Part shown: positions 1-64,000 of the stretch, piece after piece
Numbering within the stretch: position 1 is the stretch's first letter
Layout: each line of letters begins with the position of its first letter
NCBI GenBank assembly: GCA_964036045.1
Contig: OZ038384.1
Coordinates: forward strand, 48,661,843-48,725,842
DNA length: 64,000 nucleotides
Source: Eutreptiella sp. 'Long Island Sound 2002'
Lineage: Eukaryota; Euglenozoa; Euglenophyceae; Eutreptiales; Eutreptiaceae
Direction of reading: 5' to 3'
The notes under the pieces: model-generated
The model's database searches: none
The model's input: the letters and a program-made list of their open reading frames with translations, nothing else
What the model was told of the DNA's origin: nothing
Made by a program: the position numbers and the translations under genes

Positions 1-1338
<1,338 letters not shown>

Positions 1339-1593
1339 CTAACTGCACCCTAAACCCATGAGCGTTCCCGTCAGCCCAGCAGACCTCCGACGAAATTGGT
1401 CTCCAACTTCACGAAACGATTCATTCATGTCTTTACGCTGATTCTCCAATTTGTTATTCATGTGCTCGTGCTGCGATTGCATTTGGTCAATCATGTCCTG
1501 CCGTTGCAATTGCAAGTGGGCTTCCATTTCTTGGCGCTGCAATTCCATCTCGCCCACCATCTCCTTTATTTCCTCAGCCTTCTGTGCCTGCAC
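1339..1593 (-). CDS. Terminal exon of coiled-coil protein
   Basis: The exon begins after an acceptor ending in TTTGTAG (AG at 1594-1595) and reads in phase 0 for 84 codons to a TAG stop at 1339-1341. The peptide is strongly helical and charged, rich in Gln, Glu and Met, with repeated Leu-Gln-Arg-Gln blocks. It ends in a less helical tail (RRRSAGLTGTLMGLGCS). It matches the other exons in phase and composition. No enzymatic domain is visible, so a structural or scaffold role is likely but unproven. If UAG is a sense codon here (see findings), the frame would run five more codons to a TGA. Confidence 0.75.
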   Translation of the reverse strand: MQAQKAEEIKEMVGEMELQRQEMEAHLQLQRQDMIDQMQSQHEHMNNKLENQRKDMNESFREVGDQFRRRSAGLTGTLMGLGCS

Positions 1594-1721
1594 CTACAAA
1601 TCAGGAGCATGCGAGGTACACATGCGCACAGACATGCATGAGAGGGTAACAGTGCCGGGGGTTGGCGTTAAGGGGCACGCAGGGGTCGGGCTGGGGATGG
1701 TCACAGGGCAGGTAGGCCCAC

Positions 1722-1832
1722 CAAGCGGGCCAGAGTAGGCATGTTGGAATTACGATCGTCTATATGGGCCTGCAGCCTACTCGTCACAGCCGCTTGGTCA
1801 GTGTCTGTGTCAAGGAGGACACCCGGAGGAGG
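1722..1832 (-). CDS. Candidate coiled-coil exon (weak)
   Basis: A possible phase-0 exon of 37 codons lies between an acceptor ending TTTCAG (AG at 1833-1834) and a donor GTGGGC (GT at 1720-1721). Its second half (AAVTSRLQAHIDDRNSNM) looks helical like the neighbouring exons, but its Pro-rich start does not. It sits just upstream of the terminal exon. Confidence is low because the acceptor lies in a locally repetitive GGAGGAC stretch. Confidence 0.3.
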
Positions 1833-1999
1833 CTGAAAGACACCTGGAGGAGGTGGGCGGACACACGGAGGACATCCGGAGGAGGCCACAGGACACCTCG
1901 AGGACACCGTGCTGGACCGCGCTGTGCATTCAGTGCATCCTCGATCTCCTTCGAGAAGACTAAGAGAGAGAAGGGGCCTGTAAGTCCTGCCTGCGGATA

Positions 2000-3084
2000 T
2001 CCCGACCGGTAGACGCTGTGGCGGCTGCCCTATAGGGGGCATGCCCCCATACTGGGCACGGCGGTGTGGCTGCGTGGGGGTGCTCAGGGCACCTGTTGCC
2101 TCGATCGGCGTTCCAAGCCCGAGACCACAGTCTAACTATGTCAGCACATACCCGTTGGAGTGCTCCAGTTGCCAGTAGGTTGCTGGTGTAGAGAGGGCAG
2201 TGTCTCTAGTTTCAGCCCAGCCTGGCCCAGCTTTCTGCTTTCCGGCTGTACCCTGCCTGCAATATGAGTTCTGTTATGAACACGGACACACAATTGTGAA
2301 ATCAACTACCTGTGTGCGTGTGTGTGAAGGCGCCCAGTCGCGCAACTTTTGTTGTTTGCTGCCTGGCGAGGCAAACCACACTCAGACAACAGCTTTGTGT
2401 TGTCTGTTGTCTGGGTGTTTGTCTGCTTCACAAGGGCGCCCGCGCATGTGCGCTCAGCGGAGTGGTTCGCAGAGCTATTGCGGAGGTCTCCCTATTTGGT
2501 ACCACCATCCTCCCACCAGGCACCTGGATCTTATGTCTGTTGTGTGCCAACATCCAGTCCCAGTGGATGGACAACATCAGCCTGTCCCTACTCTGCTGAG
2601 GGTCCTGGACCACAATCAAGGGTCCTGCCTCAGGATGTGAACCCTTAGTGTCTCCAATGCTTTGGCCTAGCACAGGAGCCTTGAATGCTCCCATGGATAA
2701 GATGCAAAATTATTGGGGGGGCGGGGGGCTGTGAAATGGTGAAATGCAAATTCAAAGGATTTGCAGGCAAAGAAGGGGGGGGGGGGGTGCAGAAATATGC
2801 AAAAACAATTGGCCAACAACAGCAATCACCGGAGGCAAGTGATGGGGGGTCCGTGGAAAAAAAACTTGTCAAAATTTTGGCGAAGTTTTGAAACTTAAAA
2901 AAAAAAATTTCTGACTCAGTTTTTTCACGTCTTGGGTGTTTTTTGCTGTGTTCCGAAACTTAGTACAAAAATCTATTTACTAAGGGAAAAAATAGTGGAA
3001 AATTTTTTTCTAGGGATATAGCTAAATTTTTGCCCCCCTAGAACCTAGTTTTTCCCGCCCTAGAACCCCTAGACAGCCGGGTTT
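2000..3084. other. Intronic or intergenic sequence, nothing recognised
   Basis: No coding region with consistent frame and no transposon ends are seen. A poly-G run occurs at 2776-2787. An AT-rich stretch follows at 2860-3060, next to the repeat block at 3085. Confidence 0.5.
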
Positions 3085-3400
3085 GTGTAGCCACTTCTGA
3101 TTTCTGCCCCGCTTTGGGGATTCTCCAAACAGTGGGGTTATGTGGCCACTTCGCCCACAAATAAGACGGCAAGCATTATGTAGCCACTTTGCCACCATTT
3201 AGACACCCAAGACTGCAGGGATCATGTAGCCAATGCTAATTTGCTCTCCGCTTTGGGGACCCCCAAAACTACAGGGGTTATGTAGCCACTTCTGATTTCC
3301 GCTCTGCTTTGGTGGTCCTTGCGATGGTAGGGGTTATGTAGCCACTTTGCCCACAAGTAGGCGCCCAAGATGGCAGGGTTATGTAGCCACTTCTGATGTC
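3085..3400 (-). repeat. Degenerate copies of the 85-bp dyad repeat, reverse orientation
   Basis: Four to five imperfect units carry the phrases GTTATGTAGCCACTT and TCTGATTTC next to GCTTTGGGG. This is the reverse complement of the 85-bp unit repeated at 13567-13998 and 38186-38372. There are no transposon ends here, so this is a solo or decayed array. Confidence 0.75.
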
Positions 3401-3406
3401 CTCTCT

Positions 3407-3882
3407 GTTTTGCTGGCCCCGCTCTGCACTGCCCTGCCCTGTACCCTGAACACTGGCACTGACACATGCAAATCCGACATCCAACACTGCAATACTCCAC
3501 TGACCGGTATTTGCGTCTGGGGCTGTCTGGCCCATGATGTGAGCGATACATATGCTCGCGCCTGTCGCATGGCGCTGAAATAGACGAGGGCCTCCGATGA
3601 GGCTCAGGCAGGTTAGAAATACATCAAGCTGGGGTGTGAGAGTGTGGGGTGGGTAGCACGTACCTCAGGCACTGACACTGTCACTGTCACTGTAGCCGTC
3701 AGTGACATTGCTGCCTCTGCCCCCCCCCCCTCACTCGGCAAAACAAAAGTTGCTATGCGCAACTTGTGTTTTGCTGGCCCCGCTCTGCACTGCCCTGCCC
3801 TGTACCCTGAACACTGGCACTGACACATGCAAATCCGACATCCAACACTGCAATACTCCACTGACCGGTATTTGCGTCTGGG
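3407..3882. repeat. 115-bp direct repeat, two copies
   Basis: Positions 3407-3521 and 3768-3882 are identical as far as I can read (offset 361 bp). The copies start at GTTTTGCTGGCCCC and end at GCGTCTGGG. The sequence between them includes unrelated material with a poly-C run at 3721-3730. This is a recent duplication. Confidence 0.9.
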
Positions 3883-3984
3883 AAAAAATAAAAATACGTG
3901 CTCGCGGGTGTCGCCAGTGTCTGCGACTCCTGCCTGGCATCATGGCCGCGCCTCCTGTCTGACATCCTGCACACATCCTGCTGA

Positions 3985-4490
3985 GCATGCATGTAGAGGG
4001 TGCAAGCACAGTGGGCCCGGCGGCTGCCGCAGCACACGTCCACGGCGCCGGGCATCCGAAAGCAAAGCGCGCCGAACCAGGGTCGTGCCAGTACAACCTA
4101 GAAAATGGAAACAGGCACGTGAACCATTCAATCTGAAAGGGGACACACAGCGTGCCCTTGCCTTCTGTGAGGGGTGCTCGTGGGCAGCTGATGCATCCAC
4201 CCGACATCCGTGTCCTGTCGCATGTGTGGTGCCCTGCACGCTGCGCCCTGCATTCAATGAGTGCGTGTACATCCTCCCGAGTATGCATGTAGAGGGTGCA
4301 AACACCATGGGCGCGGCTGCTGCAGCACACGTCCACGGCGCCGGGCACCAGAAAGCAGAGCGTGCCGAATAAGGGTCGTGCCAGTGCAAACCGAGAAAGG
4401 GGTAGCAGGCACGCGGAGCACGCAGACTGAAAGGGTAAGGACAGCTGGCCCGGCTGCCGCGGCACACGTCCACAGCGCCAGGCACACCGC
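3985..4490. repeat. About 298-bp tandem repeat, two copies plus a partial third
   Basis: Segments starting at 3985 and 4283 (ATGCATGTAGAGGGTGCAA) share the GCACACGTCCACGGCGCCGGGC core and the following about 120 bp. A shorter third piece lies at 4448-4490. The long open frames on both strands here come from the GC-rich repeat and are not supported as genes. Confidence 0.8.
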
Positions 4491-5159
4491 ACAGCTTAGG
4501 GTGCGAACAGGGCAGCCACTCGCCATACGAGGGCTGGGCGCCCTTGCACCCACAAGTACGGCAGGGCCTGTCCAACTTCCCTGTGGTGTGTGCTTAGGGA
4601 CAGGTAGACAGGCCCTTCCGCCATGAGTAGGCGCCAGCGGTGCCTGCAGTGGTGTCGCCCTAGTCCCTTTACGTTCCCATTGCCTGTGGGGGTGACACAT
4701 TGATCGGGGATGATGCGCAAGCGGTCACCGATGTCCCAAACCGCCTCACTGAGCACGTCTGGCGCTGCACTGTCCTCAAACGGCACGGCAAACACCAACC
4801 TCGCCGCTCAACCAAGAAAAACGCGCCGCACAGCGCGGCCTGCCACACGACGAGCACGCACAGAACGGATGCGTGCCAGGGCGCGCGCCGCGCGGCATGC
4901 CGCCGCCTGCGCGGATCTGCGGTGCCGGCGGCCACCGCGACGGCCCCGCTGCCTGCGCCCCCTCAAACGCGAACGAGTCATCAAAAAATGGCAAAGAAGC
5001 GAACTGCACAATGCACGGATCCCTGAAGGCCCATCCACCACCCAACTCCCACTGGCTGTCGCGTCTGACCGCCGTTAGTGCCGCCAATGCCCGGGCTGCC
5101 AGCCGTACGACCCACACATGACCGACTGCTGCCTGTCCCTGTCAGCTATGCTGCCCCAC
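4491..5159. other. No recognised gene; 3' flank of DIRS-like element 1
   Basis: The sequence is GC-rich with overlapping open frames on both strands but no conserved motif. The right part may include the 3' terminal sequence of the retroelement that ends near 5160. I could not identify its terminal repeats. Confidence 0.4.
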
Positions 5160-6960
5160 GCACCGCAAAAAAATCGCCTCCCTGGCCTTGGCCTGCACGA
5201 CAATGTCCCTAGCCGATAGTCCACTGAACCAGCGGGAAACCGGGTCTGCCGGGTTCAGTGGGGAGGGTACGTAGTGCAGCTGCACCACCCTGCCACCGTA
5301 ACCTGTGTGCCAGGCGCCTCATTATGCGCTGCTGCTCCGGCAGTGCAATACCAGTCCTGCCCCAAAGTGCTGTGCTCAGTGGCCCTGTGTTATCCACAAA
5401 CAGGTTGGTTGGTCCCTTGGCCCTTTCGAGCCCCGCGAGGACTCCCGGCCCTTTCGAGCCCCGCGAGGACTCCCCAGAGTTGTGCTGACTGCTGTGACGT
5501 CACCCAGCGGGGGCAGCGCCTAATCCAGGGGCCTGCCCGGTCCCAGATACCTACCCAGTACCCTCCTGGCCCTTGCGCGGCATCCACAAACATGCACGGT
5601 GCACGTGTGAAAGTGTGTTGGGTGCAGGCAGGCATCCATCCACGCAGCGCGCAGCATAGACCCTCCAAGAGGCCCCTGACAAGGTTTGGTGACGCCCTGG
5701 GCGCCCAGCGCAGCCCAAAGTGCAGCCAGGCTCGTGCGCCACTCCAGAATGCGGCCGCTGTGTTGCCAGGCCGCCCTAGCCATACCATGCGGCCCAAGAG
5801 CCTCTTGAGGGACACCTGTGTCAGCGGGGTCACCGCTAGGCGTATCCACCTGGCCACGCAATCTGCCACAGCCACTGGTCTGGGCTTGATGCTGCCTGCC
5901 TGTGCGTTCACTCTCTTACCCATCCACGTGACTTTAGCCACACGGGTGAGGATGCTCTTAGCCCCAATCAGGAAACCTGCCTTACTCAGGGCGCTGGTCA
6001 CATCGTGGGTCACCTTGTGGACTTCTTGCTTCTGCTTGCCAACCACCAGGTTGTCATCCAGGTACTGCACCACCACCACACCTCCTGGGTCAACATGGGC
6101 AATCACTGTCGTGATGAGGTGCTGCACAAGCCCCGGGGCCTGGTGCCAACCGAAGGGCACACGCACGATAGCAAAGGACCTATCGCCAACTCCCACCCTT
6201 ATCGCCCTGGTCAGGTGGGGGGGGGGGGGGGGTGGATCGACCAGTAGCAATTTGCCAGGTCAATTTTCGTCGCCCAGCCCCCCCCACCGCACGCAGCAGG
6301 TCAACCAGGCCCTCCAAAGTGGGCAGCCTGAAGCGCCGGGCCTTGTAGGCACAGGTGTGGTTGAAGGCTTTCATGTTGAGGATGAGGGCGGCTTTTGCCT
6401 CGCTCTTCCACTTGACAAAAACTGAGGCATTGGGTGCCTCCCCCGTGCCCTCCACCAGGCCCTGGCGCTCCAGGGCATTGAGCAGGGCCTGCGCCTTGGG
6501 GCATCGCGAGTGGGGCTAGGTCGGCGCGCTGCGGCCCGCCCATTCGAAGCACGGGTCTGCCCACTGCTCCCACAGGGCTGGGGGCATTTGTACGGATCCC
6601 GCGTTCCCCAGACCCTTGGCTGCCAGCTGTACCGACACTTTGCGGCCTTCACCCAGCACCGGCGAACTGGCGTCCTCTGGTGGGCCGTTCACCGCCAGCT
6701 CGCGCAGGACTTCATGCAGCAGTTGCAGGTCCGCCCTCTTCACCTCCGGGGCCAGGGGCCTGTCCCATATCCACAGTAACGCCGTGTGCCACCAGAGCTT
6801 CAGCACGTTCACGACTTTGCGTTCGTGCACTCAGAGCCGGGACGACAGTTTACCGGCTGCTGCCCGCATGTGCGCTGGCAGTGCGTCTCCGCACTTGCCG
6901 CAGGCTGTGGGCTCCCCCGGCGGGCTCATCTCAAGCGGCTGAACCTCGCCGGACTGTTGC
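5160..6960 (-). CDS. Reverse transcriptase-RNase H of DIRS-like element 1 (frameshifted)
   Basis: Reading right to left: a leader with a CGKCGDALPAHMR patch, then an RT finger region (KAALILNMKAFN, RFRLPTLEGL). RT motif A is KIDLANCYWS, immediately followed by the poly-C tract 6219-6232 that shifts frame. Motif B is RVPFGWHQAP and motif C is QYLDDNLVVG. RNase H follows with FVDAAQGPGGYW and VDNTGPLSTALWG, and after another frame change VPSPLNPADPVSRW near 5220-5270. The usual Glu in the second RNase H motif appears as Gln (SAQLWGVL). A TGA at 6831 and a TAG at 6516 interrupt the upstream part. The gene is inactive as it stands. Confidence 0.85.
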
Positions 6961-7088
6961 CCCTAGAACTTGTGTCAGCCTGCTGGTGGTCTTCGGCGGA
7001 GGGCACACCTGGTTTGCACCCGGACGCGTACCGTGCGGCGCTGCGCCTACGGGGCGACGCATCCCACTGGCAGATCCCGAGTTGGTTC

Positions 7089-8591
7089 CTAGCTGTTGGC
7101 AGTGGCGTCGTCGTCGCTGTCGTCGCTGGAGTCGGATATGACGATTGGTATGGGTGCCGTGCCCTTCGCTCTCGCGGAGGCCTCACCACCCATGACTGCC
7201 ATTGGCCACATTTCCATCTGCGACGTTGCGCGTAGCGTGGCCCCCACTCCGGGCGCTGGCCAGGGGAGCAGGGCAGGGAGCTCCCACTCCCAGTCGAGCG
7301 GGGACGTGGCGTACTCTGCTGCCTGCCGTTCGGACTTCCACCGTCCCCACCTGGCCATGACCGCCATTGCTGCCCCCGTGGCAGCCAGTGCCGCTGCCCC
7401 CAGCCTGCGGAAAGCGTGCCAGGCCACTGAGTGCCACACTGTGCCCATGAGTGCAACTCGCAGGGCGTGCTGGAGTTCAGCGGTTGAGGCGAATAGCGGG
7501 ATCCAACCCGGCCTGTGCTAGTGGCTGAGCCGTGCCGTGATCCACCTGCCTTGGGTCTTCTGGTCATAGAAGGCCACTCTCCAGGGTGTCGCCAGATCTT
7601 TTGGCCGCACTGAAGCGGCCTCACTGACACGCCAGCACAGGGCTGTCCCCAGACAGGCCAGCGCGACGACTGCTGTGCCAAATGGCCCCGAGGTACGTGC
7701 GTCCAGTACCTGCAGTGTGTGCGCATTGGCCCAGATCCGCCGGGGCGGTGGGTGTGCGTAGGCCCGGTCTGCTGCCTTGCATATGGCCCAGTGGAGTGGG
7801 GTAACCACCGTGTCGACGATGCCCAGTGTTTCACACATGCGGACGATGGATACAACACCTCTGAGTGTGGCGGATTGTCGTCCTTGCGCTGCCAGCATGG
7901 TGAGGTGCTTGGCCAATGCCGAGGCGGCGTCAAGGTCTGCATACATGAGCGCCGTTCTGCCAACGCGTTGCAAGTCGCGGCGCCAGTTTCGTCTGGTGCT
8001 CTCTGCCCAGGCTTTGACTGCCAGTGCACCCGGCTCTGTCGCGACGTCCCCTGCTGTGAGTGCATCCAGGGAGGTGGCCAGGCAGCGTAGCTGGATTGCC
8101 GTCCCGTCGTTTGTGCCAAGGTCGTCCCCTGCTGCCCCCGGCTCTCCCGGTGCACTTGCGCTACTGCTGGGGTTGGGATTGGGGCTGTGGTTGGGGTTGG
8201 GGTTGTGGTGGCATGCTTGGTTGTCGCGCCGGGCATGGTTGCCAGCTCCACTGGTTGCCGTGGCATCTGCTGCAGGGGTAAGGCGGGGGCCCGGACGCAT
8301 CATACTGTCGCCCCACCTGTGTGAACCCCCCCGTACGGGGGGGGGGGCTGATGCCACCGAAGCCGGGGCTGTGTGGGCTTGTGGCATTTGCGATGCCTGC
8401 GGCCACTGTGCAGCCTGCGCCTGCAGCATTTGTGGGGTGAGCTGCTGTGGCATGGGGGCCGCCGTCACACAATCTCTCGACCAGTGCCCGTACATTCCGC
8501 ATCTGAAGCACGCCCCTGGTGGCCCAGGGTGCGTGCGAGTCACTTGTTGTAGTGGTACTTGGGGGGCTGCCTGGAAAACGGGGATCGCCTG
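7089..8591 (-). CDS. Zinc knuckle plus tyrosine recombinase of DIRS-like element 1
   Basis: The frame continues directly from the Gag frame past TAG 8592. A CCHC knuckle (CFRCGMYGHWSRDC, near 8490) is followed by a Pro/Gln-rich linker. A recombinase N-terminal domain comes next (AESTRRNWRRDL), then the catalytic core. The first catalytic Arg lies in LCWRVSEAA (near 7630), the His-x-x-Arg in WHAFRRLGAAALA (near 7410), and GRWKSERQAAEYA carries the terminal Tyr (near 7330). An Asp/Ser-rich tail (SDSSDDSDDD) ends at 7089. One in-frame TAG (7518-7520) separates the Arg box from the His-x-x-Arg box. All catalytic residues are present, so only that codon would block a full-length enzyme. Confidence 0.85.
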
Positions 8592-9610
8592 CTAGTGGGC
8601 AATAATTGTCCCTGTTGCCACGGGCGCGGGTTGCGGGGCTGGCTGCGGCGCTCTCGTGGTCACAGTCAGGTACAGGGTAGTCCATACCGCCGCGCGCAGT
8701 ACCTCTCCCGCCTTCGCCGCATCCTCCGCTCCCGCCATCGGTGTCGCCCCATATGCCTGCAGTGCCGCCACCAAGTCCCTCTCCATCCCGGCCTGCATCG
8801 CCTTGTCGCTGACGGCCTTGAGCTGCTCCTCTGAGCATAACCTATAGATAGGGGGATCTTGGGCATTCGGAGCTTAGCGATCTTGGCTTCCAGGTCTGCA
8901 ATTTCCTTTTGTACGGGGTCCACCTCCGGCGCATTTTGCGGCTGGTCTTGTGGCTGCCCTTGTGGCGGTTTCGGTGCCTCGACCCACTTCCCCTGTAGCA
9001 GGTCCACCTTGTATGGCTTGGCCTTCTCATATACTGCCAGTGCCAGCAGCACTTCGTGATCCGGCTTGCCTGGTGCCGCCCAGTGTACCATCTCCTGCAC
9101 CCCTGCCTCAGTGAGCCCTTGGCGCGTTGCCCTCTCTCGATACCCAAGTGCCTCTGCCGCCTTGGCCTCCGGTGGAAGGAAGGCCGTTGCGATCGGCGCG
9201 CATGTCTCGAGCCACACCTTCCATTGCGCGCATAGGGGGTCGAGCCCCGCTGCCTCAATGTCCATCGGGTCCTCGAACACCAAGCGGGGCCGTTTGCTGC
9301 GGGATGAGTCATCCCAACTGGCTTCTGGCATGCCCCCCCGGACTCGCCCAAGGAGGTGTAGCGTGCACTTCTCCGTCACGCCGTAGTCCTCCAGGGTGTG
9401 ATCACCTTTGACCAGCTGCTTCCCCGCGTACATGAGACGCTGATGTTCAGCGGCGATGCCTTCTCGTGCTGCTACTTGGTCCCTCACATGGCCCACCGGC
9501 GTGTGCCCCGCCTGCAGGTGGACCGCGATGGTTTTGGGCCCCGTGTTGACGAAAATACAGCGGCTCTCGCGTGCCTCAGCCGCCCTTCGTCCTCGGCTTC
9601 TGCTCGGCAC
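8592..9610 (-). CDS. Ubiquitin-like domain fused to Gag-like protein
   Basis: Residues about 19-93 (nt 9332-9556) read as a ubiquitin-like fold. It opens with IFVNTGPKTIAVHL, has REGI and QRLMYAGKQL in the middle, and ends TLHLLGRVRGG. These match the ubiquitin positions for IFVKT, KEGI, QRLIFAGKQL and LRLRGG, with the Lys48 and Lys63 equivalents kept. After the Gly-Gly the protein continues as a hydrophilic Gag-like region. This includes a charged helix (EIADLEAKIAKLR) and, after a one-base frameshift near 8850, a second helical part ending at TAG 8592-8594. That TAG is in frame with the zinc-knuckle/recombinase ORF downstream. No ATG begins the frame; the 5' limit given is a GTG, so the true start or an upstream exon is unknown. 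A deubiquitinase could in principle release the Gag after Gly-Gly (inference). Confidence 0.8.
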
Positions 9611-9640
9611 GGCCGTGCCGTTGCGTCGATGTTGTCGCCC

Positions 9641-10026
9641 GCTTCACCCGCCGCGGCCTGTGGGCTGTCCCGGGCTCCCCCACCCCAACTGTTGGGAGGC
9701 CCCGCTGCTCCGCGGCTACTCCAGCCACTGCGCTGGGTATCCCCCCAAACAGCAGGGGCGGGGTAGTCCAGGGCGCCGTGCGTGGTTAGGCCGTCTGCTC
9801 CCGCGACGGCCTCGCTGGGCACCTCACCCCCGCCTGCCCCATCTGTCTCCACGTAGCGTCTTGGTGCAGGAACTCTGCTGTGCCGGGTTGTGTCGGGTTT
9901 CTGGGTGTTCTGGTCCGTGCCCGCAGTAGCGATGCGGTCTGTTCCTATGCACTTCTCGTTTTGGAGCGTGCCCCGCGCGGCCACCATGATCACGACCATG
10001 ACTGCGAGGCCCACAGCAGGCACCGC
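9641..10026 (-). other. 5' region of DIRS-like element 1, no conserved domain seen
   Basis: GC-rich sequence is open on the minus strand but without recognisable motifs. It may be leader sequence of the retroelement. The 10-bp array begins at 10027 without a visible target-site duplication. Confidence 0.4.
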
Positions 10027-11178
10027 CTACCCATAGGTGCCCATAGGCGCCCTGGGGTCCCCAAAGGTCCCCATAGGTGCCAATGGGTCTCCAAAGGTCC
10101 CTATAGGCCCCCATAGGTCGCCATAGGCGCCCATAGGTGCCCATAGGCCCCCAGAAGTCCCCATAGGTGCCAATGGGTCCCCAAAGGTTCCCATAGGTCC
10201 CCATAGGTGCCAATGGGTCCCCATAGGCCGCCATAGGTCCCCATAGGTGCCCATAGGTCCCCAGAGGACCCCATAGGTCGCCATAGGTGCCAATGGGTCC
10301 CCATAGGTCCCCATAGGCCCCCATAAGTCCCCATAGGTCCCCACAAGCCCCCATAGGCCCCGATAGGTGCCCATAGGCCCCAAAAGGCCACCATAGGTGC
10401 CAATGGGTCCCCAAAGGTTCCCATAGATGCCCATGAGTTCCCATCGGCCCCCATAGGTCCCCACAGGCCCCCATAAGTGCCAACAGGTCCCCATAGGCCC
10501 CCATAGGCACCCATAGGTACCCATAGGTCCCCACAGGCCCCCATAGGTCCCCATAGGCCCCGATAGGTCCCCACAGGTCCCCATAGGTCCCCATAGGTGC
10601 CCATAGGTGCCCACGGCCCCCATAGGTCCCCATAGGTCCCCATAGGCCCCCATAGGTCCCCACAGGTCCCCATAGTTGGCCATAGGTGGCCATAGGTGCC
10701 CATAGGTGCCCCCGGCCCCCATAGCTCCCCACAAGTCCCCATAGGTCCCCACAAGCCCCCATAGGTCCCCATAGGCCCCCACAGGTCCCCAGAAGTCCCC
10801 ATAGGTCCCCAGAGGTCCCTATGGGTCCCCATAGGCCCCCATAGGTCCTCATAGGTTACTAGAGGTCCCCAAAGGCCCCCATAGGTCCCCACAAGTCCCC
10901 ATATATCCCCATAGGTCCCCATAGGTGCCCACGGTCCCCATACGTCCCCATAAGCACACAGAGGTCCCCATAGGTCCCCACAAGCCCCCATAGGTCACCA
11001 TAGGCCCCCACAAGTCCCCATAGGTCCCCATAGGTCCCCATAGGCCCCCTTGGGTCCCCATAGGTCCCCATAGGTTCCCAGAGGTCCCCAAAGGCCCCCA
11101 TAGGTCCCCACAGGCCCCCATATATCCCCATAGGTCCCCATAGGCCCCCATAGGTCCCCACAAGCCCCCACAGGTCCA
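10027..11178. repeat. 10-bp tandem array, about 115 units
   Basis: The unit is GGTCCCCATA with variants GGCCCCCATA, GGTGCCCATA and CAAGCCCCCATA. Because 10 is not a multiple of three, the repeat is read in all frames in turn, and no common variant makes a minus-strand stop. The long minus-strand frames encoding a Gly-Pro-Met-Gly-Thr-Tyr-Gly-Asp-Leu-Trp repeat are therefore expected without selection. No start context or flanking domain supports a gene. Confidence 0.97.
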
Positions 11179-11990
11179 TAGGGCGCTTCAACGGCCCTCA
11201 CAGCACGACCACCACGATAAGCATTAACAATGGTGAGCACATAGTCCACAAAACCGGCACCAATTGGGACGAGGGGCAAATCGGAAAAAGTACACTGGTG
11301 CTCTATCACCAGCTTCGCAATGTTCAAGCTTTGAAAACCACAAGACCAACCGTCCGTTTGGAATCCCCTGCATTCTCGGGGTCCCCAACGCCAAGCGCGG
11401 GGAAAAAATCAGAAGTGGCCCACAGGTGGGCACATCGCCTTCAGGCATGCATTTTCAGTAAAATTATATTGCCTTCGGCAAGGCACCTCGAAGAGGGGAG
11501 AGGAACTACCATTTTTGAGGTGCCGAGGCTATAAAACTACATAAGCAGGTTGTGCCCTGGCCCCCTTGGGAGCCCCCCCCCCCCAACACCCAAATAGGGT
11601 GAAACACACACAAAGAGGGACTAAAACATGCTTTATATCGCATATTATTTTTTGCAAAATTTTCCATTTTTCACCTGCAGAGGGTGGAAAACTGCTTGTT
11701 TGTGCGCACACCAAATGCCATTGAAACACCTACAAACAGCAATTTCGAAGCTTTTGGGGGGTCCATGGCTCAGCCTAGATGGGCCCAGTGGCCACTATGT
11801 GGGTCCCGATGGGCACTCAAGTACCCGTATTGTCACCAAATGATCACCCAAACCCAACCTGGGGCAACAAAAGGGTTTCGGAAAAAGTCGAAGTGTGAAA
11901 ATTTTTTCAGCTGCCACTATAGGCCCATGGCAAGGGCTACATAGTGGTGGTGGGCACATCGCCCACATGCATGCATTTTCAGTAAAATTG
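11179..11990. other. Unique sequence with a 40-bp direct repeat; no gene recognised
   Basis: The phrase GTGGGCACATCGCC plus CATGCATTTTCAGTAAAATT occurs at about 11427-11464 and again at 11950-11989, the second copy abutting the MITE. The stretch at 11385-11440 also contains the AATCAGAAGTGGCCCAC start of the 85-bp repeat family. No coding region is supported. Confidence 0.6.
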
Positions 11991-12265
11991 GTAATTGTTT
12001 CTTTGCGGTAAGGTCGTGTAATTTTTTTTATTTTTGCTGTAAACGCGTGTAGGAAAAAATCGTCACATCGTGTATTTTTTTTTGCGGTAAGTCGTGTAAT
12101 TTTTTTTTGCGGTAAATGCGTGTAACAAAAAAATCGTCACGTCGTGTAATTTTTTTTTGCGGTAATGCGTGTGACCGGCTTACACGAGTTAACGCAAAAA
12201 AAATTACACGACTAGACAATTTTTTTGTTACACACATGTACCGCAAAAAAAAATACACGAATTAC
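11991..12265. mobile_element. Fold-back MITE (GTAATT ends, TTGCGGTAA repeats)
   Basis: The left part carries repeated TTTTTTTTGCGGTAA followed by GCGTGTAA or CGTGTAA. The right part (from about 12180) carries the same repeats inverted (TTACACG, TACCGCAAAAAAAA). Ends read GTAATT on the left and its complement AATTAC on the right, so the element could fold on itself. It has no coding capacity. A second partial copy lies at 63774-64000. Confidence 0.75.
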
Positions 12266-12269
12266 AACA

Positions 12270-12485
12270 TACACCTATGAATGCCAAACAGCACGCAATC
12301 AGTATGTTTTGCAAGACCCCATCTGCCTCAGAAGGTTCATGTTGCCACTGTTGCCCAACCCATGCCACCTCTTTGGAGACCCAGGTGAATTGGCGCCAGA
12401 GTCATCAGAGAACACTTGGCGCCCTCCCCTGCCCGCGCTAGTGGACCTCAACCAAGCCCTTTGGGAGGGAGCCGTTCAACAATAG
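12270..12485 (+). other. Small plus-strand open frame, unidentified
   Basis: About 70 codons reading through NPCHLFGDPGELAPESSENT to a stop at 12485, between the MITE and DNA transposon copy 1. Composition is protein-like but there is no domain I recognise. It may be a fragment of an older element. Confidence 0.2.
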
Positions 12486-12727
12486 TGATGGGGGCTGTGC
12501 AACGCAGCCCGGGAGGGTCGGAATCACCGGGGGTTACCCTTAAGTGGGTCGGGTATTTGGTAAAACTGAGTACCAGACGAGGTAAAACTGAGTAAAATGT
12601 GGTAAAACTGAGTAGATTTGAGGTAAAACTAAAACTGAGTAAAAATTTTTTTTAAAAAAAAAATTTTTTTTTACTCAGTAAAAAGACAATTTTTTTCTGA
12701 AAAAAAATGCACAAAAAACTGCACACT

Positions 12728-12835
12728 TTGATGGTAGGTGGTACTTTTGTTTAAGGGCACAAGGCCCCCGAGTCGATTCCCGGCCACTTGTGTTAGTGGC
12801 GCCCCACCCGGGCCAAACCATCATATATATATATA
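12728..12835 (+). other. Conserved 95-bp block with Pol III box-like motifs (copy 1)
   Basis: TTGATGGTAGGTGGTAC then TTAAGGGCACAAGG then GAGTCGATTCCC. The same block is at 37108-37210 in copy 2 and, weaker, at 17640-17722. TGGTAGGTGGT and GAGTCGATTCC loosely resemble tRNA A and B boxes, about 44 bp apart. No cloverleaf can be built. A short (TA)n run follows at 12822-12838. Confidence 0.5.
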
Positions 12836-12838
12836 TAT

Positions 12839-12968
12839 CACACAACCGCTTCACCAAGGAGGGTTGAGTACCGTCTGCATGCATGCACAGAGGAGGGAGG
12901 GATCACACAACCACTTCACCAAAGAGGGTTGAGTATCGTATGCATGCATGCACAGAGGAGGGAGGGAG
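12839..12968. repeat. 65-bp tandem duplication
   Basis: Two units start at 12839 and 12904, each with CACACAACC, GAGGGTTGAGTA, TGCATGCATGCACAG and GAGGAGGGAGGG, and differ at a few positions. They lie inside DNA transposon copy 1 only. Confidence 0.9.
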
Positions 12969-12983
12969 GGTGGGGCCAACTAC

Positions 12984-13565
12984 TTACAAGTAGTTACAAA
13001 AGACACGCTTGAAGATCAAGTCGGCCTTAGTATCTCTCTTGTGAGGCTTGCCTCTCGGGGTAGGATTCAGCTTGCATCTCTCAAAGAGATCTTCTTTCTT
13101 TTCCAGATGCAGCTATCTGCAAAATGCTTGGTCATTTTCCAATTGACCATCAGCATTTTGGGGGTATTGAGGAGGCAACGCATACCACTTCCGACAGATC
13201 CACACACCGGGACGGGTGTCATCAGTGGCATTGGCATTGCCAGGAGTGGCATGCGTGGCATTGGCAGCAGTAACTGCAGCAAAAGCAACAACAGCAGCAG
13301 CAGCAGCAGCAACGGGGGCCGCCCGGAATTGGCGCAATCCTACACAAATCTCGGACTGACACAAGACAGTGGTATGGAAGGTACAATGAAGAACCTTACA
13401 TTCCTGACACGCTATGGCGGGTGTGCCATCGCAAAAAAAGCATGTGTCACGGGGGTCTGCAGATTTGGGCGTGGGGTACAACCGAGACACCTCCCAATGC
13501 ATTGACCGGGTCCGGGGTGTGGGGGCCAACTTGGAACCACTGTAGTACAAAGTAGCGGGGGGCAA
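12984..13565 (-). pseudogene. Transposase-like remnant of DNA transposon family X, copy 1
   Basis: The minus-strand frame has a Cys/His cluster (CFFCDG, CQECKVLHC), then GLRQF, an Ala-rich run caused by CAG/GCA repeats, and PGVWICRKWYA, PPQYPQNADGQL and NDQAFC. After an in-frame TAG (13113-13115) it continues with KADLIFKRVFCNYL to a TAA at 12984. Copy 2 shares the last four blocks and the same TAA, so that is the real C-terminus. The Cys/His cluster resembles the C-terminal zinc finger of some DDE transposases. I do not see the catalytic triad. The 85-bp array interrupts the upstream part. Confidence 0.6.
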
Positions 13566-13566
13566 A

Positions 13567-13998
13567 ATCAGAAGTGGCCCACAAGTGGGCGAAATGGCTA
13601 CCTCACCCCTGCCGTATCGGGGATCCCCACCGCTTCAGAGCGGGGGGCAGAATCAGAAGTGGCCCACAAGTGGGCAAAGTGGCTACCTCACCCCTGCCGT
13701 ATCGGGGATCCCCACCGCTTCAGAGCGGGGGGCAGAATCAGAAGTGGCCCACAAGTGGGCAAAGTGGCTACCTCACCCCTGCCGTATCGGGGATCCCCAC
13801 CGCTTCAGAGCGGGGGGCAGAATCAGAAGTGGCCCACAAGTGGGCAAAGTGGCTACCTCACCCCTGCCGTATCGGGGATCCCCACCGCTTCAGAGCGGGG
13901 GGCAAAATCAGAAGTGGCCCACAAGTGGGCGAAATGGCTACCTCACCCCTGCCGTATCGGGGATCCCCACCGCTTCAGAGCGGGGGGCAAAATCAGAA
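13567..13998 (+). repeat. 85-bp tandem repeat, five copies
   Basis: Units start at 13567, 13652, 13737, 13822 and 13907 (ATCAGAAGTGGCCC), and a truncated sixth begins at 13992. Each unit holds three dyads: GCCCAC-AA-GTGGGC, GGGGATCCCC and CCGCT-TCAG-AGCGG. The copies are almost identical, so expansion is recent. The open frames across it are repeat artefacts. Confidence 0.97.
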
Positions 13999-13999
13999 A

Positions 14000-14306
14000 A
14001 AAGGGCTTTTTTCTTCCAATTTTTTTACTGAGTAAAAAAAAATAATTTTTTTTCTACTCAGTTTTTCACTGAGTAAAAAAAAAATTTTTTTTTCTACTCA
14101 GTTTCTTACTGAGTAAAAAAAATAATTTTTTTTTCTACTCAGGTTTTTACTGAGTAAAAAAAAACTTTTTTTTTCTACTCAGTTTCGCAACTGAGTAGAA
14201 ACCCCACTTACTGAGTAAAAAAAACTTTCTTTACTCAGTTTGAAACTGAGTAAAAAAATTTTTTTTTAAAAAAAAAATTTTTTTTACTCAGTTTTACCAC
14301 GGACCC
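14000..14306. repeat. Right subterminal region: ACTGAGTAAAA palindromes
   Basis: Alternating ACTGAGTAAAA and its complement TTTTACTCAGT are separated by poly-A/poly-T, forming at least six small hairpins. The block ends with the right transposon terminus TTTTACCACGGACCC. Confidence 0.9.
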
Positions 14307-14454
14307 AAGTGGGTCGCCCCCTCTGTGCTGTGTGTGTGGAGGGTTGGCTGCACCAACAAGAGACGAGGGTCAAAATGGGCGGGAGGGGGGGGGGGGGGTG
14401 GGGCTTGCAGGGGTCTTCAGCACTTCCTTTTCGTCCCAGGCCCAAAGCCCAGAC

Positions 14455-14664
14455 CTGAACAATCGTCAGCTCCAGTTCCACAACTTGCTTCAAATGCCGC
14501 TCAATGGCCAGGTCACGGTCACGGATTGCCTGGTCTTTCACACGCACCGTCTGCTCTCTCTCGTTGTGTGTCCTGCGTAGCGTTTGCTGTGTCTCTTCCA
14601 GCGTCTTGAGGGCATTCTGTGCTTTGGTGTGGGATTCTGCCACATCCTTCTCCATTGCCTTGAT
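14455..14664 (-). CDS. Coiled-coil exon, 70 codons
   Basis: Acceptor CATGACAG (AG at 14665-14666), donor GTCTGGGC (GT at 14453-14454). Phase 0 throughout, starting IKAMEKDVAESHTKAQNALK and ending KQVVELELTIVQ. Charged heptad-like sequence with TLEETQQTLRRTHNEREQ in the middle. The donor GTCTGGGC is the same octamer as at the exon 34913-35077, next upstream in the gene, which supports a common origin. The intron before it is about 20 kb and contains the whole tandem DIRS array. Confidence 0.8.
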
Positions 14665-14666
14665 CT

Positions 14667-15814
14667 GTCATGGCAAGACCATACTTAAATGCACATGTTG
14701 GGAAGAGAGCAATGAGCTGCAGAGCGTGCTGGAGAGGCTTCATGCTCAACAGGGTGTGTGCCGGAGGGGGAGGGGGTACTGGAGGACTTGTAAGGGATGC
14801 AATGTGTGCTGGAGCACGCCTTCTTCACTCACCCACCGCGACCACTCCCTGCGGCATACACACCTGCAACATCCCCACCACATACACCACAATATCCCCC
14901 CGCCTCCACGCCCTCCCAGACCCTGGGGCCGGTAACCTTGGCGCAGTGTGGGGGCCCAGCGGTCCTTATGACATTGCAAACAGACCGGAAAAGGGGAGAT
15001 TTTTCCCGAAAGGGAACCTGGAGGACTTTGCTGCGGATAAGGAAGATTCACAGCGGCCCATCCCCTGTGTTCTTGGAATGGATACCATAAGTACCATTGT
15101 CAGCTCCCCACCGCCCTTGGCTCACTGTTGGGCACTATTTGCAGAAGCAATGGGGGAGCAGGTGGGTGTCTCCTTCGGCTGACAAGAGGGAATTGGATCC
15201 CTGCGCCAACTTGTAAGCGTCCCTTTTTGCCTGCACTTGCACCTGTTATTGTCCATGCATTTGCTTGTTTGACCATTTGCTGCTCAGTCATTGCCCGTTG
15301 ACCATGCAATTGTTTGTGATTGTGCATTCCTTCCCTGCTTCAAATTTGGAACCGGGAGTTGTCAATGCATATATGCTCATTCCTGTGGGGTCTGGAGGGG
15401 CATTGTACCGGGACCAGTAACCCATGAGAACAGGTATAGGCTTCCAAATTAAAGGGGGCATGCAGGGGTGTTTATAAAGGGCCTGATGGTAAAGCGCTGG
15501 GCAAAAACATTTTGCACACAGTAATGGTGGTATGGTGCTTTGAGTGCCAATTCCCAGAGCATCCAGTGCCTATCCACAGTGTATTCAGTGCCCATCCCTG
15601 GTGCCCACAGCATTCCTCACAGTTGAAAATGTGTACATTCAAACCTCTTGGGTCATGTATTCTCTTTACCCACTTTGCACATCATTCTTGCATCTCAGGA
15701 GTGTAAAGCCATATTACTGGGAATATGAACTCGTCCAATCTCAGAATTTAAATTTGGTCAGACCCCATGAAAACTGAGGTGGGTGAGTACTTGGGGACAC
15801 TGGCTGCCATACAC
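14667..15814. other. Intron sequence, no gene or element recognised
   Basis: Upstream intron flank of the 14455 exon. A stretch at 15240-15330 reads as a possible helical peptide on the minus strand with a GTGCAAGT donor, but its phase does not fit the other exons and I do not call it. Confidence 0.5.
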
Positions 15815-17222
15815 TGTAATCACTTTTGGGACCTTGCGTGCCACAACACAGTCACTTTTGGAGCCTGGTCGTGGCACCCAACAGTCACTTTTGGAGTCTA
15901 CTCATGCCACCACACAAACACTTTTGAGGCCTGGTGGTGCCACCACACACTCACTTTTGGAGCCTGGTCGTACCACATTGGCACTTTTGGAGCCTGGTTA
16001 TGTCATCACACTGTCACATTTGGAGTGTGGTCGTGCCACCACCCAATTGACTTACCGGTCGTGCCACTACAAAGTCACTTTTGGAGCCTACTTGTGCACC
16101 ACAACGTCACTATTGGAGCCTCATTGTGCCACCACCGAATCACTGTTTGAGTGTGGTTGTGCGACCAACCAGTCATTTTGGAAGCTTGGTCTTGCCACTA
16201 CCCAGTCACTTTTAAAGCTTGGTCCTGTCACCAACCGGTCACTTTTGGAGCTTGGTCGTACCACTAACCGGTCACTTTTGGAGCCCTGGACCTGCGAACA
16301 CACTGTCACTTTTGGGGCCTAGTTGTGCCACCATTCAATGACTCTTGGGACCTAGTTGTGCCACAACATGGTCACTTTTAGAGCCTGGATGTGCCATCAC
16401 CTAATCACTTTTGAATCCTACTCGTGCCACCACACAACCACTTTTGGAGTCTTGTTGCGCCACCAGCCAATCACTTTAGGAGCCTGGTGGTGCCATCAAC
16501 CATTCACTTTTGGAGGTTGTTCATGCCTACGAATGGGCTCCATGCCATGGTCTCCCAGATATGCACAGTGCCACACATCTCGGTCCCCATGATGCACCTT
16601 GGTGTTCCTATGCGCCTGCATGATATCCAACACCATACCCGCTACCACCCAATCACTTTGGGAGCGTAGTTGTGCCACCAGCCAATCAGTTTTGGAGCCT
16701 AGTCGTGCCGCCCACGAGTCGCTTTTGGAGCCGGGCCGTGCTGCCAACCAGTCACTTTTGGAGCTGGGTTGTGCCACCATTCAACCACTTTTGGAGCCGG
16801 CCAATCGCTTTTCTAGTGTGGTTGTGCCACTATACAGTCACTTTTGGAGCCTGATCGGGCCACTACCCAATCACCGTTGGAGCTTGCTCGTGCCACGAAC
16901 CAATCACTTTTGGGTCGTGGTTGTGCCACCAACCAATCACTTTGGGAGCCTAGATGAGTCACCAACCTCTCTGTGGAGCCTCGTCGCGTCACCAGCCCGT
17001 CACTTTTGGAGCCTGGTGGTGCTACTACACAGCCACTTTTGGAGCGTGGACCTACCAATGAGCCGAGGCGGGTCGTGCCAACCAGTCAGTTTTGGAGCTT
17101 GGTTGTGCCACCATTCAACCACTTTTGGAGCTTGGCCATGCCACCACACAATCACTTTTGGAGCTTGGGTGCCACCATTCGGTCATTTTTGGAGCCTTGC
17201 TGTGCCGCAACACAGTCAATTT
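15815..17222. repeat. 33-bp minisatellite, about 40 degenerate units
   Basis: The unit contains GTCACTTTTGGAGCCTGGTCG then TGCCACCAC. Successive CTTTTGGAG positions are usually 33 bp apart (15855, 15888, 15921, 15954). Because 33 is divisible by three, 11-residue peptide repeats (around CHHTITFGAWS) appear in open frames, but stops and frame changes occur throughout. A 120-bp non-repeat gap lies near 16530-16650. The same family recurs at 33685-34690. Confidence 0.95.
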
Positions 17223-17440
17223 AGCGAAAATACATGCACACATGCAACAACACCACAAGCGAAAAACTGAACTTGGCAAGGTGCCGCACTCCCCTGGGTC
17301 AGCTTGCTGAAAAGAACCGCGGGGTTGCATTTCCCCCGGACCCAATGGAAGTAGATAGTATCAGGTCTCTCCTTACTAAATAAGTATACAAAAGCCTTGA
17401 GGAGCTGCTGGTGGAAGCGGCGGCCAGGGGGGGGGGGGGT

Positions 17441-19013
17441 AGAAGAAAATTCCTAGTACCGACGTACAGCTTTTTTTTCGGGGGGTACCCCCGGAGGGGG
17501 AGGGGGGTACGAAAAAAAAATTCGCGCGGAAATTTTTTCCGGACCCCAAAACCGGAAATTTCCTTAAGTCTACCCCACGTGTTTGGGTTTGGAAGGTGCA
17601 AGGAGGGTATTTTTCGAGATAACCATGGATATTTCAGCCGATATGGGTGGTATTTATGTTTAAGGGCACAAAGACCCCGGTCTGTTCCGGCTGCAGTGTA
17701 GCGCCTCACCCTGGCCTCTTATCGGCACGAAAGAGTCCCCAGATAAGGCAATACACCCTATCTGGGGCGAGAAACTGAACCAGCAGCATTGAAGGACAGC
17801 AACATTGAAGGACAAGGGTGATTGATGCCCATTCTGGCCGTTCTGCTGGTTGCCCAAGCCTACAGTGGACCCCACAATGTCATGTCCCCATTGCCTTCTC
17901 GCATGCCGGCTGATGACCGCTACGCCACAATGGCTTGCCGACAAAGATTGGTTCTCAGTGAGGGTACGGTTTGTGTGTTGGTGTGTTAGTATGTCTCTGT
18001 ATGTGTGTGAATGCTGCACATTGTTGCACTACGCTTTTCTTGCGCGCACAACGCCAAAATTTTTTCTCCTATGGTTTTATCTGACTACAAAAAACGTATA
18101 GTTAAACACGTGTTTATTTCTGTACTGCATCCACATCGTTCATCGTGACCCCCCCAACCGTAGCCCCATGTCCTACCAACCTTCATTGGCTTGCCAACGG
18201 TTCGCCCGCCAAACGGGGTGCCCACTCCCGTAAGGCCGTTTCAAGTCGTTTCGCGTTTCGAGTGGCATTACACGGTCACCCCATTGCCGGCCAACGCACC
18301 TTATTGCCGGTTATCCCCAGCGGCCACTTATCGCTTCTTTGGCTTCCCACCTTGGGAAGCTGCGGGTCGCTTCTGGCCTGTGTTGCCCGGAGCCTGCTGC
18401 TTTACCGGGGATTTCGCATTTGTGTGCTTCTTCTTCTTCTTCGGAATTCGCTTCTTCTTCCGCTTATTGGCCCGCGTGTTGCTACTATTACTGCTCTGTT
18501 TGCTGCTGCTACTACTGTTGTTGCTGTTGTTGCTGCTGTTGCTACTATCGCTGCTTTGGCTACTGCTATTGTTGTTGCTACTACTACTCTGACCGGTGTT
18601 GTCCTCGTCCCCGTCAAGGTTGTAATATGCATCATGTTGTTCCTTAACCGCCATGACTGATGCAGCTGCTTTGTCTCCTGCCTTGAGGGCCTTCGCTGCT
18701 GCTGCTTGCTCTGCCACATTGTCTGCATTGGCGAGAATGTCACGTTGCGACCTGGTCTCACCTTTCAATTTCCCTTGTCCGCGGGCTGACGATTGCATTT
18801 AACAAGTGTCCCCCGCTACTGGAGAGAAATCAATGGCGCCATGCAACAAAAAAAAACCACTTACTTTTATCTCAGCAGTAGTTCATGTGCCAATGTCATA
18901 CAATGTGGCAAAGTGAAGGTTCCATGCAAGTTCAAGTAGCACATAGTAAAAAAATTCCTCTAAGCGAAAAAAAATTCCTACATGGGGTGCCAGCTTTTTT
19001 TTTCGGGGGGTAC
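17441..19013. other. Segment bounded by a 50-bp direct repeat; possible decayed element
   Basis: AAATTCCTA then CAGCTTTTTTTTCGGGGGGTACC occurs at 17449-17486 and at 18966-19013 in the same orientation. Between them are a weak copy of the 95-bp block (17640-17722) and the Lys/Ser-rich minus-strand ORF at 18328-18798. Direct terminal repeats suggest a small LTR-like or recombined element, but no target duplication was found. Confidence 0.35.
18328..18798 (-). CDS. Ser/Asn-rich protein with basic nuclear-signal-like tail, unidentified
   Basis: 156 codons from ATG at 18798 to a stop at 18328. A helical N-terminal part (DILANADNVAEQAAAAKALK) leads to an acidic patch (LDGDEDNTG). A low-complexity Ser/Asn/Gln stretch follows, then Lys/Arg clusters (NKRKKKRIPKKKKKH) resembling a nuclear localisation signal. 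No catalytic domain is seen. It may be the C-terminal exon of a transposon protein or a stand-alone ORF. The low-complexity part is written by GCT/GTT/ACT trinucleotide repeats. Confidence 0.4.
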   Translation of the reverse strand: MQSSARGQGKLKGETRSQRDILANADNVAEQAAAAKALKAGDKAAASVMAVKEQHDAYYNLDGDEDNTGQSSSSNNNSSSQSSDSSNSSNNSNNSSSSSKQSSNSSNTRANKRKKKRIPKKKKKHTNAKSPVKQQAPGNTGQKRPAASQGGKPKKR

Positions 19014-19048
19014 CGGAACCTCAGACCAGCCCACATTATGAACCAACT

Positions 19049-19892
19049 TTAGGCCCCACGGGAACACCAGGGCCTCCGGATAGTGCTCATTGGGAGGCGC
19101 GTCCTATGCCTCAAGCACCCGCTGACACATAATTGGGCTAGACTTCCAAACAGAAGACATCGAAACGCCAATACCCCCCCCCCCCCCTCACAGTCCAAGA
19201 AGCGAAATGCGCTGCACAACTCCTTGGGGTGTATAAGCGACCAAAAGCAATTGCTCACGTCTATATGACACATATATAGACCGTTGTCACCTAAGCCACG
19301 GCTAGCCGTTGGCAAAGCTAGTATGTCCCACACATCCTTGTATACCCGGGATCGGGGGTGTCGCGGGGGAGAGAAAAAAAAACGGGAGCCAAGGACCGCC
19401 ACCATTGCCATCAGGGCCAGCATCTCCACCGTCGGCAGGGAAAAACTTTCCGGGATCTGAGGGGATTCCCTGTTAACCGGAATGACGTTAACTACAAGGC
19501 TATATTTCTCGGAGGACTTGTGAATGGGGAAGACAATGCCATTAGGGCCCGGGGACCTAGGGGGTAAGGGGCAGAGCAACCCCTGGCCCTGAAGTGCCCG
19601 CAGCACAACCAAGGCCTCCTCCGACGGGGGGGCACCGCAAAAAAAGGCGGCCCACAATAGCCAAAAAAGACGCCAGAACATACCTCTCCCAAATGGCCCG
19701 CTGGATGGCGATCTCCCCCACTGGCCCCAACCCCTTGCACCTCCTCCGGGATCCGCTGCAGAATCTCCTTCGGGGAGGTAGAATCAGCCAAAAATCACGC
19801 TCAATCCGCAACAGCGCCAGCATCAATACACCCCAAAAATCCGACACCCGTGCATCCCTTGCCACCTTGGCCCTCGACGCCATAAATTGCAT
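19049..19892 (-). pseudogene. Reverse transcriptase fragment of DIRS-like family 2
   Basis: The minus strand reads GPNGIVFPIHKSS, LVVNVIPVN and FSLPTVEMLA (RT fingers). After an insertion rich in Pro/Arg it reads CHIDVSNCFWSL, the motif A catalytic Asp, and then FRCLLFGSLAQ in place of motif B. Motif C (x-DD) is not found downstream, so the gene is truncated near 19049. Parts upstream lie in other frames. It is 3' of the tandem gag-recombinase array on the same strand, which is the gene order seen in element 1. Confidence 0.7.
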
Positions 19893-20554
19893 GAGTCATC
19901 GCTCCAGGTGACTCCGCTAGGCACCCGGCAGGCAGCGCATCGTATGCAAGAGCCAGGGATCCCATTCACCCGACCGAAGGTGACCCCGAATCCACCCTCC
20001 GCCGTTGAGTCTGCGGGAAACCGCTGCTCGGGCAGACACACCCACAAGCAAGACGAGTCCCCCATGCTCACCTACCTTGTGTTTGCCCAGAATGGTTGTG
20101 TGTGTACCTGCACGGGGCGCGGTGAGGCGCAACTACTGGATCGAAGATCCCGCCGCCAAAGGGGGGGATGGTCTGTGTCCATGTTGATGACTTCCATGTT
20201 AGCTGCCCCCAACCCCTGCCCGGACTCGGCAACCCCCAAACGGTCTTCTCGCCCGGCACGGGCTCCCCACCGCCCCCGTCGCAAGGGTGGGGGGGGGGAT
20301 CTCGAAGCACGGACCTCTGCGGACCCTTTGCACCCCATCCCATCCCCGCTCTCCTCATGTGGGGCAACCCCTCGCACGTCTTTGGGTTGGCACCCCGGGG
20401 CAACCAGGCCCTCGGAAGGCGATTCATCAGGCTTCGGAATGCATTTCCACAACCCCATACCCCCGCATGCATAACCCCAAATCCCACTGAAATCGGTGAG
20501 ATCATTCTCGAATAGGGGCTTCAAGCCCACTCAGTTTGGGTAGTCCAAACGAAT

Positions 20555-21163
20555 CTAGAACCCTTGCCTTCGGTGTCGTAAGCAAGGAGAATGTACAAAA
20601 AATCGGAAAAATATGTAACAATGGCACTCACGTGCGAATGTAACATGCATGTATATCACCTCTATACTATAAAATTGCATAGGAAAGCGTCGAATTGTGG
20701 ACACTGTCGTCGCCGCCATCAGAAAATCTGACGGGCGGCGATCATCGCCATCCGGATCACCACTGAGATCTAGCCCAAACAAGGCAAAGCCGGGGTGTCG
20801 GGGTGCAAAACATTGAAATTCAGTGATTTTGCCGCAAAAATCACCAAAATCCCGTGTCTCCCCCCAAGTCGTCGGGTTGCCGTACCCTGGCGTACGGCGC
20901 CGAATCCGAAATATTTTTGAACACTGGGGTGGTTGCTTCTGCTCAAGGGCAAGAGGGGTCCTAATAAAGCGCTGTATGATTTTTCGGAGAAAATCTTTCA
21001 CGGCTACTTTTTTGGTCGAAAATTGACCTCCGCGGAATGGCCCGAAAGTGGCTGCGCTACAATATTTCAGTCCCAAAATCAACACAAATATCATAATTCT
21101 CTTTAAAATTTGCAGAAATCGAGAAATAGATCCTTGATGTTGTGCTACGGGCGCACGCGACAA
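20555..21163 (-). other. Unit spacer with a long open frame (unit 1); coding status doubtful
   Basis: A 202-codon minus-strand frame recurs in units 1, 2, 4 and 5 (20555-21163, 23283-23891, 27967-28506, 30662-31351) but with different starts and lengths and no recognisable motif. It lies between recombinase end and unit boundary, where terminal or internal complementary repeats would be expected in a DIRS element. Conservation between units only reflects recent duplication. Confidence 0.35.
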
Positions 21164-21282
21164 TTGTCGGCGCCGAGCACAGAAACCACTGATTCATGTG
21201 GTATCCTCCACTTGAATCCAAAGAAATCACGTAGGTTTTGGCCGAAAATAAAGAAAATTAGCCACAGGAGAAGTCCTGCAGC

Positions 21283-22198
21283 TCACAGCACCAATAGCAG
21301 GGCAGCGGGTATGGTTGGGGCACCCCATACCCCGCGGGCAAGATGTCTCGCAGGGAGAGCATGCCCCACAACATATCCCCGTCCCCTCGCGGCCAGGTGA
21401 GCTCGACCCTCTCCGCAACCACGAAGGACTCCGTAGTATGCAGCAGTGGCTTGGTGGTGCCACCTCCCCCACCAGGCCAGGAAATGGACGGGCAGCCCCA
21501 ACCATCGCCACGCCGCAGCGCCGCCCCGTCTCCAAACATGCCACCGGGCATGGGACATGTTGCTGCCACTGAGCGCCCAAGCCATCGTCGGCTGCAAAAA
21601 CCCGGCTCCTTGGGGACAGAAGTGGTCTGTGACCCGTACAGCAGTACTGCCCAACGCGTCCAGCCAACACAGCCAGCCCATGGCATAGCCGCCCAAGGCC
21701 CTTTGGAGGGGTCGCGGATCAATATTGACGGTGCGGAACCGCTGCCCACTCACACGCCCCCCCCCCCCCTCCTCAGTGGGACGCTTCCCCCACCCGGAGG
21801 AGGCAGGCGAATGATACGACAACCAGTGCATAGGCCGTCCAATGCGCCCGGGTACCACAGGCGCGTGCGAAGACGCGCGACTCCTCGAGCCCGGCGTAAG
21901 GCCAATAAACCTCCGGTGAAGATGACCACTTTGCGCAGTGCCACCCGTGCTCGGTGACAAAATTTGGGACCCACCCCATGTCCTCCAGCGCTCGGAAGGC
22001 CGACGCGCCACCCTTGAGGTACCTCTGCGAGTATTCCCTGCCCCTTAGGTGAAAGAGGTACCTACATGCTTCCGCCTCCAACTGCCCGCTCAAAGTGCAG
22101 CCCACCCACAAGTTGAGTTTGCTGAAATTTGCCACAGTACGTACCCATCGCACTTTTGCTCCACGAGGATGCCTGTAGCGCGTCGACGAAGTCGACAC
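21283..22198 (-). CDS. Tyrosine recombinase, unit 1 (split by poly-C tract)
   Basis: The N-terminal half (21773-22198) carries YLKGGASAFRALEDMG and ends in the catalytic Arg box FACLLRVGEAS. The C-terminal half (21283-21756) carries RFRTVNIDPRP, then RWHVWRRGGAAAW (His-x-x-Arg), LAWWGRW and ATAAYYGV (terminal Tyr). The halves are separated by a 13-nt poly-C tract at 21757-21769, which puts them in different frames. A first frame break occurs at the Gag/recombinase join (see unit 3). Confidence 0.8.
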
Positions 22199-23118
22199 GT
22201 TGACTCTTCCACAGCCCCCTGCACGCCGCCCATACCCATCTCCATATCACGCCCCCGGTGTCTTGGAAGTCTGCCGGGGCTAGGATGACCGGGAGCCGCT
22301 CTGCAGACCGCTCCCATAGGGAGCTGCGGCCCCATCCGTCAAACCCTGGGCATTCATGGAACCAATGATGCTTGATTCCACACCCGGCATTTCGGCACCC
22401 CCTGCATGCGGTCGTCACATCCATCCAATCCGCCCCCGGCTTTGGGGTATACCATCTACATCTGTCGGCCACATGGAACTGCGACTTGAGTGCCTCTAGC
22501 CTACACTTGAGCACGTCCGCCTTGGCAGCCCCCGTTGCTCCCTTGGAACATACAAGCAGGTCATCATCCCCCCAGGAGGATGACGCATCTCCAAATTCCG
22601 TCTTCTTCTCCGGGCCGTGCATTCCACAGTAAGCCGCCACACTGAAGACCGTGAACGTCCAAAATGCTTGGACAAACCCCTTGGCGCGCTCCTTGTCCAA
22701 AAGGTCGGTATCCGCAATGGGGACAATCTCCTCCAACGCAGCGTGGGTGAATTTCTCCTTGTCCTTGAACTTGGACACGTACTCATGCTGTGGTACCTCC
22801 AGGCGCCATGCCAGTACGGAAAGTGCTAGCAGGGCCGTATACACCGACTGCGGTTTGTTCTCAACGTCATGTATCTTGGCTAGCTCCGCTTTGCCCAACG
22901 GGGGTATGCCGGTCAGTTTTCTCTTGGCGTCCGCCTCCGCCTTGGCAGATACCCCCGCTAGCTCCTTCTACAAGGAGGATACCATAGGCGGCTGGTCCCG
23001 CACCATTTTTCGAAAATCCGCCAGCTCCGGCGATGGCTGCGATAATCCCGTCTCTGCGGCCTGGAGCTCGCGGAATGCTCCGCCTCCAACGTCCAGAGTA
23101 CAAGAGGCGAACACGTAG
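22062..23118 (-). CDS. Gag-like ORF, unit 1
   Basis: Same protein as unit 5 but lacking the first about 75 residues, because the unit boundary cuts the gene at GAYYVFASC. The in-frame TAG is at 22968-22970, after SSL. The Cys/His motif CRGCRNAGCGIKHHWFHEC is intact. It overlaps the recombinase frame at its 3' end. Confidence 0.7.
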
Positions 23119-24010
23119 TATGCCCCCGGGCCCCAGGCCCTCGGAGGGCGATTCATCAGGCTTCGGAATGCATTTCCACAACCCCATACCCCCGCATGCA
23201 TAACCCCAAATCCCACTGAAATCATAAGATCATTCTCGATTAGGGGCTTCAAGCCCACTCAGTTTGGGTAGTCCAAACGAATCTAGAACCCTTGCCTTTG
23301 GTGTCGTAAGCAAGGAGAATGTACAAAAAATCGGAAAAATGGGTGACGATGTTGCTCGCTTGCGGGTGTAACGTGCATGTATATCACCTCTATACTATAA
23401 AATTGCATAGGAAAGCGTCCAATTGTGGACACTGTCGTCGCTGCCATCAGAAAATCTGACGGGCGGCGATCATCGCCATCCGGATCACCATTGAGATCTA
23501 GCCCAAATAAGGCAAAGCCGGGGTTTCGGGGTGCCAGACGTTGAAGTTTAGTGGTTTTGCCGCAAAAATCACCAAAATCCAGTGTCTCCCCCCAGGTCGT
23601 CGGGTTGCCGTACCTTGGCGTACGGCGCCGAATCCGAAATATTTTTGAACACTGGGGTGGTTGCTTCTGCTCAAGGGCAAGAGGGGTCCAAATAAAGCGC
23701 TGTATGATTTTTCGGAGAAAATCTTTCACGGCCACTTTTTTGGTCGAAAATTGACCTCCGCGGAATGGCCCGAAAGTGGCTGCGCTACAATATTTCAGTC
23801 CCAAAATCAACACAAATATCATATTTCTCTTTAAAATTTGCAGAAATCGAGAAATAGATCCTTGATGTTGTGCTACGGGCGCACGCGACAATTGTCGGCG
23901 CCGAGCACAGAAACCACTGATTCATGTGGTATCCTCCACTTGAATCCAAAGAAATCACGTAGGTTCTGGCCGAAAATAAAGAAAATTAGCCACAGGAGAA
24001 GTCCTGCAGC

Positions 24011-24926
24011 TCACAGCACCAATAGCAGGGCAGCGGGTATGGTTGGGGCACCCCATACCCCGCGGGCAAGATGTCTCGCAGGGAGAGCATGCCCCACAAC
24101 ATATCCCCGTCCCCTCGCGGCCAGGTGAGCTCGACCCTCTCCGCAACCACGAAGGACTCCGTAGTATGCAGCAGTGGCTTGGTGGTGCCACCTCCCCCAC
24201 CAGGCCAGGAAATGGACGGGCAGCCCCAACCATGGCCACGCCGCAGCGCCGCCCCGTCTCCACACATGCCACCGGGCATGGGACATGTTGCTGCCACTGA
24301 GCGCCCAAGCCATCGTCGGCTGCAAAACCCCGGCTCCTTGGGGACGGAAGTGGTCTGTGACCCGTACAGCAGTACTGCCCAACGCGTCCAGCCAACACAG
24401 CCAGCCCATGGCATAGCCGCCCAAGGCCCTTTGGAGGGGTCGCGGATCAATATTGACGGTGCGGAACCGCAGCCCACTCACAGCCCCCCCCCCCCCTTCC
24501 TCAGTTGGACGCTTCCCCCACCCGGAGGAGGCAGGCGAATGATACGACAACCAGTGCATGGGCCGTCCAATGCGCCCGGGTACCACAGGCGCGTGCAAAT
24601 ACGCGCGACTCCTCGAGCCCGGCGTAAGGCCAATAAACCTCCGGTGAAGATGACCACTTTGCGCAGTGCCACACGTGCTTGGTGACAAAATTTGGGACCC
24701 ACCCCATGTCCTCCAGCGCTCGGAAGGCCGACGCGCCACCCTTGAGGTACCTCTGCGAGTATTCCCTGCCCCTTAGGTGAAAGAGGTACCTACATGCTTC
24801 CGCCTCCAACTGCCCGCTCAAAGTGCAACCCACCCACAAGTTGAGTTTGCTGAAATTTGCCACAATACGTACCCATCGCACTTTTGCTCCACGAGGATGC
24901 CTGTAGCGCGTCGACGAAGTCGACAC
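24011..24926 (-). CDS. Tyrosine recombinase, unit 2
   Basis: Arg box LLRVGEAS, His-x-x-Arg in RWHVWRRGGAAAW and terminal Tyr in ATAAYY are all present. The poly-C tract is 13 nt (24484-24496), again followed by a frame change. Confidence 0.8.
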
Positions 24927-25690
24927 ATTGACTCTTCCACAGCCCCCTGCACGCCGCCCATACCCATCTCCATATCACGCCCCCGGTGTCTTGGAAGTCT
25001 GCCGGGGCTAGGATGACCGGGAGCCGCTCTGCAGACCGCTCCCATAGGGAGCTGCGGCCCCATCCGTCAAACCCTGGGCATTCATGGAACCAATGATGCT
25101 TGATTCCACACCCGGCATTTCGACACCCCCTGCATGCGGTCGTCACATCCATCCAATCCGCCCCCGGCTTTGGGGTATACCATCTACATCTGTCGGCCAC
25201 ATGGAACTGCGACTTGAGTGCCTCTAGCCTACACTTGAGCACGTCCGCCTTGGCAGCCCCCGTTGCTCCCTTGGAACATACAAGCAGGTCATCATCCCCC
25301 GAAGAGGATGACGCATCTCCAAAATCCGTCTTCTTCTCCGGGCCGTGCATTCCACAGTAAGCCGCCACACTGAAGACCGTGAACGTCCAAAATGCTTGGA
25401 CAAACCCCTTGGCGCGCTCCTTGTCCAAAAGGTCGGTATCCGCAATGGGGACAATCTCCTCCAACGCAGCGTGGGTGAATTTCTCCTTGTCCTTGAACTT
25501 GGACACGTACTCATGCTGTGGTACCTCCAGGCGCCATGCCAGTACGGAAAGTGCTAGCAGGGCCGTATACACCGACTGCGGTTTGTTCTCAACGTCATGT
25601 ATCTTGGCTAGCTCCGCTTTGCCCAACGGGGGTATGCCGGTCAGTTTTCTCTTGGCGTCCGCCTCCGCCTTGGCAGATACCCCCGCTAAT
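24790..25690 (-). CDS. Gag-like ORF, unit 2 (5' truncated by deletion)
   Basis: The frame is intact from KAELAKIHDVENK to the overlap with the recombinase. Upstream, the unit 2/3 deletion at about 25688 removes the TAG site and the rest of the N-terminal part. Confidence 0.7.
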
Positions 25691-25978
25691 CTTTCACGGC
25701 CACTTTTTTGGTCGAAAATTGACCTCCGCGGAATGGCCCGAAAGTGGCTGCGCTACAATATTTCAGTCCCAAAATCAACATAAATATCATAATTCTCTTT
25801 AAAATTTGCAGAAATCAAGAAATAGATCCTCGATCTTGTGCTGCGGGCGCACGCGACAATTGTCGGCGCCGAGCACAGAAACCACTGATTCCTGTGGTAT
25901 CCTCCACTTGAATCCAAAGAAATCACGTAGGTTCTGGCCGAAAATAAAGAAAATTAGCCACAGGAGAAGTCCTGCAGC

Positions 25979-26463
25979 TCACAGCACCAATAGCAGGGCA
26001 GCGGGTATGGTTGGGGCACCCCATACCCCGCGGGCAAGATGTCTCGCAGGGAGAGCATGCCCCACAACATATCCCCGTCCCCTCGCGGCCAGGTGAGCTC
26101 GACCCTCTCCGCAACCACGAAGGACTCCGTAGTATGCAGCAGTGGCTTGGTGGTGCCACCTCCCCCACCAGGCCAGGAAATGGACGGGCAGCCCCAACCA
26201 TGGCCACGCCGCAGCGCCGCCCCGTCTCCACACATGCCACCGGGCATGGGACATGTTGCTGCCACGGAGCGCCCAAGCCATCGTCGGCTGCAAAAACCCG
26301 GCTCCTTGGGGACAGAAGTGGTCTGTGACCCGTACAGCAGTACTGCCCAACGCGTCCAGCCAACACAGCCAGCCCATGGCATAGCCGCCCAAGGCCCTTT
26401 GGAGGGGTCGCGGATCAATATTGACGGTGCGGAACCGCAGCCCACTCACACGCCCCCCCCCCC
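25979..26463 (-). CDS. Tyrosine recombinase C-terminal half, unit 3
   Basis: Carries RFRTVNIDPRP, RWHVWRRGGAAAW and ATAAYY. The poly-C tract preceding it is 11 nt (26453-26463), the shortest of the five. Confidence 0.8.
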
Positions 26464-26467
26464 TTCC

Positions 26468-27800
26468 TCAGTTGGACGCTTCCCCCACCCGGAGGAGGCA
26501 GGCGAATGATACGACAACCAGTGCATAGGCCGTCCAATGCGCCCGGGTACCACAGGCGCGTGCAAAGACGCGCGACTCCTCGAGCCCGGCGTAAGGCCAA
26601 TAAACCTCCGGTGAAGATGACCACTTTGCGCAGTGCCACACGTGCTCGGTGACAAAATTTGGGATCCACCCCATGTCCTCCAGCGCTCGGAAGGCCGACG
26701 CGCCACCCTTGAGGTACCTCTGCGAGTATTCCCTGCCCCTTAGGTGAAAGAGGTACCTACATGCTTCCGCCTCCAACTGCCCGCTCAAAGTGCAGCCCAC
26801 CCACAAGTTGAGTTTGCTGAAATTTGCCACAACACTTTTGCTCCACGAGGATGCCTGTAGCGCGTCGACGAAGTCGACACATTGACTCTTCCACAGCCCC
26901 CTGCACGCCGCCCATACCCATCTCCATATCACGCCCCCGGTGTCTTGGAAGTCTGCCGGGGCTAGGATGACCGGGAGCCGCTCTGCAGACCGCTCCCATA
27001 GGGAGCTGCGGCCCCATCCGTCAAACCCTGGGCATTCATGGAACCAATGATGCTTGATTCCACACCCGGCATTTCGACACCCCCTGCATGCGGTCGTCAC
27101 ATCCATCCAATCCGCCCCCGGCTTTGGGGTATACCATCTACATCTGTCGGCCACATGGAACTGCGACTTGAGTGCCTCTAGCCTACACTTGAGCACGTCC
27201 GCCTTGGCAGCCCCCGTTGCTCCCTTGGAACATACAAGCAGGTCATCATCCCCCGAAGAGGATGACGCATCTCCAAAATCCGTCTTCTTCTCCGGGCCGT
27301 GCATTCCACAGTAAGCCGCCACACTGAAGACCGTGAACGTCCAAAATGCTTGGACAAACCCCTTGGCGCGCTCCTTGTCCAAAAGGTCGGTATCCGCAAT
27401 GGGGACAATCTCCTCCAACGCAGCGTGGGTGAATTTCTCCTTGTCCTTGAACTTGGACACGTACTCATGCTGTGGTACCTCCAGGCGCCATGCCACTACG
27501 GAAAGTGCTAGCAGGGCCGTATACACCGACTGCGGTTTGTTCTCAACGTCATGTATCTTGGCTAGCTCCGCTTTGCCCAACGGGGGTATGCCGGTCAGTT
27601 TTCTCTTGGCGTCCGCCTCCGCCTTGGCAGATACCCCCGCTAGCTCCTTCTACAAGGAGGATACCATAGGCGGCTGGTCCTGCACCGTTTTTCGAAAATC
27701 CGCCAGCTCCGGCGATGGCTGCGATAATCCCGTCTCTGCGGCCTGGAGCTCGCGGAATGCTCCGCCTCCAACGTCCAGAGTAAAGGAGGCGAACACGTAG
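26468..27800 (-). CDS. Gag-recombinase fusion, unit 3
   Basis: In this unit alone a 13-bp segment present in all others (around GTACGTACCCATCG, unit 1 position 22138) is missing. Gag and the recombinase N-terminal half then read as one frame: DALQASSWSKS joins VVANFSKLNL and runs to LLRVGEAS. The in-frame TAG at 27650-27652 still separates the N-terminal part. This unit shows the two domains belong to one polyprotein. Confidence 0.75.
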
Positions 27801-28694
27801 TATGCCCCCAGGCCCTCAGGCCCTCGGAGGGCGATTCATCAGGCTTCGGAATGCATTTCCACAACCCCATACCCCCACATGCATAACCCCAAATCCCACT
27901 GAAATCGGTGAGATCATTCTCGATTAGGGGCTTCAAGCCCACTCAGTTTGGGTAGTCCAAACGAATCTAGAACCCTTGCCTTTGGTGTCGTAAGCAAGGA
28001 GAATGTACAAAAAATCGGAAAAATATGTAACAATGGTACTCACGTGCGAATGTAACATGCATGTATATCACCTCTATACTATAAAATTGCATAGGAAAGC
28101 GTCGAATTGTGGACACTGTCGTCGCCGCCATCAGAAAATCTGACGGGCGGCGATCATCGCCATCCGGATCACCACCGAGATCTAGCCCAAACAAGGCAAA
28201 GCCGGGATTTCGGGGTGCAAAACATTGAAATTCAGTGATTTTGCCGCAAAAATCACCAAAATCCAGTGTCTCCCCCCAAGTCGTCGGGTTGCCGTACCCT
28301 GGCGTACGGTGCCGAATCCGAAATATTTTTGAACACTGGGGTGGTTGCTTCTGCTCAAGGGCAAGAGGGGTCCTAATAAAGCACTGTATGATTTTTCGGA
28401 GAAAATCTTTCACGGCCACTTTTTTGGTCGAAAATTGACCTCCGCGGAATGGCCCGAAAGTGGCTGCGCTACAATATTTCAGTCCCAAAATCAACATAAA
28501 TATCATAATTCTCTTTAAAATTTGCAGAAATCAAGAAATAGATCCTCGATCTTGTGCTGCGGGCGCACGCGACAATTGTCGGCGCCGAGCACAGAAACCA
28601 CTGATTCCTGTGGTATCCTCCACTTGAATCCAAAGAAATCACGTAGGTTCTGGCCGAAAATAAAGAAAATTAGCCACAGGAGAAGTCCTGCAGC

Positions 28695-29609
28695 TCACAG
28701 CACCAATAGCAGGGCAGCGGGTATGGTTGGGGCACCCCATACCCCGCGGGCAAGATGTCTCGCAGGGAGAGCATGCCCCACAACATATCCCCGTCCCCTC
28801 GCGGCCAGGTGAGCTCGACCCTCTCCGCAACCACGAAGGACTCCGTAGTATGCAGCAGTGGCTTGGTGGTGCCACCTCCCCCACCAGGCCAGGAAATGGA
28901 CGGGCAGCCCCAACCATCGCCACGCCGCAGCGCCGCCCCGTCTCCAGACATGCCACCGGGCATGGGACATGTTGCTGCCACTGAGCGCCCAAGCCATCGT
29001 CGGCTGCAAAAACCCGGCTCCTTGGGGACAGAAGTGGTCTGTGACCCGTACGGCAGTACTGCCCAACGCGTCCAGCCAACACAGCCAGCCCATGGCATAG
29101 CCGCCCAAGGCCCTTTGGAGGGGTCGCGGATCAATATTGACGGTGCGGAACCGCATCCCATTCACACGCCCCCCCCCCCCTCCTCAGTTGGACGCTTCCC
29201 CCACCCGGAGGAGGCAGGCGAATGATACGACAACCAGTGCATAGGCCGTCCAATGCGCCCGGGTACCACAGGCGCGTGCAAAGACGCGCGACTCCTCGAG
29301 CCCGGCGTAAGGCCAATAAACCTCCGGTGAAGATGACCACTTTGCGCAGTGCCACACGTGCTTGGTGACAAAATTTGGGACCCAGCCCATGTCCTCCAGC
29401 GCTCGGAAGGCCGACGCGCCACCCTTGAGGTACCTCTGCGAGTATTCCCTGCCCCTTAGGTGAAAGAGGTACCTACATGCTTCCGCCTCCAACTGCCCGC
29501 TCAAAGTGCAGCCCAGCCACAAGTTGAGTTTGCTGAAATTTGCCACAATACGTACCCATCGCACTTTTGCTCCACGAGGATGCCTGTAGCGCGTCGACGA
29601 AGTCGACAC
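28695..29609 (-). CDS. Tyrosine recombinase, unit 4
   Basis: All catalytic motifs as in unit 1. The poly-C tract is 12 nt (29169-29180). Confidence 0.8.
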
Positions 29610-30529
29610 ATTGACTCTTCCACAGCCCCCTGCACGCCGCCCATACCCATCTCCATATCACGCCCCCGGTGTCTTGGAAGTCTGCCGGGGCTAGGATGAC
29701 CGGGAGCCGCTCTGCAGACCGCTCCCACAGGGAGCTGCGGCCCCATCCGTCAAACCCTGGGCATTCATGGAACCAATGATGCTTGATTCCACACCCGGCA
29801 TTTCGGCACCCCCTGCATGCGGTCGTCACATCCATCCAATCCGCCCCCGGCTTTGGGGTATAACATCTACATCTGTCGGCCACATGGAACTGCGACTTGA
29901 GTGCCTCTAGCCTACACTTGAGCACGTCCACCTTGGCAGCCCCCGTTGCTCCCTTGGAACATACAAGCAGGTCATCATCCCCCCAAGAGGATGACGCATC
30001 TCCAAATTCCGTCTTCTTCTCCGGGCCGTGCATTCCACAGTAAGCCGCCACACTGAAGACCGTGAACGTCCAAAATGCTTGGACAAACCCCTTGGCGCGC
30101 TCCTTGTCCAAAAGGTCGGTATCCGCAATGGGGACAATCTCCTCCAACGCAGCGTGGGTGAATTTCTCCTTGTCCTTGAACTTGGACACGTACTCATGCT
30201 GTGGTACCTCCAGGCGCCATGCCAGTACGGAAAGTGCTAGCAGGGCCGTATACACCGACTGCGGTTTGTTCTCAACGTCATGTATCTTGGCTAGCTCCGC
30301 TTTGCCCAACGGGGGTATGCCGGTCAGTTTTCTCTTGGCGTCCGCCTCCGCCTTGGCAGATACCCCCGCTAGCTCCTTCTACAAGGAGGATACCATAGGC
30401 GGCTGGTCCTGCACCATTTTTCGAAAATCCGCCGGCTCCGGCGATGGCTGCGATAATCCCGTCTCTGCGGCCTGGAGCTCGCGGAATGCTCCGCCTCCAA
30501 CGTCCAGAGTACAAGAGGCGAACACGTAG
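29473..30529 (-). CDS. Gag-like ORF, unit 4
   Basis: As unit 1, with the in-frame TAG at 30379-30381 and the N-terminus cut at the unit boundary. One Trp to Cys change sits just before the Cys/His motif (RCRCYTPKPG versus RCRWYTPKPG). Confidence 0.7.
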
Positions 30530-31422
30530 TATGCCCCCAGGCCCCTAGGCCCTCGGAGGGCGATTCATCAGGCTCCGGAATGCATTTCCACAACCCCATA
30601 CCCCCGCATGCATAACCCCAAATCCCACTGAAATCGGTGAGATCATTCTCGATTTGGGGCTTCAAGCCCACTCAGTTTGGGTAGTCCAAACGAATCTAGA
30701 ACCCTTGCCTTTGGTGTCGTAAGCAAGGAGAATGTACAAAAAATCGTAGAATATGTAACAATGGTACTCGCGTGCGAACGTAACATGCATGTATATCACC
30801 TCTATACTATAAAATTGCATAGGAAAGCGTCGAATTGTGGACACTGTCGTCGCCGCCATCAGAAAATCTGACGGGCGGCGATCATCGCCATCCGGATCAC
30901 CACTGAGATCTAGCCCAAACAAGGCAAAGCCGGGGTTTCGGGGTGCAAAACATTGAAATTCAGTGATTTTGCCGCAAAAATCACCAAAATCCCGTGTCTC
31001 CCCCCAAGTCGTCGGGTTGCCGTACCCTGGCGTACGGCGCCGAATCCGAAATATTTTTGAACACTGGGGTGGTTGCTTCTGCTCAAGGGCAAGAGGGGTC
31101 CTAAAAAAGCGCTGTATGATTTTTCGGAGAAAATCTTTCACGGCCACTTTTTTGGTCGAAAATTGACCTCCGCGGAATGGCCCGAAAGTGGCTGCGCTAC
31201 AATATTTCAGTCCCAAAATCAACACAAATATCATAATTCTCTTTAAAATTTGCAGAATTCGAGAAATAGATCCTCGATTTTGTGCTGCGGGCGCACGCGA
31301 CAATTGTCGGCGCCGAGCACAGAAACCACTGATTCTTGTGGTATCCTCCACTTGAATCCAAAGAAATCACGCAGGTTCTGGCCGAAAATAAAGAAAATTA
31401 GCCACAGGAGAAGTCCTGCAGC

Positions 31423-32340
31423 TCACAGCACCAATAGCAGGGCAGCGGGTATGGTTGAGGCACCCCATACCCCGCGGGCAAGATGTCTCGCAGGGAGAGC
31501 ATGCCCCACAACATATCCCCGTCCCCTCGCGGCCAGGTGAGCTCGACCCTCTCCGCAACCACGAAGGACTCCGTAGTATGCAGCAGTGGCTTGGTGGTGC
31601 CACCTCCCCCACCAGGCCAGGAAATGGACGGGCAGCCCCAACCATCGCCACGCCGCAGCGCCGCCCCGTCTCCACACATGCCACCGGGCATGGGACATGT
31701 CGCTGCCACTGAGCGCCCAAGCCATCGTTGGCTGCAAAAACCCGGCTCCTTGGGGACAGAAGTGGTCTGTGACCCGTACAGCAGTACTGCCCAACGCGTC
31801 CAGCCAACACAGCCAGCCCATGGCATAGCCGCCCAAGGCCCTTTGGAGGGGTCGCGGATCAATATTGACGGTGCGGAACCGCAGCCCACTCACACCCCCC
31901 CCCCCCCCCCCTCCTCAGTGGGACGCTTCCCCCACCCGAAGGAGGCAGGCGAATGATACGACAACCAGTGCATAGGCCGTCCAATGTGCCCGGGTACCAC
32001 AGGCGCGTGCAAAGACGCGCGACTCCTCGAGCCCCGCGTAAGGCCAATAAACCTCCGGTGAAGATGACCACTTTGCGCAGTGCCACACGTGCTTGGTGAC
32101 AAAATTTGGGACCCACCCCATGTCCTCCAGCGCTCGGAAGGCCGACGCGCCACCCTTGAGGTACCTCTGCGAGTATTCCCTGCCCCTTAGGTGAAAGAGG
32201 TACCTACATGCTTCCGCCTCCAACTGCCCGCTCAAAGTGCAACCCACCCACAAGTTGAGTTTGCTGAAATTTGCCACAATACGTACCCATCGCACTTTTG
32301 CTCCACGAGGATGCCTGTAGCGCGTCGACGAAGTCGACAC
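31423..32340 (-). CDS. Tyrosine recombinase, unit 5
   Basis: All catalytic motifs as in unit 1. The poly-C tract is 17 nt (31895-31911), the longest of the five. Confidence 0.8.
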
Positions 32341-33487
32341 ATTGACTCTTCCACAGCCCCCTGCACGCCGCCCATACCCATCTCCATATCACGCCCCCAG
32401 TGTCTTGGAAGTCTGCCGGGGCTAGGATGACCGGGAGCCGCTCTGCAGACCGCTCCCATAGGGAGCTGCGGCCCCATCCGTCAAACCCTGGGCATTCATG
32501 GAACCAATGATGTTTGATTCCACACCCGGCATTTCGACACCCCCTGCATGCGGTCGTCACATCCATCCAATCCGCCCCCGGCTTTGAGGTATACCATCTA
32601 CATCTGTCGGCCACATGGAACTGCGACTTGAGTGCCTCTAGCCTACACTTGAGCACGTCCGCCTTGGCAGCCCCCGTTGCTCCCTTGGAACATACAAGCA
32701 GGTCATCATCCCCCCAAGAGGATGACGCATCTCCAAAATCCGTCTTCTTCTCCGGGCCGTGCATTCCACAGTAAGCCGCCACACTGAAGACCGTGAACGT
32801 CCAAAATGCTTGGACAAACCCCTTGGCGCGCTCCTTGTCCAAAAGGTCGGTATCCGCAATGGGGACAATCTCCTCCAACGCAGCGTGGGTGAATTTCTCC
32901 TTGTCCTTGAACTTGGACACGTACTCATGCTGTGGTACCTCCAGGCACCATGCCAGTACGGAAAGTGCTAGCAGGGCCGTATACACCGACTGCGGTTTGT
33001 TCTCAACGTCATGTATCCTGGCTAGCTCCGCTTTGCCCAACGGGGGTATGCCGGTCAGTTTTCTCTTGGCGTCCGCCTCCGCCTTAGCAGATACCCCCGC
33101 TAGCTCCTTCTACAAGGAGGATAACATAGGCGGGTGGTCCTGCACCATTTTTCGAAAATCCGCCAGCTCCGGCGATGGCTGCGATAATCCCGTCTCTGCG
33201 GCCTGGAGCTCGCGGAATGCTCCGCCTCCAACGTCCAGAGTACAAGAGGCGAACACGTAGTATGCCCCCATCATCTTGGGCAACGCCACTGAAGCGTCCA
33301 GCGGCACCAAGTACCGCTCCCACAACTCCTCATCCCACCCTGGCCGACGTTCTAGGAGCAAGGCGAGCTCCGTCTCCACCGAGGACGTGGCCCTGGCGAT
33401 TTTTATCAGGGGGACACTGTCAATGTAGTTGGAGTAGATGTCCCCCCGGGCGAAGCGCTCGAATCCCGGCACTTCCGTCGAAGACAT
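32204..33487 (-). CDS. Gag-like ORF with complete N-terminus, unit 5
   Basis: Starts at ATG 33487 (MSSTEVPGFERFARGD). This is the only unit with this N-terminus, so it marks the true 5' end of the element. It runs in one frame for 428 codons, interrupted only by TAG at 33110-33112 (SSL-TAG-KELAGVSAKAEA). The middle is helical (FVQAFWTFTVFSVAAYCGMH). A Cys/His motif (CRGCRNAGCGIKHHWFHEC) may be an atypical zinc knuckle for RNA binding. The C-terminus overlaps the recombinase. Function by analogy with DIRS Gag: particle assembly and RNA packaging (inference). Confidence 0.75.
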
Positions 33488-33489
33488 AG

Positions 33490-33684
33490 TAGCTAAGGTC
33501 GTTCAAGAAAGGAAAACACAATGAAAGTCCATATATGTCCAGCACAGAGGTGCAAACTGAAAAATCAGTCTATGATAGAGGCAAAGCACACAACACACAA
33601 GCACGCACATACACTACCAGATAGAGCTAAACCATAGCTCAGCCCCCCCCCCCCCCGCCCCGAGCTAAGATTTTTGAGCTTGGC
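33490..33684. other. 5' flank of DIRS-like family 2
   Basis: Unique AT-richer sequence with a poly-C tract at 33642-33656. The 33-bp minisatellite follows. No terminal repeat matching the left flank was recognised. Confidence 0.4.
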
Positions 33685-34690
33685 CGTGCCACCAACGAGA
33701 TACTCGTGTCGCTAACCAGTCATTTTTGAAGCTTGGTCGTGCCAACAACCACTTTTGGGGCCTGGTTATGCCACCACAAAGTCACTTTTGGGACCTGATG
33801 TGCCACACTTTTGCGTCTCGGCCGTGCCACCACCCAATGACTTTTGGAAGCTAGTTGTGCCCCCGCACATTTACTTTTGGAGTCTGGTCGTGCCTCCACA
33901 CAATCAATTTCAGAGCCTACTTCTGCAATCAGATGGTAATTTTTGAAGCCCCGGTACGCCACCGGCCAATGACTTTTCCAATGTGGTCGTGCCACCAACT
34001 AGTCACTTTTGGAACCTGATCATGCCACTTCTAAGTCACATTTGGAGCCTGGTCATGTCACAACCAAGTCACTTTTGGAGCTTGATCATGCCACCAACCA
34101 ATCACTTTTTGGAGCCTAGTCCTGCCACCACACAGTCAGTCTTGGAACCCGTGGCACCACCGTTCAGTCACTATTGCAGCCTAGCTGTGCCACCAGCTAG
34201 TGACTTTTGAAACCTAGACACTCTTGCCACTGGACAATCAGTTTGGGGACCTGGTTGTGCCACCACCCAGTTACTTTTCGGGCCTCGTCGTGCCACCAAC
34301 CGGTGATGTTTGCAGCTTGGTTGCACCAACACCTACTCGCTTTTGGAGCCTGGTTATGCCACCACACAGTCACTTTTGGAGCCAACTCGTGCCGTGAACC
34401 AGTCACTTTTGGAGCCTGGTCGTGCCACAACACAGTCACTTTCAGGCCTACTCGTGCCACCATTCAGTCACTTTTGGAGCTTGGCCCGCCACCACACAGA
34501 CACTGTTGGAACCTTGTCGTGCCACTACACAGTCGTTTTTGGGACCTCGTGTGCCACCACACCATCACCTTTGGAGCCTAGACCTGCCACCATTCATTCA
34601 CTGTCGGAGCCTCGTTGTGCCACCACACAGTCACTTTTGAAACCTGGTCGTGCCACCAAGCAGTCGGTTTTCGAGCCTGGTCTACTATCA
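33685..34690. repeat. 33-bp minisatellite, second locus, about 30 units
   Basis: Same unit and orientation as 15815-17222 (GTCACTTTTGGAGCCTGG then TCGTGCCACCA), with similar divergence between units. It lies between the DIRS array and the coiled-coil exon at 34913. Confidence 0.95.
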
Positions 34691-34912
34691 CACAGAGACA
34701 TTCACACAGCAATGCAGGCACCCGAGGTAGGCACAAGCCTACATCTGAAGTGTGGTTTCACGGGGCACCATCCCCGTCCCCTTTTATGGCACAGCCATCG
34801 ATGACACTAATTTTGGGGGTTGGGGTGCGTTGGGGTGGGGCCAGTGAAGATGTTGAAGGGGTCCTCCCGGGACAGTGGGGGGGCGGGGGGGCAGGGGGCA
34901 GGTAGCCCAGAC

Positions 34913-35077
34913 CTGACTCAGGAGATCCTTCACCTGTACGTCCTTCACCTCCAGAGCTCGGGCCCACTGGTACTCCGCGTCATTGTAGGTTCCCCGCTCC
35001 CGCTCCTGCTCCGCCCGCTGCATCACAATTCGCTCTTGCAGTGTCTGCACCTGCGCCTGAGACTCGCTGACGGACTC
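34913..35077 (-). CDS. Coiled-coil exon, 55 codons
   Basis: Acceptor ATCTCGTCAG (AG at 35078-35079), donor GTCTGGGC (GT at 34911-34912). Phase 0, starts ESVSESQAQVQTLQERIVMQ and ends VKDVQVKDLLSQ. Glu/Gln/Arg-rich heptads. The intron downstream (14667-34910) is about 20 kb and holds the 33-bp arrays, the RT fragment and the tandem DIRS array. Confidence 0.8.
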
Positions 35078-35079
35078 CT

Positions 35080-35886
35080 GACGAGATAATTCACGAAAGT
35101 GAAGGGTCCAGTGGAGGAGAGCGTGACGGATCGACTTCCTGATCCCCGCATTTAGCCCAGCACCCACCGTACAGGCCCCCATGCCTGTTCAGGCCGGGTT
35201 GCAATTCTGCTGTCATGCCAGGAGTGCCCACACATGACATTGATTCCGGTGGCAGGGGGGGGGGGGGGATTGGAACAGGATTGGAGGGGGGGGGGGGGTT
35301 AGAGCCCCTTGACCACAGGCCTTGCACAGCAAAGCCACGCCTGTGTATCAACAGTCACCCATTTGCCTTCAGTATTCCAAAAGGGACTGCGAGCAGCGAT
35401 GCATTGGAACAGAGGGGGAGGGAGGAAGGGGGTGGGGGGTGGGGGGGGGGGGGGGGGCTGTGCGGAACCCAAAATTTTGTGTGCCAAAAATGGCCCAAAT
35501 CAGTTGTTTCCTGAGGATTTTATTTCCCCCACATCAAAATCTGGGTCGGGGGGGGGGGGTGCCCCCTCCTCCTGCAGTTGTCAGCCGGTCTAATACATCC
35601 TTGACTCTGATCCCAAGTACTCACCAATGGCGCCCAGTCCCACTGCTGGGGCAGGATGCAGCAACGCTGCAGATTTGCCTGGTTCCTGTCTGTTTTCCCT
35701 GCATCTACCTCTTTTGCCGAGAGCACCGTGCCTAGGACTGCGGCAGCACCTCCTTGGCATGCAATTGCACAAAGTCCAGGGCACGGAAGAAGTTGTTTGG
35801 TCCTAAGAGCAAGGCACTGCTGTGTTCGGTGACCGTTGTGTCCTGTCGCCGCTGATGTCCAACAAGGCACTTACTTGGGGATACAC
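35080..35886. other. Intron between coiled-coil exons
   Basis: 811 bp between acceptor and donor (35078-35888). It contains several poly-G runs (35256-35267, 35286-35297, 35439-35457, 35549-35559). A helical-looking minus-strand stretch near 35745-35785 (FVQLHAKEVLPQS) lacks a donor in phase and is not called. Confidence 0.5.
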
Positions 35887-35888
35887 AC

Positions 35889-36041
35889 CTCAAGCCCTCG
35901 GATGACGGCTTCCAATTGCTTGATTTTGTCTTCAGCCTCTACTATGCGCATGTGTGTGTGCACCACTTCGTCTTCAAGCGTAGAGCGCTCGCTGGCCGTT
36001 TGCGCCGAAAGGGCGTCTGCCTTCTCTAACTTCCGCTGGGC
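35889..36041 (-). CDS. Coiled-coil exon, 51 codons
   Basis: Acceptor GGGCACACAG (AG at 36042-36043), donor GTGTGTAT (GT at 35887-35888). Phase 0, starts AQRKLEKADALSAQTASE and ends KIKQLEAVIRGLE. Typical a/d hydrophobic spacing. Confidence 0.8.
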
Positions 36042-36238
36042 CTGTGTGCCCAAACAACAGCTTCCACAGAACAACTTTGGCTCATGGCCGACCCCAGCCC
36101 CTGCCCCCGCCTGCCCCTGCCTGTGCTAGCTCATGCGACTGACTGCCTGACGAGCCGAAATTCATGCAAATTTAGCACTGCAAAGCCTCAAGCAATCATC
36201 CATTACCAGCCCCCCCCCCCCCGGCAGCCGCACAATAC

Positions 36239-36310
36239 CCGTCTGTTTTCAGCCGCCACTTTGTCTTCCTCGTGCTGCAATAGGATCCTTTGCTCAGAGA
36301 GCTTCGCCTC
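36239..36310 (-). CDS. Coiled-coil exon, 24 codons
   Basis: Acceptor GGGGTGCAG (AG at 36311-36312), donor GTATTGTG (GT at 36237-36238). Phase 0, EAKLSEQRILLQ to KVAAENRR. The introns on both sides are short (about 150-200 bp). Confidence 0.75.
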
Positions 36311-36462
36311 CTGCACCCCAGAGAAACACCAGATACCCAAGCACACACACCACAGACACGCCACGGCACCAGTGCGGACATTGGACATCGGATCCACCAC
36401 GTCTGGGGACGCAAGAATGAGGGACAGCAGCAGCACTGTGCACTGGCTCACCAAAGACATAC

Positions 36463-36591
36463 TTCTTGTGCCAATTGTGCTTCCCGCTGCTGCAGTTGCA
36501 ACACGCTGTCCTCATAATCACGTTCCAGTTCCTGCCAGTGGCTCTGTGTGGCCTGCACTTTGGCCTCCATTCTTTGCAACTCAGGCAAATG
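36463..36591 (-). CDS. Coiled-coil exon, 43 codons
   Basis: Acceptor CTTTGCAG (AG at 36592-36593), donor GTATGTCT (GT at 36461-36462), both near consensus. Phase 0, starts HLPELQRMEAKVQATQ and ends LQQREAQLAQE. Confidence 0.8.
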
Positions 36592-36749
36592 CTGCAAAGC
36601 AGAGGCAGAGGCATGGACAGGGGCAGGCAAGACAGGCCTTCTGCATGGGGGCACAAGCGCTCCACACGGAGGCACCAAGACAAGTCAAACAAGCCAAACA
36701 AGCGCGTGCGCTTACGACTGCAGTCTTCTACATCACGGTGTCAGGGTAC

Positions 36750-36767
36750 CTGCCAGTCTCTCAGGCT
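36750..36767 (-). CDS. Candidate micro-exon, 6 codons
   Basis: SLRDWQ between acceptor TTGTGCAG and donor GTACCCTG, phase 0. It would join smoothly to the next exon (HLPELQ). Short enough to arise by chance; transcript evidence is needed. Confidence 0.3.
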
Positions 36768-37107
36768 CTGCACAACAGGAACGGTTCTGGATCACCAGAG
36801 TTACACGTCAGTGACCTGCTGCAATCCGAGGCGTTCTCTGCCCGGCTTTGAATGTGCTACTGTAGGCCAAGCCTGCAGACCCTGGGCCCCACCACGGGCA
36901 ACAGCCACCCTCAGAACTCTGGGTATTTGGTAAAACGTAGTACCAGACAAGGTAAAACTTATTAAAATTTGGTAAAACTTAGTAGAAACGAGGTAAAACT
37001 TAGTAAAAATTTTTTAAAATTTTTTTAAAATTTTTGTTCACTAGTTTTACCTCGTTTCTACTAGGTTGTACCCCCCCCCCCCACCGCCCGTTTTAACCAA
37101 GGTAGTC

Positions 37108-37210
37108 AACACTTTGATGGTAGGTGGTACTTTTGTTTAAGGGCACAAGGCGCCCAGGTTGATCCCCGGTCACTAGTGTTAGTGGTGCCCCACCCAGGCC
37201 AAAGCATCAT
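37108..37210 (+). other. Conserved 95-bp block (copy 2)
   Basis: Same order of phrases as at 12728: TTGATGGTAGGTGGTAC, TTTAAGGGCACAAGG, and GTTGATCCCCGG, with about 85% identity by eye. The box-B-like part has lost a base relative to copy 1. Confidence 0.5.
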
Positions 37211-37330
37211 GCACACCAATTAGTTGGCACTCGGCCAACATAACAAAATATAATTGGGATTGGGCACCAGAGACAAATCAGGCTCAAGAAAAGAGGCCTG
37301 CCAGGGCCACAACCAACATTAGCCAACTAC

Positions 37331-37987
37331 TTACAAGTAGTTACAAAAGACACGCTTGAAAATGAAGTCAGCCTTAGTATCTTTATAGCTCGGTTTGCCT
37401 CCCTCTGTGGGATTTTTGGTGCACATCCTAAACAGAGCCTTTTTCAATTCCCCTTGCAGCTTGGTGCAAAAGTCTTGGTCATTTCTCAGTTGACCATCGG
37501 CATTTTGGGGGTATTGAGGAGGCACCGCATACCGCTTGCGAAAGATCCACACACCGGGACAGGTGGTAACATCAGCAGCAGCAACAACAACAAGAGTAAC
37601 AACAACAGCAGCAAGGTTGGCCACCAAGAATTGGCGCAATCCACCATCAATCTACCGGATGAAGGTGGAAAGCAGGGGTGCATTTGCAAAGGCAAGGGCA
37701 CCGAAAACATCCAAAACCTTTGCCCACTTCTTCCGCTGCTATGGTTGAATGCCTTCTCGCTCAGCAATCAAATCCACAACAACCAACTCCTCCTGGTTTG
37801 CCCCAACAATGTGTGGCCGGTCACATAGGGGGTCAAACGTAAGGCAGAGGTATCCACGAGTTGGCAACAACAAGCGGAGCACCCAATGGAAACTGCCCAA
37901 ATTATATACCTGCGCCACCTCCACAATCAGGGGTGGTGCATCAATGGACGACGCTTCCAAAGTGTGGTCTACCCATGATCCAACCAC
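37331..37987 (-). pseudogene. Transposase-like remnant of DNA transposon family X, copy 2
   Basis: One frame from 37987 to TAA 37331 is interrupted by two TAG codons (37739-37741 and 37652-37654). Readable blocks are LIVEVAQVYNLGSFHWVLRL, QEELVVVDLIAEREG, RKKWAKVLDVFGALAFANA, GGLRQFLVANL, an Ala/Val run, PGVWIFRKRYAVPPQYPQNA and KADFIFKRVFCNYL. KKWxxxLDVFGALAFANA resembles the post-catalytic helix of piggyBac-like transposases, but a 9-bp duplication does not fit piggyBac. Classification is left open. Confidence 0.6.
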
Positions 37988-38185
37988 CTGCTGTCAACGT
38001 TGTGGACTAGCACATGAGGCATTCCACAATGGGTCACAAACAACCCACGCCACACCTATTGTGTCCTAATCCGCACTCAGACCACCGGTAATACACCACA
38101 ATCTGAGCATAGTCTGTGACATAGCTCTCGGTGGTGAGGTCCCTAAAATGTCGTGCCTCAAACTCAAATCGCGCCCAACGCTTCA

Positions 38186-38372
38186 GAGCGGGGGACAAAG
38201 TTAGAAGTGGCCCACAAGTGGGCCAGGCAGCTACATACCCCTGCTGCCTAGGGGTTCCCAGCGCTTCAGAGTGGAGGACAAAAACAGAAGTGGCCCATAA
38301 GTGGGCCGGGCGGCTACATAACCCCTGCCGCCTGGGGGATCCCCAACGCTTCAGAGCGGAGGACAAAATAAG
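38186..38372 (+). repeat. 85-bp dyad repeat, two diverged units in copy 2
   Basis: CGCTTCAGAGCGGGGGAC, TAGAAGTGGCCCACAAGTGG and GGGGATCCCC phrases recur with an about 87-bp period. Same family as 13567-13998, with fewer copies. Confidence 0.85.
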
Positions 38373-38664
38373 CAATGGCAGTCACAGATTGAAATAACTT
38401 ATCTTTTGGGATGTTTTTTACTTAGCAAAGAAAAAAAATATTTTTCTACAAGTAATTTACTTAGAAAAAAAATATTTTTCTATCATGAGAATTACTTACT
38501 TAGCAAAAAACCCACCCGCAGAGGAAAACTTGGTAAAGAAACATTTTTTTACTAATGTGTGAAACTTAGTGAAAAAAATCTTCTTTCAAAAAAATTCAAA
38601 ATGAAAAAAAAATTGGTGCAAAACAAATTTACTAAGTTTTACCACGGACCCCAGAACTTTGCCC

Positions 38665-39225
38665 ACACATGTTGTACGGTCCAAAAGTTTACTGCGGATG
38701 GTGGTACACATGCTGTAGGGTGCAAAAGCTTTACAGTAGATAGTGGCACACATGCTGTAAAGTCCAAAAGTCTCACTGCGGATGGCGGCACACATGGTGA
38801 ACGGTCCGGAACTGATGTTAAGGATGGTGGCACACATGTTGTAGGGTCCAAAAGTCTACTGTGGATGGTGGATCCCTAGCAACAGTTTTGGAACGTTCTC
38901 TGCTACATGTGTGCCAGCATTTGTAGTAAAGCTTTTGGAACCTATAGCATGTGTGCCACCATTAGCGGTAAAGCTTTTGGACCCCATAGCATGGGTGCCA
39001 CCATGTGCAATAAAGCTTTTGGACCGTAAAGCATGTGTGGCACCATCCGTAGTAAAACTTTCGCACCCTACAGCATGTGTGCCACCATCCCAAGTAAGAC
39101 TTTTGGACCCAACATCATGTGTGCCACCATCCACATTAACACTTTTGGACCAATATCCACGTCTGCCCCCATTTGCTGTAAAACTTTTGAACCCCCTAGC
39201 ATGTGTGGCAAGTTTGGCCCCAGCC
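38665..39225. repeat. 42-bp minisatellite in two head-to-head inverted blocks
   Basis: Left block 38665-38870: GGTCCAAAAGT, CGGATGGTGG, ACACATGCTGTAG, with CAAAAG at 38682, 38723, 38765 and 38849. Right block 38900-39225: the reverse complement (CATGTGTGCCACCAT then AGCTTTTGGACC), with CTTTTGG at 38932 and 38974. Only about 30 bp separate the blocks, so the locus is a large imperfect palindrome. Confidence 0.95.
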
Positions 39226-40168
39226 ACTCACTGTGAGCAGGCCTGCTCTCATACCACAATGCCAAGCCAACCCTATCCCATAGAACCATCTCTTGCTTAG
39301 GAGGCCCATAGTGCCCCCTGTCGTTCTTTTAAAAAAAACTGATGTCATGCACATAGCCCAGCTTTTTGTTGCATAGCGAAGCGCAATGGAGGGGGTGTTT
39401 CCAGCTTGGATGTATGGGAAGGAGCCGCGACACCCGATTGAGGGGAGGGAAGTAGCAAAAAAAAGCAGCATTTTGCGCCCTCACAGCCCGTGAACGTAGC
39501 CACTGTTTTTTTTCCCTTTTGGGGTTATGAAATACGAAAAATGGACGAACGACGCCGTAAAACTATGTTTTGCGGGATGATAGGACAAACTGAGCACCTG
39601 TTTGTCAACGGCACGTGGCGCGGTCGTCATGGCAACCATCATAATGCGCCAACAATGATGACCATATTGCAACTACCTGTGAAGACCCGTTGCACGATGA
39701 ACCCAAAAACTACACTTCCCTACTGACCTAGATTAAACCCAATATATTTAATATCTGGCCAAAAACACGTTAATCTCAAGTTTCAATTTTCTGGGGGGGG
39801 GGGGGTTAGGGGGTTTGCCGTGAAAATTGTGACCCCCATGGGTTGCCTTACGGGCTTGGGTGTCATTCCCCCCCGGGGGTTGGTGGGGGGGTCCTACCCA
39901 TGTGGTCGTTTCAAAATGTTAAAATGGCTCTCGGCTTTAATTTTTGTTAATTTCAATTTATTTTTGATTGTTTAATTTTTTGATTAATATTTGAAAAGTT
40001 AAAAATTAAAGAGTCGCTGGCATTAATATTAATCTCACAAATATTAACTCAATTCCCCAAAATATCAATCCTCCTAACAATGGCACAACGCAACATGTAA
40101 TGCATTATGTGTGTGTTTATGTATGTTGTCCATGGCCATTGTGGCCCATTGGGTCCCTATGCGGGCCC
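39226..40168. other. No gene recognised; AT-rich right part
   Basis: 39226-39760 is mixed sequence without motifs. 39790-39900 has poly-G tracts. 39910-40080 is very AT-rich with TTAATATT phrases like the introns of transposase family Y copy A, and may belong to its 3' end. Confidence 0.45.
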
Positions 40169-41171
40169 TCATACCTCATGGGACCCCGTAGTGGGGTCCC
40201 ACATCTTCGCGGGTCCGGATGGGGGGTTAGTGGGGTTAGTGGGGTTAGGTGGGTTCGTGAGTTCGGTGGTACGGTTTGCGTTCGGGGGGTTAGACTCTTC
40301 GTTTGTGGGGGCGGGGGGTTTGGCCTTTTTCTTGCCCGCCCCCCGGGCCTCTTCCCGGTGCCGCTCGGCCTCCTCGAGGGTGGGGAAGAGGAGGGGCCGG
40401 GCCACCTCGTAGAGGGTGGTGCCGCCCGGGTATTCCACCCAAACGGCACCGTACTTCCGCCCGTGGATACCACGGACGGTGCCCCTTTCTACCCCGGTGG
40501 GGTAGGGTACGTGGACGACCGTCCCGATGATCGGATCCCCGGGACGGTCGTCCTTCTTCTCGGCACCCTTCGGGGTGTCGGACTTGGTGTGGGGGGGGGG
40601 GGGGGGTTGGCGGTGGCGGTCTTGGGGGGGTTGGTGGGTTTCGGGGCGGAGACGGCCTTCGCAGGCCATGCGGTGGTCGTGGTGGGGGGGGGGGGGGTCG
40701 GGCTTTTTGGCCCGGGGGATCGCCCCGTCGTCACTCTCGTCGGACGACTCGAAAGAAGACTTTCGCTTCTTTGGTGGGGGGGGGGGGTTGGGGGGGGGTT
40801 GCGACTTGGCTTGGGGGGGGGTTTGGGGCGGTGGTGGTGGACGCCCCCCCCCTCCCCCCCTCCTACCCCTCGCTCACCCCACCCCCTCCCATGCTCCCCC
40901 ACATCTCCTCATCCTCCCCCCCCGCATACCCCACCTCCTGCATCCGAGCCTACTCCCTGGGCCGGAAGTGGCGCAAGGTCACCGAGACGCCGCTAACCAC
41001 ACGCGCGGTCTCCCAATCGGGGAGACCGCGCAAGAGAGCAAGGCCCAGGGGTGGATCCCGGGCCACGATGCGGTGGAGGGCCCCCAACGGTACTTCCTGG
41101 GAGCCCTCAGTGTCTTGCCAGGCCACCCGAATGGGCCTGGCATTCGTCGCGTTAACCACGACGTCGATGAC
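40169..41171 (-). CDS. Family Y copy A, 3' exon(s): SH3-like and Pro/Lys-rich tail
   Basis: Acceptor TTTTTTGCAG (AG at 41172-41173) precedes VIDVVVNATNARPIRVAWQD, alignable with the start of the last exon of copy B. Further down, after poly-G frame changes and stops, the frame 40169-40669 reads GTVVHVPYPTGVERGTVRGI then YGAVWVEYPG and a charged helix (TLEEAERHREEA). Alternating beta-strand pattern with conserved Gly and aromatic residues suggests a small SH3- or chromo-like barrel (inference). The Pro-rich parts come from G-rich low complexity. Confidence 0.5.
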
Positions 41172-41340
41172 CTGCAAAAAAAAACGTGAATTACTTTTTT
41201 CAGCGACTTTTTTAATTTTTCGACTTTAATATTAACCTTTAACTTTTAATATTTCGAGCGGCGGTTCAAAAATCAAATATTAATCTCGAGAAATTAATGC
41301 TAGCGACCTAAAAATTAATGCAGGCAAGCAAGCAACATAC
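41172..41340 (-). other. Family Y copy A intron 2 (AT-rich, ATTAATCTCGAG type)
   Basis: 169 bp, GT at 41339-41340 and AG at 41172-41173. Contains TTAATATT and TAATCTCGAGAAATTA. Same position as copy B intron 46230-46442. Confidence 0.7.
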
Positions 41341-43080
41341 CTCGAACGTGCCGTTGGTGCCGCCTGGCTGCAGTGCCCCCATGGCCTCTCGGAAGAGAGA
41401 GGCTGCACTGGGGGCCTCCACGGGGGCTCCCGCGCTGGCCATCGGGGCCGATTGGGCCGCCGGCTAGGGCCACGTCCGCGGCCACCGAGGCCGCCTTCAC
41501 GGTGCAGGAGTGGGGGCTCTCGTACGAGGGCTGACACCCCGGGTCGTAGATGGGCCGGGGCAGGGCCAGTTGAGTGGCCCAGTCGACCCCGAACACCACG
41601 GCCTTACCCTGGCGCCACTGCTTGACCCAGCCTAGCTGGGCGAAGTGCTGCAACAGCACCTGGTAATGCGGCGTCCCGAAACGGACGGTGCGGGGGTCAA
41701 ATAATAAATTCAGTGTGGGCAAACTGCCCGCACTGATGGCTTCTGGCATGGGGGCCAGGAGGGCACCAAGGAGGGGTTTCCAGACCGAGACACCCCCCCT
41801 GGAGGCATCCTTACCCCATGTGCCTCTATGTTCCCCCTCCTTCCGGCGAATCAAACACCGGATTAACCTCCGAAAAATCCACATGACTGTCATGTGGCTA
41901 TGCGCGGGGGAGGAAAAAACCGGTTGATCCCCCGTGCACCCCTACTAAAGCACCTGGGCTGTCCAGGGGATCGGCCCCGCCTTCTGGGCGGTGGCAGACT
42001 GGGGGCCCAGGGCTTTGAGAAGCCACTGGGGGAGGGGTGGGGTGATTGGGGGGGTCAACAATCTCAAATCGATTCCCGTCTCTGTCCCCGTCCCCGTCCC
42101 CCTCGTCCACCACCACTTCCCCCGCCCCCTCTTCCTTAACCCCCCCCAGGCTGGCCTGTACCCCCCCCCCTGCCCCTGGCTGCTCTCCCTCTCCGTCCTC
42201 TCCCTCTTCTCCCTCTTCTTTTTCTTCTTCTCCTTCTTCTCTTTTCTCCGCCTATCCGAGGAGTCTTCGCTTGACTCCTCGGATGGGCGTGCGGCGGGTG
42301 GAGGCGGAGGAGGCGCTGGTGGTGGTGCAGGGACTGGAGGCCACAGCCTCGGTGACATCCTCCTCCAAAAAGAGGAGGTAGTTTGATTGACACGCCTCCT
42401 TACAACAATGTGCACAGTAGGCGCGCGCCACCTCGGCCGCACGTAGGTCCCCGCGGGGTCGCCTGTCCGTGTACAACTCCCGGAGGAGGTCACGCATGGC
42501 CACGACGGCTTGCCATTCACCATCATCCGGGAAGTAGTCCAACAACGGTTAGGGTTAGGGTTAGGGTCCAACTTCCTCCCACGCGAGGAACAACGCACGG
42601 GCCTCCTCCCCTTCGGGTGCCCCCGTCGCACCCAACTTCACACCCGTGCGGGCCCGGTAGAGGACCCGTTGCACGTCGTCGGCGTTCTCCTTGGGGAAGT
42701 CCACGAGGCGTGTCTCGATGAACGCCACTTGGAGCCGGCCTATGGCCATGCAACAATGGAGGATGCATAGGAAAACCATGCACCGGTCAACCACAATGTG
42801 TGGATCCCCTATGCATCCCCCCTTCTCCAAGCTACGGCCGGTCTCCTTGTAGCGGCGGCGGGCCGCCCTCACGGTCCAAGGTGCGCCGGGTCGCCACGTT
42901 GACCCATGCCGCCGCAACCTTGTCCCACACCCCCATATTGTAAATTGAGCCCACCAAGGGCGAGGTGGACACACCGATAACGCGCTGCACGAAAGGTTGG
43001 TCTCCCCCGATGACCAACCTGCTTGGCACCCAGCGCGACACCCAGTAAAACTTCTTGCAGTCTTGTACGGACTGCAATAC
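41341..43080 (-). CDS. Family Y copy A, middle exon(s) (frameshifted)
   Basis: Begins after acceptor TTTTTGTAG (AG at 43081-43082) with VLQSVQDCKKFYW, then VIGVSTSPLVGSIYNMGVWD. After a frame change it reads VFLCILHCCMAIGRLQVAFIE and GATGAPEGEEARALFLAWEE. The TTAGGG insertion follows, then LLRELYTDRRPRGD and NYLLFLEEDVTEAV. A Ser/Glu then Lys/Arg-rich stretch follows (RRKEKKEKKKKKREKRE, about 42190-42250). The last part (41341-41893) has VRFGTPHYQVLLQHFAQLGW and ends GALQPGGTNGTFE before donor GTATGTTG (GT at 41339-41340). Confidence 0.6.
42547..42566 (+). repeat. Short interstitial telomere-like repeat (TTAGGG)3
   Basis: GG followed by three perfect TTAGGG units (42549-42566), located inside the family Y coding region between AWEEVGP and the helix LLRELYT. 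Copy B has ordinary coding sequence at this point. Confidence 0.9.
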
Positions 43081-43224
43081 CTACAAAAAGGACATGGATT
43101 AATATTAATTTCTCGAGATTAATATTAAGTTAATTTTTCAGTCGTCGTTAATATTAACTGAAAACTAGATCTTAATCTCGAGAAATTAACGCAAAAATTC
43201 ACAAACAACGAATGGGCCACAAAC
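43081..43224 (-). other. Family Y copy A intron 1 (AT-rich, ATTAATCTCGAG type)
   Basis: 144 bp, GT at 43223-43224 and AG at 43081-43082. Filled with TTAATATTAA and palindromic AATCTCGAGATT phrases, unlike the intron at the same position in copy B. Confidence 0.7.
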
Positions 43225-44049
43225 CTTCAAGTTATCGGCCCATATCGTTGCAAGTGCCGCCATGTCCTTGTCCCCGCACACGGCCATCCCTATCACCCAC
43301 AAGTACGCGGGAGTGCGGCCCCTTGCGCCGTGGTTGAGGAGCCCCGGCGCACGGGTACGCATCCCCACGCTCAATTAAGGTGAGGCACCTTGTCCAATCG
43401 ATGGTGTCCACTAGCGATGGGCGTGATGGGACGTACCGGGCCCATGAGGGTAGCGGCCAAGGACGCCCACTCGCGGGGGGATCGGGGACGGACACGGGTG
43501 GTCGTAGGTCAAGGGGGGTGACCAACTCCTTCCACGTGTCCGTGAACGAATGGGGCGGGGGAATGGGAGGCCCGTTGCGGCCGTGTAGGCCGACCCCCGG
43601 CGGCTCATGTACTCCGACACATGCCGGAAGCCGAGCTTGGGGACATTCAAGTCCATGAGGAGGCCGATGAGGTCCGGGGCCGGGAAGAAGAGGGAGGCAT
43701 ATTGCTTCACCGCCTCCTTTTGCTTGTCGCGAATAAGGGAGGGGTAGCCAACCTCGGTGGCCTCGGACCATCGGGCTCGGGCCAAGGGAGATGAAGCCAC
43801 CCACTCACCAAGGAGTCGGGAGACCAACGAGTCCCGCAAACTCTTGGCCCCACTCAAACGCACGAGCGTCATGTTAAGCTCGGTAAGGGTGTCCCGAGAG
43901 AAAGGCATAACAAGGGCTATACAAGGGAACATGGTGGTGTGGAGGAGGGGGGAATGCGGGCAACCGGAAGGGGGGTGTCCAAGACACCCACCAACACAAC
44001 ATTGGAACCTCTCTACTATACCGTTGTGCAACAATATACCACGTAACAC
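43225..44049 (-). CDS. Family Y copy A, first recognisable exon
   Basis: LNMTLVRLSGAKSLRDSLVS, EWVASSPLARARWSEATEVG and DKQKEAVKQYASLFFPAPD are alignable with copy B (51333-51779). After two frame changes comes NHGARGRTPAYLWVIGMAVC then GDKDMAALATIWADNLK, ending at donor GTTTGTGG (GT at 43223-43224). Copy B has the same donor position (RDNLQ). No enzyme family is recognised for this part. Confidence 0.6.
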
Positions 44050-45842
44050 CCCTTATGGGTCCTCGAATGTGCATGGAAAAATGGGTACAAATGACCCAAT
44101 CAAAAAAATTGAGCTTTAACCTCTTAATATTTGCGAGATTAATATATTAACGGCTTCATATATTAAAAATCAAAATTAACCATATTGACTTTAATCTAGG
44201 TCACCGGGGTTGTGACAAAGGAGGGTGCAAACAAGCATTTTTGGCAAGCTGGGCTCTGCAGAGCCGAGGCCAAGATAATTCACTAAAACCTGGGGTAAGA
44301 TTATAACGATGTATACCAACATAACACGATACAACCAAACATGTAGCAACGGGGCTTGAAATAGGAACTGGCTGGTCTCTGCGGAGCCCATATCCATATA
44401 CACAAGAGAAAGCAGCCATGAATTGCGATAACTATCAACGCATCCGGACCACAAGTCGGATGTGGTAATGGATACCATCAGAGGCGCATTGTACGCCCCC
44501 CCCCTCTGCACTCCCGAGTTGGATGGGCACAGGCGAGACCGCTGAGTACAGCATGGGTGCCTCCACCACCAAGAAACTCCTCCCCTTGGGTAAGGTGCTA
44601 TCCGGATGGGGCAGGCACACCAGTGGCCATGCGCGCTTGGGTTCGTCCTTGCGGAGTGAGGAACGCAGTCAAAGCAGCCGCCGCATGGGCCGGTGAACCT
44701 AGGGTAGTGCAACCACCATGAGACCATGCCCCAACGCAACCAAAATCGCCGAGGACGGGCACACGGAGCAGTGTGTTGTTGCGGAAGGAGGATGTGTCTA
44801 TCTGATTACATTGATGGCCGCGCCGCTCCCGGAGGACCCATTGGGTCTATCGCGTAGTGAAAGCAGGGGGAGTCCATCCCATCCCATCCCATCCCCCACT
44901 GTACTCCTTTTATATACCAAAGACCGGTAGCCATAGACAAAACATGGTAGCATCGGGACATACTAGCCGAACGGTGCAAAGCACGCACACATACAAAGAA
45001 ATGCCCGGAAATTGTAAACCTTACATGCACCAGAGGAGGGCCGTCTAAACTCCGAAATTGCTGTTGTACTTACTACAGATTGATGTGTCCCAGCGTGTGG
45101 TTCATAAGCAAATACTAACTACTGGACACACCATGCCTGCTCCCCCTTCTAAATCTAGAGCGAATGAGATAATATGATGAACCTCTGGTCCACACCAACG
45201 AAAACCGGTCATAGATGGAATCCGAAAATGTATCACGGCACAGTGAGCAGGGGTAAAGTAGTGCCCAACATACGCACTGTCAACCATTGGAGAATTTGGG
45301 AAAACGGCATTGTGCACACCAATGAGATTAGGTCATACATGGCAGCGCAAAATGTACCACAGCCAAGCGAGCAGTGGCAAAGCTGTGCCTAACATACACA
45401 CTCGAGATCGGACTCCCGGTACACTAGATAGGATCCAACGATACACCAAGCCACAACGATTTAGCACGCCGTAAATTTGCATCCGGTGGCATCATGGGCT
45501 GTCCGGCGCCAAGTACTCCCAAATTCGTGATATGAGGGCCGAAAGCGGTTGATGCGCTTGATCTAGGCTTTGCGGAGCCGAGCCTGACCAAAATGGAGAA
45601 TTAGGGGTGTTTGGGCGGTCCTTGGACATCGTCACGCAAGGTTGCACAAGTCAAAACCAGAGAAGATGCGGAAGTTGGAATAGGCACAGTGGCTCCATAT
45701 CTCCAATGAATTGGCATCCAACGGTCTTATGGGCCCTGCAAAGCCCAGCATCTTGAAATTGATGTTGTCAGGGTTGCAATAGGTCCTTGCACTTTATATG
45801 AGCCCTGCACAGCCCAACTTGCCCAAAACAGCCAATTGGAAA
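44050..45842. other. Intergenic/intronic region with dispersed GGGCTCTGCAGAGCCC palindromes
   Basis: No coding region is supported. Palindrome copies sit at 44249-44268, 44372-44390, 45563-45583, 45730-45749 and 45800-45820, some followed by related words (AGCATC then GAAATTG). An AT-rich patch at 44110-44200 resembles copy A introns. The phrase GTCCTTGGACATC recurs at 45621-45633 and 45865-45877. Confidence 0.7.
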
Positions 45843-46229
45843 TTACGGGTGTCTTGAAGGGGGTCCTTGGACATCATTAGGCAAGGACTCAAACTTGAGT
45901 CGCGCTAGCGGGGCGGCCGGCGGGCTTTCCTCCTTGACGGCGGCTAGGGCAAGCGACGCCTTGCCCGCGGGTGTGGAGGTTTTGCCGACCTCCTCCAACG
46001 GGACCAACAGTTGCGGTGGCCTCCCTGAAGTCGCCCACAAGACGCTAAGCTCGCAGCCCCGCATCCATTCTTGCACGCCGCGCAGGACCTGGACACGCGC
46101 GGTTGGCCGGCTCAAGAGGCGGCGGAGGAGGCCGCCGATGTTGACAATTTCCTCGTTGCCGCCGTCCGCCGCCTCCAAGTGCACACGGACGCTGGCCGCG
46201 TGCGAGGCGTTTGTGTAAATGTCGGTGAC
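45843..46229 (-). CDS. Family Y copy B, last exon
   Basis: VTDIYTNASHAASVRVHLEA aligns with VIDVVVNATNARPIRVAWQD of copy A. It continues with GLLRRLLSRPTARVQVLRGV and EWMRGCELSVLWA to a stop at 45843. Two homologous copies support a real domain of unknown function. Confidence 0.6.
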   Translation of the reverse strand, partial: VTDIYTNASHAASVRVHLEAADGGNEEIVNIGGLLRRLLSRPTARVQVLRGVQEWMRGCELSVLWATSGRPPQLLVPLEEVGKTSTPAGKASLALAAVKEESPPAAPLARLKFESLPNDVQGPPSRHP

Positions 46230-46442
46230 CTCAAACAGATTTTGACAGGCAAGGCACGAAAAAACGTTCAGTTTTGAATTTTCAAATTCTTTTTTGAACT
46301 TTCAAAAAACGACGGTTATGCCAGGCTTCCTCCTTTTTACATTTGACTTTTCAGATTTGAACGCCCTACCGTCACCGACATCTAAATTATAAAAATTTGC
46401 GCTCCGTGGGGCAGACCAAAGGCGGGGGGGGGGGAGGCATAC
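46230..46442 (-). other. Family Y copy B intron 3 (TTCAAA type)
   Basis: 213 bp between AG at 46230-46231 and GT at 46441-46442. Contains TTGAATTTTCAAATTC and GAACTTTCAAAAAAC phrases. Same position as copy A intron 41172-41340. Confidence 0.7.
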
Positions 46443-46790
46443 CTGTACTTCTTGGCTACTACCACACGCCACCAACGCCGCCACGCCGGCGCGGAAAAGG
46501 CCCTCCATTGTCTGGGCCCCCTCCTCGACGGCGTCCGCCTCCCGGGGATAGCGGCACATAGTCTCGGGCCGCGTCATCGTCGTCCCGGGATGGCAGCCTC
46601 CATATTTGTGGGCTTGGGCGGGGTTTAACAGCCCAGAGCCCAGTCGGGGAGGAAGAACGTCTTGCGGGCGCGACTTTCAAACGCCCCCGAGGCCATGTTG
46701 GGCCAATCGGTGGTACGTTACCTCGTACACCATCGAGCCCAACGACCCAACGGAGGTTTTGATCTGCTTGCGCGCCGACACCGCCGAGGA
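46443..46790 (-). CDS. Family Y copy B, penultimate exon
   Basis: SVGSLGSMVYEVTYHRLAQH aligns with copy A (TVRFGTPHYQVLLQHFAQLG). After a frame change VEEGAQTMEGLFRAGVAALV aligns with the copy A stretch before its donor. The exon ends at donor GTATGCCT (GT at 46441-46442). Confidence 0.55.
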
Positions 46791-46798
46791 GCGCAGCA

Positions 46799-48206
46799 AT
46801 GGAGGCGATGCGGCCGCCCGGCTGCCCACCGTCCATTGCCACCAAGCCCCCTCCTGCCTCCAGCGCGCTTGCCAAGACCCTCGCGGTGCCATGGCTGCCT
46901 GCGGCTCTTTGGAAGGAGCAACTAGCACTGGACGCCCCGCTACTCTGGGGCCCCATGAATGCCCACGTCACCCTGCAGTTTGTGTTGCAGCGCACGTTGC
47001 AGGGTGCCATTCAGCACTCCAAGCTCCCTGGCATCCGGGTGTGGGCCACCAACTCGTGCACCCAAGTGCGTGGGGCCACCCCGATGTCCTCCACGGAACC
47101 CTCGGAGCCAAATTCTTGGTCACCCTCCTCCTCTTTTACGTGGTCTCCGCGTTGGGAGGGTGTGATGGCTGGATGGAGTTCGCCGACGAGTTCAAGGCTC
47201 TGCCCAGCTGCCAGCATACTGGGTTGCCGTACCTGACGGCGTCGTGGGTCTGTGGGACCTCCTACACCCGGGCGTAGCAGCCCCCCTTGGGCGGCATGCC
47301 CTTGTATCCATGACGGCGGAGGTACGTGGAGCGGACGACAAGGACAAGGCGATGGTCTCAGAGCTAATGCACGTGCTGAGCCGCCCAGTGATGCAGCTAG
47401 ACCATGCGGTTAATGCAGGGTGCGTGCGACGCCCCGAAGCTCTCACGTACCGGAAGTCAGCACTACTTGGGGAAGTTGTCCGCGTGCTCCCCCGTTGGGA
47501 GCTGGCGCCGGACAACCTGTCTGCCCTGCCCCTACCCCCGCCCCGGAGCCTTGACCCCGGCAGTGGCTGCCTTGTGGTGGTCGCCTTCGCTGCTGACGAC
47601 ACGTGTTACCTGTGGCGCGCGCTGCAGCAGCCCCTTCCACTTGTATGGCTGCTGACCCCAGCCCTGGCGCCAGCCCTTCGTGCGCAGTGGCCAGCGGATC
47701 TATATGTCCACCAGTTAAGCCCGGATTCAATGTTGCTCTGGGAACCAGGCACCGAGCTGGAGTACTGGAGGCTATAATGACGCACCTCAACAGTGGGGCA
47801 GAGGTTCCTGCAGCGTGCGCTGTCACACCGCCCTTCGAACATAGGGTCCAGTCTGATGCCGGCCCTGGGTGCGCAGAGACCCGCGACTAAGTACCCGAAC
47901 CGTCCAGAGACCGCCCGAAGGCAGTGCAGTCCATGTCGTGCTTGCAGCCCAGCGTCCCAGCACTGTGCAGTGCTCAGGCACGGGGAGAGCAGCCAACTCC
48001 CCCCCTCCGGCCCGCGCCGTGTGGCGCCCGGCCGTAAACAGCGGGTACCCAGGGGAAGGGGGGGGGAGGGCGAGGGGGAGACGAGAGCGACGCAATGGAC
48101 GCTTTGCCCGCCGCGGTGTGGCGACGTCCAGCCCAGCCTGGGAGGGGCGGCCGTATCCGGGGCGTCCGGTGGGAACGGCTCCAGGCAATCAGACACCAGA
48201 CACTAG
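46799..48206 (+). CDS. Plus-strand protein-like region, unidentified (possible nested insertion)
   Basis: Several linked plus-strand frames: 46799-47236 (ALWKEQLALDAPLLWGPMNA), then 47040-47277 in another frame (LLLFYVVSALGGCDGWMEFA). Next is 47244-47777, 177 codons (ALVSMTAEVRGADDKDKAM, GCLVVVAFAADDTCYLWRAL, DSMLLWEPGTELEYWRL). The third is the most protein-like. No family recognised. It lies opposite in strand to family Y copy B and where copy A has no such segment. Confidence 0.4.
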
Positions 48207-48566
48207 ACCTCCTCTTTTACCACAGCCCCAACGTCTCGTCTCTGCTCTGCACCCAGGGCCTCCCCTGCCATGCCCTGTGTTGGCATGTCCCTCCTGTCAC
48301 CCTTTTCCCTCCTGTCCTTTTCCCTCTTCTCCTTTTTCGATTTCTTTCCCTTTTTGGGCCGCTCATCTGCGCCGCTCCCCCTTTCCCCGCCCCTTTCCGG
48401 CACCGCGGAAGAGGAGTTGGCGGCAAGGGGGTCGCTGGGCGGAGGGGGGGGTGGAGCCGGAGCTGTTGTCGCTGCCGCTGCTGCTGCTAGTGCCGATGGC
48501 TGGATTGCCCGTGCTCCAGCTTGCGGCGCTTGGAGTAGCAGGGTTGCGGTTGAGCCCTAAATCATA
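48203..48566 (-). CDS. Family Y copy B, Lys/Arg-rich exon
   Basis: Begins after acceptor TGTTTGCAG. An Ala/Pro-rich part is followed by a basic stretch (RPKKGKKSKKEKREKDRREK) and a stop at 48203. It corresponds to the Lys/Arg cluster of copy A. Probably a nuclear localisation or DNA-contact segment (inference). Confidence 0.5.
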
Positions 48567-49814
48567 TGCACCTGCAAACAGGTCTTCAAAATTGAAATTT
48601 CAAAAAACAAAAATTCCAATCCAAACAGTTCTAACGTTAGTGCACCTATTTTGACATACCTTTGAAGTTTCAAAATTCAAATTTGAACGACACATGGTGC
48701 TGGGACGCACAGCATAGAAGGTAAAAAATGGTAGGAAAATGCTGAGCATATTGCTCGGGATATTTGGGGATGCTCAGCATTCATGCTCACTGCCTTGACT
48801 ACCAGACATGTCTGTTGCAGGTGACAAAAAGTGTTCTGAGCACAAAAAGGGAATACATTAGTCAGTCTACTCAAAGGGGCTCAGGTGAGAAAGCGACACA
48901 CATGCAAAAAGAAAACCACAAAAGCAGGCACAAAGCATCACAAGGCACAAAGGGCAAACATTCATAAGCTTGAGTACAGTGTTCTCGATGCAAGTTTGTA
49001 GGCAAAGCAGCCACCAAGGATCAAACTGGCGTTGCACATGTCAAAAGCAAAAGTCCAAATTCACAAAGGAGCACAAAGGGGAAGCAATCATAAGCTTGAG
49101 CACAGTGTTCTCCATGCAGTTTTGTAGGCAAAGGAGACAAAAGGTAGACAAACATTAGCTTCAACGTGCTGTTCTCCATGGCATCTTGCAGGCAAGGTAG
49201 GCACCAAGCATCCAACCAAAATTCCACTGGGTTCGGGCTGAAAAATTTCTTCCGAGCTCCACCGGCACAGTCGGCTGGGAAGCCCATGGAACATTCCTAC
49301 CGATATTGGTTGCGTTTTGGGACCCGATCTGGCTGCCAAAACTTCCGAGCATCTTTCCAAGGGTTTTCGAAAACTTCCAAGCGACGGACCGAAGCATATC
49401 GCATGCACGTCGGTACAGATTTCCTAAAATTGCCACCGGTAACCGGACAATATTGGTCTCTCTTTCAATGTTCTATGCTGGGCACCGGTGGTACATGTGA
49501 AATTCCCTGTTCCCTCTGTACTGCACTGTACTGTAAAATTCAAAATTGAACAAAATCCCCTGCTCCCTCCGTACTACATTGCACCGCACTGTGAGGTGCT
49601 GTGCTGTATCGTACTGCATGATGCATTGTACTATACTGTACTGTACGCGCACATACCAAGCATTCCTTGTTCATGACCGAGATTCCCTGCTCCCTCTGTA
49701 TTGCACTATACTACAGTGTACTATGCTTGTTCATGAGCGATAGTGGCAAGCATCAATCATAAGCACGCAGAGTGGCACGATGCAAACAAATACAAGCACA
49801 AGCATACCATTTTT
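48567..49814. other. Family Y copy B large intron with internal repeats
   Basis: Starts (minus strand) after the Pro-rich end near 49815 and ends at acceptor TGTTTGCAG (48567-48575). Near 48580-48700 it has TTCAAAATTCAAATTTGAAC phrases. Three copies of AGCTTGAG then CAGTGTTCTC then GTAGGCAAAG lie at about 48968, 49092 and 49158. At 49500-49740 short CTGTACTGCACTGTACTGT words recur. No gene is seen. Confidence 0.5.
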
Positions 49815-50856
49815 TTAAGCAATTATTCGTTGCTCCTGGCAATCATTGCCGCGATGGCGTTTTCGTCCATGCTGAAAGAAAGCTAGGGGAGGTGGCAAGC
49901 GGGGAACAGGAATGGGAGGTGGGGGTTGCACAATGGGTTCCATCAGAGAACCCAGCGGCACATCAAGCTGAAAGAAGCACCACTCCGACACTTGGGCCAC
50001 CACGCGAGCCTAGCAGAGTTTGGGATGCTCCGAGCAGCCACCCCCATAGTCGGAGTGGTCGTTGTAGCCCGCCTTCAGGATCCTATTCACCGACTCAACG
50101 ATGTCCTGGCTCATCATGGCCATGCCGTGGGGTTGCAGGGGCGCCAAGACATCGTCGTAGTCCTCCTCCAAAAATATGAGGCACCCCGATTTCGGGGCCA
50201 CGTGTTCCCGGAAGCGGCTGGCTGGCACACGACAATGCGGGGGCGGACCATGCTGGTAAGTGGGGTACAGCTGCCGCAGCAGCTCCCGAATCTCCAGTAC
50301 AGCGCGACCACGTGGGTGCGTGGCATCAAGGCATGCCGCATCTTGTGCCTGCTCCCAAGACTGCGGCAGGCGGTACACCTCCTCCCCGTCTGGCGGGGCA
50401 GCGGAGCCCAGGCGAATCCCGGGGCGGACGCCGTCCAAGACGGACTGGACACCGGCCCGCAATACCTTATCCAGGTCGGTGCATTCTGCTTTTAGGAAAT
50501 GCACCACCTACCGGCCCACTGCCATGATGCAATGTAGGATGCACATGAAAATGCGCTGCCGCGCCATGCACATGAGGGGCTTGGCTACGCAACTGGCATG
50601 GTGGAGGCTATGGCCATGCAGGAGGTATTGCCGGTGGTGGTCCATATCGTGTCGCAGGATGCAGCGTTGTTGGCCGCCTTGCCACTTGGGTGGTGGCATC
50701 CCATATTGCCTCGTTGTAGATCGACCCCAATTGGGGGGCAATGGAGACACCCACCCAGCGGCGGATTCACGGGCTGTCAGCGGCATAGCGAACGGTGGCA
50801 GCACGTTCCACGCGGGCGCAGGTAAAGCGGCCGGTGTCATAGATGTGCCGCAAAGT
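49815..50856 (-). CDS. Family Y copy B, second exon with transposase-like motif
   Basis: Starts after acceptor TTTTCAG (AG at 50857-50858) with TLRHIYDTGRFTCARVERAA. A TGA at 50766 precedes WVGVSIAPQLGSIYNEAIWD. FMCILHCIMAVGR is followed by TAG 50508 and VVHFLKAECTDLDKVLRAGV. Then come IRELLRQLYPTYQHG, GCLIFLEEDYDDV and MAMMSQDIVESVNRILKAGY. The Ser-Gln-Asp-Ile-Val-Glu-x-x-Asn spacing resembles the motif after the last catalytic Glu of MULE/hAT-type transposases (weak analogy). After TAG 50010 the frame reads ARVVAQVSEWCFFQLDVPLG and a Pro-rich end. Confidence 0.6.
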
Positions 50857-51021
50857 CTGAAAACAAATAGGAACTTCGAATGTTAAAAAATCTTTTTTGA
50901 ACTTCAAAAAACAGAATTTGGGTAGTTGTGCCGGTGTTCAAACGTTTTTTGAACTTCGAACATCTAAATTTGAAGGACTAGACGGCGAAACGAAATAGCT
51001 ACGTGTTCGTGGCAACCATAC
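50857..51021 (-). other. Family Y copy B intron 1 (TTCAAA type)
   Basis: 165 bp, GT at 51020-51021 and AG at 50857-50858. Contains TTTTTTGAACTTC and GTTCAAACGTTTTTTGAAC phrases; no TTAATATT as in copy A at the same position. Confidence 0.7.
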
Positions 51022-51779
51022 CTGCAGGTTGTCACGCCATTTCGCACCCAGGTGGGCAATATCCTTGTCACCGCACACCGCCGTCCCTATGACCCAGTAG
51101 TACGCCGGTTGGCAGGGGCGGGCACCATGGTTGGCCAACGGGATGCCTGGGTGGCTCCAGCGTCCCGCTGTGTAGCGGAACACAGCGCCCCACACAATGA
51201 ACATGAGAGGGCGCAATGCAATCGCGCAGCACGTTGCGCGACTACGCGTCATTGACCAAGGAGGCCATGGGCCATGACCGGCCCGACGAAGGCAAGGTAC
51301 CAGCGGTGGCCGGGGGCGCTAGCTAGAGGGGGTTAGAACGAGCCTGCCACTCCGCGTCGAAGGCCTCCCGCGTGCAAATGGGACGTGGAAACGGGCGTCC
51401 GGTTTTCAAGGAGTATTGCAGACCCTGCCGGGTGAAGAATCCCGACAGAGCGGAAGCTAGACTTAGGGGCCTTCAAGGCCACAACAAGTTCTACGGCGCC
51501 AAGCGGAGTGATCAACGACCCCGCATATTCCCGTATGGCGGCGTCCTTTACGGCACGCAAGACGTTGTGGCCCCCTTCCACGGCGGCTTGCCCCCACCGG
51601 GCCTTACAATGCGGGGAGGACACCCACCATTGGGCAAGTAGGTGGCCCACACGGGCATTCATGAGGTTGGATGCCCCGCTCAAGTTAATCAATATCGCCG
51701 AGAGCTCAGAATCATAGCTGGCCCATAGAGTGGTGCCGTGGCGGCACTCACGTTGGTGGCCCCAAAGGAGAAACAACAA
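51022..51779 (-). CDS. Family Y copy B, first recognisable exon
   Basis: ELSAILINLSGASNLMNARV, LLAQWWVSSPHCKARWGQA and DAAIREYAGSLITPLGAVE align with copy A. Then, in another frame, NHGARPCQPAYYWVIGTAVC and GDKDIAHLGAKWRDNLQ, ending at donor GTATGGTT (GT at 51020-51021). Confidence 0.6.
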
Positions 51780-52023
51780 ATTAAAACACTATGCAAACAA
51801 TGTTCTGCGACGGGCACAAATACCAAATGTTCGTCAAAACAAACCTCCCCTATAGCAAATGGAGCGCCCTCGAGTATGCCAATGAGGGTGCACAACAAGC
51901 GGTATGCAGTAATATTAACGGAAAAAAACGTCCAAAAATGCTAATTTCATTCAAAAAACTTTTTGAATTTGAAAGTTCAAAAAAGGAAAATTTCAAAATT
52001 GAATATTTCTTTTTGGAACAACC
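51780..52023. other. Spacer upstream of family Y copy B
   Basis: AT-rich around 51910-52020 with TTTTTGAATTTGAAAGTTC phrases like copy B introns, so an upstream exon/intron of that gene may lie here. No exon recognised. Confidence 0.35.
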
Positions 52024-53799
52024 TTATGTTTCAAACGGGTACCCGGGGATGATTGCCTCACACATCAAGGCGACACTTGTCTTCTTAAACCGTGTGCCCT
52101 CGGTCGCCATTTGTAGGAAATTGTTCAAAAGTTGTGGTACACTACTCTCGCGTCCAACGTGTTGAGCCCTAGTGTGGTGTCGAGCTAGTTTTCGCCTGAT
52201 CTCACCGGATGTATCAAACTTGACGATGCGCATGTCAAAGATGGTCATCTAGTCCTCGACTTCACCCATCCTTGCTCTCACATCCTTGCAAATTTCAAGA
52301 CATTTAGCGGCGCTGTGTTTCCCTCCGATCACCTACAGGGCTCCCACTGAATACAACAACATGGCATACCACAGAGGGCAGGCAAGGCAGCCCATTGCGT
52401 CGATCAAATTGCGAAGCGGCATTCCCATACCTTTGTCATCCAAGACCAGCAGTTGCAATCGGCCAGCAGGGGGGGGGGGGGGTTGCAAGTAGGTCCTCCA
52501 TCACTTCTGCCACATGGTAGCCGTCGATGAGCCGTGATTGCCCAAAGTCCATGGGTCTGTCGATCTTCAATTCCTTCCGGTTCAGCTTGGTCCGGCGCAA
52601 CTCCACATAATGTGCAATGGACAGCACACTTGTCGGATGCTTCATACCACTGATTCTCCGTGCCACACGAGGTTTCATCCCCATTTGGGAGACGGATTGA
52701 CTGGCTTGATTGGCCTCAGCAAGAGTGCTAACCTGCATAGCTTCAATAGACGGGTCCGGCTGTAGTGTGTCTGCTTTCTCGGCTTACCGTGCATCTATCC
52801 CTCATGTCGCGGCAAGATTGCAATCCATGACAATGTCCTTTGGTATGTCAAACATGTCTCAAGAACACGCAGACTTTACACAACCAATGAGGTCAGCAAA
52901 AAAAGAAGCACAACAATCAAACAGTTCCAAATATCAATGATGGCAAATAGCATATTTGGACAGCAAATTAGCCGGTGTCATGCATTCAGTTTGGCGGCCA
53001 CAAGCGTTGAAACAGGCAAAATTGTCTCAAAAACACCAAATCACTGCACAGGCATCACCAATGGAACGCCCAGTGCAAGTGTCCCTTGTTGATAGAGGTG
53101 CAGAGTAACAGCAAAATTGGGCCTGTCCAATGACACTGAAATGGCCTGCCACACTGAAGCCACACCTGCCTTTGCCATTTTAGAGTCAAACAGTGTAGCA
53201 GTATCGCAGTGCAGTAGTGCCAGGCCCACGTCTTCGATACTCACACAGCCTGATGCAGCGGGTGCACATTACAATACGAAAGCAGGAAGATGTGTGCACA
53301 GATCACAACATGGTGATGGCATGGTCCGGGACGGGACCAGCCCTAAGAAAGAAATACAACATGACCAATTATGGGCACATATTGGGCAATCGTGATGTGC
53401 TCAGCTCTGAGGGGCCCAAAGCAACAAGGAAAAGCAACACAATCCCTCAAAACTAGGACTCATACAAAGCTAGGTTCTGCAGAGGCCAGACCCTGGGGGT
53501 AACGCAATAAGACCGCTATACGTGTCAAAACACTCATTGGGTTGTCGGGGGGGGGCGGGGGGTCAACAATGCCACCCCCCTCGCGTGCAATCGGAATCCA
53601 CTAAGTCAAATTCACGCAAGTCCTCACTTAGCACACCAAGTACAAGGCCATCAGAGAGGGCATCAACATCTACATCATCCCTAGCCTGGATCACGGGCAC
53701 ACCATCATCAAGGGGGGGGGGGGGGGCACACATGACCAACGAACATGGCATTGGGCATTGCGGGGACAATCTGCTCCATTGCAATTGGTATGAACGCAA
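52024..53799 (-). pseudogene. Degraded transposon gene with ParB-like region
   Basis: The frame 52024-52480 reads LLVLDDKGMGMPLRNLIDAM, PLWYAMLLYSVGAL, TAG (52333-52335), VIGGKHSAAKCLEICKDVRA, TAG (52249-52251), MTIFDMRIVKFDTSGEIRRK and LARHHTRAQH. GGKHSAAKCLE followed by LARHHT recalls the GxHR and later helix of ParB/Srx-type nuclease domains (weak). The upstream part 52490-52738 (IAHYVELRRTKLNRKELKID, SRLIDGYHVAEVMEDLLA) is in another frame after a poly-C tract at 52470-52483. Further fragments are 53041-53244 (VSVSLDRPNFAVTLHLYQQG in part) and an acidic stretch at 53563-53799. Confidence 0.45.
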
Positions 53800-55567
53800 C
53801 TGCTTCTACAGCTGCCCTAGCCTCGCGGGTTTGTGAGATGACCTAAATGGGATGTGTTGCCATATGTAATCCATGGCATCATCTCGGAGCCCTTGTCGAC
53901 CGAAGGATGCGCAGATAACACTTTAGAATAGACTTCATGAACGGAACGGTTAGTGTACCTCCGGTTCCCTTTTCGGGAAACGCATATGTTGTGTCTCTTT
54001 CGGCCTCAACCACATTGATTGGACCGGACGACCATGCACACAGTGATGACCCCCCCGCCTTGCACTACGCATCAGTGCCCATACCCTGTCTCGCACCTGA
54101 ACACACAAACTTTGGGAGAGGGACTCATTTGCACGTGCATGCTGACGGGAGGGCATGGTGCGGAAAAAGTCACAACCCTCATCCACCGTGTGCTTGTCGG
54201 GGAGCCACTAGCACCGTGCCCGCAATTTTGTGACCAGGGCCTCACAACATTCCTCCACATGAGCGGCACGGGGGTGGCGTTGTGCAATTGCGTATTATAT
54301 TGTATTGTATAGTATATGGTGCGGACATAGTCTATGTTTGCCGCGGCTGGACCGCCAAGGTCCACGATTAGACCCACACAACGCTGAAATGCACACGTGG
54401 CTGCTACACCCGATCCGTCGGCACGCCCAGCCCAAGTGCTACTATGCACTAAGTGTCCCACTACCAAGATGGTAGGGAGGTAGCAATTAAGGAGAGCATG
54501 TGGGAAAGAAAGAAGAATTTGCGCCAGATGATACTATAGTCGTGTTTGTACAGGTGCCACACACCGTAAATTCAGGGAATGCCCCGCAACCCATCAGGAA
54601 AATTCCAGTCGATGGTTGCTCCAGAGTACAAAAGTTTGAGCACCCGGTGGTGGATGTTGCAATCAATGAGCAATGCCATCGGATTCTGACAACGCCGTTG
54701 GGTACTGCATCGCATATTGAGTAGCTCCAATAGCTCTTGGTTCTGACCCGTACGGGACTCATATATGCCAAAGGGGTGCCAACAGAGTTGCCGTCTACCA
54801 GCAACCCTTTCAATATCAAGGTGCGCACGGATGGTTCTCCGAGAAATGGGTGCATTGCACACATCACTGCACACCTTCAACATTTCCATGTGGTGTGCAA
54901 CAACTGCAATGGCCACTGTGTCAACGTGGTCCAGTGGGTCTTGCAGAGTCAGTTGACCAAGAAAAAGGGTGAGGGGGTTTGTGTGCAAGACAGGTATTGA
55001 AGCGACATCTCGACAGACATTGGGTTTCATTGGATTGGCCAGAAACCGGGCATGCCACCAATTGTCCACCCACGCCACAATATAACACCGGACAGTGCTA
55101 CGCCACAATTTGCAGAAATGCAATGCCCCCTGGCCTGCAATAGACGTATGGGATGGCTTGGTGGGACGCGTGCAAGAGCGTGCAGCTGTTTGCCGGCATA
55201 ACAGCAATGGTGCTCTTACCACTAGGGACGGCACCTTGTGGCAACGCCATGACCGCATACCCAACCATACATAATAAACCTCCTTAGAAGAATTGGTTCG
55301 CCAACGCGGCCAATGATTTTGTGCTACCACCTTGCGAATGCGATCGAGCGCAACATGCGACGGCTTGTTAACATGTGGACGTGCACAAAATTGTACGAGT
55401 TTTTCTGCCACACCATGTCGCACGGCCGACAACACCATTTGGTGACCAGTGCGCCATTCTTTCTTACGAAGAGACTGCATGTAGCTAACACGCAACACCA
55501 TAAAATCCGGTGCAATTGTGAAAGGCAGTCTGAGTGGTACAACACCAAAAAGCGGCAACCAAAACAA
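53800..55567 (-). pseudogene. Large transposon-associated protein, degraded, family not named
   Basis: A 331-codon minus-strand frame (54572-55567) includes VAWVDNWWHARFLANPMKPN, LTLFLGQLTLQDPLDHVDTV, TIRAHLDIERVAGRRQLCWH and NPMALLIDCNIHHRVLKLLY. After frame changes, parts such as CHLYKHDYSIIWRKFFF, NIDYVRTIYY and HVEECCEAL, then DEGCDFFRTMPSRQHARANE, continue to about 53950. The Trp/Asp-rich blocks look like a conserved protein of an unclassified transposon. No catalytic assignment. Confidence 0.45.
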
Positions 55568-57538
55568 TGACCCACCATTTAACAGGTAATTAGCAATAGG
55601 GCGTGGACGAGCACATGCAGCACACAGTGGAGCCTAAATGCAGAAATGAGATAAACAAAGTACAAACTTTCACTGCAAACACTAGGCAAATAAGACATGA
55701 AAGTAGGCTTTTTGTTAAGGCTGGGCTCTACAGAGCCCAGCATCCGGAAATTGGTAATGGCAGGGAGTGGAATAGATGTGGGGGACATGGGCAAAAACTT
55801 GTACTACGAAGAAAGGACCGAGAAGGATTGAAAGTAGCATTTTGTGCCAGCTGGGCAAAGTCGGCATTGTGCGGTGCATGCCCCTTGCAAGGCCAGCGTA
55901 GCTACAACACGTGCTGCGGTTTCCCCAGTCAACGGGATTGGTAAGGGTACAGGTCCTACAACCCCGTCTCCCTCAGTATCCAGGGTGCCAGCCGGCACAT
56001 CCACCTCCGTGTGTCTAACATGTGGGAAATCGGCCATGGCTATTGTAAAAAGGAAATAGCAACATACACATGCACTTAATACACGGGACATATAACCACA
56101 CGGTAATTTTAACACCATTGCAAAATATGCACCAAAATCAACAACAATGGACCAGGGTGGACCGCAGACAATGTGTGTCGAAACTCCGATACACTCGGAC
56201 CCGCCAAAACAATACAAACATGGCATCACTAAGCTAGGCGCTAACCGTGATACTTACAAAATACCACATTGGCACCATTGTACAGCGGGATACGGCGGTA
56301 ACACAACACGAAGGCATGGAAAACATATGACAACAAACCAATGGCAAATGAAGTTTCAGAGTGTCATAGTGCTATTATGTCACATAACAGGGGCCAAAAT
56401 GGGACATCGTTGAGGTCTCGGCTCTGCATAGCCCAGCTAATAGAGAAACCATAACATATACCCCGTAATACCAAATATATGAATGGTGGGCTCTGCAAAG
56501 GCCAGAGTATTTGAAAGTCCTAATCAAGGCGTTGTTTTGGCATTCACCTGAATGTTGTGGTGTCTATCGCAGCACGTGCCTTTCATTCTTGCCCAACAGT
56601 CATGTATGCAGGCGTGCTATCCTTGATTCATGTTCTTGCTGAACGGATTCGGTATGACGATAGGCTGACTATGCTACGGCGGCGGCAAGGGTATACCATT
56701 TCACCCAACTCCATGCCGTCCGGCCTCTCGACCATTGTATGCATGGGCCAAATGTTGCCACGGGGTTTGGCACATATGGAACAACATGTAGCCTGGGCTG
56801 TGCAGAGCCCAGCAACCGAAAAAGTGGAATATGGGGGCCGAAAACGACTTACACAACTGGTTTGGGCTTTGCAGAGCCCAACCTAATGCAAAAATGCAAA
56901 CTTGCACCCCTATTTTAGCATACACAAAAAACCACCTATCACCCTTTTTTTGCTCAAACGATAAGGGGCACTATGGGCCTCCTAACTCTTGCCCACACCT
57001 ACGCAAGCCACCCACACCAACCCAACGTGCAGGCAACCCCCGCCAACCAACCAACCAACCTAGACCAAAATGTCGGAGAAAAACCTTTTGCAAGGCACTA
57101 CCTAGGCCTCACCGCAGGGCCTTGGTGGAACGAACAGCCCGGCAAGGACCAGCCTCCCCCATACGGCAAGCGGATGGCCAACCTTGGCCCCCAAACCATG
57201 ATTAGCAGCTAGGCGCCGGAACGCGACCCCTGTCGGGGTTCCGAGGTCTCATGCGTTTGAACCCTTCTGCACGGGCCACGCGGCCCTACCCCCGAACCAC
57301 AATGCCGAACCAACCCCGCATCATGCTACCTAGGCACCGACCACATTGACCCGGTGTTTTGCTTCCGGTGTCCATTTTTGGGGGGCAACAATGACGATCC
57401 CTATTCCAGTGTTTAGGGCCTTCGCCGTGGTAAGGCTAATTAGGACCGCGGTTCCTACGTCTTCTATTCTATGTTCTATGTTCTAAGTTCTATGTGTATG
57501 GACCCAAGCAGCCCCGCAACAATGGCAGCTGTCCACTA
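55568..57538. other. No gene; dispersed GGGCTCTGCAGAGCCC palindromes
   Basis: Palindrome copies at 55721-55740, 56419-56437, 56487-56504, 56793-56812 and 56861-56882; one more at 53470-53490. Open frames on the plus strand here (for example 56831-57212) have no motif. A short TTCTATG repeat lies at 57459-57500. Confidence 0.65.
57459..57500. repeat. TTCTATG microsatellite
   Basis: Four to five imperfect TTCTATG/TTCTAAG units. Confidence 0.85.
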
Positions 57539-59005
57539 ACCCCCCCCCCCCTGTCCACACTTAAGATACCCCTCCCACTTTAGATACCCCCCCACTTAAG
57601 GTACACCCCCCAGAGGAGCCAGGAAAATCAAGTACCTAACGCACACCCCATTTGGTGAAACACCTCATAAACAAAGCAGGACACTGCGCCAAGGCGCCAC
57701 AATGTTGTAGCTAGTGTGATTGAAGTTATGCAGTCACCGCAGAGAACGAGGGAATGCCAAGTTGCATTTGCTTCTTAGCAGGATGCACCTCAACCATAGG
57801 AGGGTCAGGTGGATTCACAAATTGAATCAACATTGCATTGGTATCATATTTGTATTCCGGCAAGGCACGAAGCTAAAAGTGGGAGCCGTCTTCAGTGGGC
57901 CATACACACCCCAGTTTGCTAAAAGAGGCCTCTGGGTCCACACTTTGCAACGTCAGCTCCCATGCTCTCGCACAAAATTTCGCAAGCAAAATGCGCTTCC
58001 GTGCAACGCTCAGCTGCTTGTCAAAATTCGCATCCTCCCATTCATGTGCAACACGCTTCGATTTGGAACAAAAAAATGAAATGCACATCCATGCTTTGCA
58101 AAATCGGTGTTCGGCCACCAAGAATCACAACCACACGTGTTGTCTGTTGCAAAAATTCTACCTTGGTGGCTGCAGACAGATGGGCACTTGTAGAGTCATA
58201 TACAACAAACCTAACGCCACCTTCTGTGATGGGCGTTTTTCGCCACTCAGGGAAAGATATTGCGCAAACCACTGTGTGCCAACAACCCCTTTTGCCTGGT
58301 GGGTGACAATAACACCTTTGTCATAAGCATCCACCTCACCTCCAGACCCTTTCACCTGAAAGGTGATTATGGCCCTCATAGGCTTTGGTGCCACCTTTGG
58401 CAAGTTCTGAGCAGTGAGCAAAACAATGCACATGCGCTTATCACCTTTTGCTATAAACGGGCTTTTCCGAACCTCGTTGTCAATACCTTGGTCCACTTGG
58501 GGGGCAGTAGGTGCGGCAGCAGCAGCGTCACCACCATCAACTCTAGTGGCAGGAGCATCAGCATCAACTTCAGCCCCAGCATCAGCATCGGCATCGCGTT
58601 CAGCAGCAGGTGCAGCCCAAACACAACTATCGGCACTCTTAGACTGAATTTCATCAGCATTAATGGCTTCCAATGCATCCAGCAAGGCGCCATCATCCAT
58701 CACGTCAACATCCGCTAGCGGCTGTGCATCAACATCATTATCAGTACTTTCTATGTCTCCATCAGATAAACTGCCCAGATCAGAACCTTCAGAACTATCA
58801 CTCAAAGAATCAGCATTGACAAAAAAAGAGTTCAATTCAATGTCTGCCATGTCTGCAAAGGGAGTACAAGAACGGCAAGAATTGCAAATGGAAAAGCTAC
58901 CCACTTATCGTACCCCCACACACACTTATTGTACACCCCCTAAAGAAGCAAAAAAGTTGCAGTTCGGGATCGTACACGGGGGTACCATAAGTGGGGGGGG
59001 GGGGT
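57539..59005 (-). mobile_element. Pogo/Tc1-type DNA transposon with TA target duplication
   Basis: Flanked by TA at 57537-57538 and 59006-59007. Both ends read inward as ACCCCCCCCCC, then CACTTAAGATACCCC (left) or CACTTATGGTACCCC (right, reverse complement). These are imperfect inverted repeats with one or two extra subterminal copies. It carries one frameshifted DDE_1-type transposase on the minus strand. Ends, TA duplication and gene agree on the superfamily. Confidence 0.85.
57873..58850 (-). CDS. Pogo-like DDE_1 transposase, frameshifted
   Basis: Likely start ATG at 58850 (MADIELNSFFVNADSLSD). The N-terminus is unusually acidic (Asp/Ser/Glu/Ala, to about 58530) and no helix-turn-helix is visible, although pogo proteins normally have one. 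Then KRMCIVLLTAQN, MRAIITFQVKG and GVIVTHQAKGVVGTQWF, like the DDE_1 core. A frame change near 58250 leads to FVVYDSTSAHLSAA (second catalytic Asp), TPILQSMDV (third Asp). Another change near 58060 leads to HEWEDANFDKQLSVARKR and AKFCARAWELTLQ, the usual C-terminal helix. The first catalytic Asp was not identified. Two frameshifts make it inactive. Confidence 0.75.
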
Positions 59006-59008
59006 TAG

Positions 59009-60790
59009 TCATTTGTTCCGTCGCGGAAGCAAGTGCTTCACTGTATTGCAGGGCCATTTCCTTGATGTGAGCTTGTTGTTGCGTTTACGTTGCAAAGGCG
59101 TGAGGGGCATTCCTTGGTCAACCGGTTGGGGCGGAGTAGTTGCATTCCCAATGGCTACGTCTTGGTGATGCTGTCGTTTGCACGTGTTGTGGTTAGCTTT
59201 GCCTATGGTAAAAAGGGATAGCAACCGTCTCATTCTTGCCCAGCACGATCTAACATTGGGAATGATGATGTGTTGCTCAAGGTCGGGGTGGGGGGCTTGA
59301 TTTTGATGCTCCACGGGTTGCTCCGAGGTGTTTGGGCACCTTAGGTGGGTGGAGAGGTGGTCGGGAGCAATTGATGAGGCCATGTGATTGATTTGGTTTG
59401 GTGTCCCGTGGTGATCTAGCATTTCAGGGGTGGATAGTACGGGCCGGGAGGGGATGGCTTGTGGGGTAGCAGGTGTGTCCGGGGGTGTACAAAGGGGAGA
59501 GTCCGGTGTCAACACAATCCTTGGGGCTTTTGAAGCTTCTCCGACGGGCCGCTTGGAACCAGCTGACACCACCTAGCTAGAATGCTCCTCTCACCACAAG
59601 AAGGGTCAAAATTCACTTGCCCGTCTAATTTTTGGTACATGATGGTCTCGGTTGCTCCTTCTGCCCCGAGACCGATGTGCTGCGTAATTTTCATGCAGAG
59701 GACCTTGGGACTGGTGAATCCTACTATACACCGGTGGGTGGGTGTAGCACCAGAGCTCGTGGCCCGTAACGGTGGCGGCGGTGTATGTGGTTGTTGGTGC
59801 AACATTTGCAGTGTGTGGAGCCAAGGTTGGTCAGGTGCTATGTTCTGGATCCCTTCCAATACCTAATAGGTCCTCGATTGTGTGACCACAATCTTGGTTG
59901 GCCGGCGCGTTGGACGATTGCATGGCTATGGCCAAGAAATCATCCATTTCTGTCTTCATGCAGGAATCTTCACTTTGCCCCTCCAAGGGCTTGCCGGTGG
60001 TCGGGTCACACTCCATCCAATGGGAGTCCATAATGGTGGGTGGGTCCAACACATCGTGATGATCGCACCATCGTGTGCAGGGGTCGCACCCCAGTGTCCA
60101 CAAGAGGTGGGCACGGTGCACTACGGTAGCTTTCCCCACTGGCTTCCACACCTCTCTGTACTTGTGTGACCATGGGTTCCCAAGAATTTTTCAACACACA
60201 TGGAACCTACAGTCATATAGGTGTGCAAGGGCCCTAGGTTCCAATGCTCCCCCACACCCTTGCGTTCCAATGAAATGAATGTACGAGGGGACATTTGTAG
60301 GGGCACCCTGCTTGAGACTCTCTCGTGACCCACTCAGTGAAGGGCACCCCATTCCACACAACGTTAGGGTTTGCCTCAAGGTGGGCTGCCAGGCGGGCAT
60401 GCAGGTCTTGTGCAGATGGCAAGGGTGACACCATCCATTGCGCTGAGTGTTTCACTATGTAGCTGATGAAAGCAAACAGACGTAGTGATTCTGCTCCAAG
60501 CTGCTTGCATACCAACGTCCCTCCGTGCAAATGAGGGAGTTGTTGGTGCAGTGATTGCCAGCCCCCCCCCCCCCCCATCCCCATTCCAACCCATGTGTGC
60601 GGGTTTCCAAGGCTTGGGTTGGGGTAGCTTGGTTTGGTTTGTACCCTTGGTGGCCACAACGGTCGCACATTACGCTGCCTTGCGCATGTGGTATCCACAG
60701 TGGTGACACAGGGGTATGGTAGTGTCGGAAGGGCACAAATCCGTACCTCATTTTCCGTGGGCATGGTCACTTGGGTGTGTGGTGGTGGCC
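59009..60790 (-). pseudogene. Degraded ORFs of an unclassified element with zinc-ribbon-like motif
   Basis: Minus-strand fragments in changing frames: 60455-60751 with VMCDRCGHQGYKPN (possible zinc ribbon half). After a poly-C tract (60562-60576), 60234-60480 has LGAESLRLFAFISYIVKHSA, LHARLAAHLEANPNVVWNGV and PFTEWV. 59831-60151 has MECDPTTGKPLEGQ and MDDFLAIAMQSSNA. 59009-59572 is Pro/Ser/Thr-rich with a basic end. They may be successive parts of one gene with introns or of a dead element. No family recognised. Confidence 0.4.
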
Positions 60791-61246
60791 GAGGGGGTTG
60801 CGAGTTGGTTGCATGTGCTGATGGTGGCTGCTACAGGGCTTCGTTGGGTGGTGGGTAGCCGTTCTGTAGTGGATGCTGCTCTTGGGGAAGAGAGGAGTGG
60901 ATTGATGGGGACGGGGATGGGGATGGTTAGGGCTGTGATGGCTGGTGCTCCCATGGTGGCATGCCTATCGTCGTCAGTAGACACGATGCTCCTGGCACGG
61001 GGAGGGGTGGGGGGGGGGGCTGACAGTGATGCGGTGCCGCAAGCCAGCAGCAGCCCAGCCACCTGCTTCCCATTCATCCCTCATCATCATTAGTACCGCT
61101 TGTCATGCGATTGTGCAGGTGATCCTGTGGGCCCTGCACTTCTGTGCACCATTGCTGACATGGGTGTGTGTTTCCGGGTGCATGTGCGTTTCAGTACCTG
61201 AAAACACCAGGAGCACAGACCACTAACTAGAGGGCCAGGGGCATAC
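60791..61246. other. Intron flank, no gene recognised
   Basis: G/T-rich sequence; long frames on both strands without motif. Poly-G at 61008-61019. Confidence 0.5.
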
Positions 61247-61345
61247 CTCATCAGCCAGACGCTGCAATTTTTGCAACCTCTCTTCAGAGGTCTTCAGTTC
61301 ATCCTGGAGCACATTCAATCGCACATCTCTTTCCTGCAGGCGTTC
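61247..61345 (-). CDS. Coiled-coil exon, 33 codons
   Basis: Acceptor GCATTCCACAG (AG at 61346-61347), donor GTATGCCC (GT at 61245-61246). Phase 0, starts ERLQERDVRLNVLQDELK and ends LQKLQRLADE. Clear heptads with Leu at a/d. The next exon downstream in the gene is about 25 kb away, across families X and Y and the pogo element. Confidence 0.8.
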
Positions 61346-62277
61346 CTGTGGAATGCAAGTGTAGAATCCGGTCCAAACCCGTACCCTGAGCTAAGAAGTC
61401 CATCTGGGACGATGACAGTCCACTGTGCGTAAGAACTGCAGGGGAAAGGGGGGGCTGGATGTGCCAGCCCCCACAGAGGGAGGCGTGAAGACGGGGAGGG
61501 GGGCAGTCCAGACCAAGGGGGGCGCCCTAGGTCAGAATCCATACCCAACCCGCCCCCCCCCCTTCCAAACCCCCCAAAATTCTCGAACCCACCTTCTGGC
61601 CAGTTGAGATTTTCGGGGGAACTGCCAGCACTGCATGCGCCAGATATTTTTTTCTGGTCATAGGGTGGGGTAAAAAAATTTCCAACCCCATGTGCCTACA
61701 CCCAAAATGCTCGGAATACATTGGGGTGTTCAGGAGCAGATTTTGACTCGTTTAAAAACTGCGCCCTCCCCCACTTCCATCCCCGTTTATCCAGGTGTCA
61801 ACTAACACATATCCTCCCCTGTTCTTCCGCCCCTGCTTTTTTTTTTTTTTTTTTGAATTGCACCTCTTCTTGTTTCAAGTATCCAGCACACTCTTTCTGA
61901 TGCCGCCCAAGAAACCAAAGCAGGTTGTGCACACTGAGTATGCTTGTAAGTGCGGCAGTACCCTTCACAATGTCACTGGTGCCAGCATTCAGCTTCAGCT
62001 GGGAAGTCCTTTTGGTTCGGGGCAGTGCATGAGTCGGGCCACATACCCAACTGTCAGGAGGTGCCTGACACCACCGCCTCCATGCCCCACTGGTAGCCCC
62101 CCCCCCCCCCTGTTCTCCAGACCCCCAACAGTTCTTCAACACAATCAGGTATTGTTATTCGAACAGGTCGCCCCCTTTGGTCCAGACGGAGAATGCAACT
62201 TGACATGAAGGAACGTCAGTAGGGCGCTTTAGCACCCTACTGATCATGCTGTCAGTGTCAGGGCACACAGGGAGTAC
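61346..62277. other. Intron between coiled-coil exons
   Basis: About 0.9 kb, with a poly-C run at 61550-61561 and a poly-T run at 61837-61854. No additional exon recognised. Confidence 0.6.
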
Positions 62278-62331
62278 CGCCGCTTGGTGTTCGGACTTCC
62301 TCAGGGTCTCTTGCAGCACCGCCTCTTGTCT
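62278..62331 (-). CDS. Coiled-coil exon, 18 codons
   Basis: Acceptor TTCTGCTGCAG (AG at 62332-62333), donor GTACTCCC (GT at 62276-62277). Phase 0: RQEAVLQETLRKSEHQAA. Same style as the flanking exons. Confidence 0.7.
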
Positions 62332-62661
62332 CTGCAGCAGAACATGGCACATGGTCTGGGACATGGGGCAGGGAGGCAGCATCGTGTGACTCTTGTGCGC
62401 CCAGAGCTAAATCAGGGGCATGTAATCCCTCAGTGGAGTACACCCCCCCCCCCAAATCGGCGAAGAAATCCCAACAAATCGGCCATACAAATCGGCGGAC
62501 CGATTTTTTTAGCCAAACAGGTTCCCAGTGCCCTGGATCTCAGTCCCTCCTTTTGGCCGCTCTGTAGTTGGAGTCATGTGCAAACCCAAAATATGTCTCA
62601 ATTTAAAAAAAAACCCATCTCTCGGTCTGTACATGATCCCTGAGGGGTGGTATGTCAGTGT

Positions 62662-62735
62662 CAGGCAGTGGTCCAGTGGTATATGCCTTGCTCTACACAT
62701 TACACGGCGGTGGTTCAAATCCCAGAACGATTTCG
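62662..62735 (+). repeat. tRNA-derived SINE-like relic
   Basis: TGGTCCAGTGG (62669-62679) fits the Pol III A-box and GGTTCAAATCC (62712-62722) fits the B-box exactly, 43 bp apart. Acceptor and T-stem pairing fail, so it is not a working tRNA. More likely the head of a tRNA-derived SINE or a tRNA pseudogene. Confidence 0.55.
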
Positions 62736-62756
62736 TTTTGCACTGTTTGTCACTTG

Positions 62757-62990
62757 CCCTGATGAGAAAATTGGTTTTCAATGCACAAACAAAGCCTGCC
62801 GGAAGAAGATGAATGCACACAGGCTTCCCATTCCCATCTGACTGTGTGCTGGGTGGGTGTGCAGCAGACCCTGTGGCTCTGATCTGCAACCAAACCTGTC
62901 CTGCAGTAGTCAATCTGATGGGAAAATTGTTTTTGCATGCACCAACAAACCCTGCCACAAGAAGATAAATGCACACCGGAATCCCATTGA
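62757..62990. repeat. 75-bp direct duplication
   Basis: 62757-62833 and 62914-62990 share CTGATG, GAAAATTG, TGCAC, CAACAAA, AGAAGAT, AATGCACAC and CCCATT in order (about 80% by eye). It may be the body of the SINE-like relic. Confidence 0.75.
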
Positions 62991-63502
62991 AACATTGCTG
63001 ATTAGTGGGGGACAATGAATCCTAGGGGACCACAGGCGCGTCTTTTTGTGGGCAGTAAAAACACTTCATGGTGCCAATCTGAACAACCAATATAGAAAGA
63101 AAAGGTATTGTCCCAAAGTAAATGATGCACATCTTACAGTGACGCCTCCCAATCAGGTGACCTAGAATCCCAGAAGCCCCAACTAGTCGGCAGACGAATC
63201 AGCACAATCACAGAAACCCCACAAATCAGCAGAAAAAATCGGCGAAATTCAGAAACCCAACAAATCGGCAGAATAAATCGGCGAAGTTGGCCGAATTTGG
63301 CCGCCCATTGGGGGGGGGGGGGGGTACGACCGCAGTAAGTACCACTGAGTTGATGTGGACCTGCCTCCAAAATGTAACACTCCATGTCTTCGGGAATCGC
63401 GTACCACAAGACCCGGTGTGTTCTTCAGTGACCAGAGGTCCCGTGCACCAGCCTTTGACGAGGGGCGGTGTGGCGATGCAGCAATGCACAATGGCACAGC
63501 AC

Positions 63503-63577
63503 CTCGCCATTCTTTATTGCTTCGTCCTTCAACATAATGACACTGCGCAAGCGCACCACTTCTCTGTCCAAACAGGC
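63503..63577 (-). CDS. Coiled-coil exon, 25 codons (most upstream in window)
   Basis: Acceptor TTGTCATGCAG (AG at 63578-63579), donor GTGCTGTG (GT at 63501-63502). Phase 0: ACLDREVVRLRSVIMLKDEA then IKNGE. It lacks a start codon context, so the gene continues beyond the right edge. Confidence 0.75.
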
Positions 63578-63773
63578 CTGCATGACAACGTGGACGACGA
63601 CAGGGCACAGCGCAGCACTGCACCGCACTGCAGTAGCCCACGGTGTCTCAGCCAAGGTCCCCCAAGCCAACAAGCCCCAACAGTCGGTCAGGCACTCCGT
63701 GAACAGTGCTCGGGAACGCAAACAGGCCGGGCCCCTAAATGGGTGGGTGGGGGTTATGTTGCAGCGTGAAAAG

Positions 63774-64000
63774 TGTAAGTCGTGTACGAAAAAATTGTCT
63801 ACTCGTGTAATTTTTTTTGCGGTAAATGCGTGTAATTCTTCTTTTACGGTAAGTCGTGTATATTATCAAAAAAAAATTGAATTTTTTTCTTTTGCGGTAA
63901 GGGTGTGTAATTTTTTTACGGTATAATTTTTTTTTGCGGTAAGTCGTGTAAATTATAAAAAAAATTGAAAAATTGAAGGAAATGCAACCTTTGCAATAGA
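63774..64000. mobile_element. Partial fold-back MITE, second copy
   Basis: GTAAGTCGTGTA, AATTGTCTACTCGTG, TTTTTTTTGCGGTAA and GCGTGTAATT repeats as in 11991-12265. The inverted half would lie past the window edge. Confidence 0.65.

Follow-up and report, generated by a model that had tools for sequence, protein, structure and literature searches.

A ubiquitin domain directly ahead of Gag in a euglenid tyrosine-recombinase-like retroelement: a putative deubiquitinase cutting site

Introduction

A degenerate retroelement in the genome of the euglenophyte Eutreptiella sp. raises the question of what a ubiquitin (Ub) domain does directly ahead of a Gag-like protein. The element lies on the minus strand of a 64,000-nucleotide stretch of DNA (hereafter the window), in which the original prediction had recognised a Ub-like domain ending in Gly-Gly and fused to the Gag of a DIRS-like retroelement. 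In natural ubiquitin fusions, Ub ends in Gly-Gly, is followed by Met or a partner protein, and is cut by deubiquitinases. To our knowledge, tyrosine-recombinase elements have no recognised protease.

Materials and methods

Ratios of nonsynonymous to synonymous change (dN/dS) were estimated by the NG86 method, pooled over 27 of the 30 near loci that were fetched from the genome (L001 being the window copy), with intervals obtained by codon bootstrap. The tandem duplicates L010, L018 and L019 were left out. L020 was read partly in the wrong frame, and in L023 and L030 the reading frame changes at the junction between Ub and Gag or close to it.

The recombinase tree comprised 14 rows, namely 11 of the 17 listed loci and three proteins. 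The filter on matches (start at query residue ≥95 and 120 residues) dropped L002, L007, L029, L037, L041 and L043. P0074 was counted provisionally with the Ub-bearing rows and was placed next to family C.

Results

In the window, Ub and the Gag-like sequence share a single ORF, 8666-9643 on the minus strand, which has no Met ahead of Ub. The features of the element are as follows.

9332..9559, minus strand: ubiquitin domain of 76 residues, CIFVNTG...LGRVRGG (PF00240, PDB ubiquitin matches, identity, dN/dS)
9332..9337, minus strand: equivalent of Gly75-Gly76, putative cleavage site (Gly-Gly in nearly all copies with codons there)
9329..9331, minus strand: Met that follows Gly-Gly (lines up by eye with the initial Met of sister Gags that have no Ub)
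8875..9331, minus strand: Gag-like region in the same frame as Ub (protein alignments; Gag core dN/dS)
8592..8873, minus strand: Gag continuation, coiled-coil part, in a shifted frame (by reading, matches the in-frame Gag of P0010, P0018 and P0049)
9484..10026, minus strand: remnant of the N-terminal region in a shifted frame, sharing the Ub frame elsewhere among the copies (L001 aligned to P0043 residues 60-224)
8469..8513, minus strand: CCHC zinc knuckle (PF00098, 2.5e-4), sharing one frame with Ub in P0041
7308..8102, minus strand: tyrosine-recombinase-like region that runs across two frames, 7518-8591 and 7089-7517 (alignment; homologous across families A-E)
7611-7637, 7404-7418 and 7308-7322, minus strand: recombinase motifs CWRVSEAAS, HAFRR and EYA, respectively
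5963..6175, minus strand: reverse transcriptase (RT) palm with YLDD (PF00078, 1.3e-7)
5209..6830, minus strand: RT/RNase H-like region, broken over several frames (ORFs and RVT_1; RNase H by eye only)

The window copy is frame-shifted after Gag, with knuckle, recombinase and RT all in shifted frames, and is therefore a dead copy. The predicted order, in which Gag lies upstream of a zinc knuckle, a recombinase and RT, was recovered, with PF00098 and PF00078 matching downstream of Gag; the recombinase in this series is a call from the R..HxxR..Y motif and from conservation across families, its region having no Pfam match in the window or in P0041 and a poor structure model (pLDDT 43). The 5209-5499 ORF matched no Pfam family, and about the first 59 residues of the N-terminal region were not found in the window copy. 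A tandem array with a 10-base unit (115 copies, 76% matches, open in several frames) occupies 10030-11177 and adjoins the point where the 5' part of the element is missing.

The ubiquitin domain is real. PF00240 matches it over profile positions 2-71 of 72 with E=9.3e-16 and 57.8 bits, well above the gathering score of 25.4, and 33 of 74 aligned residues are identical to human ubiquitin. A phmmer search against the PDB gave 407 distinct sequences at E≤10, and the 60 matches listed can all be identified, by label or otherwise, as ubiquitin, fusions of it or engineered variants. A NEDD8 origin was rejected, the window Ub having 26 identities to NEDD8 versus 33 to ubiquitin. In the structure model of the related protein P0043, a ubiquitin (beta-grasp) fold is predicted for the Ub part with block pLDDT mostly 79-91, and the best Foldseek match, which is also the sole one at ≤1e-3, is a ubiquitin (5l6h, E=6.7e-4). 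Profile, structure prediction and the shared ORF thus all agree with the prediction of a Ub-like domain fused to Gag.

Aligned to human ubiquitin, the window Ub keeps Lys48, His68, Arg72 and Gly75-Gly76. Equivalents of both Lys48 and Lys63 had been predicted; the former stands, while position 63 is Glu, with a Lys at position 64. Lys27, Lys29 and Lys33 are replaced by Arg, Gln and Arg, respectively, Leu8 is missing and Ile44 is Met. Element Ubs are generally without Leu8 and with Gly71, and those of family A, to which the window copy belongs, have Gly71 and Val73 at the ubiquitin Leu71 and Leu73 positions.

The domain is not confined to the window. A protein search returned 40 proteins (P0001 being the window itself), 21 of which carry a precomputed ubiquitin tag; the untagged relatives are mostly fragments that start past Ub or stop within it. 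A profile search returned 59 proteins, and 22 of 23 aligned proteins, chosen mostly for carrying the tag, match the ubiquitin model at E≤0.01. The long ORFs P0041, P0042 and P0043 run from the N-terminal region through Ub, Gag and a coiled coil to the zinc knuckle, with Ub and knuckle in one uninterrupted ORF in P0041. P0049 spans Gag, the knuckle and the beginning of the recombinase, and P0064 extends from the knuckle across the R, HxxR and Tyr motifs of the recombinase. Ub does not form the start of the protein, as had been supposed, since it begins at residue 78-323 of the predicted ORF in the 15 family A ORFs measured. Residues 1-85 of P0043, within the N-terminal region of family A, contain two modelled helices, 9-44 and 64-84, that appear hydrophobic on inspection and are possibly membrane-associated.

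Searching the 2.28-Gb assembly gave at least 152 matches, with 150 of 943 candidates scored, from a query that itself contained Ub, so the locus set is not an unbiased census. By hand count, 34 of 142 genomic matches begin at residue ≤48 and span most of Ub; most of the remainder cover Gag only, or Gag and the tail of Ub. Among the 30 near loci, 27 keep 66-76 of the 76 Ub codons and the other three, the tandem duplicates, also match Ub; 14 have no stop in the matched stretch, as counted from the match table. An internal stop in Ub was scored in five of the 27 (L011, L020, L024, L025 and L027), L020 being misread. The outcome that would have spoken against the original prediction, namely that no other copy carries the domain, did not occur, and its presence in related proteins and genomic copies rules out a single-copy accident. 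No relatives were confirmed in viral contigs.

Two more distant families also carry a Ub ending in Gly-Gly ahead of Gag: family B (L031-L035), with 29-30% identity to the window query, and family C (L036 and L037), with 37% and 35%, respectively. L033 has a single open frame of 1971 codons that comprises a chlorophyll a/b-binding sequence (PF00504, 1.7e-23), Ub (7.3e-9) and a zinc knuckle (2.8e-4). Similarity to the recombinase follows in the same frame, and RT occupies an overlapping one. Ub starts at residue 666 in L033 and is preceded by only 26 residues in L036. No Ub was found by phmmer in ORFs of ≥100 aa from the eight family D loci (L038-L044 and L050) or from L045 (family E), nor in L051 by reading its ORF.

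Six Ubs from families A, B and C, when compared, have four changes relative to ubiquitin in common: an extra residue before helix 1, an extra residue after Leu50, Gly at 60 and Gly at 71. We read these as probably reflecting one capture. The Ub of each family has 29-38 identities to ubiquitin versus 25-33 to the Ubs of other families; being about equally close to both, the raw identities do not decide, and separate captures may also have taken place. In the unrooted recombinase tree, the Ub-less families D and E fall together (91/96, not starred) and family B lies far from the rest, a topology that fits one gain of Ub as well as one gain followed by later loss.

Gly-Gly is present in 29 of the 31 protein rows having both columns (window included) and in 25 of the 26 genomic copies with codons there, with synonymous third-base variants among them. 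The exceptions are P0005/L029 (Arg-Val) and P0021 (Glu-Gly). Directly after Gly-Gly, Met was scored in 23 of 26 copies; L020, scored as Val, reads Met in its proper frame, and L031 has Leu. In family A this Met, MPEAGGDGSSSSKRPRLAF, matches by eye the position of the initial Met in family D and L051, where the sequences begin MPG(D/G)TSNGSS..KRARLAF, MPEGTSNGSA..KRARLAF and MPDAKKRRILF. Ub thus sits exactly ahead of the native Gag start. In L045 the Gag start is different and longer. The junction has been lost in a few copies: P0012 keeps a diverged Ub and RVRGGMPEA is absent, and P0044 (a 500-aa ORF) and L021 have lost the tail of Ub together with the junction.

Both Ub and Gag are conserved under purifying selection. 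Over the 27 family A loci, dN/dS is 0.359 (0.285-0.451) for Ub. The two segments that precede Ub give 0.635 (0.469-0.846) and 0.716 (0.581-0.877), and downstream of Ub the values are 0.244 for the first 25 residues of Gag, 0.156 (0.122-0.197) for its core and 0.297 for the remainder. These intervals are too narrow because pairs of loci are not independent. Without L020, L023 and L030 the value for Ub is 0.313 (0.235-0.413), and for the 18 copies with long single alignments it is 0.304; in these stricter subsets the upstream parts still give 0.64-0.72. With intervals below 1, the weakly constrained N-terminal region of family A may itself have a function. In family B, all five pairs, which are not independent, give 0.23-0.28 for Ub and 0.55-1.17 for the chlorophyll-protein sequence, and the linker between the two gives 0.78-2.72. 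Moreover, conservation is higher in columns where the copies agree with ubiquitin than in the remaining columns, with permutations equally extreme in only 7 of 20,000 cases (all rows) and 49 of 20,000 cases (11 representatives). Across copies, position 68 is His in 22 of 24, position 48 is Lys in 23 of 27 and position 44 is Met in 24 of 27.

In family B, the region upstream of Ub has been exchanged. Chlorophyll a/b-binding sequence lies inside the Ub ORF in L031, L032 and L033; L034 has a nearly full-length domain of this type (6.7e-29) in a separate ORF upstream of its Ub-Gag ORF, and L035 has a stretch homologous to the L033 piece in another frame. The N-terminal parts of the Ub ORFs of L031, L033 and L034 have no mutual blastp match at 1e-3, while their Ub and Gag align well. 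Among these three loci, pS is 0.22-0.36 for the chlorophyll-protein pieces versus 0.62-0.64 for Ub and 0.70-0.76 for Gag, as expected of later, separate captures, although several chlorophyll-protein units repeat and some of the pS and dN/dS comparisons may pair different units. As judged from these comparisons, Ub is a conserved module between an apparently exchangeable N-terminal region and a Gag-zinc knuckle-recombinase part.

The L033 piece has its best PDB match in 9VFJ, the Euglena gracilis photosystem I (PMC12577709). Open frames of 4424-6122 aa in the same genome also contain chlorophyll-protein units, for example at C23:19071943 and C9:43682015; these resemble the light-harvesting polyproteins described for E. 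gracilis (PMC12965295). The captures in L033:340-6252 (plus strand), L031, L032, L034 and L035 apparently occurred more than once, from light-harvesting polyprotein genes. Upstream of Ub, residues 243-349 of the L031 ORF weakly resemble peptidase family M49 (E 0.006, which falls short of the curated cut-off) and are perhaps another captured host piece.

Discussion

A conserved Ub whose Gly-Gly stands directly before the native Gag start, behind an exchangeable region, is most simply read as a deubiquitinase cutting site. We put at roughly 0.6 the probability that Ub acts as a processing module, with host deubiquitinases cutting behind Gly-Gly so that Gag is released carrying its native N terminus. 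A euglenid tyrosine-recombinase retrotransposon lineage would have captured a ubiquitin, probably once, and would have retained it within its first ORF in the order variable N-terminal region, Ub, Gly-Gly, Met, Gag, zinc knuckle and recombinase. The cut that we infer would yield Gag starting at its native Met, separated from an N-terminal region still joined to Ub; Ub might thus take the place of a protease here and render Gag insensitive to whatever is fused upstream.

The uninterrupted ORFs that hold both Ub and Gag in several copies (P0041 and L033 among them) count in favour of cutting. Counting against it are the junction losses in P0012, P0044 and L021, the altered Gly-Gly of P0005/L029 and P0021, the Leu of L031, the separate ORFs of L034, the short stretch before Ub in L036 and the weak constraint on the upstream region in family A. 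The missing Leu8, Gly71 and, in family A, Val73 make recognition by deubiquitinases uncertain. The original suggestion that host deubiquitination processes or stabilises Gag is kept in part: the Gly-Gly end, the many copies and purifying selection are compatible with processing by deubiquitinases.

Alternatively, Ub might remain uncut and provide Gag with a permanent docking surface for ubiquitin-binding factors of the host (ESCRT, Cdc48 or the proteasome) that would act in assembly, transport or turnover. Late domains can be replaced by engineered fusions of Gag with ubiquitin (PMC2958808), and the conserved residues at positions 68, 48 and 44, as well as the persistence of the rest or most of Ub in P0012 and P0044 without a junction, would suit such a role. 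Those fusions, as described there, are C-terminal, lack Gly-Gly and depend on Leu8 and Ile44, whereas the element Ub lacks Leu8 and keeps Gly-Gly. A permanent surface also leaves unexplained why the native Gag Met is the very next residue. With the hydrophobic-patch residue Leu8 missing and Gly-Gly-Met placed at the native start of Ub-less Gags, the originally proposed route to ESCRT or the proteasome is weakened, and we regard it as unlikely. An internal start of Gag at the junction Met could also yield native Gag. Euglenids trans-splice their mRNAs. Internal initiation or trans-splicing might give rise to a Gag that starts at its own Met, with the region ending in Ub as a separate or regulatory product. 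The frequent Met at this position, which is the first Met in Ub-less families, speaks for such a start; Ub and Gag share an open frame in many copies, however, and a separate start does not require purifying selection on Ub, which makes this account less likely still.

It is quite improbable that Ub is passive captured host sequence without function, like the chlorophyll-protein pieces. Captured host sequence with little constraint on it is indeed present in these elements, but dN/dS of Ub is lower than that of the captured pieces at the same loci and than that of the upstream region in family A, and Ub occupies the same junction in three families that are 29-37% identical. Chance resemblance or mis-assembly, in favour of which nothing was found, is ruled out by E=9e-16, by the predicted ubiquitin fold and by the 34 listed genomic matches that extend across most of Ub.

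Putative cutting after Gly-Gly has parallels in known systems. In natural ubiquitin fusions (polyubiquitin, Ub-eL40 and Ub-eS31), Gly-Gly likewise stands directly before the partner or Met; in contrast to these, the element Ub is not N-terminal, has diverged and resides in a mobile element. Pestivirus polyproteins sporadically acquire host ubiquitin insertions in viral strains, which are cut by host deubiquitinases. They resemble the element in having ubiquitin within the polyprotein of a replicon, but are sporadic and strain-level, whereas the element Ub is an old module inherited within a retrotransposon lineage. For retroviruses, engineered fusions of Gag with ubiquitin were reportedly made by Joshi et al. 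in 2008. Fusions of this kind share with the element the joining of Ub and Gag in one protein; as described in PMC2958808, they are man-made, with a C-terminal Ub and Gly-Gly deleted, whereas the element fusion is natural, with Ub before Gag and Gly-Gly kept. Among the open-licence PMC matches listed, judged by titles and the starts of abstracts, no description of a Ub fused to Gag in a tyrosine-recombinase element was found.

Somewhat short of an even bet, we suggest that the built-in Ub is a host-operated cutting site in a retroelement without a recognised protease, a deubiquitinase-dependent counterpart of the 2A peptide, which would let captured host coding sequence (chlorophyll a/b-binding protein) be tolerated and exchanged at the front of the polyprotein without spoiling Gag. 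If true, this would be a natural, inherited use of the host ubiquitin-processing machinery for polyprotein maturation by a retrotransposon, and a testable answer to how tyrosine-recombinase elements, with no protease recognised in them, separate Gag from fused parts. The captured photosynthesis-gene sequence is seen to travel in the same ORF as Ub-Gag, and the diverged element ubiquitin may help define the minimal needs of deubiquitinases.

The DIRS-like layout of the original prediction was not upheld. The order Gag, tyrosine recombinase (YR), RT/RNase H (RH) is seen in the window and in L033, with RNase H recognised by eye only. DIRS1-like and PAT elements likewise have Gag, a tyrosine recombinase and RT, but in DIRS1 (PMC3266345) the catalytic part of the recombinase lies 3' of pol and a methyltransferase is present, neither of which is seen here: in the reading direction, the recombinase motifs (7308-7637) come before RT (5963-6175), and no Pfam family, methyltransferase included, was found in the five ORFs downstream of RT in the broken window copy. 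No inverted terminal repeats or internal complementary regions were evident in 3000-12500 of this copy, which lacks its 5' end. The kinetoplastid VIPER/TATE elements, from the same phylum as the euglenid host, have a Gag-like protein, a recombinase and then RT/RH; according to PMC6681497, Gag and recombinase are in separate ORFs, as opposed to one in the element, and the word ubiquitin is absent from the main text of that paper. By gene order, Gag-YR-RT resembles VIPER/TATE more than DIRS1.

Elsewhere in the window, at 20555-33109 on the minus strand, one set of ORFs occurs five times in succession, mostly about 2.7 kb apart. Within these repeats, the 26468-27649 ORF has no Pfam match and ends in a motif, LLRVGEAS, that is recombinase-like by eye.
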